64,000 bases of DNA, taken from the NCBI GenBank assembly GCA_902702965.1, contig CACRXP010000012.1:2017780-2081779 (forward strand), in the 5' to 3' direction. Positions 1 to 64,000 of the stretch are shown here, in pieces; positions within the stretch are counted from its first letter, which is position 1, and the number at the start of each line of letters is the position of its first letter. Under the pieces are notes generated by a model. That model had not been told where the DNA came from. It saw only the letters and a list, made by a program, of their open reading frames with translations, and searched no databases. The DNA is from Spirometra erinaceieuropaei. Lineage: Eukaryota > Platyhelminthes > Cestoda > Diphyllobothriidea > Diphyllobothriidae. A program made the translations under genes and the position numbers.

Positions 1-505
1 GATTAAAAGGAAAAAACATGAAAAAACACTGTAAAACAATCACCTCCATCCCCTGAAATTCGTGCTTACACTGTTACTGCTTATTTTCATTCGGACGGAA
101 ATCTACGTTGGGTTATATACGAAGAAAATGTCACATATGAAGGTATATACGCTCACGGGAATTATTTTCTCGGTGACAGTGTACGTTATAGCATCGTGGA
201 ACATAACGCTTATTTACCTCTGTTAGTACAAATATATAAATATGCGGTCAAGATTCAATACTAACGTGTTTCGGAGTTTTACGTAGAATGTACGCGTTCT
301 TGGGGGCTGCCGGAGCCCCCTCTGCTGTTATCATTCTCATCAGCATTTGAAATAGCCTTCAGCAATATCGGGGTGGTGCTGATGGCTTGCACTTTTACGT
401 TATACAGTTCCGTCTGGGACTTGGCGTCACTGGGATGGTTGTTTTTCAGTCTTTGCAAGCATTGTTTGAAAGTCTGGGACCCTACATAAGTGCAAGCCTG
501 GTATA

Positions 506-1420
506 TAGTATCTGACCCATCTCATGAAATATCAACAGAAATTCTGAAAGGAGTGTTCGATTTGAAATGACTACTTAAGTGGAGTTGTGATATTAATTAT
601 CGTTCAGCACAATCCCAAGACATTTCCGTTATGCTAGAGTTTGAACGAGCTTCTTTCCGGCTGCTCGGGAAAACTAGGCTTTGAAAAAGGTGACTGCTTA
701 AGTAATATGAACTTTTCCCATCACTATTTGACGTCCTTGTTAATTCGACTATATTTTGTAGAAAGCATGCGCAAAAATATACTTTCTTGTCACATTTGGT
801 GGCAAAGTACGTCTTCTTCAAATTTCAAACCTATAGAAAGTGTATCTTTAGGTCTTAAAACGTTTCCTATCCTGAGATTTTTAAGGTTTTTAAATGCCCA
901 CTCATAAAGCCCGCTATCCGTCCATTTATTAATGCTGCTTATGAAGTGTGCAAAGTCTGGTCCGCATACGTTGCAGAATAATTTGAACTTTTTAATAGTC
1001 CATGGAATTATCGATTTTTCCTTACATGGAAAATATATTGCTTGTGATTCGAACACCTGAACGCGCATGCAGCGGCATTTCGGGTTCCAAATTATTTGAG
1101 AATCGCAATCCTTCTACAAGACCGAAGGTTACACCCAATAGAACTTAAAGAAAACGTTATTCGTCAACAAACGAGAACAAAAAAAAGCATTTGTGTGCAT
1201 GTTTTCAATAAAAAATATCTGAATTCAGAAAGGCATCAAAATGTGATGGGAAACATTCATATTACTTAAGTATTAATCACTTACAGAATTTAGTTTTCTC
1301 GAACTGCCGGAAAAAACTCGTTTAGAAGCCGTTACTCTGAAATGCTGCGTAACAATTACTATCACAACCGTATGGAAACTGCTTTCAGAATTCCGGTTAA
1401 CATTTCAGAGGGTAGCATAT
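506..1420 (+). mobile_element. Tc1-related long-TIR MITE, copy A (old)
   Basis: Starts near 506 with sequence like the TIR of intact copies (CTCATGAAATATCAACAG) and ends near 1420 with a decayed inverted copy (TTCCGGTTAACATTTC). Middle blocks match copy D: ATATTTTGTAGAAAGCATGC, the AT-rich arm and the AAATATATTGCTTG segment. No ORF of its own; the short ORFs here are chance. Confidence 0.7.
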
Positions 1421-1817
1421 TCATGTTAATAAGGTCAAATGGGCTTGCTTGTTGATGTGGACGCTCCTAGGCACTGCCAGTATAATTTGTTCATTTTTAG
1501 AGACAGAAGTATGGATTTGTCTCTGAAAGATAGCTTCTCTAAATAAGATTGATAATTCACTTTCGAATTTTTCGGCATATTTCGTGCTAAACTGGTACTC
1601 TCGCTGAGGAAAGGACTTTATGAGGACGCCAATGCGCCGAAAAGACCTCGGAAGCCGCGGACTGCCAACTAGACAGTCAAAATCACATGCGTTCGAGGAA
1701 GCCATGTGGCGCCAAACGACAAAGGCAGAAAGCAGTATTTTATCTTATCTGATGGACTTCTCAACAGTATGTCTACGTCAGTCAGATGGAAGGCTTAGAT
1801 AGGCTCACAAGTCAGTC

Positions 1818-2273
1818 GTGGGGAGGGAGACCTCAAATAACACGTCATTGGTCAACGGCGATACACGTCAAAGTATGAGGAGAAAGAGCGCCTGCTATGC
1901 GGGGCAGTATATGCTAATTCTCGCCTGCATGAGTCGGATGGAAGGTGGCCTCGATTCTACGTCAGTCAGTATCGATCTCCAACCTGCGGTGTTTCCAGAC
2001 TCTGCCAGGGTGCTGGAACTGTCGAAAGAGAGGAAACGACAGGTGAAGAGCACGTCGAAGGTGGATGGTGAGGTACCTGGTGGCCAATCTTCCTGCGCTA
2101 GCGGCGAGGGTTCCGTGACCGACCGTTCGGACATGCCACAACAAACATTAATTGAGCAAATGGCATTGAGGGTTCAGCAGTCGATGGCCGAAACGCTGAC
2201 GACAAATCCAGCAACGCCTATGACGACAGGTCGACGGAGAAACGCAGAAACACAAGGCGTTTTAGTCTTCTAA
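1818..2273 (+). CDS. Uncertain 151-codon ORF, no recognised domain
   Basis: An open frame starting MGRETSNNTSLVNGDTRQSM, polar and Ser/Thr/Arg rich, ending ETQGVLVF. I recognise no family, see no splice signals to neighbours and no transposon ORF around it. It may be a chance ORF or a decayed gag-like piece. Confidence 0.15.
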   Translation: MGRETSNNTSLVNGDTRQSMRRKSACYAGQYMLILACMSRMEGGLDSTSVSIDLQPAVFPDSARVLELSKERKRQVKSTSKVDGEVPGGQSSCASGEGSVTDRSDMPQQTLIEQMALRVQQSMAETLTTNPATPMTTGRRRNAETQGVLVF

Positions 2274-3980
2274 TCTCACTTATTATTTGAGAATAATTCT
2301 CCAAGAATTATTAATGCTCAAACCTTATAGTTGTGAGAACTGATATTTTCTCAGTGTCTACAGGCGCAGATGAAAAATGCAAATTTGAGGGGTTAATAGG
2401 TCAACTCTGTTGCTGGACATTTGACTTACTGAAGTTTCAACAAAGAGCTTATCATAGGCCCGCTCTGCTTCGTCCAAGGTCAGAAAAGCTACTTAAAACC
2501 GAGGTGTTTATGGCGACGTCAGACGTCCGTAGTTGAAAGTACTCTGCTAGCAACCACCTCGTGTCCGTATTACAAGGGGATTTTGGCAGTGATATCGTCC
2601 TAATCTTAGCGTATAGACCCCCTACAAGCATTCATCAGCAAAGGGGATATTTCCACGCGTTTAGCAGTAATTAAAGGGCGTAGCCAAATTGCTGCATAAA
2701 AACGAAGGGCGATTACAGCGGCCAGCGGGTAATTCTTGACAGTCTTAACATCAGAAAAAAGCATAAAGGGAGGTTGAAGGCAATTGTAAAAGTAGACTGG
2801 CCAGCACAGGCCGAGTGTGGATTTGCCCCGGTATCAAAACGCAGATGCGTATGAACTCCGTTCCAGAGACTGGAAACAAGCAGTCGGCAGATTTTAGCCC
2901 CCTAACGTGCACCGACAACTTTACCGAAAACGGCAGATAAGTGGAGACAGTTTAAAGGACAACAGTCTGGAGTTTGTAATAACGACTTGGTAACGTATGT
3001 TGGTAATGCTCATGACACCGTTTTTCACGGAATTAGGAGATCGGGAGAGTTCGTGGTTCTGACACAACAACTCGGCTTGAGATAGGGGAATTCGCCATTC
3101 CTGACACAGAAAGAAACGTCAGGGCTCGCATGTCGAGACCGATGTTGGTCATGCAAAGGGAAATGCAACGGAAGAAATGGCAAGGTCAAATTACCGAGAA
3201 CGCCAGCGTAGCGGACACCACGAGCCAACCTTTTTGGTCTGGCAAAAGTGAAAAATTTTCAACCAAGAATAAATAAATTATGAGGAAACAAAAATCAAAT
3301 TTTGGCTCCTAAATTCTATTATGCAACCACGGTACCATACTGTATATCATAAAGATTCCCACAGCACTGTGTATGTCAGAAGAAAAGGTGACCATTGAGG
3401 CCACAGGCTTAGTGTGCTGGCGTTCTGGGAACAGACAGGACAACCTTTAAAGAGACAGCGACGCAAAGACACAGGCTTCGAGCTGACTGCTGAAAGCAGA
3501 CAGAAAAAAGTATCTGGCGAGTAGAAGAGGTGGTTCACAGAGGACGGAGACAAAAATGTCATATTTCCTGGTTGAGGACAAGATGAATCATCGTCTAGAC
3601 ATTTTCGGAATCCTGTTCGGTCAGGTGCGCCAAAGGTGACATTTGTTTTCTGCTGCCATCCACTTAAGGTAGTCGCCGAATCCTACGTTTTAAAACAGCC
3701 CGCCTGTCTTATGACAAATTATAGTGGTCTGAAGAAGACTGTACAGTAATGAAGTGGTTTCTTCGTGGCTCTGTATAATTAATGTTGTTTTACTACTTTG
3801 TTTTGCCGCTCTTCCGATACAGTCAGACTACCCTACCTCTTCCCCTCACCCTCTTCCCCTTCCCGTACCAATGACAGAAACCAGACTAAAATTAGCCCGC
3901 TGCCCCACAAATCTGAACACATTTACTCCAAGTTACGACTACTGTTCATAAGTTCCGCAGATATTCCCATGTTACACTTG
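2274..3980. other. No recognised feature
   Basis: Short ORFs on both strands without recognisable domains; a CT-rich patch near 3835-3870. Nothing supported. Confidence 0.5.
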
Positions 3981-4190
3981 AAAAGTCAAGTTTGTAAACA
4001 CGCGTTTTCGGTAATTCTTCGTCAGGTTAATATAGTTAAATGGAGGAATGAAAATGTACAAAGGTAACATTGTTTATAGGTGTTTCAAGGCATATTAAAT
4101 CATTGAAACTCATCTTCCCCACGACGCCCGCATGTCGAGGTCGGGGGGAGCAGAAATAGTTACTGCGTGTTGTTATATTTCCAATAAATG
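3980..4190 (-). repeat. Inverted 3'-end fragment of a Penelope-like element
   Basis: On the plus strand this block (ATGGAGGAATGAAAAT.., TTTATAGGTGTTTCAAGG.., CATCTTCCCCAC..) is shared with 59240-59400, where it is the reverse complement of the 3' end of a minus-strand GIY-YIG element. It therefore lies inverted, 3' end outward, upstream of the plus-strand element at 4.7-6.65 kb. It contains a hammerhead-like motif at 3989-4030. Confidence 0.7.
3989..4030 (-). ncRNA. Hammerhead-like ribozyme motif, type C (inverted copy)
   Basis: The minus strand reads CTGACGA, AGAATTACC, GAA, AAC-GCGT-GTT, T. The core and the 3-bp hairpin helix III are intact; helix I is weak. Confidence 0.45.
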
Positions 4191-4364
4191 TTCTTGAATT
4201 ACGTGAGCCTGGTAGTCATTTGGTGGATTCTAGGTGAATTACTTAGGAAATCCTGCTTGGGCAGTCAAATTACTGTATCAGACTTGGTGGATTCCAGAAG
4301 TTGCAGTAGGTTGAGCGGGTAACTTGACCCAAATATGATTAAACTCGCGTCGTCCGGCGGGGCC

Positions 4365-4441
4365 TCGTAGCTCAAGTGGTTAATGCGTTGGCTGTACTTA
4401 AGCCTTCCCCTTACTGCGTGGGTTAAAATCCCACCGAGGCG
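4365..4441 (+). tRNA. tRNA-like sequence (pseudo-tRNA or SINE head)
   Basis: Acceptor arms GCCTCG and CGAGGC pair. There is a D-arm-like TAGCTCAAGTGG (A box) and an anticodon arm GGCT/AGCC with a 7-nt loop GTACTTA (anticodon would be ACT). The T arm GTGGG/CCCAC has loop TTAAAAT. The B box reads GGTTAAAATCC, missing the conserved TTC, and the variable region is long. Most likely a tRNA pseudogene or the head of a tRNA-derived retroposon, flanked by PLE-related repeats. Confidence 0.5.
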
Positions 4442-4499
4442 CCGAGTTTTTCACAGTTGGGTCAATATGAATTATTTAAAATCTGCCAAAATATCTAGA

Positions 4500-4640
4500 A
4501 ATTAACAGTGTTTATGGGTGTTTCAAGGACTATTAAGTCATTAACACTCATCTTCCCCACGCCGCCCGTATGACGCGGTAGGGGGAGCAGAAATAGTCAA
4601 TGCGTTGGTTATATTTCCAATAAACTTTTTGTCATCAATT
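4500..4640 (-). repeat. Second inverted PLE 3'-end fragment
   Basis: Repeats the block at 4065-4190 (TTCAAGGACTATTAAGTCAT, CATCTTCCCCACGCCGCCCG, GGGGGAGCAGAAATAGT, TTTCCAATAAAC) with modest divergence. Same orientation as the first copy, with the tRNA-like sequence between them. Confidence 0.65.
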
Positions 4641-4779
4641 TATCCTACTTTGCATGTGTTTACGCTTTGAGGACCATGAGCTCACTTCACACAAGTTTGC
4701 AGGATTCTGACCAAGAAGGCATCGACCCGACAGAAACACTAGGGATGCGTATACAGACTGTCGTCTAGAGGAAGAAGCT

Positions 4780-4930
4780 AAACCCGTACCCTTGCGTGGC
4801 CCGGACATTAGAGTTAATTTTGTATATTACCATTCCCCTATGTAACTCTAATGGCCTGACGAAGAGTAACCGAAAAGGCGTGTTTGCCAACTTGACTTTT
4901 CATAAGTTGTTTTACTTCTTAAATTTCGCT
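4780..4930 (+). repeat. Upstream direct terminal repeat (pLTR-like) of the 5.2-6.4 kb PLE
   Basis: Shares CCATTCCCCTATGTAACTCT.., ..GACGAAGAGTAACCGAAA.. and a GTTTGCC block with 6570-6645 just after the GIY-YIG ORF, in the same orientation. PLEs characteristically carry such partial LTRs. Includes the hammerhead-like motif at 4852-4889. Confidence 0.6.
4852..4889 (+). ncRNA. Hammerhead-like ribozyme motif, type C
   Basis: TGGC, then CTGACGA (core), a short AGAGTAACC helix II region, GAA, then AAG-GCGT-GTT (in sister copies AAC-GCGT-GTT, a 3-bp helix III with a 4-nt loop), T, then GCCA. TGGC and GCCA pair as helix I. Helix II is very short and there is one extra base after the core A. Confidence 0.5.
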
Positions 4931-5139
4931 GTTCTGCCTAAATCTATATTACTGTAATGACCAGATGAAGAATAATCGAAAACGAACATTCGCCTATTTG
5001 AACTTTCTCAGCATGTAAATAAGCATCATCACAGAAGTTAAACCGATTTTCCCGTTTTTCCACAATACGTAACATCGTAATCACCACGCTATTATCGTAG
5101 CTCATCTTAGCACCACGCAGCTATCGAGATACCTTTGAA

Positions 5140-5905
5140 TTAATTAACAACCTCAAAGACCTTAACGTCAACGGCATGGTGGTGTTCTCGCTAGACGTCT
5201 CATCACTTTTTACAAACGTTCCGGTCACCGAGGCAGTTGATTACATCTGTGATTTTTTATCTGTCAGTCAGGTGGAAATAGTAATTTCGACGAAGACACT
5301 CAAGGAACTATTACTAAGATGCACATTAAATGTGCAGTTCCTGCTCGACATTCAACTCTATAGGCAAGTAGACGGCGTTGCTATAGGCTCACCCCTTGGA
5401 CCTCTCCTAGCCGATGTCTTATTTGGAAAATTTGAGGTATTCCAATTAATCTACCATATCGATAAGCTTAAACATTACGGCCGCTATGTTGATGATATCT
5501 TTGCCATTGCCACTGCAGAAGCCGACGTAGTTACTCTCTCAGATGCTGCACATCAGGCACATCCGTCGATCATATTCAAGCTGGAGATCGAAACGGTCGG
5601 TTCGCTCACTTTGTTAGATGTTCTTCTAAGCAGCAGACCTGACGGGAATGTCCGAAGAAGCGTATGTCGGAAGCAAACCTGGTCTGGACAATACACGAAC
5701 TTCACAGTTTCGTACCCCTTCAACAAAAACGAAATCTAGTCCGATGTTTGGCACAAAGAGCCAGAAAAATTTGCTCAACAGATAGCATCGAGGAGGAGCT
5801 CAGAAAAATCCAGAACTTCCTTCGCGAAGACGGGTATCCTGACAGGTTTATCGCAAAGAACATTGCCGAACGACCCGCAAAACCCACCACACTGACCGCC
5901 GAATA
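5140..5905 (+). pseudogene. Penelope-like reverse transcriptase (degenerate)
   Basis: The 5176-5739 frame has RT palm motifs: VVFSLDVSSLFTNVPVTEA (motif A region with the first catalytic Asp), VDGVAIGSPLGPLLADV (motif B) and HYGRYVDDIFAIA (YVDD catalytic motif C). After a frameshift near 5680, the 5664-5906 frame continues with the PLE thumb-like segment ending LREDGYPDRFIAKNI. The N-terminal part is missing. The RT copies element RNA at broken DNA ends in the PLE scheme. It is joined downstream to a GIY-YIG ORF, which defines the family. Confidence 0.9.
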
Positions 5906-6062
5906 GAAAACATTGTTCCTCAAAGTCCCTTTCTAAGGAGACGCTGCGAGTGAACTCCTAAGAAGACGCCCTGATCAAGCTGCCTCGCGAACCTTCCCAA
6001 CAGCAAGGATTCAAATATCATTCTTTACTAACCCTATTTTACGCGGAGGAGGTAAGGATAAG

Positions 6063-6431
6063 TTGTCACTGCAGACCACCTCAATTTACATCTATTCCTC
6101 TACTTGCTCCTGTGGGGCAAGTTATATTGGTCGCACAAGTCGACGCTTATCCAAGAGAATACGGGAACACCTCCCCGCATGGCTGGGAAAAGGCGAAACA
6201 AGGAGCATAAGCAGTGCCATTCTTGCGCATATTGTCGATTCCGGACATCGTGTGGACCCAAACGAAGATTTTCGTGTGATTTATAAGGCCCCATCGAGGT
6301 ACCCTAAGCTACTAGGTCAGCTCCTATTAGCGATAGCAGAAGCGGCCGCCATTAGGTTACGAAAGCCAATCTTTTGCGCACAGAGGAACTCGGTTCAGGC
6401 TCCGCGCCTGCAGTGGTCGAAGGTTGACTAA
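6063..6431 (+). pseudogene. GIY-YIG endonuclease domain of the Penelope-like element
   Basis: Reads IYIYSSTCSCGASYIGRTSR, ..LSKRIREHLPAWLGKGE.., ..SAILAHIVDSGHRVD... It carries a modified GIY-YIG start (IYSST..SYIGRT), the CSC zinc-ligand-like pair, a catalytic-type Arg and the SAIL.H...GH block typical of PLE endonucleases. It lies in the same orientation about 160 bp after the RT frame and is probably part of one original ORF. The endonuclease nicks target DNA for integration. Related to the minus-strand copy at 59.3-59.86 kb. Confidence 0.9.
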
Positions 6432-6559
6432 CGCTGTTACTCTCTGCGCCCTTCCGCTCTCACCCCGCCCCTGACACGGACTGCTATTACCCCCCACCCC
6501 CATCCCCACATCCCGCCTGTGCTTTAAGGGGAACTATTTTCGATTTCTCTTATCGCTGA

Positions 6560-6650
6560 ATTATTTTACTCCTACCCCGTTCCCATATAACTGTACTGGA
6601 ACGACGAGAATTTATCGAAAGCTACGTATGCTCGCCACCTCGTCTTCTGA
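6560..6650 (+). repeat. Downstream direct terminal repeat of the PLE
   Basis: CCCGTTCCCATATAACTGTA.., GACGAGAATTTATCGAAAGC.. and a GCTCGCC block repeat the 4820-4890 sequence in decayed form. The hammerhead-like core here has lost its first base. Confidence 0.55.
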
Positions 6651-6734
6651 TTACTGCTATGGGAATTTTCGCAACTTTAAAGCATCTTAACTGTCGCGTG
6701 GAGTATCGTAGATCACCTTTTTCTGATCTGACAT

Positions 6735-7440
6735 ATTGCTGACGAAATGTTAACCGAGATTCTAAAATATGTTCTACATTCTAATAGCCGACCTTAGTAA
6801 TGTTGTGAAGTTAACCATCATACAGCATTATCCCAGGATGTCTTAGTCACGCCAGGATGTCGGCTTTTGTATGAGCTCCTCTGCGGCCGTCTGTGAAAGC
6901 AAACTTTGTAGCATGATTTTTTCACGATGATTCTTAATGCTCGTATGTAGAAGAAATGGACAAAAAATTTCACATTTTCTATCTGAGAGTGAGTGATTTT
7001 CGATTTATAAAAAATGCTTCAATCCCCGAATTATTTTTTGCCTCAAACTACATGTTGTGTACATTCTGTCAAAGTAATATCACATATTCCTTTTTGCTGA
7101 TAGGAATATGTCACACAGCATTCATAAAGTTGTGCAATAGATGGAGGTTAGGTTGTATTCTTTATAAGTAACGTTATTTAACGTGCCGATACGATTTCAT
7201 GGCCTTAAAAGTCTCATAGTTACAGACTTTTTAACACTTAATTATATGTCATCTTTACCCAAGTAGACAATTTGCAGAAGGGCAACCAGCTGACAAATAA
7301 ATGCAAGAAAGTATTTTTATGCAGGCTTTCTATATAAGATATTTTAATATATTAGGACATCAAAATTCAACTAGAAAAGTTCGTCCCACATAAGTAGTCT
7401 TTTTTCAGAGTGCGGTTTAAGCGGACAGCTAAAATCACGA
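6735..7440 (+). mobile_element. Tc1-related long-TIR MITE, copy B (very decayed)
   Basis: The left arm matches at ACGAAATGTTAACCGAGATT, CCAGGATGTCGGCTTTTG and the CGATTTATAAAAAATGC region. The right arm matches at AAGTATTTTTATGCAGGCTT and CACATAAGTAGTC. The ends are no longer identifiable. Confidence 0.5.
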
Positions 7441-7569
7441 TGAAAATAATCGAAAGGCCACGGTCCTTGCATTAGTTAACCCGAAATCACGAGTATGATG
7501 TGTGCATAGCACATTTATCTTCGACAAAAGCGATTAACCGGAAATGCTCCAGAGCGTCAGTGACTCAAC

Positions 7570-8300
7570 GCTACCAGGAATCATATTCTCGCTGACAGCA
7601 GACGCCCGTTCTTGGATGCCCTCATACAGCGGACGATTTACAGGGCATTTCACATATCAATTTGCTGCAAGTAAACTTATGCGAGAAATCACCTACACTA
7701 CGGGGGCAGCCATCTTGCGTCTTACAATAGGAGTACTGCAAATAGAATGCTCAGTCAAGCAAAAAATGCTCTTCTGACAACAAACGTTACTAAATAGAAC
7801 GCAATTATTCGCTCAGCTGTTTTTTTCAAAAATGGATGTCTTAAAGATTTCGGACGTCGATGCACGAGACAAGAGAGGGTAAAAGAGAAAGCGCTAGGTT
7901 CTCCTGACCAGGTGACGAACCCGAAAAGCTGGCGAAAACTAACTTGCATCAGGGATATGTTCCAACTCGTTGAGTGACACCCAAGAATGCGCCAAACGCA
8001 GGCGACCCACCAAACGACGACCACACCACACACCCAGCTTGCATTTAGATAAGGAAGCAGGCATCTGCAAGATTCGCTGCGACAGCTGCAACGCCGTTTA
8101 TCCTGGTCAAACAAGAAAATCAGTCTCTACACACATGCATGAGCACCAGTTAGTAATAAAAGGCGAGAACACATACCTCAAGTCCCCATACGTAGGCTGT
8201 AAACTGGACCCAAATTTGCTTGGAACAAAACGTGCATCGTTGCTGTCTGTCCGTCAAGGAAAGGCCGAGAAGTACGGAGATCATACACTCTGAAGGTTCG
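7570..8300 (+). pseudogene. Penelope-like element fragment: RT end plus GIY-YIG
   Basis: In shifting frames, 7585-7860 gives RRPFLDALIQRT.., ..LHYGGSHLASYNRSTANR.., ..NALLTTNVTK.., ..FFKNGCLKDF. This is the PLE RT C-terminal pattern (PFLDAL.., S..HP.S.KRST, ..FF.NGYP..F). The 7970-8293 frame gives GICKIRCDSCNAVYPGQTRK, SVSTHMHEHQL, a GIY-YIG-type start with paired Cys and an EHQL block. Several frameshifts and stops are present; the element is dead. Confidence 0.75.
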
Positions 8301-8419
8301 TGCATCAACTGCACACCGAAATAGACGTCGTTTACAAAAGTCTCGAGTAAAAATGGAAAAGGTGACAATCAATTTAAACGAGATGTCAAGGCACAGTAAA
8401 GACATTTCTGCAGGAATGA

Positions 8420-8650
8420 CAGAAACGATAGGTGAGCGCCCCTCTACCATCGCCTTTTTTCGATCGCAACCGACAAGACAACGAGTCCGTGGCGCAGTGG
8501 TTTGAGGCGTTGGACTTCTAATCAGCAGGTCGCGGGATCTAGCCTCAGGTGTTCCACACTTCTCGGTTGGGTATGACTGGCCGACGACGGCTAATAGGTC
8601 AGAAATGGCCATTCCAGTCTCTCTTGTCTTTTTCGGTAATACCATTCTGT
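8420..8650 (+). mobile_element. tRNA-Arg-like SINE
   Basis: GTCCGTGGCGCAGTGGTT (A box), TTGGACTTCTAATCAG (anticodon arm with TCT) and GGTCGCGGGATCT (B box) form a tRNA-Arg(TCT)-like head. The body follows with TTCCACACTTCTCGGTTGGG and ends AGTCTCTCTTGTCTTTTTCG. It is preceded by a CTACC/GGTAG-type end (GGTGAGCGCCCCTCTACC). Confidence 0.75.
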
Positions 8651-9544
8651 CTAAATCTGAAAGAGAACGTCTTTCCTTCGTCTTATTTACCTTCTATGCG
8701 ATGAAGCATCTACTTTCAGGTTTTTGAGACTGCGTTCAACAAAATTTGATATATTAAATTATAAACCCCGATGCAGAAGAAGTTATAAATAAGGTGGCAG
8801 GGATGGCAACCAGCTATCGGTTGTTGATGACGGACAAGGGGACACTTAAGAGAAGGCAACTGCAAGGCTTGCATTTTCTGTTGGCTAAGGACGCAGCTAC
8901 CCCCTGTCCAGACGTTTCTAGGACCCCAGGCAATTTACTCCGCAAGAGGTGGCATTAACTTTGGGCTATCGTTCTACGTCCTCATAATCTCGTTTTGTCT
9001 CAAGAGCCTGGTTGTCTGAAGAAAACTGCCCATAAAATCACTCCTAAAAGATTTAAATCAGACTGGAAAATTTGTCTCAGTTAGCGGTGGAGAAAGGCGA
9101 CCATCTACCCCAACTGGCCATGTACACGCTAGGTACTGGGCGCGAAAGAACACTTACAATGTTAGCACCTGCCCAATAAGGAAAGGCCGCAAATTCCTGG
9201 AAGCAATGCACTCAGATGTAGCATGCATCGATCCAGATGTCACATACATAATGTTTAAGGATAAATCCAAACAGGCGTAACCAATCCCGAATACGTGACA
9301 AGATGCAATCAGCATGTACTGGCATAGATGTTAACCAATCGCAGAATCTTTTTTAGACACAGTTAAGGAGTTAATTGCGTTTGTACATCAATAGTCTGAA
9401 TATAAGCTAAAGGACCAACCTCAAAATGTACACAATACACGTTACATTTTCCCGGGGAATTTCATATTCCCAATTACATTTCTTGGGATTCCCGACTTTC
9501 AACTCATATGTGTACATACATATAGGCGGACAAAGATAAAGGAG
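8651..9544. other. No recognised feature
   Basis: No ORF over about 60 codons with a recognisable domain and no match to the repeat families of this window. Confidence 0.5.
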
Positions 9545-9840
9545 ACTGGAATAGTCATTTCTTGCTTATTAGTCGTCGTCAGGCAATCCTATCCAACCCC
9601 GAAGTGTGAAACACCTGAGCCTGATCTCGCGACCTATTGGTTAGAAGTCCGACGCTTCTAACCACTGAACGCGGGGCTCGTTGTCCTGTCGGTTGCGATC
9701 GGGAATATACCATTCTACCTATATCATGCGTCGCTGTTCGGCTTCTGATTGAGCTCGTGAGAGAGAGAGCCCGAAATGGGCAGCGGGACAAGTGATTTCA
9801 TTAAAAACGATCGGTTAGCGCCCTTCTACCATCTCTCAGA
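9545..9840 (-). mobile_element. tRNA-Arg-like SINE with terminal GGTAG..GCGCT end
   Basis: Reverse complement of the 8.4-8.65 kb element: body (GGAGACTGGAATAGTCATTT, CCAACCCCGAAGTGTG), then the tRNA-like head with GGTTAGAAGTCCGACGCTTC, then a tail ending GGTTAGCGCCCTTCTACC at about 9830. Confidence 0.75.
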
Positions 9841-10449
9841 TTTATTGGCTCTTTTTGGGCGATTCGAACGGCTAGTCTCAGTGTTCGCTCCCGTTTAGTG
9901 ACGCAAGATCTCCGGTTACCGAATTCTAAACAGAACGCATTTCGGTGATCTGAATCTTTTTAATGTAGCACTGCCAATGCCTCTGGGTAGTTTGATGTGT
10001 TGTTTGATTCCAAGTTGCTGAATGTTCTTCTGGCAACTGAGTCATCGTTCGTATTTTTTATGTTTGCTATCTTAGCAGGAACCGAAATTAAGCAGGATCT
10101 AATGTCCCCTCTTGGACATGCCGTCTGATCGGCTCATCACTGACCGTCTTATAGAAACCGACTGTCAATCAGTAATAGTCTTATGTCCTGACGTGTTACA
10201 TAAGCAACAATTCTTAAATTTGGGTAAACTGGTGCGACGCTTATCTGGACTGGGTTTACTGCAGTTGACTGAAGATTGCAATAAAAACGAAAGGATGTTG
10301 GTCTTGGCGATTGGGCTCACGTTTGTGCTTTGTTAGGCGATGTGAGAAAAGAGCTGGGGGGGGGGAGCGTTTCAGAATCCCTCCTGATCCGCGACAGCAA
10401 AACTAGCAGAACAGTATCTGTCATCAGTTCTGGCAGGATTACCGATAAT

Positions 10450-10630
10450 ATAGCAAGTTTTATCGGACAGTGCCGTTGTTCGTGTTATGACAACTAACAG
10501 ACCCACGTCCTCAATGTATGCTTTCCTTCCTCCGATGACAAGAAACTGTCAAGACGGCCGGAGGCGGGTTCGGACGCAGTAGCTAAAAACCGTTTACACG
10601 TGCCACACACGAACTGATCCCACAGGCAAA
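10450..10630 (+). repeat. Dispersed repeat shared with 50.1-50.22 kb
   Basis: The GATGACAAG.., CGGAGGCGGGTTCGGACGC and ACGTGCCACACACGA blocks match 50108-50195 (CGGAGGTGGGCTCGGACGC, GCGTGCCGCACACGA). Confidence 0.5.
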
Positions 10631-10669
10631 TAACGAGTTTTTATCGAAATAGTAAGGGGGGCTAGAATG

Positions 10670-10970
10670 GAAATTAATTAATTATTGGCGGCCATCAGTC
10701 ATCCATACCCAAGTTCAGGTTTTTCGCAACACCTGGGGTTCGAATGTGTGACCTGTTGGTTAGTAGTCCAACGGCACAACCATTGGTCCAGGGGCTCATT
10801 TTTCTGTCACTTGCAATCAGGTGTATTAACAGTGGTAGAGAGGGCGCTCACCGCTCGCGTTAGAGGACATACACATTAATGCGATTGGTTGGTGACAACT
10901 AATAAATCAGAAATGGCCGTTCCAGCCTCCCTTGTCTTTTCCAGTAGTACTACTCAGCACAAATTAAGTA
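10670..10970 (-). mobile_element. tRNA-like SINE (composite copy)
   Basis: The B box in reverse (GGGGTTCGAATGTGTGACC), GGTTAGTAGTCCAACGGC, TGGTCCAGGGGCTCATTTTT, then a GGTAGAGAGGGCGCTCACCG end. A second SINE body piece in plus orientation (AATCAGAAATGGCCGTTCCA) follows from about 10900. Confidence 0.65.
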
Positions 10971-11129
10971 GACTCTTAACCCTCTCTTATTATGGCCGGA
11001 ATCCTGCACGATCCCATTCTTCCGCCGTAACCTGGGTTGCTGGCGACAACGAACATTTTACCACAGAACAAATACCGCATGTGATAGTTCGACCGTTTCA
11101 TCCGACGATGTTCATCGAGTTCTCAACAA

Positions 11130-11945
11130 CAAGGTGAAGCAGGTATGGTGACTTGCGCGTGAAGTAGTTTATAATGAGAGCAGACTTGAGCAGAATCAAC
11201 CACGCTCTCTCATCTTTCCCTCCTCGGCCCGTTGTCAAAACTGAGCGAAAGAAACCGGAGGTGAGGATGGCGTGTCCGAACCTCCACCTTGACAGTCGAC
11301 TTCACAATCTCTGACCCATAAAAAACGCTTGATTAGTATTTTGACCAACAGCAGCAACAGAAAAGACGTGCATCACTGGGGTAACCATTTGTACGATCTG
11401 TATACTCAGCGGAAACGCAAGACATATACCGCCAGAGAACCAGGTACCGGAGAACTGCCAACGCATACGGAGCTGAGAAGATCATGGTTTGCCGATTCGG
11501 GCATAGTAAACACTTACAAACCCTTAGGCTCTAAAGGGTGGCAAGTGGCATGAGTAGACTTGCGCTGCATCTACCGCACTTTACCCTTCCCCCTCCACCT
11601 GGACGCGGTATCGAGCCAGAGTCAAGAAGACCGGAAACGGGATTAGCGCAGATGGATGGCGCTGCCGAACCCGCACCTTGGCGTCCCACCCCACATTCTC
11701 TGGTCCCCAGCAAACACTTGACCAGGATGTTGACCAACAACAACAGAAAGGACGTGGATGACTGGGCAGCCATGCACACACGACCTCTATACCCAGCGGC
11801 AGCGTAACCGCATCTACCGCCCGAGAACCAGGTACGAGAGAACTGCCAGCGCACAACAGGCCGCGAGTGCCATGGTTTGCAGACGCTCGCAAAACTTGCG
11901 GCCCACTAGCGGATGTGCATATGTACCATTTAAAGAGGGGTGAAG
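11130..11945 (+). repeat. R1 dispersed repeat, two tandem copies
   Basis: Unit 1 (about 11130-11545) and unit 2 (about 11546-11945) share GGTGACTTGCGCGTGAA-type start, GCTGCATCTACCGCACT, AAGAAGACCGGA, then TTGACCAACAACAACAGAAA, GGACGTGGATGACTGG, GAACCAGGTACGAGAGAACT and CATGGTTTGCAGACGC-type blocks. R1 recurs at 16.3-17.1, 18.4-18.7, 31.0-31.4, 42.4-42.7, 46.7-47.1, 49.9-50.2 and 63.6-64.0 kb. No intact ORF; class unknown. Confidence 0.7.
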
Positions 11946-13680
11946 TCTCTTACAGCCTGCTGGGACGTGAGGACGCTCCGGCTTTGACGGCGCACCTCGG
12001 TGCCTGTTACCCACCCCCCGCGAGATGCGTCTGCCACTTCATGACAAAAATGACGCCAATATTCTGGACGCCAGCAGCTGGGACAAATCTGGCAGGTATA
12101 ACTGTCTCACGCTTCGCCTGTCAATTGGGAACTGATTTCATTTCCTTTCTGCCCCACCAGTGTACTAGTAGTGCGGCCCCCAACGCTGGTTGCCTGTTAC
12201 GCCCCAAGTTCACTGGTGCATTCAGAGGGGGTTTTACACTGATGATGAATGTGCGGTGTCACCATGCGCGCCAGTGAATTTTGGTGGATGTTCCATCATC
12301 ACCCATGATCTTGGCTGGGATTCCACGGAGTTAGGCCCTGCACAGCGGCCACACCCCGGAAACTGCACGTGGCGGGGGGGACCAAACTGGATGAGCATCC
12401 GGTGTGTATTTGCACACACTCGATAGATTCTTTTGCAGTCTCATTCATCCCAATCTCCCGCCCAGAGAGGCAATTGCCACGGAAAAGGCGACGAGAAACC
12501 CCATGTGGAGTTCAGGTCAGTTCGCATCTGAATACCCTACCCTCATCTACATATTGCATCTACTTCAAATTGATGTTTATAAGGCTACTAGAATTTAAAC
12601 AGATTGGATTTCGGTAACTGCGTGAACATAAGTTTGAAATGGACATATTTTTTGGAGAATTTCTCCATTATAAAGGGACGAACGTTTACTCTAACCATGT
12701 TGAGGCGCGGATCATCGTAACTTTGGAGAATACCAGGTGAGGAGTTAAATCTGTTTTCTTTCACAGCTAGAGTCTGACTGTAGTAACCCTTGTTTTTCAT
12801 GGTATTTAAGACATTGCCGGTTACGTAATATCCAAAATCCTTCCCTCTGCACTAAAGTTTGCTTTCCACTAACTTTACAGGTGTGGTGCTTGATAGGGGG
12901 TAAAAATACGCTTCCCGGATGGAGTAAACAGAGAGGAAGCGCTTACTGATAACATTACTTTATTTTGGGCCTACAGTTTCAAGCTGCTGAAAGCCGTTCC
13001 ACACTAAAGGGCAGGATGTGCAGTCAAGACAGTCCCCAGTCGACCCAGGCAGCAAGTCCTACAGCTTCTCGCGAATGCAAGCCCGCGAATGGTCTTTCAT
13101 CCCACACTTGGCCCTTCCTCATAACGCTGACTGTGCAAAGGGCTCGTAAGTTTCAGATGCCGTGCAATCGCACACTTCGCCCCAAAAATTCAGACGTGAA
13201 CTGAGGCTGCCTCGCAGATCACCTTTAAACCTGCGTGAGGTCCGGGTAGAGTGCACACTTAATTTTACTGCCCGTTAGGCCCCACCTTGATATCGTCTAG
13301 TAAGTACGAGGAGAATATGATAGGGCGGACGCGGCAAAGTTCAGTAGTCGGCCGCAGCACACCACCAAAAAGGACGTTTTTCATCTAATTCCCAAGTTTC
13401 TGTGAACCGAAAATGAAAAGTGGTCTCCGCATTTGTGTTTGAACAGAGACGAGCAACTTGCCAATTTAACTGTGGTCCCTAGTAAGATAAAACAAATCTG
13501 ACGTAAAAATATGAAAAATCCTGGAAAGTCTCCAGTAGGGCAGAATGTACAATAAATACATATTTTAAGAAAGGAAAATCAGCTTTCCCTAACATGCAAC
13601 TAATTTTAATGAATACTTAACATATAAAATTCCTGTTTGGAATGTGCGCTCATCCTGTTATACTTTTAGGCTTAACCTAG
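11946..13680. other. Mostly featureless; short internal duplication
   Basis: GGTGCCTGTTACCCACCCC (near 12000) and GGTTGCCTGTTACGCCCC (near 12190) hint at a local duplication. GGCCACACCCCGG at about 12347 recurs near 30578. Nothing else supported. Confidence 0.4.
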
Positions 13681-13689
13681 AACCAGATG

Positions 13690-14260
13690 CTCCAAACACA
13701 AAGTTCGCTGTGGCTGGCCAACGAAGACTGATAAGTTAGAAACGGACATTCCAGTCCCCTGTCTTGGTTGGTAAGCTCATCCTGCCTATTTAAGACCCCA
13801 TACGATGGCTGGACAGTTACTGAAGACTGCCAGCTGCTTGATTTCAAAAACTTATTTGAAGGAAGTGCTGGGGGAAGAATTGTGAAAATTCCTTTCTCTG
13901 TCAATTAATTTAGATGAGAATAGTCTATATGGTAGGGGGCGCTCATCGATCGTTTTGACGGAACTCACTTGTTCCGTTGTGCTTTACGGGCTCTCTCTTG
14001 AGTTCAACCAACAGCCGGACAGCGCCGCATGATATAAGCAGTATTTTATTGCCGACAGAGACAAGGGAGACTGGAATGGCCATTTCTGGCTTATTAGCCG
14101 TCCTCAGCCAGTCATACCCAACCCCGAAGTGTGGAACACCCGAGCTCGAACTCGCGATCGGTTACTTAGAAGTCCAACGCTTCTAACCACTGGACCACGG
14201 GCCCGTTGTCCTGTCGGTCTCTATAGGAAATATACAAGGGTTGGAGTGCTCACCGCTTCA
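13690..14260 (-). mobile_element. SINE fragments: plus-strand piece (13.69-13.80) and full minus-strand copy (13.92-14.26)
   Basis: 13700-13800 matches the SINE body in plus orientation. 13932-14260 carries GGTAGGGGGCGCTCATCGAT, the CTTGTTCCGTTGTGCTTTAC arm, then the SINE body in reverse (GGAGACTGGAATGGCCATTT, CCAACCCCGAAGTGTGGAAC), the head GAAGTCCAACGCTTCTAACC and the CCACGGGCCCGTTGTCCTG junction, then a second AGTGCTCACCG end. Confidence 0.7.
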
Positions 14261-14925
14261 CTACATGTTTATTCAAGCAAACGTCACCGATATAACATCC
14301 TGAACTTTGGCGCCTGCGACGCAGGCGAGCTAGTCCGAAAAGGCTGCGACTCTGACAGCTCCTCTGGGGACATAACTCTGGGATGACGTGCAGAGTGGGT
14401 TCACAAATAAGTTTCTGGCGCACGCCTTACGTTATGTGTTCAAACCTGTCTGTTCTGCCCTTGTAACCGGTGGAGCTCTGAATGCAGTCGACTATCGCTG
14501 CGGTACCCGGGTATTGAGTGACCGCAGTCAACCACAATCGCTGTTTTACATTGCGTGACCTGGCTGACAACTTGAGGAAATGTGATGACCCTACTCACTG
14601 CCGTCTTGTAAAACATTGAGTCTTTGTCTAGCACCTACTCGCACGTACACACCAGCAGCGGACGTACATTCGACATTCTGCGGTTCTGTATAAGGCTTTC
14701 TTCGGGCCTGCTCAATCCACGAAACTCTGTTTTGCGTTCGACCAATCACCTTCAAGGTTGAGGCTGAGACGTCTTCATTCCAGACACTTGGACGCCTGCT
14801 GGGCGTCAACGGACGCGCGTCCCTCGTCCGGTTATCGACTTGTTGTGAGTGGTTTTCAGCTCATTCATTACAGAATACAATACTCCCTCTGTTGACCTCA
14901 AACATCTCTTTCTACTGTGGACATA

Positions 14926-15553
14926 CAGTAGGTGGGTTAACTCATGAAATGTCAACTGAAATTCCGAAATGCGTTTTCGTTTCCAAAAGATTAATTAAGT
15001 AGAGTCGTAAAACTAGTCAGCCTGCAACATAATTCTATAGTATTTCAGTTACCTCAGAATGCCGGCTTTTGAATGAACTTCCTACGGCTGCATGCAAAAG
15101 CTACACTCTGTGAAAAATGACCGCTCATGTAGCATGAATTTTTCTCATTGATTTTCGATACCCCGAAAAGTTCAATTATATTTTATGCAAACCATGCATA
15201 AAAATATTCATTCTTTTGCTTGTTTAGTAGATAATTACGTCTTCTTTTAATTTTATACTCGAAGGAGGGACATTAGTCGGTTTTAAAGACGGTTCTAATT
15301 GTGGGAATTTAAATATCGTAAAATGGCCGTTCACAAATCGTCATGTCTCTACATTTATCGATGTGGCTTGTAAAGTTAACAATATGGATCAAATCCACTG
15401 CTAAATTTTATGAACCCTATATGGTCCACCTCTATTACCGAAGGGTGATGTTCGATTTTCCGCATGCGGAAAATATACGGCTTGTAGTTTTGAAACCCTG
15501 AATCCATGTGTGACTGTAGAGCGGGTTCAAAATTATTCGGGAATTGGGAACAT
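14926..15553 (+). mobile_element. Tc1-related long-TIR MITE, copy C (right part missing)
   Basis: Begins directly after TA (14924-14925) with CAGTAGGTGGGTTAACTCAT, followed by GAAATGTCAACTGAAATTCC. Continues through the left arm and centre (TATACGGCTTGTAGTTTTG) and stops near 15553, before the right arm. Confidence 0.85.
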
Positions 15554-16300
15554 GCGCGGTAAATGGCGTGGAAAGAGAGAGCGGGACAGAGGCACCTCGA
15601 GCTTGCTTCAAGCGCACGTCATCAACGCGCCCACACCGTAGACCCCGTCTTCCACAACTGCCGAATTAACATGGGAGTTAGACCCTAAACTAGGAGTTAT
15701 TATAACGGCCGGATTTATGACATCATCACGTCGCCAGCGTAATTTAACCTCACATGTTCTGTCGGACGCATCTATATATATATATGCACAGGAGTAGGTA
15801 ATTAGCATTTTGGCTTGGTCTAGATAACACCCTAGAGCTACCAACTGTCAGCAACATAGCAGTGTCTGAGGGCGTCTGTGTGGGTATTTTGCCGACCGTA
15901 AGCCTTTCCATCAGCTTGTAGTGTTTCTTTAATCCTTCCAGAATATCGCCAGGGATTTTACGAAAATTGCTGTCCTAGGGGCCTATGCTCGGAAAAATTA
16001 CGACAGTTTTAAATTAGGACGCACAAAGTAGCTTATATGGAGGGGAAGAGAAAGACTAGCATCAGCGTGCAGTTAGGCAGCACAACTGTGCCCGCCTCGT
16101 GTCCATAGGCGCACGGCATGATTAGAATTCCCGCCGTCTGCTAAATGCATATCCAAGATTGCAGCAGCCCGTTGTCACGGAGGCCCTGCATAGTTAAGTC
16201 CGCGCATCTCATAACAGAAGCCACACTTGGGGGCGTGTGATGGCACGCCTGGGTTGCGGGCTCAAAACTGCGCCAAACACTCACAATTAATCCCACAGTC
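15554..16300. other. No recognised feature; short (TA)n
   Basis: A short TA run at about 15770-15784. No domain-bearing ORF. Confidence 0.4.
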
Positions 16301-17085
16301 AAATGGCTGACCGGTCCGAATGGTGGACTGGTGTCTGGAGGAGGGAAGAGAGAGAAGGAGACTGACTCTGGGGAGCGCCGTTCACACAGCGCCCTAACAC
16401 ACTCCCTGCTACAAGATAAACCTTGTGCCTCATGAAATTATTACAACGTGCTGGAGGGGAAGCTATCAAATGGTAGGGCAAATCGGTCCTTCTCCCGTGA
16501 CGAGAGCCACGCTGAAATGGCTGCTTCTTAATGTGGTCTCCAGGGCGCTCCCAATCAGCCTGGAACCGAGCCACCCCTTTCTTGTTTCTGTGAAAACCCA
16601 GACCAGCTTTCGCGACCCAGGCGTGTTTTCCACGCGTAGACGGCGTGGTAGCTCTGCCGGTCACTGCGTCCGGCCCCGCCCTTGATCTTTTTGACCCTGC
16701 CCTGTCCTCAGATACTTGTGGGTGAGGAGTGAGTGAGTGCGGCAGATGCGGTGCCCCGTCCTCTCTTAGAAAAATCTGCCTGTCCTTCGTCGAACATAAT
16801 GCAGTTGTAGCAATCCATGACACAGATGAAGTTCAACCTTAATCGTGACGCAGTTTCCATGGCGTGACTATCAAACGACAGTTCCTACGCCACAATCTTG
16901 CAGAAGGGCAAATCATGGAGGACGTCAGAGAGGACGCTTGATCTTTTTGACCCTGCCCTGTCCTCAGATACTTGTGGGGGAGGAGTGAGTGGGTGCGTCA
17001 GATGCGGTGCAAATCTCCTATCGCCATCAACTAGTCCGCGCGCAAGTCACAGCCCTGTATCCGCCACGTTGTGGGACACACGATT
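16300..17085 (-). repeat. R1 repeats with a second unit duplicated inside
   Basis: 16681-16752 and 16938-17010 are near-identical (GATCTTTTTGACCCTGCCCT, TCAGATACTTGTGGG.., GCAGATGCGGTGC), the reverse complement of the R1 block AGGGTCAAGAAGACCGG. The second continues into the GTGACTTGCGCGCGGACTAG region on the minus strand. The block between them (16768-16938) recurs at 17548-17785. Confidence 0.65.
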
Positions 17086-17171
17086 AACATCGTCGTTGCC
17101 AATAGAAACGAATATACGAGTCCCAGGAAGTAATCTTGAAGAAGGAGGCACGATCCCTGGGACAAGAGCTT

Positions 17172-17216
17172 TATTAGCCTGACGTTTCGGATTCAAGCTC
17201 GAACCCATCATCACTG
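17172..17216 (-). ncRNA. Hammerhead-like motif, type A (left half of palindrome)
   Basis: The minus strand has TGATGA, T, GGGTTC/GAATCC (helix II, one GU pair), GAAACGTC, AGGC, then AATAAA. The first core base is G instead of C, which should impair cleavage. Confidence 0.65.
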
Positions 17217-17226
17217 TATCTGCTTT

Positions 17227-17270
17227 TGTCTCTGATGATGGGTTCGGGCAGGAATCCGAAAGGTCATGCT
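17227..17270 (+). ncRNA. Hammerhead-like motif, type A (right half)
   Basis: CTGATGA at 17232-17238, then T, GGGTTC/GAATCC, GAAAGGTC. The core is intact but helix III reads AGGU, no longer self-complementary. Confidence 0.65.
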
Positions 17271-17547
17271 AACAAATCTCTTGTCCCAGTTATCGTGTCT
17301 TCTTTTTCAAAACATCGTCGTTCTCGACAATCCAACTGACGCAAACCTATGTGGACAGTTCTTGCCAAATTTTGCGGTCATGGAAGCTCTCAGACATGAG
17401 ATGTTTATTGCCCGGGTCATTAAATGTGAACGATTTCTGACTCCTTTTCGCATTATGCAGAAAAGGGCATCACTTGATTTCTCTGCCATGTTTTATCTGA
17501 TCCAGTGTAAATGTCATGGCAGGTTATGAACATAAATTCTCAGTCCC

Positions 17548-17785
17548 CTCATAGAAAAATCTGCCTGTCCTTCGTCGATCATAATGCAGTCGTAGCAACC
17601 ATAACTAGGGCAACGACGAAGCCGGACGGCAGGCGAAAACCAAAGTCAGATGGCAATCCATGCCACAGATGAAGTTCAACCTTGATTATGACGCAGTTTT
17701 CATGACTTGACTATCAAGCGACAGTCCCTACGTCACAATCTCGCAGAAGAGCAAACCCTGGAGGACGTCAGAGAGGACGTGAGAT
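17548..17785 (+). repeat. Direct repeat of 16768-16938 with an insert
   Basis: Shares AGAAAAATCTGCCTGTCCTT, CACAGATGAAGTTCAACCTT, ATCAAGCGACAGTCCCTACG and GGACGTCAGAGAGGACG. The 17.5 kb copy has about 60 bp (17601-17660) not in the first. Confidence 0.7.
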
Positions 17786-18232
17786 TGCTGACTCATCAAC
17801 TGTCACTGCGGACAGTTTGCATCTGATACGCTTGTGGTCTCGCTTATCTGACCGACCTCAGCCGTACATCGACCAGCCTGTCGCCTACGTCGTTTTGCGC
17901 CACTATCGCGCAAAAGCCCGATACCATGGCAACGTCAAAGAAGGCGCCTGGCAGTCTGACGCATCAGTTACCACGGGACACATTGGGAGGGGCGTTGGGG
18001 ATAAGTGCGACCGAGTATGTGGCATGTGCTATCTACGGGAGAAGTGCGGGGGGACGTGTAACCTGAAAGTCCGGTAAAGCTAGCCTGACACGAAATTTGG
18101 CAGCCCTTGGCGGTGGATGGCAGAATACGCAAATTGGAACGTCCTCGAACGCCTCCTCTTTGTGGAAATTCTGAAGCGCCTCCTTTGTCAGTTGGACATT
18201 ATTAGAGCAACTGGGTTACATCTAGTTCTCGA

Positions 18233-18247
18233 TCACACACACACACA
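18233..18247. repeat. (CA)n microsatellite
   Basis: About 7-8 CA units. Confidence 0.9.
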
Positions 18248-18399
18248 TGCTCTCTGTGGGTTGCGAGACTGACGGATAAAAGTGACAAACTACGGAAGGC
18301 AAATCTAAATCGCTTGCTTGCGTCCATTGAGGTCATAAACTTCCGGATATATGTGTGTATGGTCTCGTTAATTCGCCCATTTTCGAGAGTTCTCTCGGT

Positions 18400-18740
18400 G
18401 TAGTTTTCCTCCATAGTGAGAACGCCAGAGCTAGCGTTCTCTGCCTGTGCTCCAGCTGGGCTGTCCGGGCGACACGCGGTAGACAGCGCAGAGACAGACG
18501 GGGAAATTCCACTACCTGCTGGTGTGGTGACACGCCTAGGTGTGGGTTTTTGTCGCGCCAGCCACCTGTGTCCTTTCCGCCTCCGAGCATCTTGACTCAG
18601 CAATGACACCGGACCCGGGTAGAGGAGGAGAAGAATAGAATCAGGTAGGCGCGGCGCAAGTCTGCTATCGCTATAAACGAATTCACGCGCAAGTCACCGT
18701 CCCTGCTGCCACTCTGCTGTGGACACCGTCAGGAACGACG
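18400..18740 (-). repeat. R1 dispersed repeat
   Basis: Shares ACACGCCTAGGTGTGGG.., CGCCAGCCACCTGTGTC, ATGACACCGGACCCGGGT and GCGCAAGTCACCGTCCCTGC with the copies at 31.0-31.4 and 42.4-42.6 kb. Confidence 0.6.
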
Positions 18741-19069
18741 GTTAAACGGCCGCCTTCTGTGCGAGATGTCGACTGCTGAAGAGTGCACTCTGAATTACAC
18801 CCAGTGTCCTTGCATATGGTCAATAAAATCGTGTGCTCTGTGGTGCCAGAATTCTCTGCCAGGCCTGCAGATACATTTTCTAATCTAGATGAGCCGAACC
18901 TCGCATAGAAGAATGTGATCTATTTTTCTAAAAAAGTCTTTTTGATAGAAAACCTCCTGTCCACCTGGGAATGGGATAGTTTCCGAGGTTTTGTCGAATA
19001 ACATACTGGTCCTGGTAAGACACGGAAATATGGACGCTTGTATCACAAGTGACCTGTTGAAAAATCCCA

Positions 19070-19142
19070 CTAGCCCTAACCCCAACCCTTATCCTTGATC
19101 CCCAGCCTCTCATGTCTACGCCCTAACTCTAACCCCTAACAG
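19070..19142. repeat. Degenerate telomere-like (CCCTAA) patch
   Basis: CCCTAACCCCAACCCTTATCC, a break, then GCCCTAACTCTAACCCCTAAC. TTAGGG is the usual flatworm telomere unit. About 6-7 imperfect units, so an old interstitial telomeric sequence is likely. Confidence 0.6.
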
Positions 19143-19574
19143 GTATGGCTACAACATAAGATCTTGCCAACTCCGATCTGGGAAAGCGGCATCTGTAGTG
19201 ACCCTACAGGGGGCTCCTTATGCAACACTGCACTTTTCGTCCGCAGCAATGGCAGTCTGGTTCTCGGTCAATCACAGCTACCCAAGCCAGCCAATCAACT
19301 TCAAGACCGACTCAAACATGTCCTATCTCAAGGCGCTCCGACACCTGTCCCATTGGCGCTCGGAGGTCTGCGTTCTTCGACGCTGGGAGTTTGTCCTCAT
19401 CTGGCTGTCAACCTACTCCCTAGAGCTTTCCGTCCCGTACAGAATGTAGCCCAATCTCTACTGGCGCCCAACTTCTCACTCTTCTATTCGGAACCTGTCC
19501 CGTAGAAGAGAAAAGGCGAGTCCCAGGAAGCAGTCGTGAAGAAACAGACACGATCGCTAGGACAAAAGCCTCAT

Positions 19575-19620
19575 TGGGCTGACGTTTCGGATTCCCGCTC
19601 GGACCCACCATCAGAGATCT
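19575..19620 (-). ncRNA. Hammerhead-like motif, type A
   Basis: The minus strand has CTGATGG (last core base changed), GGGTCC/GAATCC-like helix II, GAAACGTC, AGC. Helix III palindrome ACGT intact. Confidence 0.6.
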
Positions 19621-19631
19621 GTATCTGTTTT

Positions 19632-19675
19632 TGTCTTTGATGATGGGCTCGAGCAGGAATCCGAAACGTCAGCCT
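19632..19675 (+). ncRNA. Hammerhead-like motif, type A
   Basis: TTGATGA (first core base C to T), GGGCTC / GGAATCC, GAAACGTC at 19663-19670, AGCC. Confidence 0.6.
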
Positions 19676-20479
19676 GATCAAGCTCTTGACCCAGCGATCG
19701 TGTCTTCCTTTTCACTGTCCTGTAGATCGCAGCAGTTAGGGTCTGCCTGTGACTTTAGCCGCCGCGACAGGAGTTCTTTGTATGGCCCCAAAGTGCACGG
19801 AGACAATCAAGTCCCGATTATTGTCCATACTACGATAAAGTTCACAACGTTAATCCGGAAACACCTCCTGGTTACAACGAAAGGCCAAAAGCCATTGGCA
19901 GCTGACGTTTCACGGGATTGAATATTTTACAAGGCCAGCCTTTCTGACAGGCCGTATTTTTAGTTGTCAACACGAAAGGAAATTCTGAACAGTGTCACGG
20001 GGTTGAACGGTGGACTCACTTCCTCGTCCATTTCTCCGCTAGTATGGCACACGAATTAACTGGGAGTGTCTCGACTCCACAAGTACCTTCTGCTAAACGA
20101 GAACTCGCTGTCTTTTTCGTAACTGGCATCAGCATTCTCGTCGTCTTACCATTCAGACCGCAGTACTGTTCCCAATGTTTGGCGTTCCTTTTCTCGCGCG
20201 TTTCGTTAATAATGCAAAGCAACGGTTCTTACTTCTCTGCCAAAAATGACAGTTATGTCATGTAACGCCTGGGTGAGAGTGAACAGGCTTTCCGTAGGGA
20301 TTTACTCTTGGTTAAAATCCCCGGAGAGTCTTTTGTTGCCATTGCCAACCCCAAGAGGCACACACCGATCCATCAAATGACGCCCTGTCGACGATGGAAG
20401 GTTACATTAATAGCCCATCCCCCATTTTTGACGAAAGGCATTTTCTCTCTCTCTATCTCCAACCATATCCCAGGTAATC

Positions 20480-20705
20480 GCTCATTTCGGCACCAGGACT
20501 AGTCGAGAATTGATTGAAGCCTAGGCCTCTGGTCGATGTTTGACCTGGCCCCCGCGTGTGGAGACCTGCGCAGTCACCTCCAGGAGTGCAACACTGGCCT
20601 TTGCCTGGGTAATGACTGCTACAGCTGTCACTTGTACTGTTGCGGCTATCATCTCTGACGATAAATCCCCATTGGAATTCGACAGCTCAGAAAAATAAGA
20701 AAATG
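20480..20705 (+). pseudogene. Decayed 3' end of a PLE (GIY-YIG C-terminus plus hammerhead relic)
   Basis: GAGAATTGATTGAAGCCTAG and GTCACCTCCAGGAGTGCAAC match the GIY-YIG 3' coding end of the copy at 41.27-41.37 kb. CATCTCTGACGAT.. and GACAGCTCAG at 20655-20690 match its type B hammerhead in decayed form. Confidence 0.6.
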
Positions 20706-21640
20706 ATTCCAGTGTCTAATTAGTCCCTTCTTCCTTAATATAGGTGATTATTTCGTCCTTTTAACCAAAAAGATCGAGTTTTGTATGCACACTATTTTAA
20801 ACACCTCTGGTCTTTGTTGGGGTTACATCGAAATTTAGTCTAATTTCAGCGCATTGTGTAATAACCCATGGTGCAAACGGCAAACTCACGCTGAGGACCT
20901 TCACATTTCGTGGTCCTCTCTAATATAAACCACCAAAGACTAGGCAGTTTACTGAGAGGTTGTGGGACTTACTAAGCTCATGAAATTTTGTTTTTAGTCC
21001 TCTGGTCTTGGTCATTTTTATGATGGAAAAAGTGGGCCTCAACCGGCTTATTTTGCTCCTGCGCGATAGCTTCCCTAATCGATCGACTGATGTGACCTTG
21101 GAAGGCTAGCATGGGAGGCAGCCCGCCTCAGTCGAGAGAACCTGCATTCAGCAGCCGGCTGTGTTCTTTGTTCCAAATAAAAGCTGTTTCGACCGACCTT
21201 GACTTCGTGACCTCCGATTTAACAGCACGATATTGCAGATGGTGACAACCGGCTATTTTTCCCATGGGCCCTCATTAGAATGCTGCACTTTGCAGGTTCT
21301 CTTTTGGCTTCGAATGGTCCGCCAGGTTGACCAGTCACAGAAATGCTGTTCAATCAATTGCTTATGCAGGCCTTTTTATCACAAAATGGGACTTCTTCCA
21401 CCAGCAACTTGAAAACCATCAGTACTTTACTGCCTTATTAGTCTCCAGTGAAGTTCTATATTGTACGGCTGCCAGATCAGTAGCTCCTCCGCGGTTCTGA
21501 TGTCCGCCTTCCCTGAAGAACTAATTAATAATGTACCTTGTTTTTGTGCAAAAGGATTGACTTCCAGGAATGCTTTCCGGACACTCGACTCGTTGCCCTC
21601 GCAGCACGATTGGACCCTCCCTGCGATCTAAGTTGTGATG
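20706..21640. other. No recognised feature
   Basis: No domain-bearing ORF or match to repeat families here. Confidence 0.4.
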
Positions 21641-21739
21641 GACCCTGAATGCCGCATTCATTATGTCGAGTTTCAACGGACAGGAGAAGACGTAAACACC
21701 AGAAGAAGGAACTTGTTGTGTTCAGAACTCTGAGCTGCG

Positions 21740-22121
21740 TTCTCAGGAAGGAGTGTCGGCTGTTGTCAAGTCGTGCCTGAAATAAAGAGAATGAGGGGGA
21801 TGGGAGGGGGAGGAGGAGAGAGAGAGAGAGACTGTGGCCTCAAATGCTCCGGTCTGCGCGCGGGAGCTGATTTGGAGCTGCTTGTGTCCATCAAAGTGCT
21901 TTGCACTGCGCGCGGGATGGGTGATGTGTTCAAGTTGTCTGTCTCGTATCAGCCGGAAAGTTGTGTGCTCGGATGGTAGTTGTGATTGTCTGGGCGCGCG
22001 TCTGTCCTGACTGAGTAACTTCAGGATAGCGCGTCTGGCGTTAGATGAAGACGATTTAAGGCGGGAGCTTTCGTGAAAAGATTGAGAAATCTCTTGTCTG
22101 GACTTTGACACGCAGAAGGCA

Positions 22122-22178
<57 letters not shown>

Positions 22179-22490
22179 TGGGAAATGCAGGTGCTGGCGG
22201 GGGAAAGTGCGACGGTGTGATGTAGCCGGCAGTTGTCTACCGCAGGTTTTCGTGAATGCGCATGTGTCCTAATAGATTTATGCGGTGTATAAATGTGCGA
22301 GTGCAATGTGGGTAATGGAGGCGGGCGCAGCGAGTGTAGGCTGGTGCTTCAGGCACTGGTTCACCAGCACAGCACTAGACACTAACAGTCTCGATTTAAC
22401 TCCGACGCAGTTGACACCACAATTTCACGCTCTTTCCCTCTCTCTCGGACATGACTTAGAGCCCACGACACACGCCCTAGCTCTCTAATC
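21740..22490. other. GC-rich, CpG-containing patch around a (GGC)18 repeat
   Basis: An AG-rich tract (about 21787-21832) is followed by a GC-rich stretch with many CpGs (GCGCGCGGGAGC, GGGCGCGCGTC). It is unlike its AT-richer neighbours and free of the window's repeats. It could be a promoter or 5' exon of a gene outside the recognised set. The minus-strand ORF of 187 codons with a Pro run is driven by the GGC repeat and shows no domain. Confidence 0.35.
22125..22178. repeat. (GGC)18 trinucleotide repeat
   Basis: An uninterrupted run of about 54 bp. Such repeats are often near gene starts and unstable in length. Confidence 0.95.
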
Positions 22491-22859
22491 GATCACTGCT
22501 ACCTGAGATATAATAACTTCATGCCCTGTAAGCAATAAACACCTGATTCTGACCAGTGGTGTTCCAGATTCATCCACTTTTCGAGCCTCCGCTCTCAAAA
22601 CGAGGCTAGAATTCCTTGAAATTTGTGTCCACCCACGGAGAATCCAAGCAGAAGGCAATCATAATGAAGAATACCATATTGTAACTGAACGCATTTCCAT
22701 GAGACCGGATATCAGGATTTTCTTCCGTCAAAAGGATTCCTTTGGGAGTAGCGTCATGAAAATAGGGCATTTGACGTAGTCTGTCTTATCCCAAACAAAC
22801 GCACAAGTGAGCCCAAGTTAGCTTTGTCATGGGTATGATAAAGTTCCAGCCCGCTCCTA

Positions 22860-23845
22860 CAGCAGGTGGGATAACTCATGAAATGTCAACAGAAATTCCG
22901 AAATGCGTTTTCATCTCGAAAAGATTAATTACGTAGGCTTGTAGAACCAATCATCCCGCAGCACAATTCTATAATAATTCAGGTACCCCCGACGCCGGCT
23001 TTTGAATAAACTTCGCTCCGATTGCACCCTAAAACCATACTACGTAAAACATAACAATTTAATTAGCATGCATTTTTTAATGCTTTTGGATACCCTTAAA
23101 GATTCAAGTATCTTTCATGGAAAATATGCATAAAAATATTCATTGTATTGCTCATTCAGTAGAAAATCACGTCTTTTTTAACTTTGTACTCAAAGGAATG
23201 GTATAAATTGGTTTTAAAAAAGTTTCTATTTGTGAGACTGTTTAATACCTTGAAATAGCCCTTCATAAAATGTCATGACTCTGCATTTACGAATGTGGAT
23301 TGTAAAGTTAACAATGTGGCTCAAATCCACTGCTTCAGTTTATGAATCCCATATGATTTCTGATCGCCGTACAGAAATGTACGGTTTTCCGTACGCAGAA
23401 AATATACGGCTTGCAGTTTGGAAGCCTGAATACAAGTGTAGATGCAAGTTGGGTACAAAATTATTTGGGAAGTGGAAAAATCTTATAACACCGGATTGAA
23501 CCTTTCCTTCGAGTATACAATTGAAAGAAGACGTAATTTTCTACTGAATGAGCAATACAATGAATATTTTTATGCATGTTTTCCAAGAAAGATACTTGAA
23601 TCTTTAAGGGTATTGAAAATCAATAAAAAATGACTGCTAATTAAGTTGTCATTTTTTTACGCAGTGTGGTTTTTGGGTGCAGACGGAGCGAAGTTTTTTC
23701 GAAAGCCAGCATCCTGGAGTAACTGAATTATCATAGAATTATGCTGCAGGATGGTTGGTTTTACAAACCTACTTAATTAATCTTTTCGAGACGAAAACGC
23801 ATTTCGGAATTTCTGTTGACATTTCTTGAGTTAGCCCACTTACTG
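22860..23845 (+). mobile_element. Tc1-related long-TIR MITE, copy D (complete, 986 bp)
   Basis: Flanked by TA (22858-22859 and 23846-23847). The ends are CAGCAGGTGGGATAACTCAT on the left and its inverted partner ending CCCACTTACTG on the right. Arms of about 330 bp pair: for example TCTACTGAATGAGCAATACA on the right arm is the complement of the left TTGCTCATTCAGTAGA. No transposase. TA target and CAGT-type ends point to mobilisation by a Tc1/mariner transposase. Confidence 0.9.
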
Positions 23846-24490
23846 TACTTGCCAAAGGCCTCAACTGCAGGGCCACTAACTCAGACAAATCACGACTTCT
23901 AGTAGGAACTCAGTCGACCGTCAGACCACCCACCCTGGGCATCCAGGGCTGGCCATAGTTTGGCTGCATCTTCTCATATGTGCCGTTTGTTTTTTTTGTT
24001 GCCGCCATTGCCGGCGATGAGAGCCAATACGAGTTAGAGTTCGATCAAGTTAATACATGGCCTCACTGCCCGACCAGTCGTCGAGCAAACTAGCAGTTGG
24101 AACATAAGTGTTTAATTCTGTTCGTGAAGAATATGTTTCTTCTTATGATGATTAGCAATACCAAACATTTTCTCTCATCAAGCACCTACTAACAACAAGC
24201 ACTAGGCGCGCTGGCATTTTCTTCTAACGAATCTTTTTAACTTGCGGACGAGTTTAGAGTTAGTTAGCATTCTCCGCAAGATTGTTTGTGCTTTAAGGTC
24301 GATGGCCAACCAAGAGGATGTAGAGCTGTTCTTTTAACGGGGACAAATTCCTCAAATTCCATTTCCTCTCATCTTTATCCAAAACCATCATAATGATTGA
24401 AAATGAAGTCAGTTGTTCTCAATGCAAGAGAAAATGCGAGTTCAGGACGCAGTTTACAGGAAGACGCGGTCGAAGGAACAGCGATTTTCC

Positions 24491-24545
24491 TCGTCTGACA
24501 CGTCGAATTTACACTCGAATCCATCATCAGGGGGAGAGAGAGTGC
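24491..24545 (-). ncRNA. Hammerhead-like motif, type A (decayed)
   Basis: The minus strand has CTGATGA, T, GGATTC then a changed 3' helix strand and CGACGTGTCAG. Core intact, helix II and the GAAA block damaged. Confidence 0.5.
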
Positions 24546-24699
24546 ATCAGATAAGGGTAGTGGGCTGAAGAGGCGTTGCAGAAGAAGAAGGTTCTATGCG
24601 ACGGCATACCTATCGAGTCTGGGTGGCTCTCGTATGCATCGCAAACGCTGCCTGATGGCCCCTAGCCGAATCTTTGGCTGCCGCAAAATTTGACTGGTA

Positions 24700-25665
24700 C
24701 AGTGAATGACCGATCTCATGAAATGTTGACCGAAATTCTGAAATGCGTTTTTGATTTGGAAAGATTCCTTAGGTGGGCTTGTAATATTGATTAATATGCG
24801 GCATAATCCTGTAGTATTATGGACTCGCCAGGATGTTGGCTTTTGAATGCACTTCTTTTGCACCTACTCAGTAAAACTGACTACTTACGTAGAATGCATT
24901 TTTCGCATTGATTTTCGATGGTCTTATAAATTCGAATATATTTTATAGAAAACATGCACAAAATAAGCTTTCTTTTATTCTTTTGGTGGAAAATCGCGTT
25001 ATCTTCACATTTTATGCTCGAAGAAACGACGTCTTTCGGTTTTAAAAAAGTTTCTAATTATGAAATTTTTAAGATCGTGCGATGTCCATACGTACAGCAT
25101 CACACATGTATGTTTATCAATGCTCCTCACGAAATGTGCAACATAATACGCACCCACTGCAAAATTTTGTGAACTCTATATGGTATCTTCTTAAACGCAT
25201 ATAGGAATGTATGCCGTTCCTTACGCGCACCTTGTAGATTGAAAGCGCTAAACTCTAAGGCAACGGCTGGTCAGGCTCAAAATTATTCGGCAATTAGGAA
25301 ACTTTTTGAAAACCTAAATATACACTTTCTTTGGGTATAAAAGGAGAAAAAATGTAATTTGCTACCAAACGAGTAAAAGAAGGCTTATTTTTGTACATGC
25401 CTTCTATAAACTATATTCGAATTAATATGACCATCGAAAATCAATGCGAAAAATGCATTCTACTTAAGTAGTCATTTTACTGAGTTCGATTTCTACAGTA
25501 GGTGCAAAAGAAGTGCATTCAAAAGCCAACATCCTGACGAGTCCATAATACTACAGGATTATGCCGCATAGTAATCAATATTACAAGCCCACATAAGAAA
25601 TCTTTCCAAATCGAAAACGCATTTCAGAATTTCGGCCAACATTTCGTGAGATCGGTCACGCACTG
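24700..25665 (+). mobile_element. Tc1-related long-TIR MITE, copy E (complete, 966 bp)
   Basis: TA target at 24698-24699 and 25666-25667. The left end is CAGTGAATGACCGATCTCAT and the right end its inverted partner. Arms pair over about 330 bp (for example CATCCTGACGAGTCCATAAT against ATTATGGACTCGCCAGGATG). Its TIR resembles the Tc1 copy at 28174 (GATGACC.AACTCATGA). Confidence 0.9.
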
Positions 25666-25741
25666 TATGCACTAGCATGACGACTGCATCTTACAAATAC
25701 TGCAACACTTTGCAAACAGCAGACTTATCTGATATTGTCTC

Positions 25742-25786
25742 TCTCTCTGATGATGGATTCGAGTGTGAATCGGAAAGGTCAGGCGA
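25742..25786 (+). ncRNA. Hammerhead-like motif, type A
   Basis: CTGATGA at 25747-25753, T, GGATTC/GAATCG, GAAAGGTC, AGGC, then GAATAAAA. Confidence 0.6.
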
Positions 25787-25825
25787 ATAAAACTCCCGTC
25801 TTACCGATCACGTCTCCTTTCCAAT

Positions 25826-26715
25826 GAGGTCGGTTATAGGGAGAAGTCAGTCACGAATCCATTTAATACTTCCAGACCCATATAAAGAGTTTGTAGAATA
25901 TTTTCTAGAAGCCGAATTGCTTCCCTGCGAGGCTTGCATTTTGCTGCAACTTTTCTGTTTTGCCACTCAGTCAGGGGTTAGCTCCCTTATTATGTTATTA
26001 TGCAACAAAAACAAAATTTTTACCGTTGGCAAGCAGAAAAAGAGACTCGTGATTGTGGAGCCATTGCGCTACAGCCTAAACTCTAACAAACCCTTTGGAT
26101 GAGTAATGAAATCAGCAGAGAATTTCATGAAAATTTCCCTGGCACTTTAAATACGTAACACTGGGGGATTAGCGTTGCTCCGGTCTCAAATTAAATGCCT
26201 AAGAAATGACTACTTAAATGAAGACAGGTCCCATAAACATGTGCCGTTCGACGTAAATCTTTACTACACAGAATGCGAAAATCTGTATTTTCTAAGTACG
26301 AAAATTCATGTCCCTGAACACGAACACATTGTAAAAACTTGTTCAAGGTTCTTTGGAAGGGGACGCAAGGGGAGTCAGCAAATTGCATATGTATAAATTG
26401 TGATGACTAGACGAAATCATGGAGTCTATTTGTACAGTCAGTCCTCAGTGTTGCGACTATTTGTTTAACTATGTCTTAGATGACCTTAAGTGGCACATCC
26501 GCGTGTTCCAACTTGCAGTCGTGGATATCTAGTGAATGTCTTCTCTGCCCAGTATTGAGGTCGTCTATTCGTCTTCCGCGGCGGCTTATCCGACGACTCC
26601 TCAGCCTGACGTCAGTGCTCGATCTCCAGTTTTATCGATCGGTTCCCTTTGCCTCTGTAAGCATCATACTGGATTTGCGCCCCCCTTCCCCAAAATCGCT
26701 TGTAGGCAGACAGTG
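25826..26715. other. No recognised feature
   Basis: Only short ORFs without domains. Confidence 0.4.
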
Positions 26716-26734
26716 GTGAAGTTTTCTGAAATAT

Positions 26735-26945
26735 AGCCTAGAAACACAAGTATAAGTAAGTGAGGTGGTACCGACAAAGACAAGGGAGGTCAGAGTGACC
26801 ATATCTGGCTGATCAGTCGTCATCAGCAAGTCATACACAACTCCAAGTGTTGATCACTTCAGATTCGAACCTATGATCTTTGGGCATGGAGTCTGACACT
26901 CTATCATTGAGCCACGACCCGTTGTCCTGTTGGTTGTTATTGTGA
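26735..26945 (-). mobile_element. tRNA-like SINE
   Basis: The minus strand has TGGCTCAATGATAGAGTG (A box region) and AGGTTCGAATCTGAAG (perfect B box), a body ending CTCCCTTGTCTTTGTCGG. Its tail runs directly into the 26953-27168 palindrome. Confidence 0.75.
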
Positions 26946-26952
26946 ATATCAA

Positions 26953-27168
26953 TTATAACAGATGGGCGCTTACCGATCAGGTTACAGAACGTGTTCGTTC
27001 CACTGTGCCTTGGGGCTCATACTAGTGCCCGCTTTGTCGGCACCATCTCATCTACGTCTATTACTAGTCGCTGTGCGACTGCCTGCGAGGGTTCTAGTAT
27101 GAGCCCCAAAGCACAACGGAACGAGCACGTTCCGTAACCTGATCGGTGAGCGCCCATCTGTCATAACA
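26953..27168. mobile_element. Palindromic MITE-like unit (arms about 75 bp)
   Basis: TTATAACAGATGGGCGCT.. pairs with ..AGCGCCCATCTGTCATAA. Inner matches include GGGGCTCATACTAG with CTAGTATGAGCCCC. The loop is about 60 bp. The same end sequence (GGTAGAAGGGCGCTCACCG type) borders SINEs at 8.4, 9.8, 10.85, 13.9, 14.25, 32.4, 44.5 and 58.65 kb. Confidence 0.75.
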
Positions 27169-27169
27169 A

Positions 27170-28170
27170 ATATAAATGTTTAAAAATCGTGAGGTAACTT
27201 TCCCCAAAGAAGTCCCAACAGGGAGAAGATGGCAAATGAAAAGGGATTTAATGGTACGATCTGCCTTCGAGATCCCTCCTTCAGTTGCTGATGGCCATTA
27301 AACGCGTCACGCGAATGGTCCTGATGAAAATGAGGGAATTGGGGACCATGAAACATCCGACCACCAGATCAGAACAAAGTGAATAACGGAAGTTAATCGC
27401 TTGTGGTCCTGCAGCTTCCACCTTCGTATTAACGCGGTCTCACGGTAACTTGAGGAACGTGCTGTGCTTGAGCCACCCTGCGTCGATAACATGGTCAACC
27501 TCCACTAAATGTTCCCCCTGAAATTCATGCATGTAGGCTTACTACTTGTCCTTTTTGAGTAGTCGTCTGCACTCGGTTATCGTCCTCGGAAAGTATACTT
27601 TCGCTAGCATTCACTTCTTTGGACTACAGTGATTCAGTCGACGCTTGTCTGCCCATCCCGAAAATAATAAATGTCTAAAGTCTGCCCGCCTCATTTATTC
27701 GCTCGACAAAAAATGACTTTGGAGGGTTGTTGTGGGTTACGTGTTCACGGCGTAACGTGGTCCGGGGTTAATTTCGGAGGGAGATTGAGAGGCGGTTACC
27801 TTTCAGTCTAGCCGGTGTTTATTATTGAAATCGTGCCGAGGTGCCAGACTAACTTGCCTTTAACCGTCTAGCCCCTTTAACCTTACTGGTTGTTTTACTG
27901 GACAGACACCACCTTGCCGTGGCTCCCCAGCAGGACGCGTGCGCTGGACGATCAGGTGGTTTGGCATTTGATTATTAATATCTAAATCATTATCTATCTT
28001 TTCCTGCTAGTAGTAATCAGGAGCCACTGACTGCCTCTATCTCTTTTTCCACAGACTTTTCGACGGCCCGTTCTGGCGGATTTTCGATTGATTGCACTGC
28101 CAGATAAAATCGTAAAGGCAGAGCTGGCGTGCGTAAATAAGACGTCTAAAAGCCTCGAGTTGGCTGCACT
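27170..28170. other. No recognised feature
   Basis: No domain-bearing ORF, RNA gene or known repeat of this window. Confidence 0.4.
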
Positions 28171-28745
28171 TTACAGCGGATGACCTAACTCATGAGATGT
28201 CGACATCGGTACTGGGGTTGATGGTACGGCATATATTTGGTGTGGTGAGTTTTGTTTTTAGAATTGAGTGAAATCCCAGAAAGCCCTTTTCTAGAGAAGA
28301 ATTCGTGTTAGGTTTGTTTTAGTGAGGGAAACAGGCCAAGTTTAGGCACATTTTGACGTTTCCGGATATCCACGTAATTCCCTACGCTAATAAGTATCAC
28401 GCAATAGAACCACTCATTCGCGAGCGTCACGTCATAAAAGAACTTTCATATAACCGAGAAAAATACCAATGAAAGGCATTTTGGAGACGGAAATTATAAT
28501 TTTGAGTTCATGAAAATCAGGTACAGGTAGGTATGTAAAAACGCATTCTTCTCATGGAACAAGAAACAGTTTGCTCTTTACAAATCCTATTCGACAGAAT
28601 TGTAACGTTTTACGTCGTTAAACGCAGTAGTGAGCTTGTTCGACAGTATTTGTTTTACTACACCGGCAACTAGATGGCGCAAACACGTATATATAGATTG
28701 CGTGCTACATGCTGCCACTTTTCTGTGCCACGCCGTACAGCAAAA

Positions 28746-29705
28746 ATGTCGCAACAATTCCCATCGAAGGTTGACTTTGAGCGCATACGAAAATTGGCAG
28801 TCAAAGGGCTGCCGCATGAGTAGTAGTAGTATTTTCAATATTAGCCAAGTCACTCTCTGGATACTTATTTATAATAGAACAATGCCTAGAGCCAAGCAAT
28901 GTGTGCCAAAACGGTCCACAAGCAAGCACGAAGACGACTTCATTCGTCGGACACTGCAGAGGTATTATTATATGCCCCTTAAGGCCCCTTACATGGAACA
29001 TCTGTCAATGTTTTCTTTGCGCATAATTAGAAATAGGATGAAAGAACTCGACCTCTATCAGCAAAACGCCATGACAAAGCCATTTTAAGTTGGAAACTTA
29101 TTAGAGAACCTTTTTTGTTTGCTCAAAAATATATTGATCACAGACTTTCATTTTGGAAAAGCATTTACCTTTGCGATGAGGTCTTATTTTTAGACAAGTC
29201 TCCGAAGTCGGGCTAGGTGATCATATGTGGGAAGGATTTCCTACGGGCACACATTCTATCGACACCAGCTTTCAAGTACTGTCGACGCCTGATGGATTGG
29301 ATGGTCATCAAATTCGGAGAGCGGTCGATCTGGCGTTCAACAACGGGCACAATAAGTAGCGAGGTGTTGGTCGACATCGTAAAGGATGTCTTCGGCTACA
29401 ACGACATTCATCGACATCGAATGGACACCGTAATGTTGCAGGATAATGGCGCTGTTCACCGCTCAAAGGAAGTATGATTCCAGTTCAGCTTACGATCATA
29501 ATCTAATATTTTAAGCCGCGGCCAGCCTCCCCGCGGCCAGCCAATAGCCCGGACCTGAATCCAATCGAAAATCTTTTTGAATTAATCAAAAGGTTTGGGA
29601 AAAGGCAAGAAAGGCTCCTTCGGTGCAGCAAAAGTGGGATTTTATGCTTAATAATTACATGGACCAAACGCCCGTCAACCATTTCCTGAGAGGCCGACGC
29701 AGCGT
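28746..29705 (+). pseudogene. Tc1-like transposase (frameshifted)
   Basis: Starts near MSQQFPSKVDFERIRK (28746) and continues in several frames. The 28630-29088 frame has KRSTSKHEDDFIRRTLQR. LCDEVLFLDKSPKSG near 29175 is the first catalytic Asp region. MLQDNGAVHRSKEV (about 29430) is the second Asp region. NSPDLNPIENLFELIKR (about 29550) is the signature end of the DDE/D catalytic domain. Multiple stops and frameshifts mean no active enzyme. It would cut and paste elements with the TIR above. Confidence 0.88.
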
Positions 29706-29792
29706 GAGGAGAGAGAAAAATCGATCAGCATGAGGCCGGCCAACACAGCTTGCCACTTTAAGTTAACTTTCTGATCGATTAGGTGCAGTTTA

Positions 29793-29843
29793 CGCTTTGA
29801 CAATGAAGAGCCGACCTAGCTCTTTGAAACGTCAGCAGTTAAA
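29793..29843 (+). ncRNA. Hammerhead-like remnant (type A helix III, different helix II)
   Basis: AAGAGC and GCTCTT form a 6-bp stem followed by T, GAAACGTC, AGCAGTTA and AATAAACCTG. The upstream core is poor (TTGACAATG instead of CTGANGA). The GAAACGTC plus AATAAA arrangement is as in the other copies. Confidence 0.4.
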
Positions 29844-30179
29844 TAAACCTGTTCCGGAGAGCCAATTTTCTTCTTCTAATAATCTTCCCGGATCTCTAAA
29901 CTTTTCCAATCTGAACAAACCATCATAGACAACTTATTAAGCTCTATGTCCTCCCGCCTTACAGCAACTTTAACAGCCAAAGAACAATCGACAAGGTACT
30001 AAAAGATTGTATTTGTTACTGTTTTTCATCCTTTTGTCGTCGTATGACACTCCTCCTCAGCTGGCAGATACATTAAACCTTAAATGATCTGCCATAGTGG
30101 TTTTTTAATTTGGTGGTTCTTCGTAAAATAGATTATTTCTTAGTCAATAATTAACATTTTATAAACCAGACTGTACCCT

Positions 30180-31030
30180 ATTTCGGAGCTCGGTCGTATA
30201 TTTAACGCAGTATAACTTTCGTGGATGCGGGGTGGACGGTTCGTGCACTGCAGCGATTCTAGTTTTCAGTTCGTGACCTTGAATGAGATAGGTGACAAAC
30301 TGTACATCCCTCCAGTCGGGGTGGTTGCTTGAGCATTTTGGAAGGATTGTCACCCCTAGACGGTGGACGAATGCTGTTTCCTGACAGTTGCACTTCTCTC
30401 ACTTACCTAACTTGGTTAGGGTTTTTTCAGCTGATTTCACAGGATTTCCGTCGCTCATTAAGTCAATTTTTAACGCAGTTGATCTCGTCTTCTAAGACCC
30501 GAATAGAACGTATTTTCGTGATCTAAATCAAGAGAAACATCTACTCTGTAGCTCGCCGTGGCTAGGCTTTGCCTAGCGGCCACACCCCGGCAACCGCTTG
30601 AGCTGACGAACTAGACCATATGAGGATATTTGATGCTGGGTACGTCCCGTAACCGGTAATCTTGTTCTCATTTCTATCCCTCCCTTCCTCCTCCACTTCA
30701 AAACGTCCTATGGAGAGGCCGACATGCAAACGCATAGGCAGCCCAGGATAACTTGGGTCGCTCTCCCACTGACGTAAGCCGCGACGCATAGTGGAGTTCG
30801 GCAGCCGTCTGGAGCAGCCCTACCTGGAGACAGCACTGGCTATCCCCTCGCGCGGAAAGGTGCACTAAAAAATGCTGGGATCACACGTCATCTGCGTGCA
30901 GAACGTGGCTCGCTGATTTACTACTGACGGTCGAAACAAGTAAACAAACAACCCCGACACCACCCGCCCCCCCCCACCCAATCCCAATGGGTGCTGGAGT
31001 GAGTTCGCCCAGAAGGCTGTCAACTGGCGG
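30180..31030. other. No recognised feature
   Basis: A short GGCCACACCCCGG block at about 30578 recurs near 12347. A C-run lies near 30966. Nothing else supported. Confidence 0.4.
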
Positions 31031-31034
31031 AATT

Positions 31035-31430
31035 ATTCGGGATCCACAGTCAACCTAGTGTAAGTTTGTGTGGAGTTGTCGACTGGTGGACTGAGAGTCA
31101 GGCTGCAATGGCTCCGTTTTAACGTGCCTCTATGGCACTCCCAAACTGTCGGATACGAGCCACCCCCTCCCCCCTTCTTTTCGTTGTTGTGTAGAATCCT
31201 GGTCCGTGTACGCTGTAAACCAGGGGGTGTGGTGGTATGCCCAGGGGCGGGTTTTCTCTGCACCAACCACCCGCGCCTTCTCCCCCCGACTCCGGTCTTC
31301 TTGATTCTGACATGACACCGAATCCAGGTGGAGAGGGGGAAGAACTCGGTAGGTGAAACGCAAGCCTATCATCCCCATAAACTATTCCACGTGCAAGTCA
31401 CCATCCCTGCCCCCCACCCTCCTGTGGAGT
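31035..31430 (-). repeat. R1 dispersed repeat
   Basis: Shares GGATCCACAGTCAACC.., GACTGAGAGTCAGGCTGCAA, GGGGGTGTGGTGGTATGCCC, ATGACACCGAATCCAGG and the ACGTGCAAGTCACC block with other R1 copies; minus orientation. Confidence 0.65.
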
Positions 31431-31434
31431 ATAT

Positions 31435-32110
31435 GATGGGCGTCGTCGGGCGTATGCACTGGTTGACGAAGTTGCGCGGGTATCCATTGGCTTTGAAGAC
31501 CCGTCGGAGGTATTGTAGTTCGGCAATCTTATCTTCCGGCTCACTGCAGTGCGTTTCGACACGCCGATAGAGCGTCCTTACACAACTGCGTTTGTGGCTG
31601 ATTGGATGGTTGCTTTTGAAGTTCAGTACTTGCATCGTATTTGTCACTTTCCTGAACACTTTGGCTTTTAGTCCACCCCAATATTTGCGGCATACGAGGG
31701 CATCCAGGAAGACCAGCTGGTTGTTCTCTTCCTCCATCGTAAATGTCCGGGAAAGACCTCATTCGGATGTTCCTTGAATGTCAGCAGCTGATCCCGGTCG
31801 ATAACGACGATGGTATCATCCACATACCGTACCCAGAATTTCGATCTGTGGTGTTGGAAGACCAGCGACTCTAACCGTTGCAAGACCGCCTCAGCGATGA
31901 ATCCCGAAATCGGCGAACCCATTGGTGTGCCCTTCACCTGTTCGTCGATTGTCCCGTCGAACGTGAAGTACGTCCCGAGACAGAACTTCAGGAGCTGAAG
32001 GACTTGGGCGTGTCCAAGACGATTCTCCGTTTCATCGTATTTGCTTTGCAGAAGCAGTTGGATTGTCTCGAGAAAACGACTGTGTGCTATAAATACTGCA
32101 GCCCCTTTTG
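31435..32110 (-). pseudogene. Penelope-like reverse transcriptase fragment
   Basis: The frame ending at 31668 gives GTYFTFDGTIDEQVKGTPMG, SPISGFIAEAVLQRLESLVF and FWVRYVDDTIVVIDRD: RT motif B (KGTPMGSPIS) and the catalytic YVDD. The next frame (31369-31737) continues with MEEENNQLVFLDALVCRK, VLNFKSNHPISHKRSCVR and RRVFKANGYPRNFVNQC, the PLE thumb-like end. There is one frameshift near 31735. The 5' part is missing; at 32110 it abuts an inverted 3'-end piece. Confidence 0.88.
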
Positions 32111-32114
32111 CATG

Positions 32115-32215
32115 AGCTACCCGTATCTGCTTTTGTCTCTTATGATGGGTTCGAGCAGGATTCCGAAACGTCAGGTTAGCAAAGCTCTTGTCCACGCGAT
32201 CGTGTCCCCTGCTTC
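32115..32215 (+). repeat. Inverted hammerhead-bearing 3' end joined to the PLE
   Basis: GTATCTGCTTTTGTCTCTTA, ATGATGGGTTCGAGCAGG, GAAACGTCAGG, AGCTCTTGTCCACGCGATCG: the same 3' end as in the palindromic elements, facing outward from the minus-strand RT. Confidence 0.75.
32136..32180 (+). ncRNA. Hammerhead-like motif, type A
   Basis: CTTATGA (one core change), T-like spacer, GGGTTC / GGATTCC, GAAACGTC at 32165-32172, AGG. Confidence 0.6.
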
Positions 32216-32219
32216 AAGA

Positions 32220-32420
32220 GACCGGAATGGTCATCCCTGGCTTATTAGTCGTCATAGGCCAGCCATACCGAACCCCAGGCCTGGATGACCTTGGATTCGA
32301 ACCCAGGTTCTTTGGTGATTGCTGGGTACTTCACAGTCCCATCATCGTGTCACTCGTCGGTTGTTGTCGGAAATATTAATTATGGTGGAGGGACGTTTAC
32401 CGATTAGGTTTTAGGACGTG
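32220..32420 (-). mobile_element. tRNA-like SINE
   Basis: Reverse-oriented body (GAGACCGGAATGGTCATCCC), perfect B box in reverse (GGATTCGAACCCAGGTTC), then a GGTGGAGGGACGTTTACCGA end. Confidence 0.75.
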
Positions 32421-33300
32421 CCTCTCTTGTGCCAAGACTAAACATCCCCTTCTTGCAAGCACCACCCTTGTCAAACATGCGCGGTAGGAAAGCAAATCCG
32501 CGGACTGGGTGGTCCAATGAAACCCTGCCTTATTCGTCACAGTCGCCTTATCCCTGCAAAGATGCGGAGCAATCTTCTCTTTTCTAATTTTTAACTCCAT
32601 TTTGGAGAGTGAACAGAATTCCTGCGCTTGCGAGCGGGACACTCTGAAGACTGAATTCATGCAAGTAATTGCTTGCAGATGCACAAACCAGCAGTGTCTC
32701 GCAGATCGGACGGCCTCTACCACACACACACGGTGCCATGCACTCGAGAAAATTACCCAAATAGAATATTTCACTAGTTACACAACCTATGCTTGTAGAA
32801 ATTCTACCTAACCAAGGTGATGCGAGCGACTTCGAGGACTGGACAAGCATGCACCAATAAGACGGATCACTGCGCGAGTTTCGAGCCTACGTTGGGTACA
32901 CTGTCCGTCGAGAGGGGATACCAGCCCCCAAGGTTGGACGGAGAAAGTCTACTCAGTCAAATGAGCCACAGGCCTAGTTAAGGGCTCTACACCCGGGGGG
33001 TCGAATGTCTTCTGAGTTAGCGTCACCCAGACACCGATAACAGAGAAAAAGACAGTAGAAAAACAGTAACTTTTAAAGAAATTGACATGTTGTCGGATAG
33101 AAGCATATACAGGTACACAAAGGTGTTTGTTTAAATTCCTCAGTTGCAACGTGCATGATTATGACAGAGGGTCAGACACTGTACATAAGGACTGCATATG
33201 TGGGTTGGAAGCGACAGAGAGGACAAGGTGAGTATGCAAAAATGGACCCCGCGAGAGCAGTATATAGTGAGTGAAAAAAAATTGGAAAGAAAACGCACAT
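32421..33300. other. No recognised feature
   Basis: Short ORFs without domains. Confidence 0.4.
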
Positions 33301-33339
33301 ACAAGTGCACGCGCATACACACAGACACAAATGGTTTTT

Positions 33340-36300
33340 TTTATTTAGAAACCGCAGCCACCACTTCCATCGACGTTTAGTGCCCCTCTTTATGTACACA
33401 CCGTCATGAAGAAGGTTTTAAATTATGAATTCAAACAGACGTAGAAAAAAAGGAAGGAAGGAAGGTTATGTTATAAGAATCTGACGAAGGTTGTGGAAAA
33501 GGGGGGGGGGGGGGGGGGGACGATAGAGAGATGGATGTGGTTCTTGCTAGGCCTCGGAAGCGACCCCACCGAATGTGGGGCCTCGGAAGATGCGAATGTC
33601 CGAGTAGGGTCCGTCTTGGGACAGCTCGACGGCTCCCTGCTTACGCAACAACAGGACGGTGTAGAACTTTGAAGCAGCCTACAACAGCGCGAAAGATATA
33701 ATGGTTGATTAGTTTGACTTGAATGCTGTAGGTACCGACCGTTCTGTTACTTGAAAGTATACTTAAGTATTGGACTAAACGGGAAAAACGTGGTCAAAAC
33801 GCTAAATCTGGCGGGACCAAGTTATGATTATTTTAGTGATCGAAGATGTGGGGTGACTAAAGAAGGTGCCTTCAAACTAAAGTGACTAACTTGAAGCAAT
33901 ATTTCCCGGGATGAATCTGAAGTAAGCATAAACAGTAGAATTTATTGGAACCAATAAATTTCGCGACGGCTTATCAACTGCAGCCCTGTGGTTTACGTAA
34001 CCCCTCTGCGTGCTAACTTCTCCGTTTTCTCTTCTATGTTGCGTTTTCAAGTTAACATCTTATTTGTTAGTCTGCATAAAGTATACGATGACCTTGTTTT
34101 TTTATATTGATTTTCTCTGTGAAGTTCAAATCTCTGCACCTTTCTCATTTGTTATCTCTGTTATACAACGACAGGGCTGCAGTTGATAAGCCCTCGAGAA
34201 ATTTATTGGTTCCAATAAATTCTACTGTGTATGCTTGCTTTAAAGAACCTAAACAAATCAAGGAATTGCTTTCAAATAGGCATGAGGGGTATCTGAATTA
34301 GGGAGATATTTGACGATCCCAGGCACCGTTTCCCCATGAACCCTATATGGTCCCTCTTTATTACCGTTGAGAAATCTGTGGTTTTCCGTACGCGGAAAAT
34401 ATACGGCTTGTAGTTTGGAAACCCTGATTCCAAGTGTGACGGTAGAGCGACTTCAAAATTATTCGGGAATTGGAAGGCTTTTTAAAAACCGAATTATGTT
34501 CCTCATTCAAGCATAAAATCAGAAGAACATGTAATTATCTACCGAATGAGCAAAAGAATGAATATTTTTATGTATGTTTTCCATGAAATACAATTGGACT
34601 ATTAGAGGCATCGAAAATCAATGAGAAAAATTCCCGCTACTTAAGTAGTCATTTTTACAGTGTAGTTTTTTACAAGCAGCCGGCAGGAAGTTCATTCGAA
34701 AGCCGACACCCTTAGGTAACTGAAATATTATAGAATTATGCTGCAGGCTGAATAGTTTTAGAACCCTACCTAATTAATCTTTTCGAAACGAAAACGCACT
34801 TCGGAATTCCGGTTGATATTTCATGAGTTAACCCACCTACCGTACCTACATCAGATTGCCTAAATCGTATAATATTGTGATTTAAATTTGAGTGGATAGT
34901 ATGGTGTAGATTAGGTCTTGTTATTTTTGCTTGCAGAATTGATTTGAGGTGCAGAAAGCTATACATTAAAGAAATCATTAAAAATTTGTTTCATGAAAAG
35001 AAAAGAGGTCTGATTTGGACGAAATTCGACGTTTCTTGATATCCAAGTAATTTTCTCACAGGGAAAACCTCTTGCTTTTGAGCGTTTTGCTATAAATGAA
35101 CATTACGAAAGCAAGAGAAGCATCATATGAATTCCTTCTGGAACCGGAAAATCGAATTTTGCATCCATCGACATCTGGTGAAGGCAGGTATCAGAAATCA
35201 TAGTTTTCAATAAAAAAAAGTGGGAGGGGAATGAATTCAACTTTAAAAGTCTGTATTTGCGAATTTGTGGCAGTAGTTTCGGTTGCCATGCCGAGAACTG
35301 CCAGGAGTAAACAAGTATACATTGAGTGCCCTCAACGTGTTGCCGCTTTCCAGTGCCACGCCGGACAAAAAAACATGTCCGAGCAGTTTCTACCTGCAGG
35401 TGTGACTACGAACGGATACAGAAATTAATTGTATTGTATTTTAGGGTAATAGACAATGCCCTTGATGACCCTATTGAAAACGGAACATAAAATATAAATG
35501 TTAAATGTACATCTTACTACAATTTTGTCAGTAACATATTTGTTCACGGAAAACTTTCACAATGCGGGACTGCAAAGGGTGCGGCAGGCGGTCTTTTCAG
35601 TGTACACATGAAATTTTAAGTGCAGTTATATACAATCAGCATAAAGTGCAGTCATTTGCATAGTTTGAGAGGGGGCATCTCAGTAAGAGTCAGGGGGTGT
35701 TAAGTAGGGATGAAATCAAGAAATGAAATTTATGGCTGGCCGCGGGAGGGTTGTCGCTTGGGTCGTTGGCAAGTATTTGCGCCATTAGGATGGTCACTTT
35801 GTGTCAGACTATCAGCAATGATAGAAGCGTCCCTAAACATAAGCAGGGCGGACCAAAACGGTCCACAAGTAAGCAAGACAGGATTTTATTCGTTATGCAC
35901 TGGGAAAGTACCATTATATGCCTGCTGAGACCATTTACATGACGCATCTGCCGATGCCCTCTATGAAGAAAATTAGAAAAGGGATGCAGGAATTTTAAAT
36001 TCAGTAGCGAATGGCAATGATCACACCGTTTTCGAGTAGGAAACTGAACAGAGAACTTGTTTACTACTTAAGGATTATACTGATTGCAGAACCTCATTCT
36101 GTGAAGGCATTTACTTCTGTGATAAGGTCTTATTTTTGGTTAAGTCACGGAAATCGACCAGAATGACAATGTTCCTGACCATCGCTTTAAAGAAGTGTGG
36201 ATTTGATTATGCTTGCAGTTATAGTCTAACATTTTAGACAACAGTCAGCGTCCCCGCATGCTGCCGCTACTTAATTTCTATTCCTGCCAACAGACCGGAT

Positions 36301-39300
36301 CTTAATCCTAGCAAAATCGGTTTTGCACTTATCACAAAAAAGTGGCACAAGGCAAAAAAGAATCTCTCGATGTGAAAAAAGCCTGATTTCGTGTTCAATA
36401 ATCACAGTTAACAAACCACTGTTGACAACCTAGTTGTATCCAGGTCTGACAGACTTTATGCTGTTTGAACGGCAAACGGACAGTCAACATTGTGCTTTCT
36501 TGTATTTGTTATTATTTTTCACTATTCGCCCTTTTATGCACTCCCTTCCATATGCATCCTGATCTAAGTGATTTGCGATAAGGCGGTTTTTTGGAATTCC
36601 AGTTTTTGGTGAAAATTAATTACTTTAATGGCAGTAAATGTTAATTTGTAAACCTTTCCGCAGCGTGGGAGGATTTTGCCTTACTGGGATTCTCATGTGA
36701 GTCTTGACGTTTCCCGAGTTACCACACCTACTGTACGTTTGCAAAACACCGGTACAAAACAAATCCTCGTTGCAAAAACCTCCACTTTGCACACCAGAAA
36801 AAAACAAGTACTTTGTATCCTTCCCTAGTGAGATTATCAACGGGGGTCAATCAAACCGTCAGCATCAAGAACTAAAACTGATCAAGTCCACCCCTGCCTC
36901 CAAAAGCTTCCTTTGATATTTTCAGTCCAGTCCCCTGAAGATGCGATCACTACTGCGTTCACGGCAGCCTGTCCTACAGGGTACACAGGAAGGTTATGTC
37001 CGTCACACTATCTAATGGCCTAATCTGTGTGTTCCAATGGGCTATGCAGGATTCACACTGACTCCTGGCGTGTGTCGGTCAGGCCAGATGGGGATTTCCG
37101 CGGTTCAAACCCTCTTCGAAAGATTCAAGCTACTATACAGAAACATAAGTAACAGCCGCATATAACCGTTACAACATGGGTGGGGGCGATTGACCGGTAT
37201 CTGTATCGTAAGTAGGGTAGTTTACTTTGAAGTCAAATTCATAGACTACTGGGCTTCGTCGGCAGATTGTGGGATACTCCGCTAAAAGATGAATAGTTCG
37301 GCCGAAGTATTCATATCATCTTTCGATGAAAACCCTAAAAAGGCTTGTCTCGAGTAAAGAAGAGTCGAGCACCGGAACACTTTGTTTATTGTCCTGAGCC
37401 TTCAGACTCGTACAGGAGTCCATCGTCAGAGGTAGCAGCAGCAGCAGCAGCAGAACAAGCGACAGTTATAAGGCATGTAGGCCAATCATCAACCGACGGC
37501 GAAAGACTGGAGGTGACTACGTAGGGCTCTGTACGCCGACGCCAGATCGATAAATCAATTGACCTAGTTCCCATCCGAAGCCCAGGCTTCAATCAATTCT
37601 CGGCCTGTTTTGTTTCCGGCGTGGGCGTCTCGAGAACTCTCCACTCCACTCCCTGGCTGAAGTGGCCAAGTATTAAATAATCGCGGCATTCATGTAATAC
37701 CACTCACGTGGGAAACCCCGAAGTAGCCCTGATGAGCCAACCACGCGCCGATACTCCATGCTGCTGAACAAAAAGCAGCCAGCCCCTAATTCCAGTTTTT
37801 GGTCGGCACATGTTGGGGGGCTGCCGTCTCTGTGTAAAAGCACAACTAGTACTCAGTGTAATTGCATGAGGGTCGAGCAAATCCCCTTAAAAGGGACGCG
37901 AAATGGGATAATGGAATTCAGAGCATGGTGGGGAGGGGGAGAGCGTTAACCAATCACACACTACGAAAGAGGCTCGTCTTGTTGTGCCCCGGGGCTCAGT
38001 CTCGGCGTCGGTATTCCTTCGCATGGCATGTGTGTGTCAGATGTTTGGCGAAGGTTTACGTCACGTCAACCATTACGATCAATCTCACAACTAGTCGATC
38101 AACAGGCTCGGATAAGTCAGTAGTGAATGGGAGGGGGAGGTCGATGCGAAATGCTGCAGAATGCGAGCTAACTCAATTCTTCTCTGGGATGCGGGTCTAA
38201 ATGCAACGACCCCTTCTTCTTACTGTGATCTGCTTGGCACCCATCGCGTACGTGGGATCAGAAACGTGTTAGTGTGAAAGGCGTCGGAGGGAGGGTTCAC
38301 GTCACTTCAGGCACGGCGCGTGATCTCATTCCCAGTCGACTTGACTTTGGCAGGTCATCGGCACCGATGAAGCGTTTGAGCACCTCAATATAAACACCCA
38401 AACTCACTCCTTAACTACCAATATGCGGCAATGGTTGTGGCCCACTCCAAATGGCTCAAGCGATGACCTATGGAATGCAACCCCAGATGCAGGCAGTCGT
38501 TGACTTATCTAGATGGCATTACGAGAGTCAGTGTCGAGGAAAAGGTACTCTTTATGATTAATGACTTTTGGCCTTAAAATACACTGTCCGCTATTTTTTG
38601 CCGCAGAGGATTGCTGTACTTCTGAGTGGAACGGGCTAGACAACCACAACTAGCCATGGTTGCTCCGAGATAAGCGAACTACGAATCTGATATCTCATTA
38701 GAGCAAATTTCTTCTGGTCTCTCAAAGAGTGTAGAAGAAGATTCGGTTTCTCTGAACCGGCACGAGATGCAGATATTCTAGTGGAAAATTAATTGCCTGA
38801 TAAAACCGTCTTCCTGTCCATGGAGAAGAACGTTCAGGAAAGACAGCCTGTTGTTACGTTGGCTTTCCATTGCCAATTTAATCTCGGGATGCAGGCTGTT
38901 CATAGCAAAAACTTGGGCCCGGTCTTTCTCTTCCGCTGTCATCGACATATGTACACTAGACGTGCCATCCCATGAAATGTTGACCGAAATTCTGAACTTT
39001 GTTTTCGATTCAAACAGATTATTTAAGTAGGGTCAGTTAACTGGCCAAATGTCAGTGCCTTGGATAAAAGATGAATTTGCGCTGCAGCAGGAGTCTTTGG
39101 GTGATCTTCAGTTTTTTTGAGCCTCGAAACATATCAGGTGGTCGGTACAACGATGATGGTCGGTTGCAACTCTTAGGAATTGGAGTAGAGTCAATACAGG
39201 CTAAGGTGTTATGGAGAGCTCCGGACTGGGGGGCCTAAACGCGAAAAAGGAGACACAATGGTTGGAACGAAAGCTTTATTACCCTGATTCTCACTCGAAT

Positions 39301-42300
39301 CCATCATCAGAGACAGAGTCAGAAAAGGATAGTGGATTTTCCAGGTGTTGCAGTATTTATGGACTGTAGTCACTAGGCCGCTACATGCCTACCACAGTTT
39401 GCAGCTTCCGAATGCATAACGGCTCGACTGGCCAGGTGTTGAAGTATGCAGTTGCCATGCAGTTGCTACGCCCCTGTGTGCCGGGCAATATTATCGGTTC
39501 CCACGCTCATCGCACGCAGTCGAGTTGCTGATCGCCGGATTACGCCATCCGTGTGAGCTCTTGGGCGATTTGGCTCGCCGACATTGACACCAGTGACAGT
39601 GACCATCCGCACTCTTCCCTCGCGGCTAACTAATCTGCCTAGAAAAAGTCTCAGCGCCGAATATGGAGGAGGTCGTTTCGCTTATTGATTGTTTGAGGAC
39701 CGGAAATCCATGACGCGAGTGGTTCGCGTCTCACGCAGTTGTCGCCTCTAGCAAGAATTTCTGCTTCGTCAAACTTAAATGCGTGGTTGGGTCCCGTCGA
39801 ATGAGCCGCAACTTGAGAACTGGCGTTATTTCTCCGCACCGCTGCAGCATGTTCGGCCATTCGCGTTCGGAGCTGTCTTCCGGTTTCTCCGACGTAGTTG
39901 CCTTGTCCGCAGTCACGTACTGAAGTTTGACGAGGCAAAAAGTCTTGCCAAAGACGACAACGGCCTGAGCCGCGAACTACTCGAGTCGTGCATTTTCGGC
40001 ACTTAATCGATAAACATGCGCAACTACCTCCCAGCTCCATTTTCGGCGCTGAGATCTTGCTTGGGCAAAGAAGTTAGCCACGAGGAGAGCATGCGAATAG
40101 CCGCTGCCCAGGAGTCCACAAGGATGATGAAATCCGGAAGTCAGCAACTCGACTGCGTGAGATGAGCGTGGAAGCCGATAATCTTGACCGGCACAGCGGG
40201 ACATAGCAACTGCATGGCAACCGCATACCTCAACACCTGGCCAGCCGAGCCGGGGTGGACTCCGAAGCTGCCAACTGTGATATGAATGTAGCGGCCTAGC
40301 GTCTACAGTCTATAAACACTGCAAAATCTGGCAATCCAGTACCCCTATCTGACTCTGTCTCTGGTCTTGGATTCAAGTGAAAATCCGAAATGTCAGGCTA
40401 ATAAAGCTTGTGTCCCAGCGATCGTGTCTCGTTCTTCGCGACTACTTCCTGGAAATCGCCCTTCCGCTTCTATTAGAAAACATGCGCAAAGATATAAGCT
40501 CCTGCACTTATTTTGTAGCCAATTGCGTCCTATCCAGATTTCTTACTTGAAGAGAGAGAGAGAGAGCATCTTTTGCTTTTAAAAAAGTTCTAAGTTATGG
40601 GCTTTTTAAAATCGTGAAATGCCCAATTATGAAGGCGAAATTTCGAGTTCCAGGTGTATACATATTTGAAGAAGAAGAAGAGTCGAGCACCGGAACAATT
40701 CGTTTATTATCCTGAGCTTTCAGACTCGTACAGGAGTCCATCGTCAGAGGTAGTGGCAGAAACAGGACAAGCGGCAGTTATAAGGCACGTAGACCCAATC
40801 ATCGACCGACGTCGCACGACTGGAGGTGACTACGAAGGACTCTGTACGCCGGCGCCAGATCGATAAATCGATTGACCGAGTCCTCATCCGAGGCCCAGGC
40901 TTCAATCAATTCTCGGCCTGTTTTGTTTCCGGCGTTTTCAGAGGCGACCGAGCGCATTGCTGCGGAGCTAGGGGTTGGAATCGCACACCGCCCCAAAGCC
41001 ACCATGCGCAACAGGGTCATGAAGATCAAAGACCGGTTAAAACCTGAAGAGCAATCTGGAGTAGTGTATCGCATTCCGTGTCAAAATTGTCCTTGTAATT
41101 ACACAGGACAGACTGGACGCATGCTCGGATCGCGCATACACGAGCATAAGCTGGCTGTGCGACGAGGCGACGCATTATCACAAGTGGCCGCCCACACCTA
41201 CGAAATGGGTCACGAGTTTGACTTCGCAGCCAACAAAATAGTTGCCCACGCCGGAAACAAAACAGGCCGAGAATTGATTGAAGCCTGGGCCTCGGATGAG
41301 GACTCGGTCAATCGATTTATCGATCTGGCGCCGGCGTACAGAGTCCTTCGTAGTCACCTCCAGTCGTGCGACGTCGGTCGATGATTGGGTCTACGTGCCT
41401 TCTAACTGCCGCTTGTCCTGTTTCTGCCACTACCTCTGACGATGGACTCCTGTACGAGTCTGAAAGCTCAGGATAATAAACGAATTGTTCCGGTGCTCGA
41501 CTCTTCTTCTTCTTCAAATGCCCAATTATCTAACAGCGTATCAGCATGTTTATTACCGCTACTTTTAGATTACACAACCTGGTCCACAATTTTATGAGTC
41601 CTATATGACGTCTTTCTATCAGCATGGAGAAAAGTATGACAGTTCTCTGACTGAATATGCATACAGTATATGTAATTTGGAAACCCCGAGTATACGTGTA
41701 ACGGCACGTGGGGCAAAAAAGTATTCGGGAATTCAAATAGAATACGTAATTTGCTACCAAAGGAGCACCACTGAGAGCAGTTTTGTGCATGTTTTCCATA
41801 TAACATGTTTAAATTTACAAAAGCTTCGAAAACCAACGGGAAAAATCATGCTACGGACAGCCAAAAATAGGCGTGACTGAAATATCTTAGCGTTTTGTCG
41901 TAGGATAATAAACATTACAACCCCGCCCACGCAACCTTTTTTTAGAATGGAAAACGTATTTCAGAATTTCGCCTAGCATTTTGGGGAGTCATCGTGTTCA
42001 ATATTGACGCGACAAGCTTTCTTCTCGGTGGGGGGGGGGGATGCCTGTAATTGATAAGCCGCTGCGAAATTACTTGGCACCAACGAACTCTCCTGTTCAT
42101 GCCAAACTGTTTCAAATTTATCAAGGAGGTAAAACCGTCCTGCGAACGGGTGGTGTGGCCGCAAAGCAGACGGAGAGCCGAATCTGTAATGCTGGTGAGG
42201 GCGGGGGAGGGGTAGAAATTCCAACACGACCGCCTACCTGCTTCTTTGTGTTGTTCTCACACATGGCGAGAAGGGAAAGACCGTCCGGAGACCAACCGTG

Positions 42301-45300
42301 CTGAGCAGTGTGGGCACGCAGGCGACGAAGCATGTCCTTGGAGCGCTTCTCCAGACGACGTTCATCAGCCACCTCTGCGGCAGCGGTCTCGCCCCTCTTG
42401 TGATGTCCCCACCGCACTCTCCCCTCCTCCCTCGTCTGGACAGGGTCAAGAAGACCGGAGGCTGCAGACGGCACAGGTGGCTGGCCAAGGCGTAACCCCC
42501 GCCGCCCCCCCACCTAGGCGTACCACCACACCTCCTGGGCCACAACGCACACTGACCAGAATTTTACACATAATATGAGAAGAGGGGGGCGGCCCGGATC
42601 CCATGAAATGGGAGTGTCATAGAAGCAACATTGCGAAGGAGCAGTTGCAGCCTGATTCTCAGTCAAGCACTCCGCGCAGACACACACACTGTGCTGACTG
42701 CGAGGTCCGAATTATCCCGTCGGTTACTTACTTACTTGTACTTGGTTGGGCTGCGATCATACCTGATCTAGCCGGTCTCAATGATGTCGCGAACTGTACC
42801 TCTCCATGCTTGACGATTTGCGGCAGATCTGGACAGTTCAACCCATTCTCTTCTTCAGCGACGGAGACCGAATACCAAGTGTCCAAGAACCGCCTTCGTT
42901 TCTTGACGAACTGTGTCGAGCCAGGTTTTGAACTGACCCCCCTTTCGACGCTTTCAATGGAGTAACGGTGTCGGATCGAGGGCAGTAACACTGAGCTCCC
43001 TATGTGGACGACGAAGAACATGGTCATACCACTTCAGTCATCTTTTTTAGATGGCCTGGATTACCCTTCCGATGTTGTCTTCTCATTCGAGACGAAGTCG
43101 GCGAACTTTACTCGAAGGATGGTCCTCGTGCAGTGGTGGTCAAATGCCCCAGTTTTCGCTCGTCATCCACGCGCACAGCCCAGCATTCACAACCATAGAG
43201 AAGGACAAACCGGACAGATTCACGGTACACGCGAATCTTAGTGGCAACGGAGAGGTCGCGTCGGATCCATAGGTATTCTCTAAGGTTTGATAAAACCCAT
43301 CGGGCGGCATCAATTCGGGAGACAATATCATTGTTACTCTGCCCAAGCAGCATAAGCCTCGCCCTGAGGTATTCAAAACTGTCTACTTCTTCAAGTTGTC
43401 AACCATCAATCCCGAAAGATGTCTTCTCCTGGTCAGGGATGCAAATTGAAGAAACTTTAGTCAGTTAACAACTTTCTAAGCCGCGGCTTTTAACGCACCA
43501 TGATAGCTTTAAGCGCGTCAGCGAGGGATATGTCCTGAGACCGTCGATCTCGCCCTCTGTTCCCATTCCCAGGCTTCAGCCACCGTGGGGGACGCCAACA
43601 AAACAGTGCACGCATATGAGCGAACGTCTGACAGACAGTGCGCCATAATTAGATTATCTGGTATGAGCTGTTTTAAGAAATACAAAGTCTGTCGTGCGCT
43701 TTTGTCTTCTTTGCATAGGCCCCATAATGACCCTATGCGCTGGGGACAAGAGACATTTGCTTTTCTAAAATTCTCGACGTGCACAGGAGAAGACATCTTC
43801 CAGGGGTGGTAAGCAATAAACACGGGGAGCCGAATATGCTAGGCAGACGAGAGGGAGGACTAGTTGCTGCTTAAAATTCCAACACGACCGCCTACCTGCT
43901 TCTTTGTGTTGTTCTCACACATAGCGAGAAGGGAAAGACCGTCCGGAGACCAACCGTGCTGAGCAGTGTGGGCACGCAGGCGACGAAGCATGTCCTTGGA
44001 GCGCTTCTCCAGACGACGTTCTTCAGCCGCCTCTGCGGTAACGGCTGAAGCAGCGGCAGCCGCGCCCTCCTGGAGGTTGGCATCGCCGATGAGGTCGTCG
44101 CCGAAGGTGCCCCGCATGTCCCTTTCGGCAAGATCATGCTCCAAAGAAAGCACATCCTAAAGGAAGGAAGGAAGGAGTGCGGTAGGTTGTAACAGCAATT
44201 AGTATTTCCAATCGCAGCCGACAGGACAATGGGTTTCTGACCCAACGAGGGAGCGTCAGACCAAAAGGCACCCAACGACCAAAGCATTCCGGTTCAAATG
44301 TCAGGCTATCTGGAGTTGCGTACGACTGGCTAGCCAGAAATGGTCGCTGCGGTATTCCTCGTCTTTGTCGATTCTCCCTTTCCTGTATATATTACCAGCC
44401 GCTATACAACTGTTTGTGCTAGCTCATGACGTAAAAGGGTTAAACACATCCCATAACCCGATCGGTTAAGGCCCTTCCAACCATGTAGAAACTGGACAAT
44501 CTTGTGCATATGCGGAGAGAGTATAACTTCCAGGTAATAAGTGGACAATCTAAGATCGGAACGTCAAGTTGCTGTTGAGAGCACGCATATATTCCCTGAG
44601 CCTGCTTCCTCCAGTCGCCCCTCGGTGTTTGGACTGAGTCATTGACTAACTAGGCTTCTTGATCTGACCCCGGGCTGACCACCTAGGACTAGTAGATGGA
44701 ACTTAGTTGTAGGCGAGACGAGTTACCAACAAAGACGAGGCTGGAATTGTCATCTCTGGCCAAGTTGCCAAAGTCAGCAGGTCACACCCGAGGATCTCCT
44801 GGCAATGGTGATCCAACATTTTCGTTCAACGCTCTACCAGGCCGACAGCCATTCGCAGCAGTCGAAGTCACAGGGGGGTTACGTGTGGGAGCTGGTCGCG
44901 GAGCGAGACGCAGAGATCGAAGGCAGAACTGAACGTCGGTATTCTGCCTTGGAATTATGATTTCAGTGGACAACAGTCCGCGCCACGGTTTAGTGGGCAC
45001 AGAGGCTTTCCGATTTAGAATCAGGATATAGCTGGCTGAGCCACGGTCTTGCATTTTTCCGGCTTCAATCAGGACGCAAGTTCTGGCTGAAACCACTTGA
45101 TCCAGTTGTGAAAAATGTGGCAGTCTCTGTGACATTCGAACCCGCAACGACAAGTGTGAGGTCGAGGCCCCGTTCGAGATTAGTTAGTTAATCATATTTG
45201 AACTGTATTCAGGCTCTAACTTTGCTGTTGTGGGTTTCAACTCCACCGATGTCGCTAAATTACCCAAATCTGTAAAAAACACAAATTAAAACCACTCGAG

Positions 45301-48300
45301 CAACTCAGCAATACTCTCAAGGGCACCTATGAGAGGATATCAGATCCCCTTAGATACAAACGTTTGTTATTATTGTCTAGGTTTTGAAATTGTGAACGAA
45401 AGTCAGACTGCATCTGGGCTTGGCCTAACGTCCAAATAAACAGTACCACCCGCCCGCGTAAGGCCTCAGTTAAGCAAAACTTTTTCGCAAAATGATTTTT
45501 CCTCAGGTCAGGGATTTCTGGGCACCAATCTGCGAATGTCTCTGATGATGGATTCGAGTGAGAATCCGAAACGTCAGGCCAATAAATTTCTTCTTCCAGT
45601 GATCGCATCTTTGTCTTCTAAACTGCTACCTGGAACTCGCCTGTTCGCTTCTATCAGCAGTCTTTTTGGGCGCGAAGCGCTCCGATCGGCTCGACGGTGG
45701 GAAACCTTTGCTCTTCGAGAGTCGTCTACATATGTGCTGCCTTTATCTGCGAATGTCTCTGATGACGGATTCGAGTGAGAATCCGAAGTCAGGCCAGTAA
45801 ATTTCTTGTTCCACTGATCGCTGTCACTGTCTGCAGCCCGAAAACTCTAAAACTCACCGCTGGGGCCTCAGAGAGAACACTTGGCGGTGGGAGGTAAGGC
45901 GTGTCGATGAGAGGGAAGTCGGCTCCGCCGTCGTCTAGGTCATCACTCTGAACACTGGCGGGCTCAGGAATGTCGGTGGGCCTGGTGGCAGCTCGGTCGA
46001 CTGTGGCCAGGAAGGGATCGTGGATATTTTCATTGGTCTGGTCAATGTGGTCGGCTAAAAAAAGAAGGCGGTGCATGCGGAGGAGTTAGTCAGCTGGCAT
46101 TTTGACAGACCAGCGGCAGTGTTAGCGAAACTTAGGCATCAACAGCGACACTCGTGCTGCCAACAACGCAGAAAATACAATTCAGCTGAGGTTCACAACC
46201 CCGTATTTTCCTTGTGTCTAGGTAATTACCTGCACGGTAGCGCTGGGATAGGACGCTTTAAGTTATGGCGGATAGCAGTCGCTACATACCGACAACTTTT
46301 CTTCAGCGACCACTTGTGTAAATAATTAAAACCGTCTATTCTGGAAGTTTTTGCCCGATTACTGCGCCGAGATGCGTTCTGCTATCTTACACCTGAAGAC
46401 GCAGCCGATAAATATCTTCTTTTCAGTAGTTTTGGATTAACAGAAGAAATGGATAACGTGTCAGCGAGCCCATGAGCGCAGTTTCCATTGAATAAAAACA
46501 GGGGCGACCCGCAAATTGATTTTAAATATTACGACCAACGCAGATTGCAGGGCCTCATGGACTTCAGAAAAATATGGACTTTTGAGGAAGAAAGGGAAGT
46601 TAGATGAACCGACGAAATCAAGGCAAGGTAAGAAGATGCACGCGCAACACGAGAAAAAAACATCCATACTGAAGCATTTCAGCCCGATTTCTTCGAACGA
46701 CAGTTCGACCGTCGATTTCGACGACATCCACTGTGTGCTACACACAAAGGTGCATTAGACCCGGTGACTTGCACGTAAATTAGTCTGTAGTGACTGTGGA
46801 CTTGCGTAGCATCTACCGCTCTCTCTGCACCTCATTTATCTGGATCCGGTGTCAAGACAGGGTCAAGAAGACCGGAGGCCAGGTTTTTTTAATCCACAAC
46901 AACGGGGACGGCAGGAGTCCTAGTGTGCGCTACGTCTGCCGGCAACCGGGTCTGCCACCACAACCCGAAATGTTGGCATTTGTTATGGTGCGCCAATCCG
47001 ATAACGCCTGCCAGATTCCAATATGGCCCCCGTGTTGTTCAAGCGCATCTACCACGTGGACCGTTTGGGCGGCATGTAAGGAACCAATAGGGGGTTCCTA
47101 ACAGAGCCGAGTTCGAACCTCATAAGGTCGCGCGGACTACGCTGTCCTGGTCCATCACAGTGATTCATAACTGTTCTCCTCCACCCGTAGTTCAGGAGAC
47201 TACTCCGTGTTTCAGTTCCTGTGGAACGAGTCTCAAATCGTCTGTGCCCAAGAATTCCATCTTACAGTCTCAGAACAACTGCCTTCGCTGGAATAGGGTC
47301 GTCTTGAGAGTAAAACGGGAAACCGATGGTTCCGCACATTGCTGTGACGTTTTCAAGGCTAGGATCCATCTGTTCGCAGAAGTATTTTGTCACCCCGGAT
47401 CCCCGTTTCTCATAATCTACTCTAAGTGGGATTTTAACTATCAGGACTACAAACCTTGTGAGCCGTGTCGATAAACTGAAAATGTACACCGAATGGCTAC
47501 TAGTGTAATTTAAGTAGCCTTAAAATTCGGGTGGTCAAGGTCTTCTTGGAAGGGAGGTTTGGATAATCGTTTGTGGCGTACTTGCCGTAATTCAACATTT
47601 AAAACCAGGCCACCAATCGAGAGGGATGTCTGATTCTAATACAAGCCAGTCGCGTTACACCTATCCACAGGCCCGCGGCCCATCAAGTCATATAGGAGTG
47701 ACGCTTGCTAAAAGGCACCTACTGGCCCCTGACTTCCGAGTTTGTCTTAACAAAGGCCGTACACCACGGAGCAATTCATAATGGGATGAGCCACAAATAA
47801 GGAAATGAAAAATGATGTGTCCATTTAGGCCCCAGCCTAGCAGTCGCATACATTACCCGCGCAGTTGACTGGCAAGTTTGAGAACTTCTCGCTTGAAAAT
47901 TGTAAGTTCACTTCCACACCACTGATTTCAAAAAGATGAGTTGCCACAAATTATTCTGATGCATGCAGATAATCACGTTATATTTTCTCCCGATCTTGCG
48001 TGAATAATGTTTACTGAGTTAGGCATGGGAGTCGAGTCGAAACATGCGGTTGGCTATGTAATATGTTGGAATACTGGCAAAGTAGATCTCATTCACGCTG
48101 GACTATTAAGGTAGGAGGTAAAATGATAATCAGGGGAAAGTAAGGAATAGCCCAGTAACTTTACCATGTTGTTCACCGATATGTGCACCCGCCATGGCGA
48201 ACGGCCTGTCATGCACCAATTTGTTAGGATCGCCTTGCTGGACTGAGAAAGTACGGTGATCTGAAGGATGACTTGAAATCGTTTCTTCAGTCCCCTCTGG

Positions 48301-51300
48301 AATGACGTCGAGGCCTTGGTTTTCATGCTGAACTATGATGTTAGTAGTCGATTGATACGTTGGTGTTCGCATCATATCGCGCGAGGCCGAGAAGGAAGAC
48401 TGCAAGTCCGAGAAGCACAGTCAGACCAAATGCGACGTAGTTGATCGAGGTATTTAGAGAAAGTAAACTAATTAATGCATTCTTACCAAGGCGGTTTTAC
48501 GTTATGCGATGCAAAGTTTCCTATAGTCATGGTATTGATAACCTAAATTCTTTAGGGTTAAGCGCTTCCAGGGAAAAAAGTCTGCATCTGCTGGTCGATA
48601 GTTAAAATCCGTATGGCACAAATCAAGTAGCTCTGGTAGTGAAGGGGGATTAGCAATTGAGGGCAATCCGAACGATGTCATTCGTGTTTTATCTAGGCGC
48701 ATGGGCAATCAAAATTGGCCACTGAAGAGGCGATTTGGATTAAGTGGAGGGTGGGATAAAGGGGAAACAGTGCTTTACCGCAACCGAAAAGCTTCTCCTA
48801 GAAAAATTATCATGCTCTTAATTGTTCCGACACAATTGACCGGTATTGTCAGTACAATTGTCAAACTTATATGGCAAATGGAGACTTCTACCTTCGAAAA
48901 CATGAATTTGGGGAAACCACCTAGGCAGTGTACCGTCATACAAGAAAGAACAGCGGTAGCATCACAGAATCGTGCGGGTCTAACGCCAATTCATCTTATT
49001 AACCAGGGTGCTGTGAGAAGAGGGGAGGAAAAGTTAGAACATCCGGAAGGTTAGCCCCACTGAGTGCTGACAGTTTCCGCACCAACCACGTGTCATGCTA
49101 AAATAAGCTCCTGACTAAATTCCATTTTATCTACTACTTTTCTATTTTTCGTTTTAGTTCCAGTACGCTAACTGTAAGATGAATAAAGCCCTATTGTAGG
49201 GCGTTCTCGTTCTGATTCTTGCATCCTGATTTGTTCGTGCTTCCCCTCTCGTGTGCTTGCTACGGTCCTAGCCACGACGCTACTACGACGTCACAGTTCA
49301 GACGGAACGGCAAATCATCGATATAGTGTAGCCTTGAGTTTCAATCGAGTAGATAATTAACTGAAGCCTGTTTGAAGAAAAGGATGAAACACTGCAGATA
49401 ATGCAGCGATGAAGGGAACTGGCAATTGTACGGACGACTTGTGGTAGATCGAAGGTCTTCATGAAAACTCGACACATGCAACGGCGCCCAAAATTCTTCG
49501 AATGCAGCTTTCACAACCAAATGCCTTCAGTGATTAACAGTGAAAATAAACGGCTTCAAGGGGAGGGGAGGGGGGACGAATTTTTTTAGATAGCACATAA
49601 CTTTTGTTACTAACAACTAGACCTCCGAATATGACCCATTGTCTACTAACAGTTAAAGTTCGCGTACTGATGGGAAGTTCGGAGTCTTTAGAAAAATCGA
49701 TAAAGGACGGGGAGAGGGTGATGAAGACCGAGATGTTTGAAGTAATCTATAATCACTTCCGTTACAACAACATGACCTCGAGGAACATGACAGACGACGC
49801 AAATAACTTACTTAAACGTAAGACAAAAGTACTTTTAGCGGGAAGGGTCCTAGGGGAGATTACTGATGAGAGAGATAACTCAAGGTCTGTTTGATAGTAG
49901 TTAATTTACTAGTGTCCACCCTCGAAGAAGCCATGTCAATACGCGCATTTAATAGTCTGAATCGTATGCACAGAGGATGATGATGGTGGTGGTGGACAGT
50001 TGGACCGCAGACAGCGATGAAGTCCGCCGTGTGCTCCACGCAGTGGGCGAGGCACCGGCGACTTGTGCAGCACCTGCCGCATTCTCTCCTTCGTAGCTTT
50101 TTTCGCTCTGATGGCAAAACAATGCCAAAACGATCGGAGGTGGGCTCGGACGCTGAGAAAGTTAAACAGCCTATTACGCGTGCCGCACACGACCTGGTCT
50201 CCGCGGCTCAGATATAACGTGAGTCAGTGCATAAAGGCCCCACTAAGGGACCGGAAGGCGCAGAGGCTAATATCGGGAAGAGGGAGGTTAAGCGAATTAC
50301 GGAGGAGTGGCAATCACCAGGTTAATATGACTGCAGAGCGAAATATAGGAATTATTTTTTGCCCTAGAGCTCACAGGACACGTTAAATGGTCATTTCAGG
50401 TTTAATTGTGGTTGTCAAGGGACTATAGCCCGGCTCCAGGTTGGGAAGACCCCATGTTTGGTAGGGGGTTCAGAGGATCAGTGAGTTACATATGGCCGAT
50501 TTAGTCCCCTACAGTAGTATGTCCAAATAAAAGGCGTCAGAGCAGCATTTCAGGCAACAAAAGAAGGTAGAGGGAAAAACAACCTGATCCTCGTTCAGCG
50601 CAGTGCTGGTAAAGGTGACGCCGACAACTCCGGCAGTTATCTGGGTAGGATAGGTNNNNNNNNNNNNNNNNNNNNNNNNNNNNNNNNNNNNNNNNNNNNN
50701 NNNNNNNNNNNNNNNNNNNNNNNNNNNNNNNNNNNNNNNCGTCTCCTTCTCGAAGAACTTCCCGACTTGAAAGCTCGTTAAATGCCGAGTCTCCGAAATC
50801 ATCATCTTGCCTTCCCAAATTGATCTCCCCAAAATCCTCGCGCATTGTGATGTCTTCGGGCCGACTTTGGTTAATTGTCATTGTATTAAGGTTAATCGCA
50901 CTGAAAACAGAGATTGACAGTAAACAGCGTTCTTACGTCAAGTCAGCCATTGTAGCTTCATAATCCTGAATATTTTCGGGGAGTGTTATCGCGGCGATAG
51001 CTGCCTCACGGTTGGATTCGTCGGGAAGGTCGACAGCCCCCGGTCTAAACGCTGTCTTTATTTTCACGTATATTTCATTGCAGTCAGCAAGCAAATATTT
51101 AGCCTTTCGCGAGTATATTCTAACGACCCCAAGCAGCAAGTGGCCCGAAGTTCGAAGAGCCATTTTCAACTTCGGTTCTAAGATGGCCTCAACGCTCGAA
51201 CTGATATTCGTCTCGAAAACATGAGCACGTGTAAGCTTCTTGTCCCAGTGAGCTGCCAGCCAAATCCGAGCGAGCGGACCCTTCTTGCTCAAGACAAAAT

Positions 51301-51321
51301 GCGCATAAAACATATTTGCGC
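33340..51321 (-). CDS. RAD21: RAD21 cohesin subunit gene (six exons, discontinuous)
   Basis: RAD21/SCC1 is the kleisin that closes the cohesin ring: its N-terminus binds SMC3, its C-terminal winged helix binds the SMC1 head, and separase cuts between them. Exons read on the minus strand are E1 51321-50937 (ATG at 51313-51311), E2 50900 to about 50584 with an assembly gap inside, E3 48399-48165, E4 46054-45858, E5 44156-43896 and E6 33678-33547 (stop TAG). All visible junctions are GT/AG and the phases agree: E1 ends with 2 nt over and E2 supplies 1; E3 ends with 1 nt over and E4 supplies 2; E4/E5 and E5/E6 join in phase 0. Introns are 36 bp, about 2.2, 2.1, 1.7 and 10.2 kb. A minus-strand AATAAA at 33340-33345, about 200 bp past the stop, is a plausible poly(A) signal. 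The usually well-conserved central linker (SCC3-binding region) was not found, so the model may lack an exon. Confidence 0.93.
33501..33519. repeat. (G)19 homopolymer in the RAD21 3' UTR
   Basis: 19 G on the plus strand, about 30 bp past the RAD21 stop; likely length-variable or sequencing-sensitive. Confidence 0.9.
33547..33678 (-). CDS. RAD21: RAD21 exon 6: end of winged-helix domain and stop
   Basis: After the acceptor TGTTGTAG it encodes [20 protein letters not shown] and then [21 protein letters not shown] followed by TAG. This matches the RAD21 C-terminus (AAAKFYSFLVLKKQ..ELTQ..PYSDI...GPRF). It joins exon 5 in phase 0 (..NNTKKQ + AASKFY). It lies 10.2 kb from exon 5 and is easily missed because it is only 43 codons long. 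A run of 19 G (C on the coding strand) at 33501-33519 lies in the 3' UTR. Confidence 0.95.
   Translation of the reverse strand, partial: AASKFYTVLLLRKQGAVELSQDGPYSDIRIFRGPTFGGVASEA
33890..34290. mobile_element. Inverted-repeat element in RAD21 intron 5
   Basis: AGTAGAATTTATTGGAACCA.., ..GCTTATCAACTGCAGCCCTG (33932-33988) pairs with CAGGGCTGCAGTTGATAAGC.. (34171 onward) ..AATAAATTCTACT. Outer flanks are more diverged but still match. A related single arm (GTAATTGATAAGCCGCTGCG) lies at 42047-42130. Confidence 0.6.
34330..34842 (+). mobile_element. Tc1-related MITE, copy F (right half)
   Basis: Starts at the central block (ACCCTATATGGTCCCTCTTT), runs through TATACGGCTTGTAGTTTGG and the right arm, and ends ATTTCATGAGTTAACCCACC TACCG at 34842, next to TA. 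Confidence 0.85.
34860..36733 (+). mobile_element. Tc1-like DNA transposon, copy 2 (left end missing)
   Basis: Homologous to copy 1 over most of its length. The right end ..AACTCGGGAAACGTCAAG type TIR (minus strand, starting CAGTAGGTGTGGTAACTC) is complete and next to TA at 36734-36735. The left TIR is absent; the interior abuts MITE copy F. Confidence 0.7.
35383..36420 (+). pseudogene. Tc1-like transposase, copy 2 (frameshifted)
   Basis: [19 protein letters not shown] near 35670 resembles the N-terminal helix-turn-helix start. [15 protein letters not shown] (about 35845) matches KRSTSKHEDDF of copy 1. The adjacent text aligns to 35990. Catalytic blocks are decayed. No active protein. Confidence 0.75.
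37355..37640 (-). pseudogene. PLE 3' end: GIY-YIG C-terminus and hammerhead (type B)
   Basis: The minus strand has the ACGCCGGAAACAAAACAGGC coding end, a CAG/CTG expansion, then hammerhead and the CCGGTGCTCGACTCTTC terminus. Same family as 40.63-41.52 kb, but only one arm. Confidence 0.8.
37391..37433 (-). ncRNA. Hammerhead-like motif, type B
   Basis: CTGACGA, T, GGACTC/GAGTCT, GAAGGCTC (one change from GAAAGCTC), AGGACAATAAAC. Confidence 0.65.
37641..38960. other. No recognised feature apart from a SINE-like GGGAGAGCG end near 37930
   Basis: The AGGGGGAGAGCGTTAACCAA and TTGTGCCCCGGGGCTCAG blocks near 37930-38000 resemble the inverted arm at 27.0 kb. The rest is unassigned. Confidence 0.35.
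38972..39052 (+). mobile_element. Tc1-related MITE, copy G (left end only)
   Basis: CCATGAAATGTTGACCGAAA, TTCTGAAC.. and GATTATTTAAGTAGGGTC match the first 80 bp of copies C-E. May be the left end of copy H, separated by PLE insertion and deletion. Confidence 0.65.
39280..39318 (-). ncRNA. Hammerhead-like remnant, type A
   Basis: The minus strand has CTGATGA, T, GGATTC/GAATC, then a direct jump to AGGGTAATAAAG; the GAAACGTC block is deleted. Confidence 0.5.
39651..40040 (-). pseudogene. GIY-YIG endonuclease domain of the folded-back PLE
   Basis: [54 protein letters not shown] and [27 protein letters not shown] (GIY-YIG second half), the catalytic-type Arg in LRTRMAEH, the S.VA.H...H block and the RE..EA/ESW..G..IN end. 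The first GIY-half with its Cys pair is decayed. Only the endonuclease remains; no RT. Confidence 0.88.
40356..40405 (+). ncRNA. Hammerhead-like motif, type A (core mutated)
   Basis: CTGGTCT in place of CTGATGA, then T, GGATTC/AAATCC, GAAATGTC, AGGC, TAATAAAG. Confidence 0.55.
40551..40566. repeat. (AG)8 microsatellite
   Basis: Simple AG run inside MITE copy H. Confidence 0.9.
40706..40751 (-). ncRNA. Hammerhead motif, type B, intact core (left arm)
   Basis: The minus strand has CTGACGA (40747-40741), T, GGACTC/GAGTCT helix II, GAAAGCTC (40721-40714), AGG, then ATAATAAACG. Helix I pairs CCT with AGG. Helix III is the palindrome AGCT. Confidence 0.8.
40936..41384 (+). CDS. GIY-YIG endonuclease of the young PLE (N-terminally truncated)
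   Basis: The open frame reads [12 protein letters not shown] loop sequence in one frame and, in the 40872-41384 frame, [60 protein letters not shown], then [20 protein letters not shown] and [21 protein letters not shown] before the stop. It has the [22 protein letters not shown] core with two Cys, the Arg of SRIHEH, the Q.A.H..E.GH block and the catalytic-type Glu in REL.EAW. The endonuclease domain looks intact but RT is absent. The C-terminal 45 codons are also present inverted in the left arm. Confidence 0.88.
41432..41475 (+). ncRNA. Hammerhead motif, type B, intact core (right arm)
   Basis: CTGACGA at 41436-41442, one extra T, GGACTC (41444-41449), GAGTCT, GAAA (41462-41465), GCTC. Cleavage is predicted after C41469. 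CCT/AGG form helix I, and AATAAA starts 5 nt after the site. Confidence 0.8.
42217..42385 (-). pseudogene. Extra copy of RAD21 exon 5 (3' part) with its splice donor
   Basis: The minus strand encodes [20 protein letters not shown] and on to CENNTKKQ, then the same donor CAG/GTAGGC (CAG at 42240-42238) and about 15 bp of the following intron. Compared with 43873-44050, I count one synonymous change in the first ~135 bp, then E to D and divergence at the 5' side, where R1 repeat sequence takes over. It lies inside intron 5, on the sense strand. It could be an alternative exon or a duplicated relic; no clear strong acceptor is seen (a CCGCAG precedes it). Confidence 0.85.
42390..42690 (+). repeat. 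R1 dispersed repeat
   Basis: GGTCAAGAAGACCGGAGG, GGTGGCTGGCCAAGGCGTAA, GGCGTACCACCACACCTCCT and the ATGGGAGTGTCATAGAAGCA block; plus orientation, next to the duplicated RAD21 exon. Confidence 0.65.
42725..43480 (-). pseudogene. RTE-like LINE fragment: end of the reverse transcriptase ORF
   Basis: The minus strand gives [16 protein letters not shown], then [20 protein letters not shown] and [37 protein letters not shown]. This is the RT C-terminal pattern (EV.SF.YLG..., RI..AR..F..L...LW, L..K..VY...V...LLYG.E.WA). Frames shift after that towards 42728. 5'-truncated, typical of LINEs. It sits in RAD21 intron 5 on the sense strand. Confidence 0.82.
43485..43895. other. Start of RAD21 intron 5; nothing recognised
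   Basis: Two overlapping short ORFs on opposite strands without domains. Confidence 0.4.
43896..44156 (-). CDS. RAD21: RAD21 exon 5: start of C-terminal winged-helix domain
   Basis: Encodes [16 protein letters not shown].., an Ala-rich run, then [20 protein letters not shown], ..[15 protein letters not shown]. This corresponds to the family C-terminal domain (EERRWNKR..ML..L...SLLELC..NRKQ), which docks on the SMC1 head. The acceptor is CCTTTAG and the donor CAG/GTAGGC. It is 261 nt, exactly 87 codons. A near-identical copy of its 3' part lies at about 42.24-42.38 kb. Confidence 0.95.
44205..44490 (+). mobile_element. tRNA-like SINE with inverted-arm end (RAD21 intron 4)
   Basis: CCGACAGGACAATGGG.., the B-box relic GGTTCAAATGTC, body GGCTAGCCAGAAATGGTC.. 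to CTCGTCTTTGTCG, then AACCCGATCGGTTAAGGCCC TTCCAACC. Confidence 0.65.
44690..44900 (-). mobile_element. tRNA-like SINE fragment (RAD21 intron 4)
   Basis: AACAAAGACGAGGCTGGAAT, CATCTCTGGCC and the ACGCTCTACCAGGCCGACAG block match the reverse SINE; the head is decayed. Confidence 0.5.
45537..45580 (+). ncRNA. Hammerhead motif, type A, intact (RAD21 intron 4)
   Basis: Helix I TGTCT with AGGCC, core CTGATGA (45542-45548), one extra T, helix II GGATTC/GAATCC (6 bp, perfect), GAAA (45568-45571), CGTC. Cleavage is predicted after C45575. AATAAA begins 6 nt later. It is antisense to RAD21, so a RAD21 pre-mRNA carries only its complement. Confidence 0.8.
45754..45800 (+). ncRNA. Hammerhead-like motif, type A, second tandem copy
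   Basis: CTGATGA (45759-45765), C, GGATTC/GAATCC, then GAAGTC (GAAACGTC with two bases lost), AGGCCAGTAAAT. It lies 217 bp after the first copy, in the same orientation, with matching flanks (TCTGCGAATGTCT before, AAATTTCTT.TTCCA.TGAT after). Confidence 0.65.
45858..46054 (-). CDS. RAD21: RAD21 exon 4 (linker region)
   Basis: Preceded by a strong acceptor (T-run then TAG) and followed by GCG/GTGAGT. Encodes [19 protein letters not shown], then a Pro/Asp-rich stretch with [20 protein letters not shown], ending SEAPA. Length is 197 nt, entering with 2 nt of a split codon and leaving in phase 0. Exons 3 and 5 require exactly those phases. The acidic, Pro-rich composition fits the unstructured RAD21 linker just before the C-terminal winged helix. 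Confidence 0.82.
46700..47105 (+). repeat. R1 dispersed repeat (RAD21 intron 3)
   Basis: GACCGTCGATTTCGACGACA, GGTGACTTGCACGTAAATTA, GGACTTGCGTAGCATCTACC, GGGTCAAGAAGACCGGAGG, TGTTGGCATTTGTTATGG; a long copy matching 63.6-64.0 kb. Confidence 0.7.
47106..48164. other. RAD21 intron 3 remainder; nothing recognised
   Basis: ORFs here lack domains. Confidence 0.4.
48165..48399 (-). CDS. RAD21: RAD21 exon 3 (linker region)
   Basis: Begins after CTTGCAG and encodes [18 protein letters not shown].., an acidic and polar stretch, ending GAHIGEQH plus one base before GTAAAG. That base joins CC of exon 4 to make an Ala codon and keeps the frame open. Assignment to RAD21 rests on the splice sites, strand, position and matching phase; kleisin linkers are poorly conserved. 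It probably lies in the separase-cleaved linker. Length is 235 nt. Confidence 0.75.
48400..49935. other. RAD21 intron 2; nothing recognised
   Basis: A missing central RAD21 exon would have to lie here or in the assembly gap. I found no minus-strand frame resembling the conserved linker. Confidence 0.4.
49940..50230 (+). repeat. R1-related repeat (RAD21 intron 2)
   Basis: GTGTGCTCCACGCAGTGGGC, ACCTGCCGCATTCTCTC and CGGAGGTGGGCTCGGACGC blocks shared with R1 at 63.65 kb and with 10.5 kb. Confidence 0.5.
50584..50900 (-). CDS. RAD21: RAD21 exon 2 (interrupted by assembly gap)
   Basis: Before the gap it encodes [20 protein letters not shown] and then [27 protein letters not shown]. This parallels the NQSRVEEITMREE..FGD..REIMREG segment known from RAD21. 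The run of N (50656-50739) falls inside the exon. After the gap, the frame reading [23 protein letters not shown] ends at CAG/GTTGTT (50584) in phase 0, which is what exon 3 needs. The donor is weaker than the others, so the 3' limit is tentative. If the gap is exactly 84 bases, this frame does not match the pre-gap frame, so the gap size is probably approximate. Confidence 0.75.
50656..50739. other. Assembly gap of 84 N
   Basis: A run of 84 unknown bases within RAD21 exon 2. Frame considerations on either side suggest the true length is not a multiple of three (see findings). Confidence 1.
50901..50936 (-). other. RAD21 intron 1, only 36 bp
   Basis: The minus strand reads GTAAGAACGC at the start and CTCTGTTTTCAG at the end, 36 nt in all. 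Removing it joins ..MADL(T) to [16 protein letters not shown] in frame, matching the family order of N-terminal domain and then the NQSR..EITMRE segment. Very short 5' introns with long 3' introns are a described feature of schistosome and other flatworm genes. Confidence 0.88.
50937..51321 (-). CDS. RAD21: RAD21 exon 1: N-terminal SMC3-binding domain
   Basis: Starts [20 protein letters not shown] and runs 125 codons plus 2 nt. It has the hallmark Rad21/Rec8 N-terminal segments: [17 protein letters not shown], then [20 protein letters not shown], then [17 protein letters not shown], then [11 protein letters not shown]. In the family this domain forms the helical bundle with the SMC3 coiled coil. 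The start is secure because the family begins MFYAHF. Eight bases upstream of ATG there is a 3' splice site: a T-rich tract followed by GCAG ending at 51322. So the 5' leader comes from an upstream exon or from a trans-spliced leader. The exon ends in TTGAC followed by GTAAGA. Confidence 0.96.
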
Positions 51322-51329
51322 CTGCAAAA

Positions 51330-52218
51330 AAATCGCAAATTTGTTTTCTAATAAGGCGCTGAATAATCCAAAAGACTAAAACAAACGCCCGTTCCAGTAA
51401 ATGTAGCCAAAATAGTAATTAGTCATTTTGCCAGTTATATGCACAAAGGATATGCTCATCAGCATTTTACCGCTTTTGCGCTAAAATGTAAAAGGTCATA
51501 GGTCCAGCTGAGGCGCCAGAGTGCTCAGCAGAAATTTAAAAATTAAATTGCTTGACGTACGGCAGTTAGCAGATGAACATCCGACGGCGGCCAGAAGCGA
51601 CGCACTAACGGTGCATAGACTGGAGCTGCAGGAAGCTCCGAAGACTTTGGCAATTCAAGGGCAGAAAAGCAGAAGAAGCTTATATCTATAGTGGATTGGA
51701 ACTCTCAATGCGCAGACCAAGTGACGTAAAATGGAATTAACTGGCAGACAAGTCTGATAAGATGCGAGTAACCGAAAAAAAACTATGTAAAACGCGTGAC
51801 AAGAACAAAGAAACAAGGTTTCGTTAATATGTAGTCGAGATCCACACTAATGCTTATAACAAACAATAAGTTCGTGTACGCTGCTATGATGGCGGCGATC
51901 AAACTTGGCTGTCGACATATTGAGTTGCCGTTTCCTGATTGCATGATAGCCTGGGTCTCGCAGAAATTTACGATGACTCCTTAATATAGGTGCCTGAAAA
52001 ATGAGGCGCAGAGGTCCTGTCGGAGCAAACCATGTGCTCAGATAAAGAATGACTACGTGCACAGTAAGGTTGCTATGAAAGACTGCACTTGATAAACGGA
52101 TGACCGGGGAATTGTGTTGAACAGGTGATAAAAATTGACAACTTTGGTTAGCACTGGTCAAGGGTATGACATTTATATATGATATGACATTTCGACGTGT
52201 ATGCACACCAGTTCCAAT
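51330..52218. other. Upstream region of RAD21; no promoter motif recognised
   Basis: Contains the acceptor just before exon 1. Any first non-coding exon or TATA box was not identifiable. Confidence 0.35.
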
Positions 52219-52394
52219 GGGTTTTTGAATCTATTGCTGGTATCGATTGGGGGAAGGCAATAACAGGGTAGTGATCATGACGATGGAAGATACTTTCAAG
52301 TGCGGTGGGTTTTTGAATCTATTGCTGGTATCGATGGGGGGAAGGCAATAACAGGGTAGTGGTCATGACGATGGAAGATATTTTCAAGTGCGGT
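52219..52394 (+). repeat. Tandem 88-bp duplication at the LINE 5' end
   Basis: Units 52219-52306 and 52307-52394 (GGGTTTTTGAATCTATTGCT .. TTTCAAGTGCGGT) differ at only a few bases. Repeated 5' monomers act as promoters in some LINEs. Confidence 0.9.
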
Positions 52395-53145
52395 GGACGA
52401 GTTTCGGTAAATCAAGAAAATTATCAGTCGGTTCATCATATCATTTCATGCGTTGCTCATTACCAACCCGACTTGATATGTTTGACAGAAGCATGGTTAA
52501 ATGCGCAGATAAAAGATGCGGAAGTTATGCTAGATGGTTTCCAGATTCTCCGAATGGACCGAAACGAACGAAGGGGTGGGGGGATTGCGGTATTTATTCG
52601 AGATGGCATCGACTACGTCAGAGTTGAGCCTTCCCCATTTAGGCACATTGATTGTGAAATACTCAGTTGGTACTTGAAAGTGCCAAACCATCCAAGCCTC
52701 CATATGGCCATGGTTTACAGACCGCCAAGCCAGCGGACGGATGCGGCCGATGCACTCATCACCGAGATAAAAGACATTTGACGAAGCAAACACATAATGC
52801 TACTTAATGACTTGTCCAGACATCAAGTGGGATTTGATGCATTGCACGCGAGCAGAAAACTCCTTCGAAAAGAAATTAAATTCAACTGATCACAAATGAG
52901 TTCCTCACCCAACATGTTAAAGTGGACACTCGATTCAGAGATTGACAGCAGTCCAGTTGTTTGGACCTCATCATCACTAGGGATGATAGTTGCATTCTCG
53001 GATTGGAATCGCACACGCCCCTTGGCCGAAGTGACCACTGCGTTCTTGTTTGGGAGTATAGTCATTTTTCTGTACCCGAAATTCGAGCTGCTGAGGAAAG
53101 AAATGTATGGAAAGGGGATTATCCCCGAATGAAAAATCTGCTATA
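52359..53145 (+). pseudogene. LINE AP-like endonuclease domain
   Basis: DLICLTEAWLNAQIKDAEVM is the catalytic Glu (TE) region. RRGGGIAVFIRDG and HMAMVYRPPS follow in the 52359-52781 frame. LLNDLSRH replaces the usual GDFN. After frameshifts, TRDDSCILG.. and GRSDHCVLVWEYSHF give the SDH catalytic motif in the 52961-53146 frame. Confidence 0.87.
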
Positions 53146-53164
53146 GTAGGTGAACTGTAATGCA

Positions 53165-54975
53165 GCACAAGGACCTGACCCAGAAAGCGATTGGCTCTTC
53201 TTCAAGAACATAATACAGCACTTAGTAGAGAGCTTTTGCTCCCTGAATAGGAAGCTGCGCACTTCCCGAACAGAGTGGGGGATGTCAGAAATAGAGAAAA
53301 ACCTTCAATTGAAACAGAAACTTTGGAAAAAGTACGACAGATGTCAACACCCAGAACATTTCGCGGACTTCAACAAACAGAGAAATGTATGTTAGAACCT
53401 GTTGAGGAGGGAACGGGCAGAATTTGAATCAAAACTTCTAAAAAATATCCCGGAAAATTCCAAAAAATTTTTTGGATACGTGAATAAGGCGAAACGCAAC
53501 CGGGACTGCATTCCCTGCCTAAAAGATCGCCGGGGAAATACGTTGTCTGACAATTCAGATAAGGCGAACATCTTGTTCGATTTCTTCACGTCCGTGTATA
53601 CCGAGGAGCCGACTTTTGATGAAAGCGTTTACCCCCCAATCGTCAAATTAAACAATACAATTAGCACGGTGGACTTCACAACAGACACGGTAAGGAAAAC
53701 TTTGAGTCAACTGCAGCCCACTAAATCCCCTTATCCGGACGGCGCGTTCGCAAAAGTTCTGAATGAACTCCCAGACCAACTGGCCTCTCCGTTATCTTCA
53801 GAACTTCGATGGAGACCGGGGCTTTGCCTACCGACTGGAAGAAAGCAAATGTAAGCCCCATATATAAAGGTGGAGAGAAAACAGCCTCAAATAGTTTCAG
53901 ACCAGTGGGTCTCACAAACATCTATTGCAAACTAATGGAAAAGGTAATAAAAACGGAGCTGATGAGGCATCTTAAAGAAAACAGCTTGCTCACTTTGCAT
54001 CAGCAAGGATTTTGAAGTGGTCGATCCAGTCTCACTAACCTGCTATTATCCATGGAGAGCTGGACGAAATCAATCGACATGGGCTTATCAGTCGACGCCG
54101 TGTACATTGACTTCAGAAGGACTTCTGACAGTGTTCCACACAGACGACTTATATTTAAACTATGTCAAGTGGGTTTGAATGGCAATCTGTTGAATTGCTT
54201 AGCCGATTATCTTACGGGCGGGTCTCAGCGTGTGTGTATCGGAAACGCTAAATCGGAATGGGCATCCGTCCACAGTGGCCTTACGCAGGGGAGCGTTTTG
54301 GGTCCAATTCTGTTCTTTATATATGTGAACGACTGCCTGGACTGTCTGAACTGCGAGCGCGTAATGTTTGTCGATGATCTGAAATTGTGCAAATCAATAG
54401 AGAAGCCGGAAGACTCTGTACAGTTACAAGACAATCTGAATCGCTTGCAACGATGTTGTGATGAGTGGTGTCTTAACCTCAATCGTAACAAATGCCAACT
54501 TATCCGATTACGTTCGAGTAACAGGAGGCCGTTGAGATTTGAATCTCAGTACTTTATAGGAGGTCACCAACTCGAATCTGTCAACCAGTTAAGAGACCTC
54601 GGTGTGTGGATGACATCAACTCTCAAACTATCGTCTCACTGCGCCAAGGTATCAAAGAAAGCTACCGGTATCCTAGGCACGATTAGGAGATGCTTCCTCA
54701 ATTTTTACGAAGCAGTATTTGAAGAGTATTTGAAGCATACGTTCGACCAATGTTGGACTATTGTATTCAGGCATGGTGTCCCTGGACGAAGAAAGATTAT
54801 ACCCTAATGGAGAACGTACAACGAAGAGCGACCAAGCTAGTCGGCGGATTAAGTAGCTTGCCTTATGAAAGACGGCAGGAAAAGCTAAATATATTTCCTC
54901 TCTCTTATAGACAATACAGAGAGGATATAATAATGGCCGGTGAGAAGCTTCAGTCTGGACGTTTTTGTGCGTAGC
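53165..54975 (+). pseudogene. LINE reverse transcriptase domain
   Basis: The 53402-53854 frame gives NSKKFFGYVNKAKRNRDCIP and LQPTKSPYPDGAFAKVL (the KSPG.D region, with P.D). The next frame gives ALPTDWKKANVSPIYKGGEK and SFRPVGLTNIYCKLMEKVI. After a stop at 54013-54015, 54052-54807 gives SVDAVYIDFRRTSDSVPHRR (motif A), LTQGSVLGPILFFIYVNDCL (motif B) and VMFVDDLKLCKSI (VDD, motif C). 54750-54974 ends with LDYCIQAWCPWTKKDYTLME and NVQRRATKLV, the usual tail of these LINEs. Confidence 0.92.
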
Positions 54976-55017
54976 ATCATCGATTGGCCACCTAAACTTT
55001 GCAGAAGGCGTCACTGA

Positions 55018-57245
55018 ATCGTTTCCTTAAAGTTTAGTGTATGCTCAAGGCCATGTGTTATCTTGCAAACCAGGATAAGATCACCTCTCTGTTGCCTGTA
55101 ACACAGAGAGATTAAATTAGGGCAGATCAGCCTCTCCAGGTTTGCTGCGCGGCGTTGTACTTCTTTGAGACATGTATGGTCCTTTGATAGTCGTGGTCGC
55201 CACGCTTGTATGCCATTTTTTAGATAAGACCGAACAAATGTGCCGGAAACTCTTCTAAAAAGGGTTTTATCAAAAGTTACAAAAGTCCATTAGAGCGCAT
55301 GCAGTGCCCCAATGGCGCTTTTTCCAGCCTTAGTGAACTGCAGTGCTGGTGTCATGTTACTCTCTACCCAAACACCGAGATCCTTCTGCGAAGATTCTGC
55401 GGGACAAGTAATGCCTTTCAGGTGCTATACACTCGTACTGCCATTTGAATGAGCATTGGTTTGTCGCGAATGAAGGACGACACACATCCGCACACTAAAA
55501 TCCAGAAGCCAATTCTAAGGCCACGTTTGCCATCGGTGCGGGTTATTTTGAAGGGCTTTCTGGTCATTCGGGCCTCTAATGGCTTGTCAGAGCTTAACGT
55601 TGTGGGCAAACATTATTTTACCGCAGTTGCGTTCTTGAAGGCTGTCAGTAACATAAAAGATGGAGAGTAATGGTCCGAGAGCTGAGCCCTAAGGCACACA
55701 ACTAGTCCCGTTCACCCAGTCGGACATATCATCTCCGATGCAGGCATGCAGTTTTCGACCAATCAGAAACATCCGTATCCACCTCAGAAGATCTTCCTAA
55801 ATGCGGAGATCGCTCAGTTTATTAATAAGGCGTCCGTGCGGGACAGCGTCGAATGTTTTCGGAAATCGATATACGTGGCATTGACCTCGAAGCCCTCTTC
55901 TAAAGTCCTGGTCCAGACCTCGAGGAAACTTAGCGGATTTAAGAGGCAGGAAAGTCTTCTCCGGAAGATTTTCTGAGACGTTGTTTTCTCCACAAAATTA
56001 CTGTATAGCACGCTTTACTAGAGCTTCCATCGTTTCGCATAAAAGGCAAGTCAAGCAAATAGGCTTGAAGCTGCTTTTTGCCATTCTGCTACCTTCCTTA
56101 TGTGAGGGAACGAGGTTGGCTGTCTTTCACTGACTGACAATGCAAAGTAAGTTGAAAGAGGCTTTGCCAGCTCCGTTTATAGTTTCTTAAGTATCACCTC
56201 AGGAATTTGTCGAGTCCAGGAGACTTGTATGGCTTAATTTGACTGAGGACGCGTCCTAATTCTTCAACGGAAAAGCCAACGGTTTCAATGGCGGCGGTGT
56301 CTTGGTCCATTTGAAACTCCCGATTGTCTTCAGAGGACTCTACCTTGAAAATCTATCGAAGAAATCCAAGACGGTAATTGTACTTTCTGAGGTCCCTCTA
56401 CTACTATCCATTAGACACATCGTTTGGTCCCTGTGTTTTTCCCTACTGCGGACATACCCACGAAACTTAATGGGACATAGAATGGATTCTGCCGTCAGTC
56501 AGTGCTCGAAACAAGTTCTAATAACCCGTGTTTGTTTGCGGAATTTATTACGTTGCTCCTAGTATTCGGGGGATTTTGTGGGATTTTGGAGCTGCACGTA
56601 CCTTTCCACAGCCTCTGTTTCTACTTCATGATCTTATTTGCTACTACAGTGGCCCCATGAGGTCGCGCACATGGATTCATTATTTTAATAAGACAATGGG
56701 ATTCAATTCGACGCCTTATAATCCCGCGAATGTACTGTCAGAAGTCTTCTGAATCTTCCATGTTGACTGACCAGGGTTCCTCTAGGACAGCACGTTTCAA
56801 TGCGTTAAAATCACCTTTCCGAATATTTCTGCGCCTCTTGATTTGTGGTTGTGGGTTTGATAGGAGACAGCATACGCAAGCAAGAACAATATGGTCACTT
56901 AAACGGAGTGGAAGTTTTACATTCACTTCCCCTATGACTCTTCCTTCCTTACGCAAAACGAGATCTAAACTGTTAGACCGTTGTTCTTTTCTCAGTCTCG
57001 TTCCGAATTTCATGTGTTGAATGAGGCATACGTCTAGAGAAAATTCTAGTAGCTTGTGGTCGGATGGAGTGGATGGGACACTTGTTATGGAAATTTTCCT
57101 GAAGTGCTAAAGTCGCCCAGAAGTAGTAAGTCCTCCTGCTTACATAGCAACCCCAGTGCACCAAGTCTCTCTATTTCGGCGCTTTCATTGGAGCAGGGAG
57201 GCCAATAGACAACGCATAGGTGAAGTGCCGGCATTTATTTGATGC
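55018..57245 (-). mobile_element. Second CR1/Jockey-like LINE, opposite strand
   Basis: On the minus strand LLLLGDFSTSG (about 57110), LSDHIVLACVCCL (SDH endonuclease motif, about 56915) and NIRKGDFNALKRAV are recognised. So are WTRTLEEGFEVNATYIDFRK (RT motif A, about 55900) and a tail LISLCYRQQRGDLILVCKIT near 55090. It is a relative of the plus-strand copy; the two 3' ends meet at about 55015. Heavily mutated. Confidence 0.8.
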
Positions 57246-57299
57246 TAATTTCGCATGAAATTATTTCAAACTTTCGCGGTAGCACATCGGATTAGAGAA

Positions 57300-59230
57300 A
57301 GAGAGAGAGGAATGCCTTATTTTGAAAATAACATTCAAAACTTTCAGCAATGTTTACCAATTGTTATCAATAAATTGTTATTAATAAACTAAATGCTACC
57401 TTCACAGACAAGGAATGCATTTCAACTAGTACTTGCATTATTGTCACTGCGTAAGACTTCACAAAGAACATCTGCTTTCTCAACCCACAGGAGTTTTAGG
57501 ACATAAAACCAATGTCTGCTCATATAAGATGCGTTTGTATATGTATGATAAAAACACTTTTTCGCCAAGTAATCTGAAAACATTCAACATACAAAGACAG
57601 ATCAGTATTAAGTAAAGTTGGAGCTTTCTAAAAAGGAAAACGGCAAATATAGGAATGAATTTTAATTATGGATAAGCAAATAAGTAAGAAATGTAACCAC
57701 GGATTTCGGAGATTTGGCAGTAAACCTGTCGCCTTATTGACAGTTCTATACTTCACTGATATTAACTACCTTGTGGGAATAGATCAAATATTCATAGGCG
57801 CATTTGTTAATGACACGCTTATAGGAAGTCTGTCAGAGCCAAAAAGCGCAGAACGAACTTTGGGTCTATGGAATTCCAATAACCATGTCCAGCCCCTCTC
57901 AAGCTGAGCAGAAAGTTTCCGTTACCAGTAATATGCTACTTAGAGCCACAGCCTTAAGAAAGTGATCCAGGAAATTCTACCATTGTTTACCTTTCAGGAA
58001 TGCTAATGGGCGACCTGAATGTCACGGTATTTTGTTTGGCAATTCTTTGTAATGCACAATATCTTTGAAGACACCGTTGAAAAACGGACAAGTAATGATG
58101 CGGATAGAGCGAAACATGCTACTAAGTTGGCGGCAGTAGCAAGAAATTTGAACGTTAAACAGGGACGCAATCACTGAGGGCAAAAGAACGAGATGCGATA
58201 ACGAGCATCCTCGTTTGCATAAGGGAGGTATTCTAACTATTCGATAGGCACTTCTGAAGTAAATGAACGCCACGTTTTAGTATCAGTATCATTTTATTAA
58301 GGGGAATATAGGCAAGCGCCTTTGAACTCCCTATTGGTTACAAGTCGTCGGAGAAAAACATGGATAAATGGGAAGGTGAAAAAGGGATTTTGTACATACT
58401 CGCGGACAGCTGACAACTAGTCGAAAAAGAGTAATCATTAACGGTTACTTACTAATTACAAGTAGTATAAGCACGTTTAAATGTCACTGATGTGCCCGTC
58501 AGAATCAAGTCGTCAGGAAATCCGTTTCAGGTTCTGACAACACGCGGTGATAAGTAATCAGAAAAGCGACTGTGAGGCTGCTGACTGGGCTCGATAGAGA
58601 GCTCCAAGGCATAACGGGACGAATGAGTACCGCAAAAGTGGTCGGTGAGCGCCCTTCTACCACCGATAAGTAATATCGACGCACATCAATGACTGGCCAT
58701 CTCTGTGTCAGTAATTTGTTATGGACACATAATCCCGCTTACTCCATGCTCGCTAGATGTACATTAAAATTCTCAGGTCTAGTCGTATCATGACTAATGT
58801 AGATTAATGTTCAACAAGTCAGCATTTACACAACAATATTCTCAGGCCTTTCTGGATTCCTCTCTGCATACTGCCTAGACGTCAGCGATCATTTTTGGAG
58901 AAGAGCGTCATGCTTTAATTCCGTACCCCCGATGCGAACGGATAAAAGTCAAGTGTAATTATTCAAGTAGTTCCTTGTCTGCGTGTCAGAATGACTTTTT
59001 CCCGGCTACAACAATGTCAGTTTCCCTCTACGTCTGCCCTGACACAACAAGAAGAGGACTTCAGAGAAAACGCAATGCTACCTCCGAGATCATTTTGTTC
59101 AGCGGCATTTCTCAAACACCCTTTATCAAGACATTAATCAAGAGAGTCGCCGCTGCCACCAACCCTCAGTTTTATAAAATGGAGTACGGCGCCTATTAGT
59201 CGTCACCTTGAGACAATTCAGAAAAGGAAG
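57300..59230. other. AT-rich; only a SINE-type arm near 58.6 kb
   Basis: 58590-58665 carries CTCCAAGGCATAACGGGACG and GGTCGGTGAGCGCCCTTCTACC, the arm seen at 27.1 kb. The rest has no recognised feature. Confidence 0.5.
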
Positions 59231-59232
59231 GA

Positions 59233-59274
59233 TGGCAAACACGTGTTTTCGGAAAGTCTTCGTTGGGTCAATAC
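59233..59274 (-). ncRNA. Hammerhead-like motif, type C (core mutated)
   Basis: CCAACGA for CTGACGA, AGACTTTCC, GAA, AAC-ACGT-GTT hairpin, T, GCC. Helix III intact. Confidence 0.4.
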
Positions 59275-59860
59275 AGTTACATGGAGGAATGAAAATAAAC
59301 AAAATTAACGGTGTTTATAGGTGTCTCAAGGGCCATTAAGGCATTAACACGCATCTTCCCCACATCGTCCGCATGACAAGATCGGCGGGTTTTGGTCCTC
59401 AGAGCTAGGGGAGGGAAGTAAGACAGTCTTTGAGTGATGTTTTTGGCTTGAGTACACGGAGCACCCATCACTGTAATTAGGAATTTCAGACGGCATGTCG
59501 TCATCACTTGGGGTTGGCGTTGGCCACGGCAGAGAGAGCGCTTGTGTCAGGGTTTTCTGACAGCATAACACCGGATTCGCTAGCCGTATAGCTACTGCCT
59601 TGGCCGTTGCTAGCATCCTTTGGCGTAGGCCTTTAAAGAAAGCATGTTGGTGTCTGGTAAACAATCTGAAATGCTTCCTTGGCATCGACTCGGTGATTCG
59701 TATCGACTAAACGTGCGAGAATGGAACTCGAAATCGATAGGGTCTCACCTCTGTCTAGCCAGGCCGGCATATGTTCACGCACCCTCTTTACCAGGCGTCC
59801 AGTTGTACGGCCAATGTATCCGGCTCCACAGGAGCAAGCGAATGAGTAAATGCACATTTA
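59240..59860 (-). pseudogene. PLE GIY-YIG endonuclease plus 3' end (inverted)
   Basis: MCIYSFACSCGAGYIGRTTG RLVKRVREHMPAWL, SISSSILARLVDTNHRVD (59633-59857 frame), then after a frameshift FFKGLRQRMLATAKAVAIRL ANPVLCCQ (59344-59685 frame). It closely resembles the 6.06-6.43 kb domain. The 3' flank down to 59240 contains the block repeated at 3.98-4.19 kb and a decayed type C hammerhead (59233-59274). Confidence 0.88.
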
Positions 59861-60039
59861 TGTGGCCTCCAATGGTAGTCTGTCTCTGCCTCCCAAACGT
59901 AGGAGGAGAGAGACTGACATTTAAAGACAATATGAGTGCAGGCAGAATTAAAGGGATGGAGGCCAGATGGACTCGGCTCCTATGAAGCGTCCAGCCAGTA
60001 TAACCTTAGACCGTCCTTCCGAACAATCCGGAACGGTAC

Positions 60040-60685
60040 GTGCATAACTATTCTTCAGTACGTCTTGAAAAAGCTCTCCTAAAGGTACTAGCTCCTGGTC
60101 CTAAGTTTTGTATTGAACGGCGGATGCCGAAACAGTTAGAGCTAGAAATCGAATTTGAGAGTCTCTTCAGTGAGTCTGCAGAGCTAAAACCTACCGGGGC
60201 TAGAGAAGTTGATTGTCTTAAGTCGAGTCTGGTTAACTGCTGCCAACACTATCTAAGGAAGGCTCCGCGAAACAAGGGTCCCTTGACAGTGGACCATACC
60301 AATAGCCTTAGGTAACTTCGTAAAAACAAAAACATTGTGCTAACCAGAGCGGATAAAGATTCAGGAGAAGTGGTAATAGATAGGACAGATTATGTGGCGA
60401 AACTAGAGAAAATACCGTCGGATAGTTCCAAGTTTTCAAAATCCGAAAAAGATAAGGATTGCACGGAGGTTGTCGAGTGTCAGTTGACGACTATTCACAA
60501 AGATCTCTGTAAAGAAGGCCATTTGTCTAGCAAAGACTATGAACGACTGAGGTCGGTGGGCTCGACAGTACCAAGAATGTACAGTCTGTCTGAAAGCACG
60601 CGTTGTCGCAAGCCGGAAGAAGGTATGCATTTTAGTAAATTCAAACAACAGTACAGAAAAGTTCAGGTGGACAAGAAAGTTTAAA
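60040..60685 (+). pseudogene. PLE N-terminal region (before the RT palm)
   Basis: KALLKVLAPGPKFCIERRMP and ELEIEFESLF, then after a stop LRKNKNIVLTRADKDSGEVV IDRTDYVAKLEKIPSD and ..KFSKSEKD. The pattern L.K...IV.TRADKG...V..D...Y......L.D..KF is the PLE-specific N-terminal RT extension. Truncated before motif A. It lies 5' to 3' directly away from the inverted GIY-YIG piece. Confidence 0.83.
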
Positions 60686-60851
60686 GTGAAAGATCGAAAA
60701 TGTACATGAACCTACAGACTTTCTTTCTGTCAAATCTTATCATTCAGTCACTGACGAAAATCGCGATTAGCAAACTTCTGAAAAATAACGATCTAATTTA
60801 TTTCACCTCCCCTATGCACACAGCGTGCAATTGGCCTGTCACGAAGCCCTA

Positions 60852-61370
60852 TATTTAAACCAGTAGGTCACGTAATACCCCGACCCATCGAATAATACTG
60901 GGGAACTGACCGTGTGGAACACCCTCGGAGGCCTTTGAGAAGACGATGTAAATGAAGTCCATTCTAGGATTGACACTGTCGAGAATCATGATAATCACTC
61001 GTGTGGACGACCAGGCCACCAACGAATTCATGGTAGCCGTTTCGACAAACATTTCCATCTTTTTTCAAATACACGCATGTTATGCTCATCGGCGTTTAGT
61101 TATTAATTCTTGTTTAAGAATTTCAACTGGCAGGAAGGGTTTTTCGATCAGGTGATGGTTTGAAAATAACTGAAAGCGTCTAGAGTGCTCGTAAGCATGC
61201 TCCTTCTGTACTTTTTCTGGTATTTGGTCTGAACCTAGAGACTTGAATTCGGTAGGTGTAAGCGCTTCCTTATTGTCGGCTTCTTCAATGACTGTGTCAT
61301 TTCTACGAGTGGGAAAGTCTAATAGATCAAATTTGCTTAATTGGTGACGAAAGACGTGAAACATGACTTA
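60852..61370 (-). pseudogene. CR1/Jockey-like LINE RT fragment
   Basis: EALTPTEFKSLGSDQIPEKV, then FSNHHLIEKPFLPVEILKQE and MDFIYIVFSKASEGVPHGQF PSIIRWVGV, matching ..LGPD.IP.., and motif A V.Y.DF.KAFD.VPH..L...L...G. Stops and substitutions of catalytic Asp (IVFSK) show decay. Confidence 0.72.
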
Positions 61371-63595
61371 TGTATCCACTGCTACGGTCATTTTTAATAC
61401 TGCTCTGACTTCTGCAAATTCCGAATACTGCGATATCGACAAATCGTTGACAAACCGTCATAAATGAAATCACACTACTTATTAAACGATATTTAGTTGT
61501 AAACTTCACTAAAGCACCATTACTGGACGGTACTTTATGTCTACTTTCATACTTACTATGTTTTTGGTATGCGAAGACATTCTATACATCTAGAAACGAA
61601 ATTTACTAAATTAGAGCCATTTCTGACGCTTTCGAGATATTTCGCTTTTCGAAATAAATGGGCATTTCTAAACAACGCAACACTGCTTTTAATATTTCCT
61701 TTGTTTTTAAATCTTTTAAACTTGTACTTATTTAACACAGACATTGGACTCATTAAATGGTGTCAGGTTGCGTGTGATTGGCAATCATTCGTAAATTTCG
61801 ACACATTTTATGAGTTAGGTCACTAACTCTATTGTCTGTTTCGTTACCGATGTACCACAGGTGACCTGCGTCAGGAAATAGGTCCTAATTAATGAAAATA
61901 AACGAAAAAAATAAATTTAAAACTAGTCCGCATCCATCCACCAAAACACCGAACTAGTGATGATCGACCCCTAGTTAAATGGAAACGCAAGATAAGTATT
62001 GTAGGTATTATTCCACTGATAAGGAAGAACAGTTTTAAGGAAAAGTGCATATTTTGAAGGCGAGAAAATTGGGTCACATGAGGAGACTCAAATTCTAGAC
62101 TTCCCTAGTGCATTTCCTTGCAAAAAAACTAAGTAAGCAAAACCACATAAGCTCATTAATGCTTATAAAATTATTTTTACATGCGTTTTCATTAAATACT
62201 CTGACACTAAGTCAAATGCGTCATTTTTGATCATGTGTTTCAGGATCTTGTCGCGCAAAATCAATGTACTTTTGCGTTTCCGTATCGTTCAATATGCGGA
62301 TAGAAAAGCCTAATAGGATTTTGGATTTCCCACGACGCCTAATAAAGCTTACGTCTACTACTTTTTCCGTGACCTGTCGAAAACAAGTTATGCCTTCTCC
62401 CATCTTTAGTGTAGTTCCTTGAAAAAAGCAGCCGCTGCTTAGTTGCTGCACATGTCTCTCCGAATTTTGCGTCATACGCCCATGATGGCTTGTTTTTGGA
62501 CTCTGCTGGCGGCACCAAAGTCGCATAAAATAACGTATTTTACTAGTGTGCCAGCAGGTACTTATACTTTAAACAAGCTCTTGTCAATTCATTACGTAGC
62601 AGCGAACTGCAGGTATATAATGGCGAACAAACACTGGACCAGGACCTACAGGACGGAAGAATCTCAGACAAAAGTTCCTAGAAAGCCGAGGGTTAAGTTT
62701 TAGTAGTACCTGTGACATCCCCGATGTTAATTTCTATTCTTGTCCTTCCTTTTGCTACTAACCGTTTGTTAGTAACCAGACTTTACTCATACCATCCTGT
62801 GTTTGTCTCTGCATACCTATTCGTCGGTTCTCGTCATTCTTTGTTCATTGTTCTTTGTCGATTGTCTGTTGCTCTTTGTTGCCGCTCGCTTATAAACCGA
62901 CCACCACACTTTGGCGTCATTCGCTGACTGCTCGTCTTATCACCTCGAATGTACGTCCACTTTTCAATTTATTTCCCGCCTTATTAACTCTATTGTGCTC
63001 CGCTAATCTTACTGTTTATTGCTATAGAACCACAAAGAATAGCCGAGTTCCCCCGACTGTCTTCTGACATAGCTTTGACCTCGGGTGCGTCTATTCCGGT
63101 GAATAAAGCAGCACTGAATCTAGAAAATTCTAAACAATACCAACAGTACCCTCTTATCAAGTGGAACTTATCGCGGAATCCTCCACTATCAGCTCAATCA
63201 CCGTGCCCACTACCGATCTCCATAGAGCCCTTTCCAAGGCGATCATCAAGAATGTGCACACCGGTAGTGCGATCTTGTGGTAGCCTGCTTTCGTGATCGC
63301 TGACGCGGCCTTCGGTCCCCCCAACACACCAAGTCTATCGACTGCTGCCGCCACGCGTGACTGGGCACTGGCGTAGCGAGAGTTTGACTCCCAATCAAAG
63401 TTGCCCCCTTCGCTGATTGGCCGCAGACGAGCAAAGCCCAGAGGCAGGCACGCACGACACCAAGACTAACAACCGCAACTGCTAGCATAAGGCTCATGAC
63501 AACGATTACCGTCACTGACTTCTGAGCTGCTTTACAATCTCTTTCAGCCCTGGAGGCTGTTTAATTAAGTCTCCATTCTGAAACCTAGCGTCATC
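61371..63595. other. AT-rich tract then unassigned sequence
   Basis: No domain-bearing ORF or family repeat recognised. Confidence 0.4.
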
Positions 63596-64000
63596 AACCA
63601 TCGGCTACATACGAGATGACATCTTGACCGTCGATTTCGATGACGCCCACCGTCTGCTCCGCAGCACGGTGAGAGCATGGGCGGTGACTTCCGCGTGAAT
63701 TAGTTTGTAGTGGTGGTAGACTTGCGTCGCATCTACCGCACTCTCTCCTCCTGCCCCACCCGAACCTAAGCCAAGCAGACAGGAGGCGAGAAAGGGCGCA
63801 GGTGACTGGCATGGCGAAACCTGCACCCAGACGTACCACCGCATGCACCGGCTCCACAACAAACCCCTGACCGGGATTTTAAGCAACAATGCAAATAGGG
63901 AGACGGCAACGATCCTAATGGGCGAGACGTGAGCCCGCAACTTGGCCAGCCACCACACCCTGCATGTTGGCATTTGCTATGGGGGCGCATTCCTGATGAC
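63596..64000 (+). repeat. R1 dispersed repeat (runs to window end)
   Basis: GACCGTCGATTTCGATGACG, GGTGACTTCCGCGTGAATTA, GACTTGCGTCGCATCTACCG, CTGACCGGGATTTTAAGCAA and TGTTGGCATTTGCTATGG. Confidence 0.7.

What the first reader, a model, noticed from the sequence alone, without database searches (positions are those of the whole stretch)
17086..17322. A 213-bp palindromic hammerhead element with a perfect 12-bp target duplication
AACATCGTCGTT flanks two head-to-head hammerhead units (17098-17310) inserted in an R1 repeat. The unit has no ORF and no room for one, so it moved as a non-autonomous palindrome. A symmetric element of two inverted ribozyme units is unlike described retrozymes, which are direct repeats, and unlike usual MITEs.
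Basis: seen in the sequence. Interest (0 to 1): 0.85.

Follow-up and report, generated by a model that had tools for sequence, protein, structure and literature searches.

The report
Palindromic stub of a Penelope retrotransposon
In what is likely a tapeworm genome, a 213-letter insert flanked by a perfect 12-letter repeat consists of two mirror-image, non-coding end pieces that match the ends of Penelope-type jumping genes in the same stretch; it was probably made when the element's enzyme copied its RNA onto both cut strands of the target, so it is likely a very small form of a known kind of insertion rather than a new class.

Summary
A perfect 12-bp direct repeat (17086-17097, 17311-17322) flanks a 213-bp near-palindrome. 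It is not single-copy: a second copy with the same asymmetric plan lies at 19507-19714 (direct repeat 11 of 12).

The interpretation changes. The arms are hammerhead-bearing pseudo-LTRs (pLTRs) of Penelope-like elements (PLEs). Fourteen such units lie in the window. Larger head-to-head relatives at 40631-41515 (14-bp direct repeat, 99.6% identical arms) and 39232-40474 carry PLE endonuclease sequence; the first one's 68 listed relatives are all tapeworm proteins. Inverted pLTRs, short target duplications and a ~31-bp "tail" on one inverted pLTR are already described for PLEs (PMC3846280). By alignment, each of the 5 palindromes here has a tail on exactly one arm. This fits RNA copied from both cut target strands at two start sites (compare PMC11167929), though that step is inferred.

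"Two hammerheads" is too strong: only the right core is intact, Rfam gives no hammerhead match, and neither pairing nor covariation exceeds shuffles.

Open: whether the 213-bp form moves as its own non-autonomous family. The two copies have nearly the same junction, but the arms' phylogeny is unresolved and the whole-genome search did not complete.

The parts
17086..17097 (.). left copy of the 12-bp target duplication AACATCGTCGTT
17098..17213 (-). left arm of E17: PLE pLTR unit on the minus strand, with tail
17098..17135 (-). about 38-nt tail present only on the left arm
   Evidence: alignments; arm limits
17214..17310 (+). right arm of E17: PLE pLTR unit on the plus strand, no tail; its first base aligns 31-33 nt downstream of a TATA-like box in three longer units (predicted RNA start)
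17228..17271 (+). approximate span of the hammerhead-like motif with intact core (CTGATGA ... GAAA ... TC)
   Evidence: no Rfam hammerhead match
17311..17322 (.). right copy of the 12-bp target duplication
19495..19506 (.). left copy of the target duplication of E19 (11 of 12 identical to the right copy)
19507..19714 (.). second pLTR-only palindrome E19, same plan (tailed left arm, tail-less right arm)
19715..19726 (.). right copy of the target duplication of E19
40617..40630 (.). left 14-bp target duplication AAATGCCCAATTAT of E40
40631..41515 (.). E40: PLE fragment with head-to-head inverted arms (272 bp, 99.6%) and endonuclease sequence
40938..41381 (+). PLE GIY-YIG endonuclease coding sequence inside E40 (residues 37-184 of P0125)
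41516..41529 (.). right 14-bp target duplication of E40
39232..40474 (.). E39: old head-to-head PLE palindrome (70.7% self-complementary over 39240-40440) with an endonuclease remnant; no target duplication beyond chance
24430..25823 (.). E24: PLE pLTR units facing outward (78.9% over 71 nt), interrupted by a MITE-like palindrome; no target duplication beyond chance
31671..32219 (.). PLE-like reverse transcriptase fragment (-) head-to-head with a pLTR unit (+, 32121-32219)

Best explanation
The 213-bp insert is two head-to-head copies of the non-coding terminal repeat (pLTR) of a Penelope-like retrotransposon, flanked by a perfect 12-bp duplication, and it was likely made when the element's enzyme cut both target strands and used each end to copy short pLTR RNA. 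Inferred steps: a GIY-YIG endonuclease would make a staggered double cut about 12-14 bp apart. The left 3' end would prime reverse transcription at the downstream start site, giving the arm with the tail. The right 3' end would prime at the upstream start site, giving the arm without it. The right-hand copy would run to the 5' end of the RNA, the left-hand copy would stop about 19 nt short, and the two ends would be joined in the middle. Filling the stagger would give the 12-bp duplication. The hammerhead would be a passenger signature of the pLTR in this copy. Shown directly: the palindrome, the duplications, the homology of the arms to the ends of endonuclease-bearing insertions in the same window, and, by alignment, the tail on one arm of each palindrome.
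For: Arms match pLTR units elsewhere in the window (BLAST; nhmmer finds 14 units at E <= 1.4e-18, 13 of them in the model's own seed). E40 has the same plan with a 14-bp duplication and 99.6% arms, and its body encodes a protein 94% identical over 148 residues to a tapeworm protein that continues from an RT-thumb-like region (my reading) into the GIY-YIG region. E39 carries a remnant 44% identical over 77 residues to the same endonuclease. RT fragment P0122 is 47% identical over 108 residues to tapeworm protein P0163, which joins RT to the same endonuclease. Each of 5 palindromes has exactly one tailed arm by alignment. Three of 5 have a target duplication beyond chance. Published PLE anatomy: inverted pLTR, duplications of 8-10 bp (one subfamily none), 31-bp tail on one of the inverted pLTRs, head-to-head most frequent (PMC3846280, passages). 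Published biochemistry: an Anolis PLE protein cuts and extends both strands and starts at two internal RNA sites that account for the tail; hammerhead mutants do not affect insertion in vitro (PMC11167929, parts 1 and 2 of 4).
Against: Both-strand copying is not shown here; self-priming on an antisense template was proposed for the same architecture. Two of 5 palindromes (E24, E39) have no target duplication beyond chance (47 and 145 of 300 random placements as good), so their ends rest on alignment alone. The E17 and E19 junctions nearly coincide, which independent joining need not give. In the Anolis study the start sites did not differ between strands, so the one-tail rule is not predicted by it. 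Pfam GIY-YIG is below its cut-off (15.9 against 22.6 bits), and the E39 remnant has no Pfam match.
Confidence: 0.7

Rival explanations
1. The 213-bp palindrome is itself a non-autonomous mobile family: a ready-made head-to-head pLTR pair is transcribed and moved in trans by PLE enzymes, keeping its junction.
For: Two copies with different target duplications and unrelated flanks, the same asymmetric borders and junctions that differ by about 5 nt. Trans-mobilisation by pLTR signals is reported for rotifer PLEs (passages).
Against: Arm phylogeny does not support it: of the informative sites in the four arms, 1 groups the arms by element, 1 by side, 0 crosswise. The right-arm start aligns 31-33 nt downstream of a TATA-like box in three longer units, so a fixed RNA 5' end could explain part of the coincidence. 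Only 2 copies seen.
Confidence: 0.22
2. The same PLE insertion type, but the inverted arm arose by self-priming of reverse transcription on an antisense transcript (fold-back), not by two-strand priming.
For: Proposed for rotifer PLEs from palindromes at inverted junctions (PMC3846280, passages).
Against: Fold-back copying should give arms with the same outer end, but each of the 5 palindromes has one tailed and one tail-less end by alignment, and tail-less ends fall at nearly the same position. Early termination at that site could still mimic this.
Confidence: 0.2
3. A DNA transposon derivative (MITE or foldback element).
For: Non-coding, palindromic, short, with a target duplication.
Against: Arm ends are not inverted copies of each other (38-nt tail on one side), duplications vary (12 bp, 12 bp with a mismatch, 14 bp), and the units are PLE ends. 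A MITE-like palindrome in this window looks different: TACAGT...ACTGTA-like ends.
Confidence: 0.03
4. A retrozyme-like element that spreads through hammerhead-generated RNA circles.
For: Hammerhead-like motif in each arm; E17 right core intact.
Against: Described retrozymes are tandem or LTR-type direct repeats (PMC7229834, part 1 of 6). The left core is broken at the junction, and both cores of E19 are broken. A circle would need two cuts in one orientation.
Confidence: 0.02
5. A host rearrangement (inverted duplication of a resident pLTR) rather than an insertion.
For: Other PLE fragments lie near.
Against: Perfect 12-bp duplication exactly at the borders, and a second copy with its own duplication. 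Four other copies of the left flanking repeat have no insert at that point, though similarity to the right of it is weak.
Confidence: 0.03

Closest known systems
EN-containing Penelope-like elements with inverted pLTRs (Adineta vaga Pen2a and Pen2; PMC3846280, passages)
   Same: Inverted pLTRs, 9-10-bp target duplication, about 31-bp tail on one of the inverted pLTRs, TATA-like box in the pLTR, inverted pLTR shorter than the direct ones (37 bp in Pen2a)
   Different: Here, in E17 and E19, no coding sequence is left between the arms, and the duplications are 12 bp
PAc (Poseidon) PLE of Anolis carolinensis (PMC11167929, parts 1 and 2 of 4)
   Same: Two internal start sites that correspond to tailed and tail-less ends; enzyme acts on both target strands; hammerhead at the pLTR-ORF start
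   Different: In vitro system with no pLTR-only palindrome described in the parts read; start sites did not differ between strands, whereas here each palindrome shows one of each
Metazoan retrozymes (PMC7229834, part 1 of 6)
   Same: Small, non-coding, type I hammerhead motifs
   Different: Tandem direct repeats spreading by RNA circles; here inverted, with degraded or minimal hammerheads
MITEs / foldback DNA transposons (recalled)
   Same: Non-coding palindrome with target duplication
   Different: Outer ends are not inverted copies, duplication varies, and the sequence is PLE-derived

Membership tests
Penelope-like element insertion (truncated to pLTRs) | Arms homologous to pLTRs of elements that encode PLE-type RT and GIY-YIG endonuclease | tested here: met
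   Pfam GIY-YIG itself below its cut-off
Penelope-like element insertion (truncated to pLTRs) | Short target duplication | tested here: met
   E17 12/12, E19 11/12, E40 14/14; E24 and E39 not beyond chance
Penelope-like element insertion (truncated to pLTRs) | 30-40-nt tail on one of the inverted pLTRs (optional in the family) | tested here: met
   5 of 5 palindromes by alignment, exactly one tailed arm; outer ends backed by duplications in 3 of 5
Autonomous Penelope-like element | Own RT and endonuclease coding sequence | tested here: not met
   213 bp without coding sequence; it can only be a truncated or non-autonomous derivative
Minimal type I hammerhead ribozyme | Intact core CUGANGA ... 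GAAA ... UH | tested here: inconclusive
   5 of 13 aligned units intact (R17, U45a, R25, R41, L40; the last two are the near-identical arms of E40); E17 left and both E19 arms broken; the 14th unit, L39, was left out because part of its core is deleted
Minimal type I hammerhead ribozyme | Helices I and II supported by pairing | tested here: inconclusive
   87.4% of cells paired against at most 55.0% when slid, but 159 of 500 shuffles pair as well and 128 of 500 reach the covariation score (13 of 14 units, 12 distinct rows)
Minimal type I hammerhead ribozyme | Match to an Rfam hammerhead model | tested here: not met
   no hammerhead hit; PLE hammerheads are described as lacking helix III or tertiary contacts, so the models may miss them
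Minimal type I hammerhead ribozyme | Self-cleavage | not testable with these tools
   needs an RNA assay
Retrozyme | Direct tandem repeats or LTRs with hammerheads in the same orientation | tested here: not met
   units inverted
MITE | Terminal inverted repeats at both outer ends and fixed duplication length | tested here: not met
   tail on one end only; 12- and 14-bp duplications

The most novel reading that the evidence does not exclude
Tapeworm Penelope elements have given rise to a miniature palindromic parasite of their own: a 213-bp, protein-free, head-to-head pLTR pair that is mobilised in trans as a unit and always carries one tailed and one tail-less end, because the PLE dimer uses one RNA start site on each target strand.
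Probability: 0.22. Interest if true: 0.65.

Novelty: new variant of a known kind. Interest (0 to 1): 0.4.

Why it matters
How Penelope-like elements make inverted copies is unsettled: self-priming on antisense RNA was proposed in 2013 (PMC3846280), and two-strand cutting and extension was shown in vitro in 2024 (PMC11167929). pLTR-only palindromes with clean duplications and a tail on one end only would record both start sites and both cuts in one 237-bp stretch. In genomes where PLEs make up about 10% (PMC8166898, passages), many such junctions may be countable, which would test the two models directly. If some of these stubs move as a family, they would be a new non-autonomous class.

Tried and rejected
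One exact-pattern scan of viral contigs gave 0 matches. Rfam: the only strong relaxed hit is a microRNA-precursor model at 49.5 bits against a cut-off of 245, which I read as a long hairpin matching any hairpin model; rejected. Arm phylogeny to separate independent insertions from a moving unit: unresolved, with low supports in this part of the tree; the topology test planned in the same script printed no result. PDB sequence search with the endonuclease: 0 matches. RAD21 homology (best 120 of 1141 listed) did not fix the host; the endonuclease did: all 68 matches bear names of Sparganum, Spirometra, Schistocephalus or Dibothriocephalus; NCBI places Schistocephalus and Spirometra in Diphyllobothriidae (the other two not looked up). 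Two weak nhmmer hits (20645, E 7e-5; 29825, E 5e-4) were not counted as units. Papers not held: PMC4209133, PMC5785218, PMC8557442; what I say of minimal PLE hammerheads comes from passages of reviews. Passages of PMC8490949 and PMC8969392 were seen; the second also mentions inverted pLTRs and short 3' extensions.

Full report
The observation. At 17086-17322 the window holds AACATCGTCGTT, 213 bp of near-palindrome, and AACATCGTCGTT again. The arms 17136-17213 and 17233-17310 are 85% complementary over 78 nt. The RNA folds 12.9 standard deviations below shuffles. No repeat as good was found in 300 random placements of end windows of the same size.

It is not alone. A BLAST of the insert against the window finds a second complete copy at 19503-19714 (80% over 212 bp) and many single-arm relatives. 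That copy (E19) has its own duplication, CTGTCCCGTAGA / CTGTCCTGTAGA, 11 of 12 (0 of 300 random placements as good). Its flanks do not resemble those of the first copy, E17. An nhmmer model of the unit finds 14 units at E <= 1.4e-18; 13 of these were in the seed, so only one (37356-37441) is new; two weak hits (E 7e-5 and 5e-4) were not counted.

What the unit is. In three longer units a TATA-like box (TATAAATA, TATAAACA, TACAAATA) precedes a hammerhead-like motif; several units have AATAAA shortly after the predicted cleavage site; and there are two kinds of 3' end: tail-less, mostly at a TTCTTCTTCA-like tract, or extended by about 31-38 nt. Two larger head-to-head insertions reveal the family. 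E40 (40631-41515, 14-bp duplication, 0 of 300 random placements as good) has 272-bp arms 99.6% identical. Its body encodes P0125, whose residues 37-184 are 94% identical to a Sparganum proliferum protein that runs from an RT-thumb-like region into the GIY-YIG region (the reading of the thumb is mine). Pfam GIY-YIG is hit only below its cut-off (15.9 against 22.6 bits); UniRef names some close Schistocephalus relatives GIY-YIG domain-containing. E39 (39232-40474) is self-complementary at 70.7% over 39240-40440 and carries a remnant 44% identical over 77 residues to the same endonuclease, without a Pfam match. A PLE-like RT fragment (P0122, TPMGSPISG...RYVDD) lies at 31671-32213, head-to-head with a pLTR unit. 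It is 47% identical over 108 residues to tapeworm protein P0163, which joins RT and this endonuclease in one chain. A second RT fragment at 5101-5736 is more distant (26%). PLEs cover about 10% of the S. proliferum and S. erinaceieuropaei assemblies (PMC8166898, passages).

The host. All 68 endonuclease matches bear names of Sparganum, Spirometra, Schistocephalus or Dibothriocephalus; Spirometra and Schistocephalus are Diphyllobothriidae. The window is therefore likely from a Sparganum/Spirometra tapeworm; the assembly was not seen.

The one-tail rule. In each of 5 palindromes (E17, E19, E24, E39, E40) one arm has the tail and the other does not, by alignment. In E17, E19 and E40 the left arm is tailed and the tail-less right arm reaches further to the RNA's 5' side (19 nt in E17, 16 nt in E19; in E40 the right arm holds the endonuclease). 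In E39 the right arm is tailed. E24 is interrupted by a MITE-like palindrome and its borders are less sure. Duplications beyond chance were found for E17, E19 and E40, not for E24 (47 of 300 random placements as good) or E39 (145 of 300). If arms were tailed at random half the time, one tail in each of 5 would have probability 1/32; this is a description, not a test. The remaining 4 of 14 units are a single unit at 37 kb, the unit beside the RT fragment at 32 kb, and a direct tandem at 45.5 kb.

Mechanism. For rotifer PLEs the typical insert has direct pLTRs plus an inverted pLTR, a duplication of 8-10 bp (one subfamily has none) and an optional 31-bp tail on one of the inverted pLTRs; head-to-head is the most frequent arrangement, and self-priming on antisense RNA was proposed (PMC3846280, passages). 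For the Anolis PLE, purified protein cuts and extends both strands and starts at two internal RNA sites whose spacing is the tail; start sites did not differ between strands, and hammerhead mutants did not affect insertion (PMC11167929, parts 1 and 2 of 4). E17 fits copying from both cut strands: a tail start on the left, a tail-less start on the right, and cDNAs meeting in the middle. The first base of the E17 right arm aligns 31-33 nt downstream of the TATA-like box in the three longer units, and the E19 right arm starts within about a base of it, so these arms may be run-offs at the RNA's 5' end. This is inference. Simple fold-back copying should give both arms the same outer end, which is not seen, but termination at the tail-less site could mimic the pattern.

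Does the palindrome move as a unit? For: two copies, separate duplications, junctions that differ by about 5 nt. Against or neutral: across the four arms, 1 informative site groups by element, 1 by side and 0 crosswise, and tree supports are low. I cannot decide.

The hammerhead. The core is intact in 5 of 13 aligned units (two of these are the near-identical arms of E40): E17's right arm has it, E17's left arm has G for the first core base at the junction, and both E19 arms are broken. The 14th unit, L39, was left out because part of its core is deleted. The proposed helices pair in 87.4% of cells against at most 55.0% when slid, but 159 of 500 shuffles pair as well and 128 of 500 reach the covariation score. 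Rfam finds no hammerhead. PLE hammerheads are described as minimal, lacking helix III or the tertiary loop contacts, and may cleave as dimers (passages of PMC7761336 and PMC6155905), so a missing Rfam hit is not decisive. Activity is untested.

Empty sites. Four other copies of the left flanking repeat (near 11.1, 18.7, 31.4 and 63.7 kb) have no insert at that point; the one near 11.1 kb has AACATCGTCG once. Similarity to the right of the point is weak, so this is only suggestive.

Novelty. The plan is known for PLEs. A pLTR-only palindromic form did not show up in the listings and passages I saw from my searches of the held library, which lacks several key papers.

Noticed in passing
22858-23847; 24698-25673; fragments 513-953, 14924-15553, 34336-34845: A separate palindromic family of about 990 bp (two fuller copies with arms about 85% alike) whose better-preserved ends read TACAGT...ACTGTA-like, looking like a mariner-type MITE (recalled); one copy sits between the two pLTR units of E24.
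   Followed up: partly
45528-45654 and 45741-45827: Two pLTR units in direct tandem (94% in the core), the other arrangement known for Penelope-like elements.
   Followed up: partly
37359-37636: A single-arm PLE insertion with GTCTCGAG on both sides by eye (8 bp, no chance control run), with no inverted partner seen.
   Followed up: no
50936-51418 (-): N-terminal exon of a RAD21 cohesin subunit (Pfam E 3e-42), the one clear host gene piece among the ORFs scanned.
   Followed up: partly
52317-54804 (+): Endonuclease/phosphatase-like and RT fragments that look like a LINE.
   Followed up: no
P0180 (Spirometra protein, not in the window): A predicted protein joining a LINE-type RT (my reading) to the PLE endonuclease end, possibly a gene model across nested insertions.
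   Followed up: no
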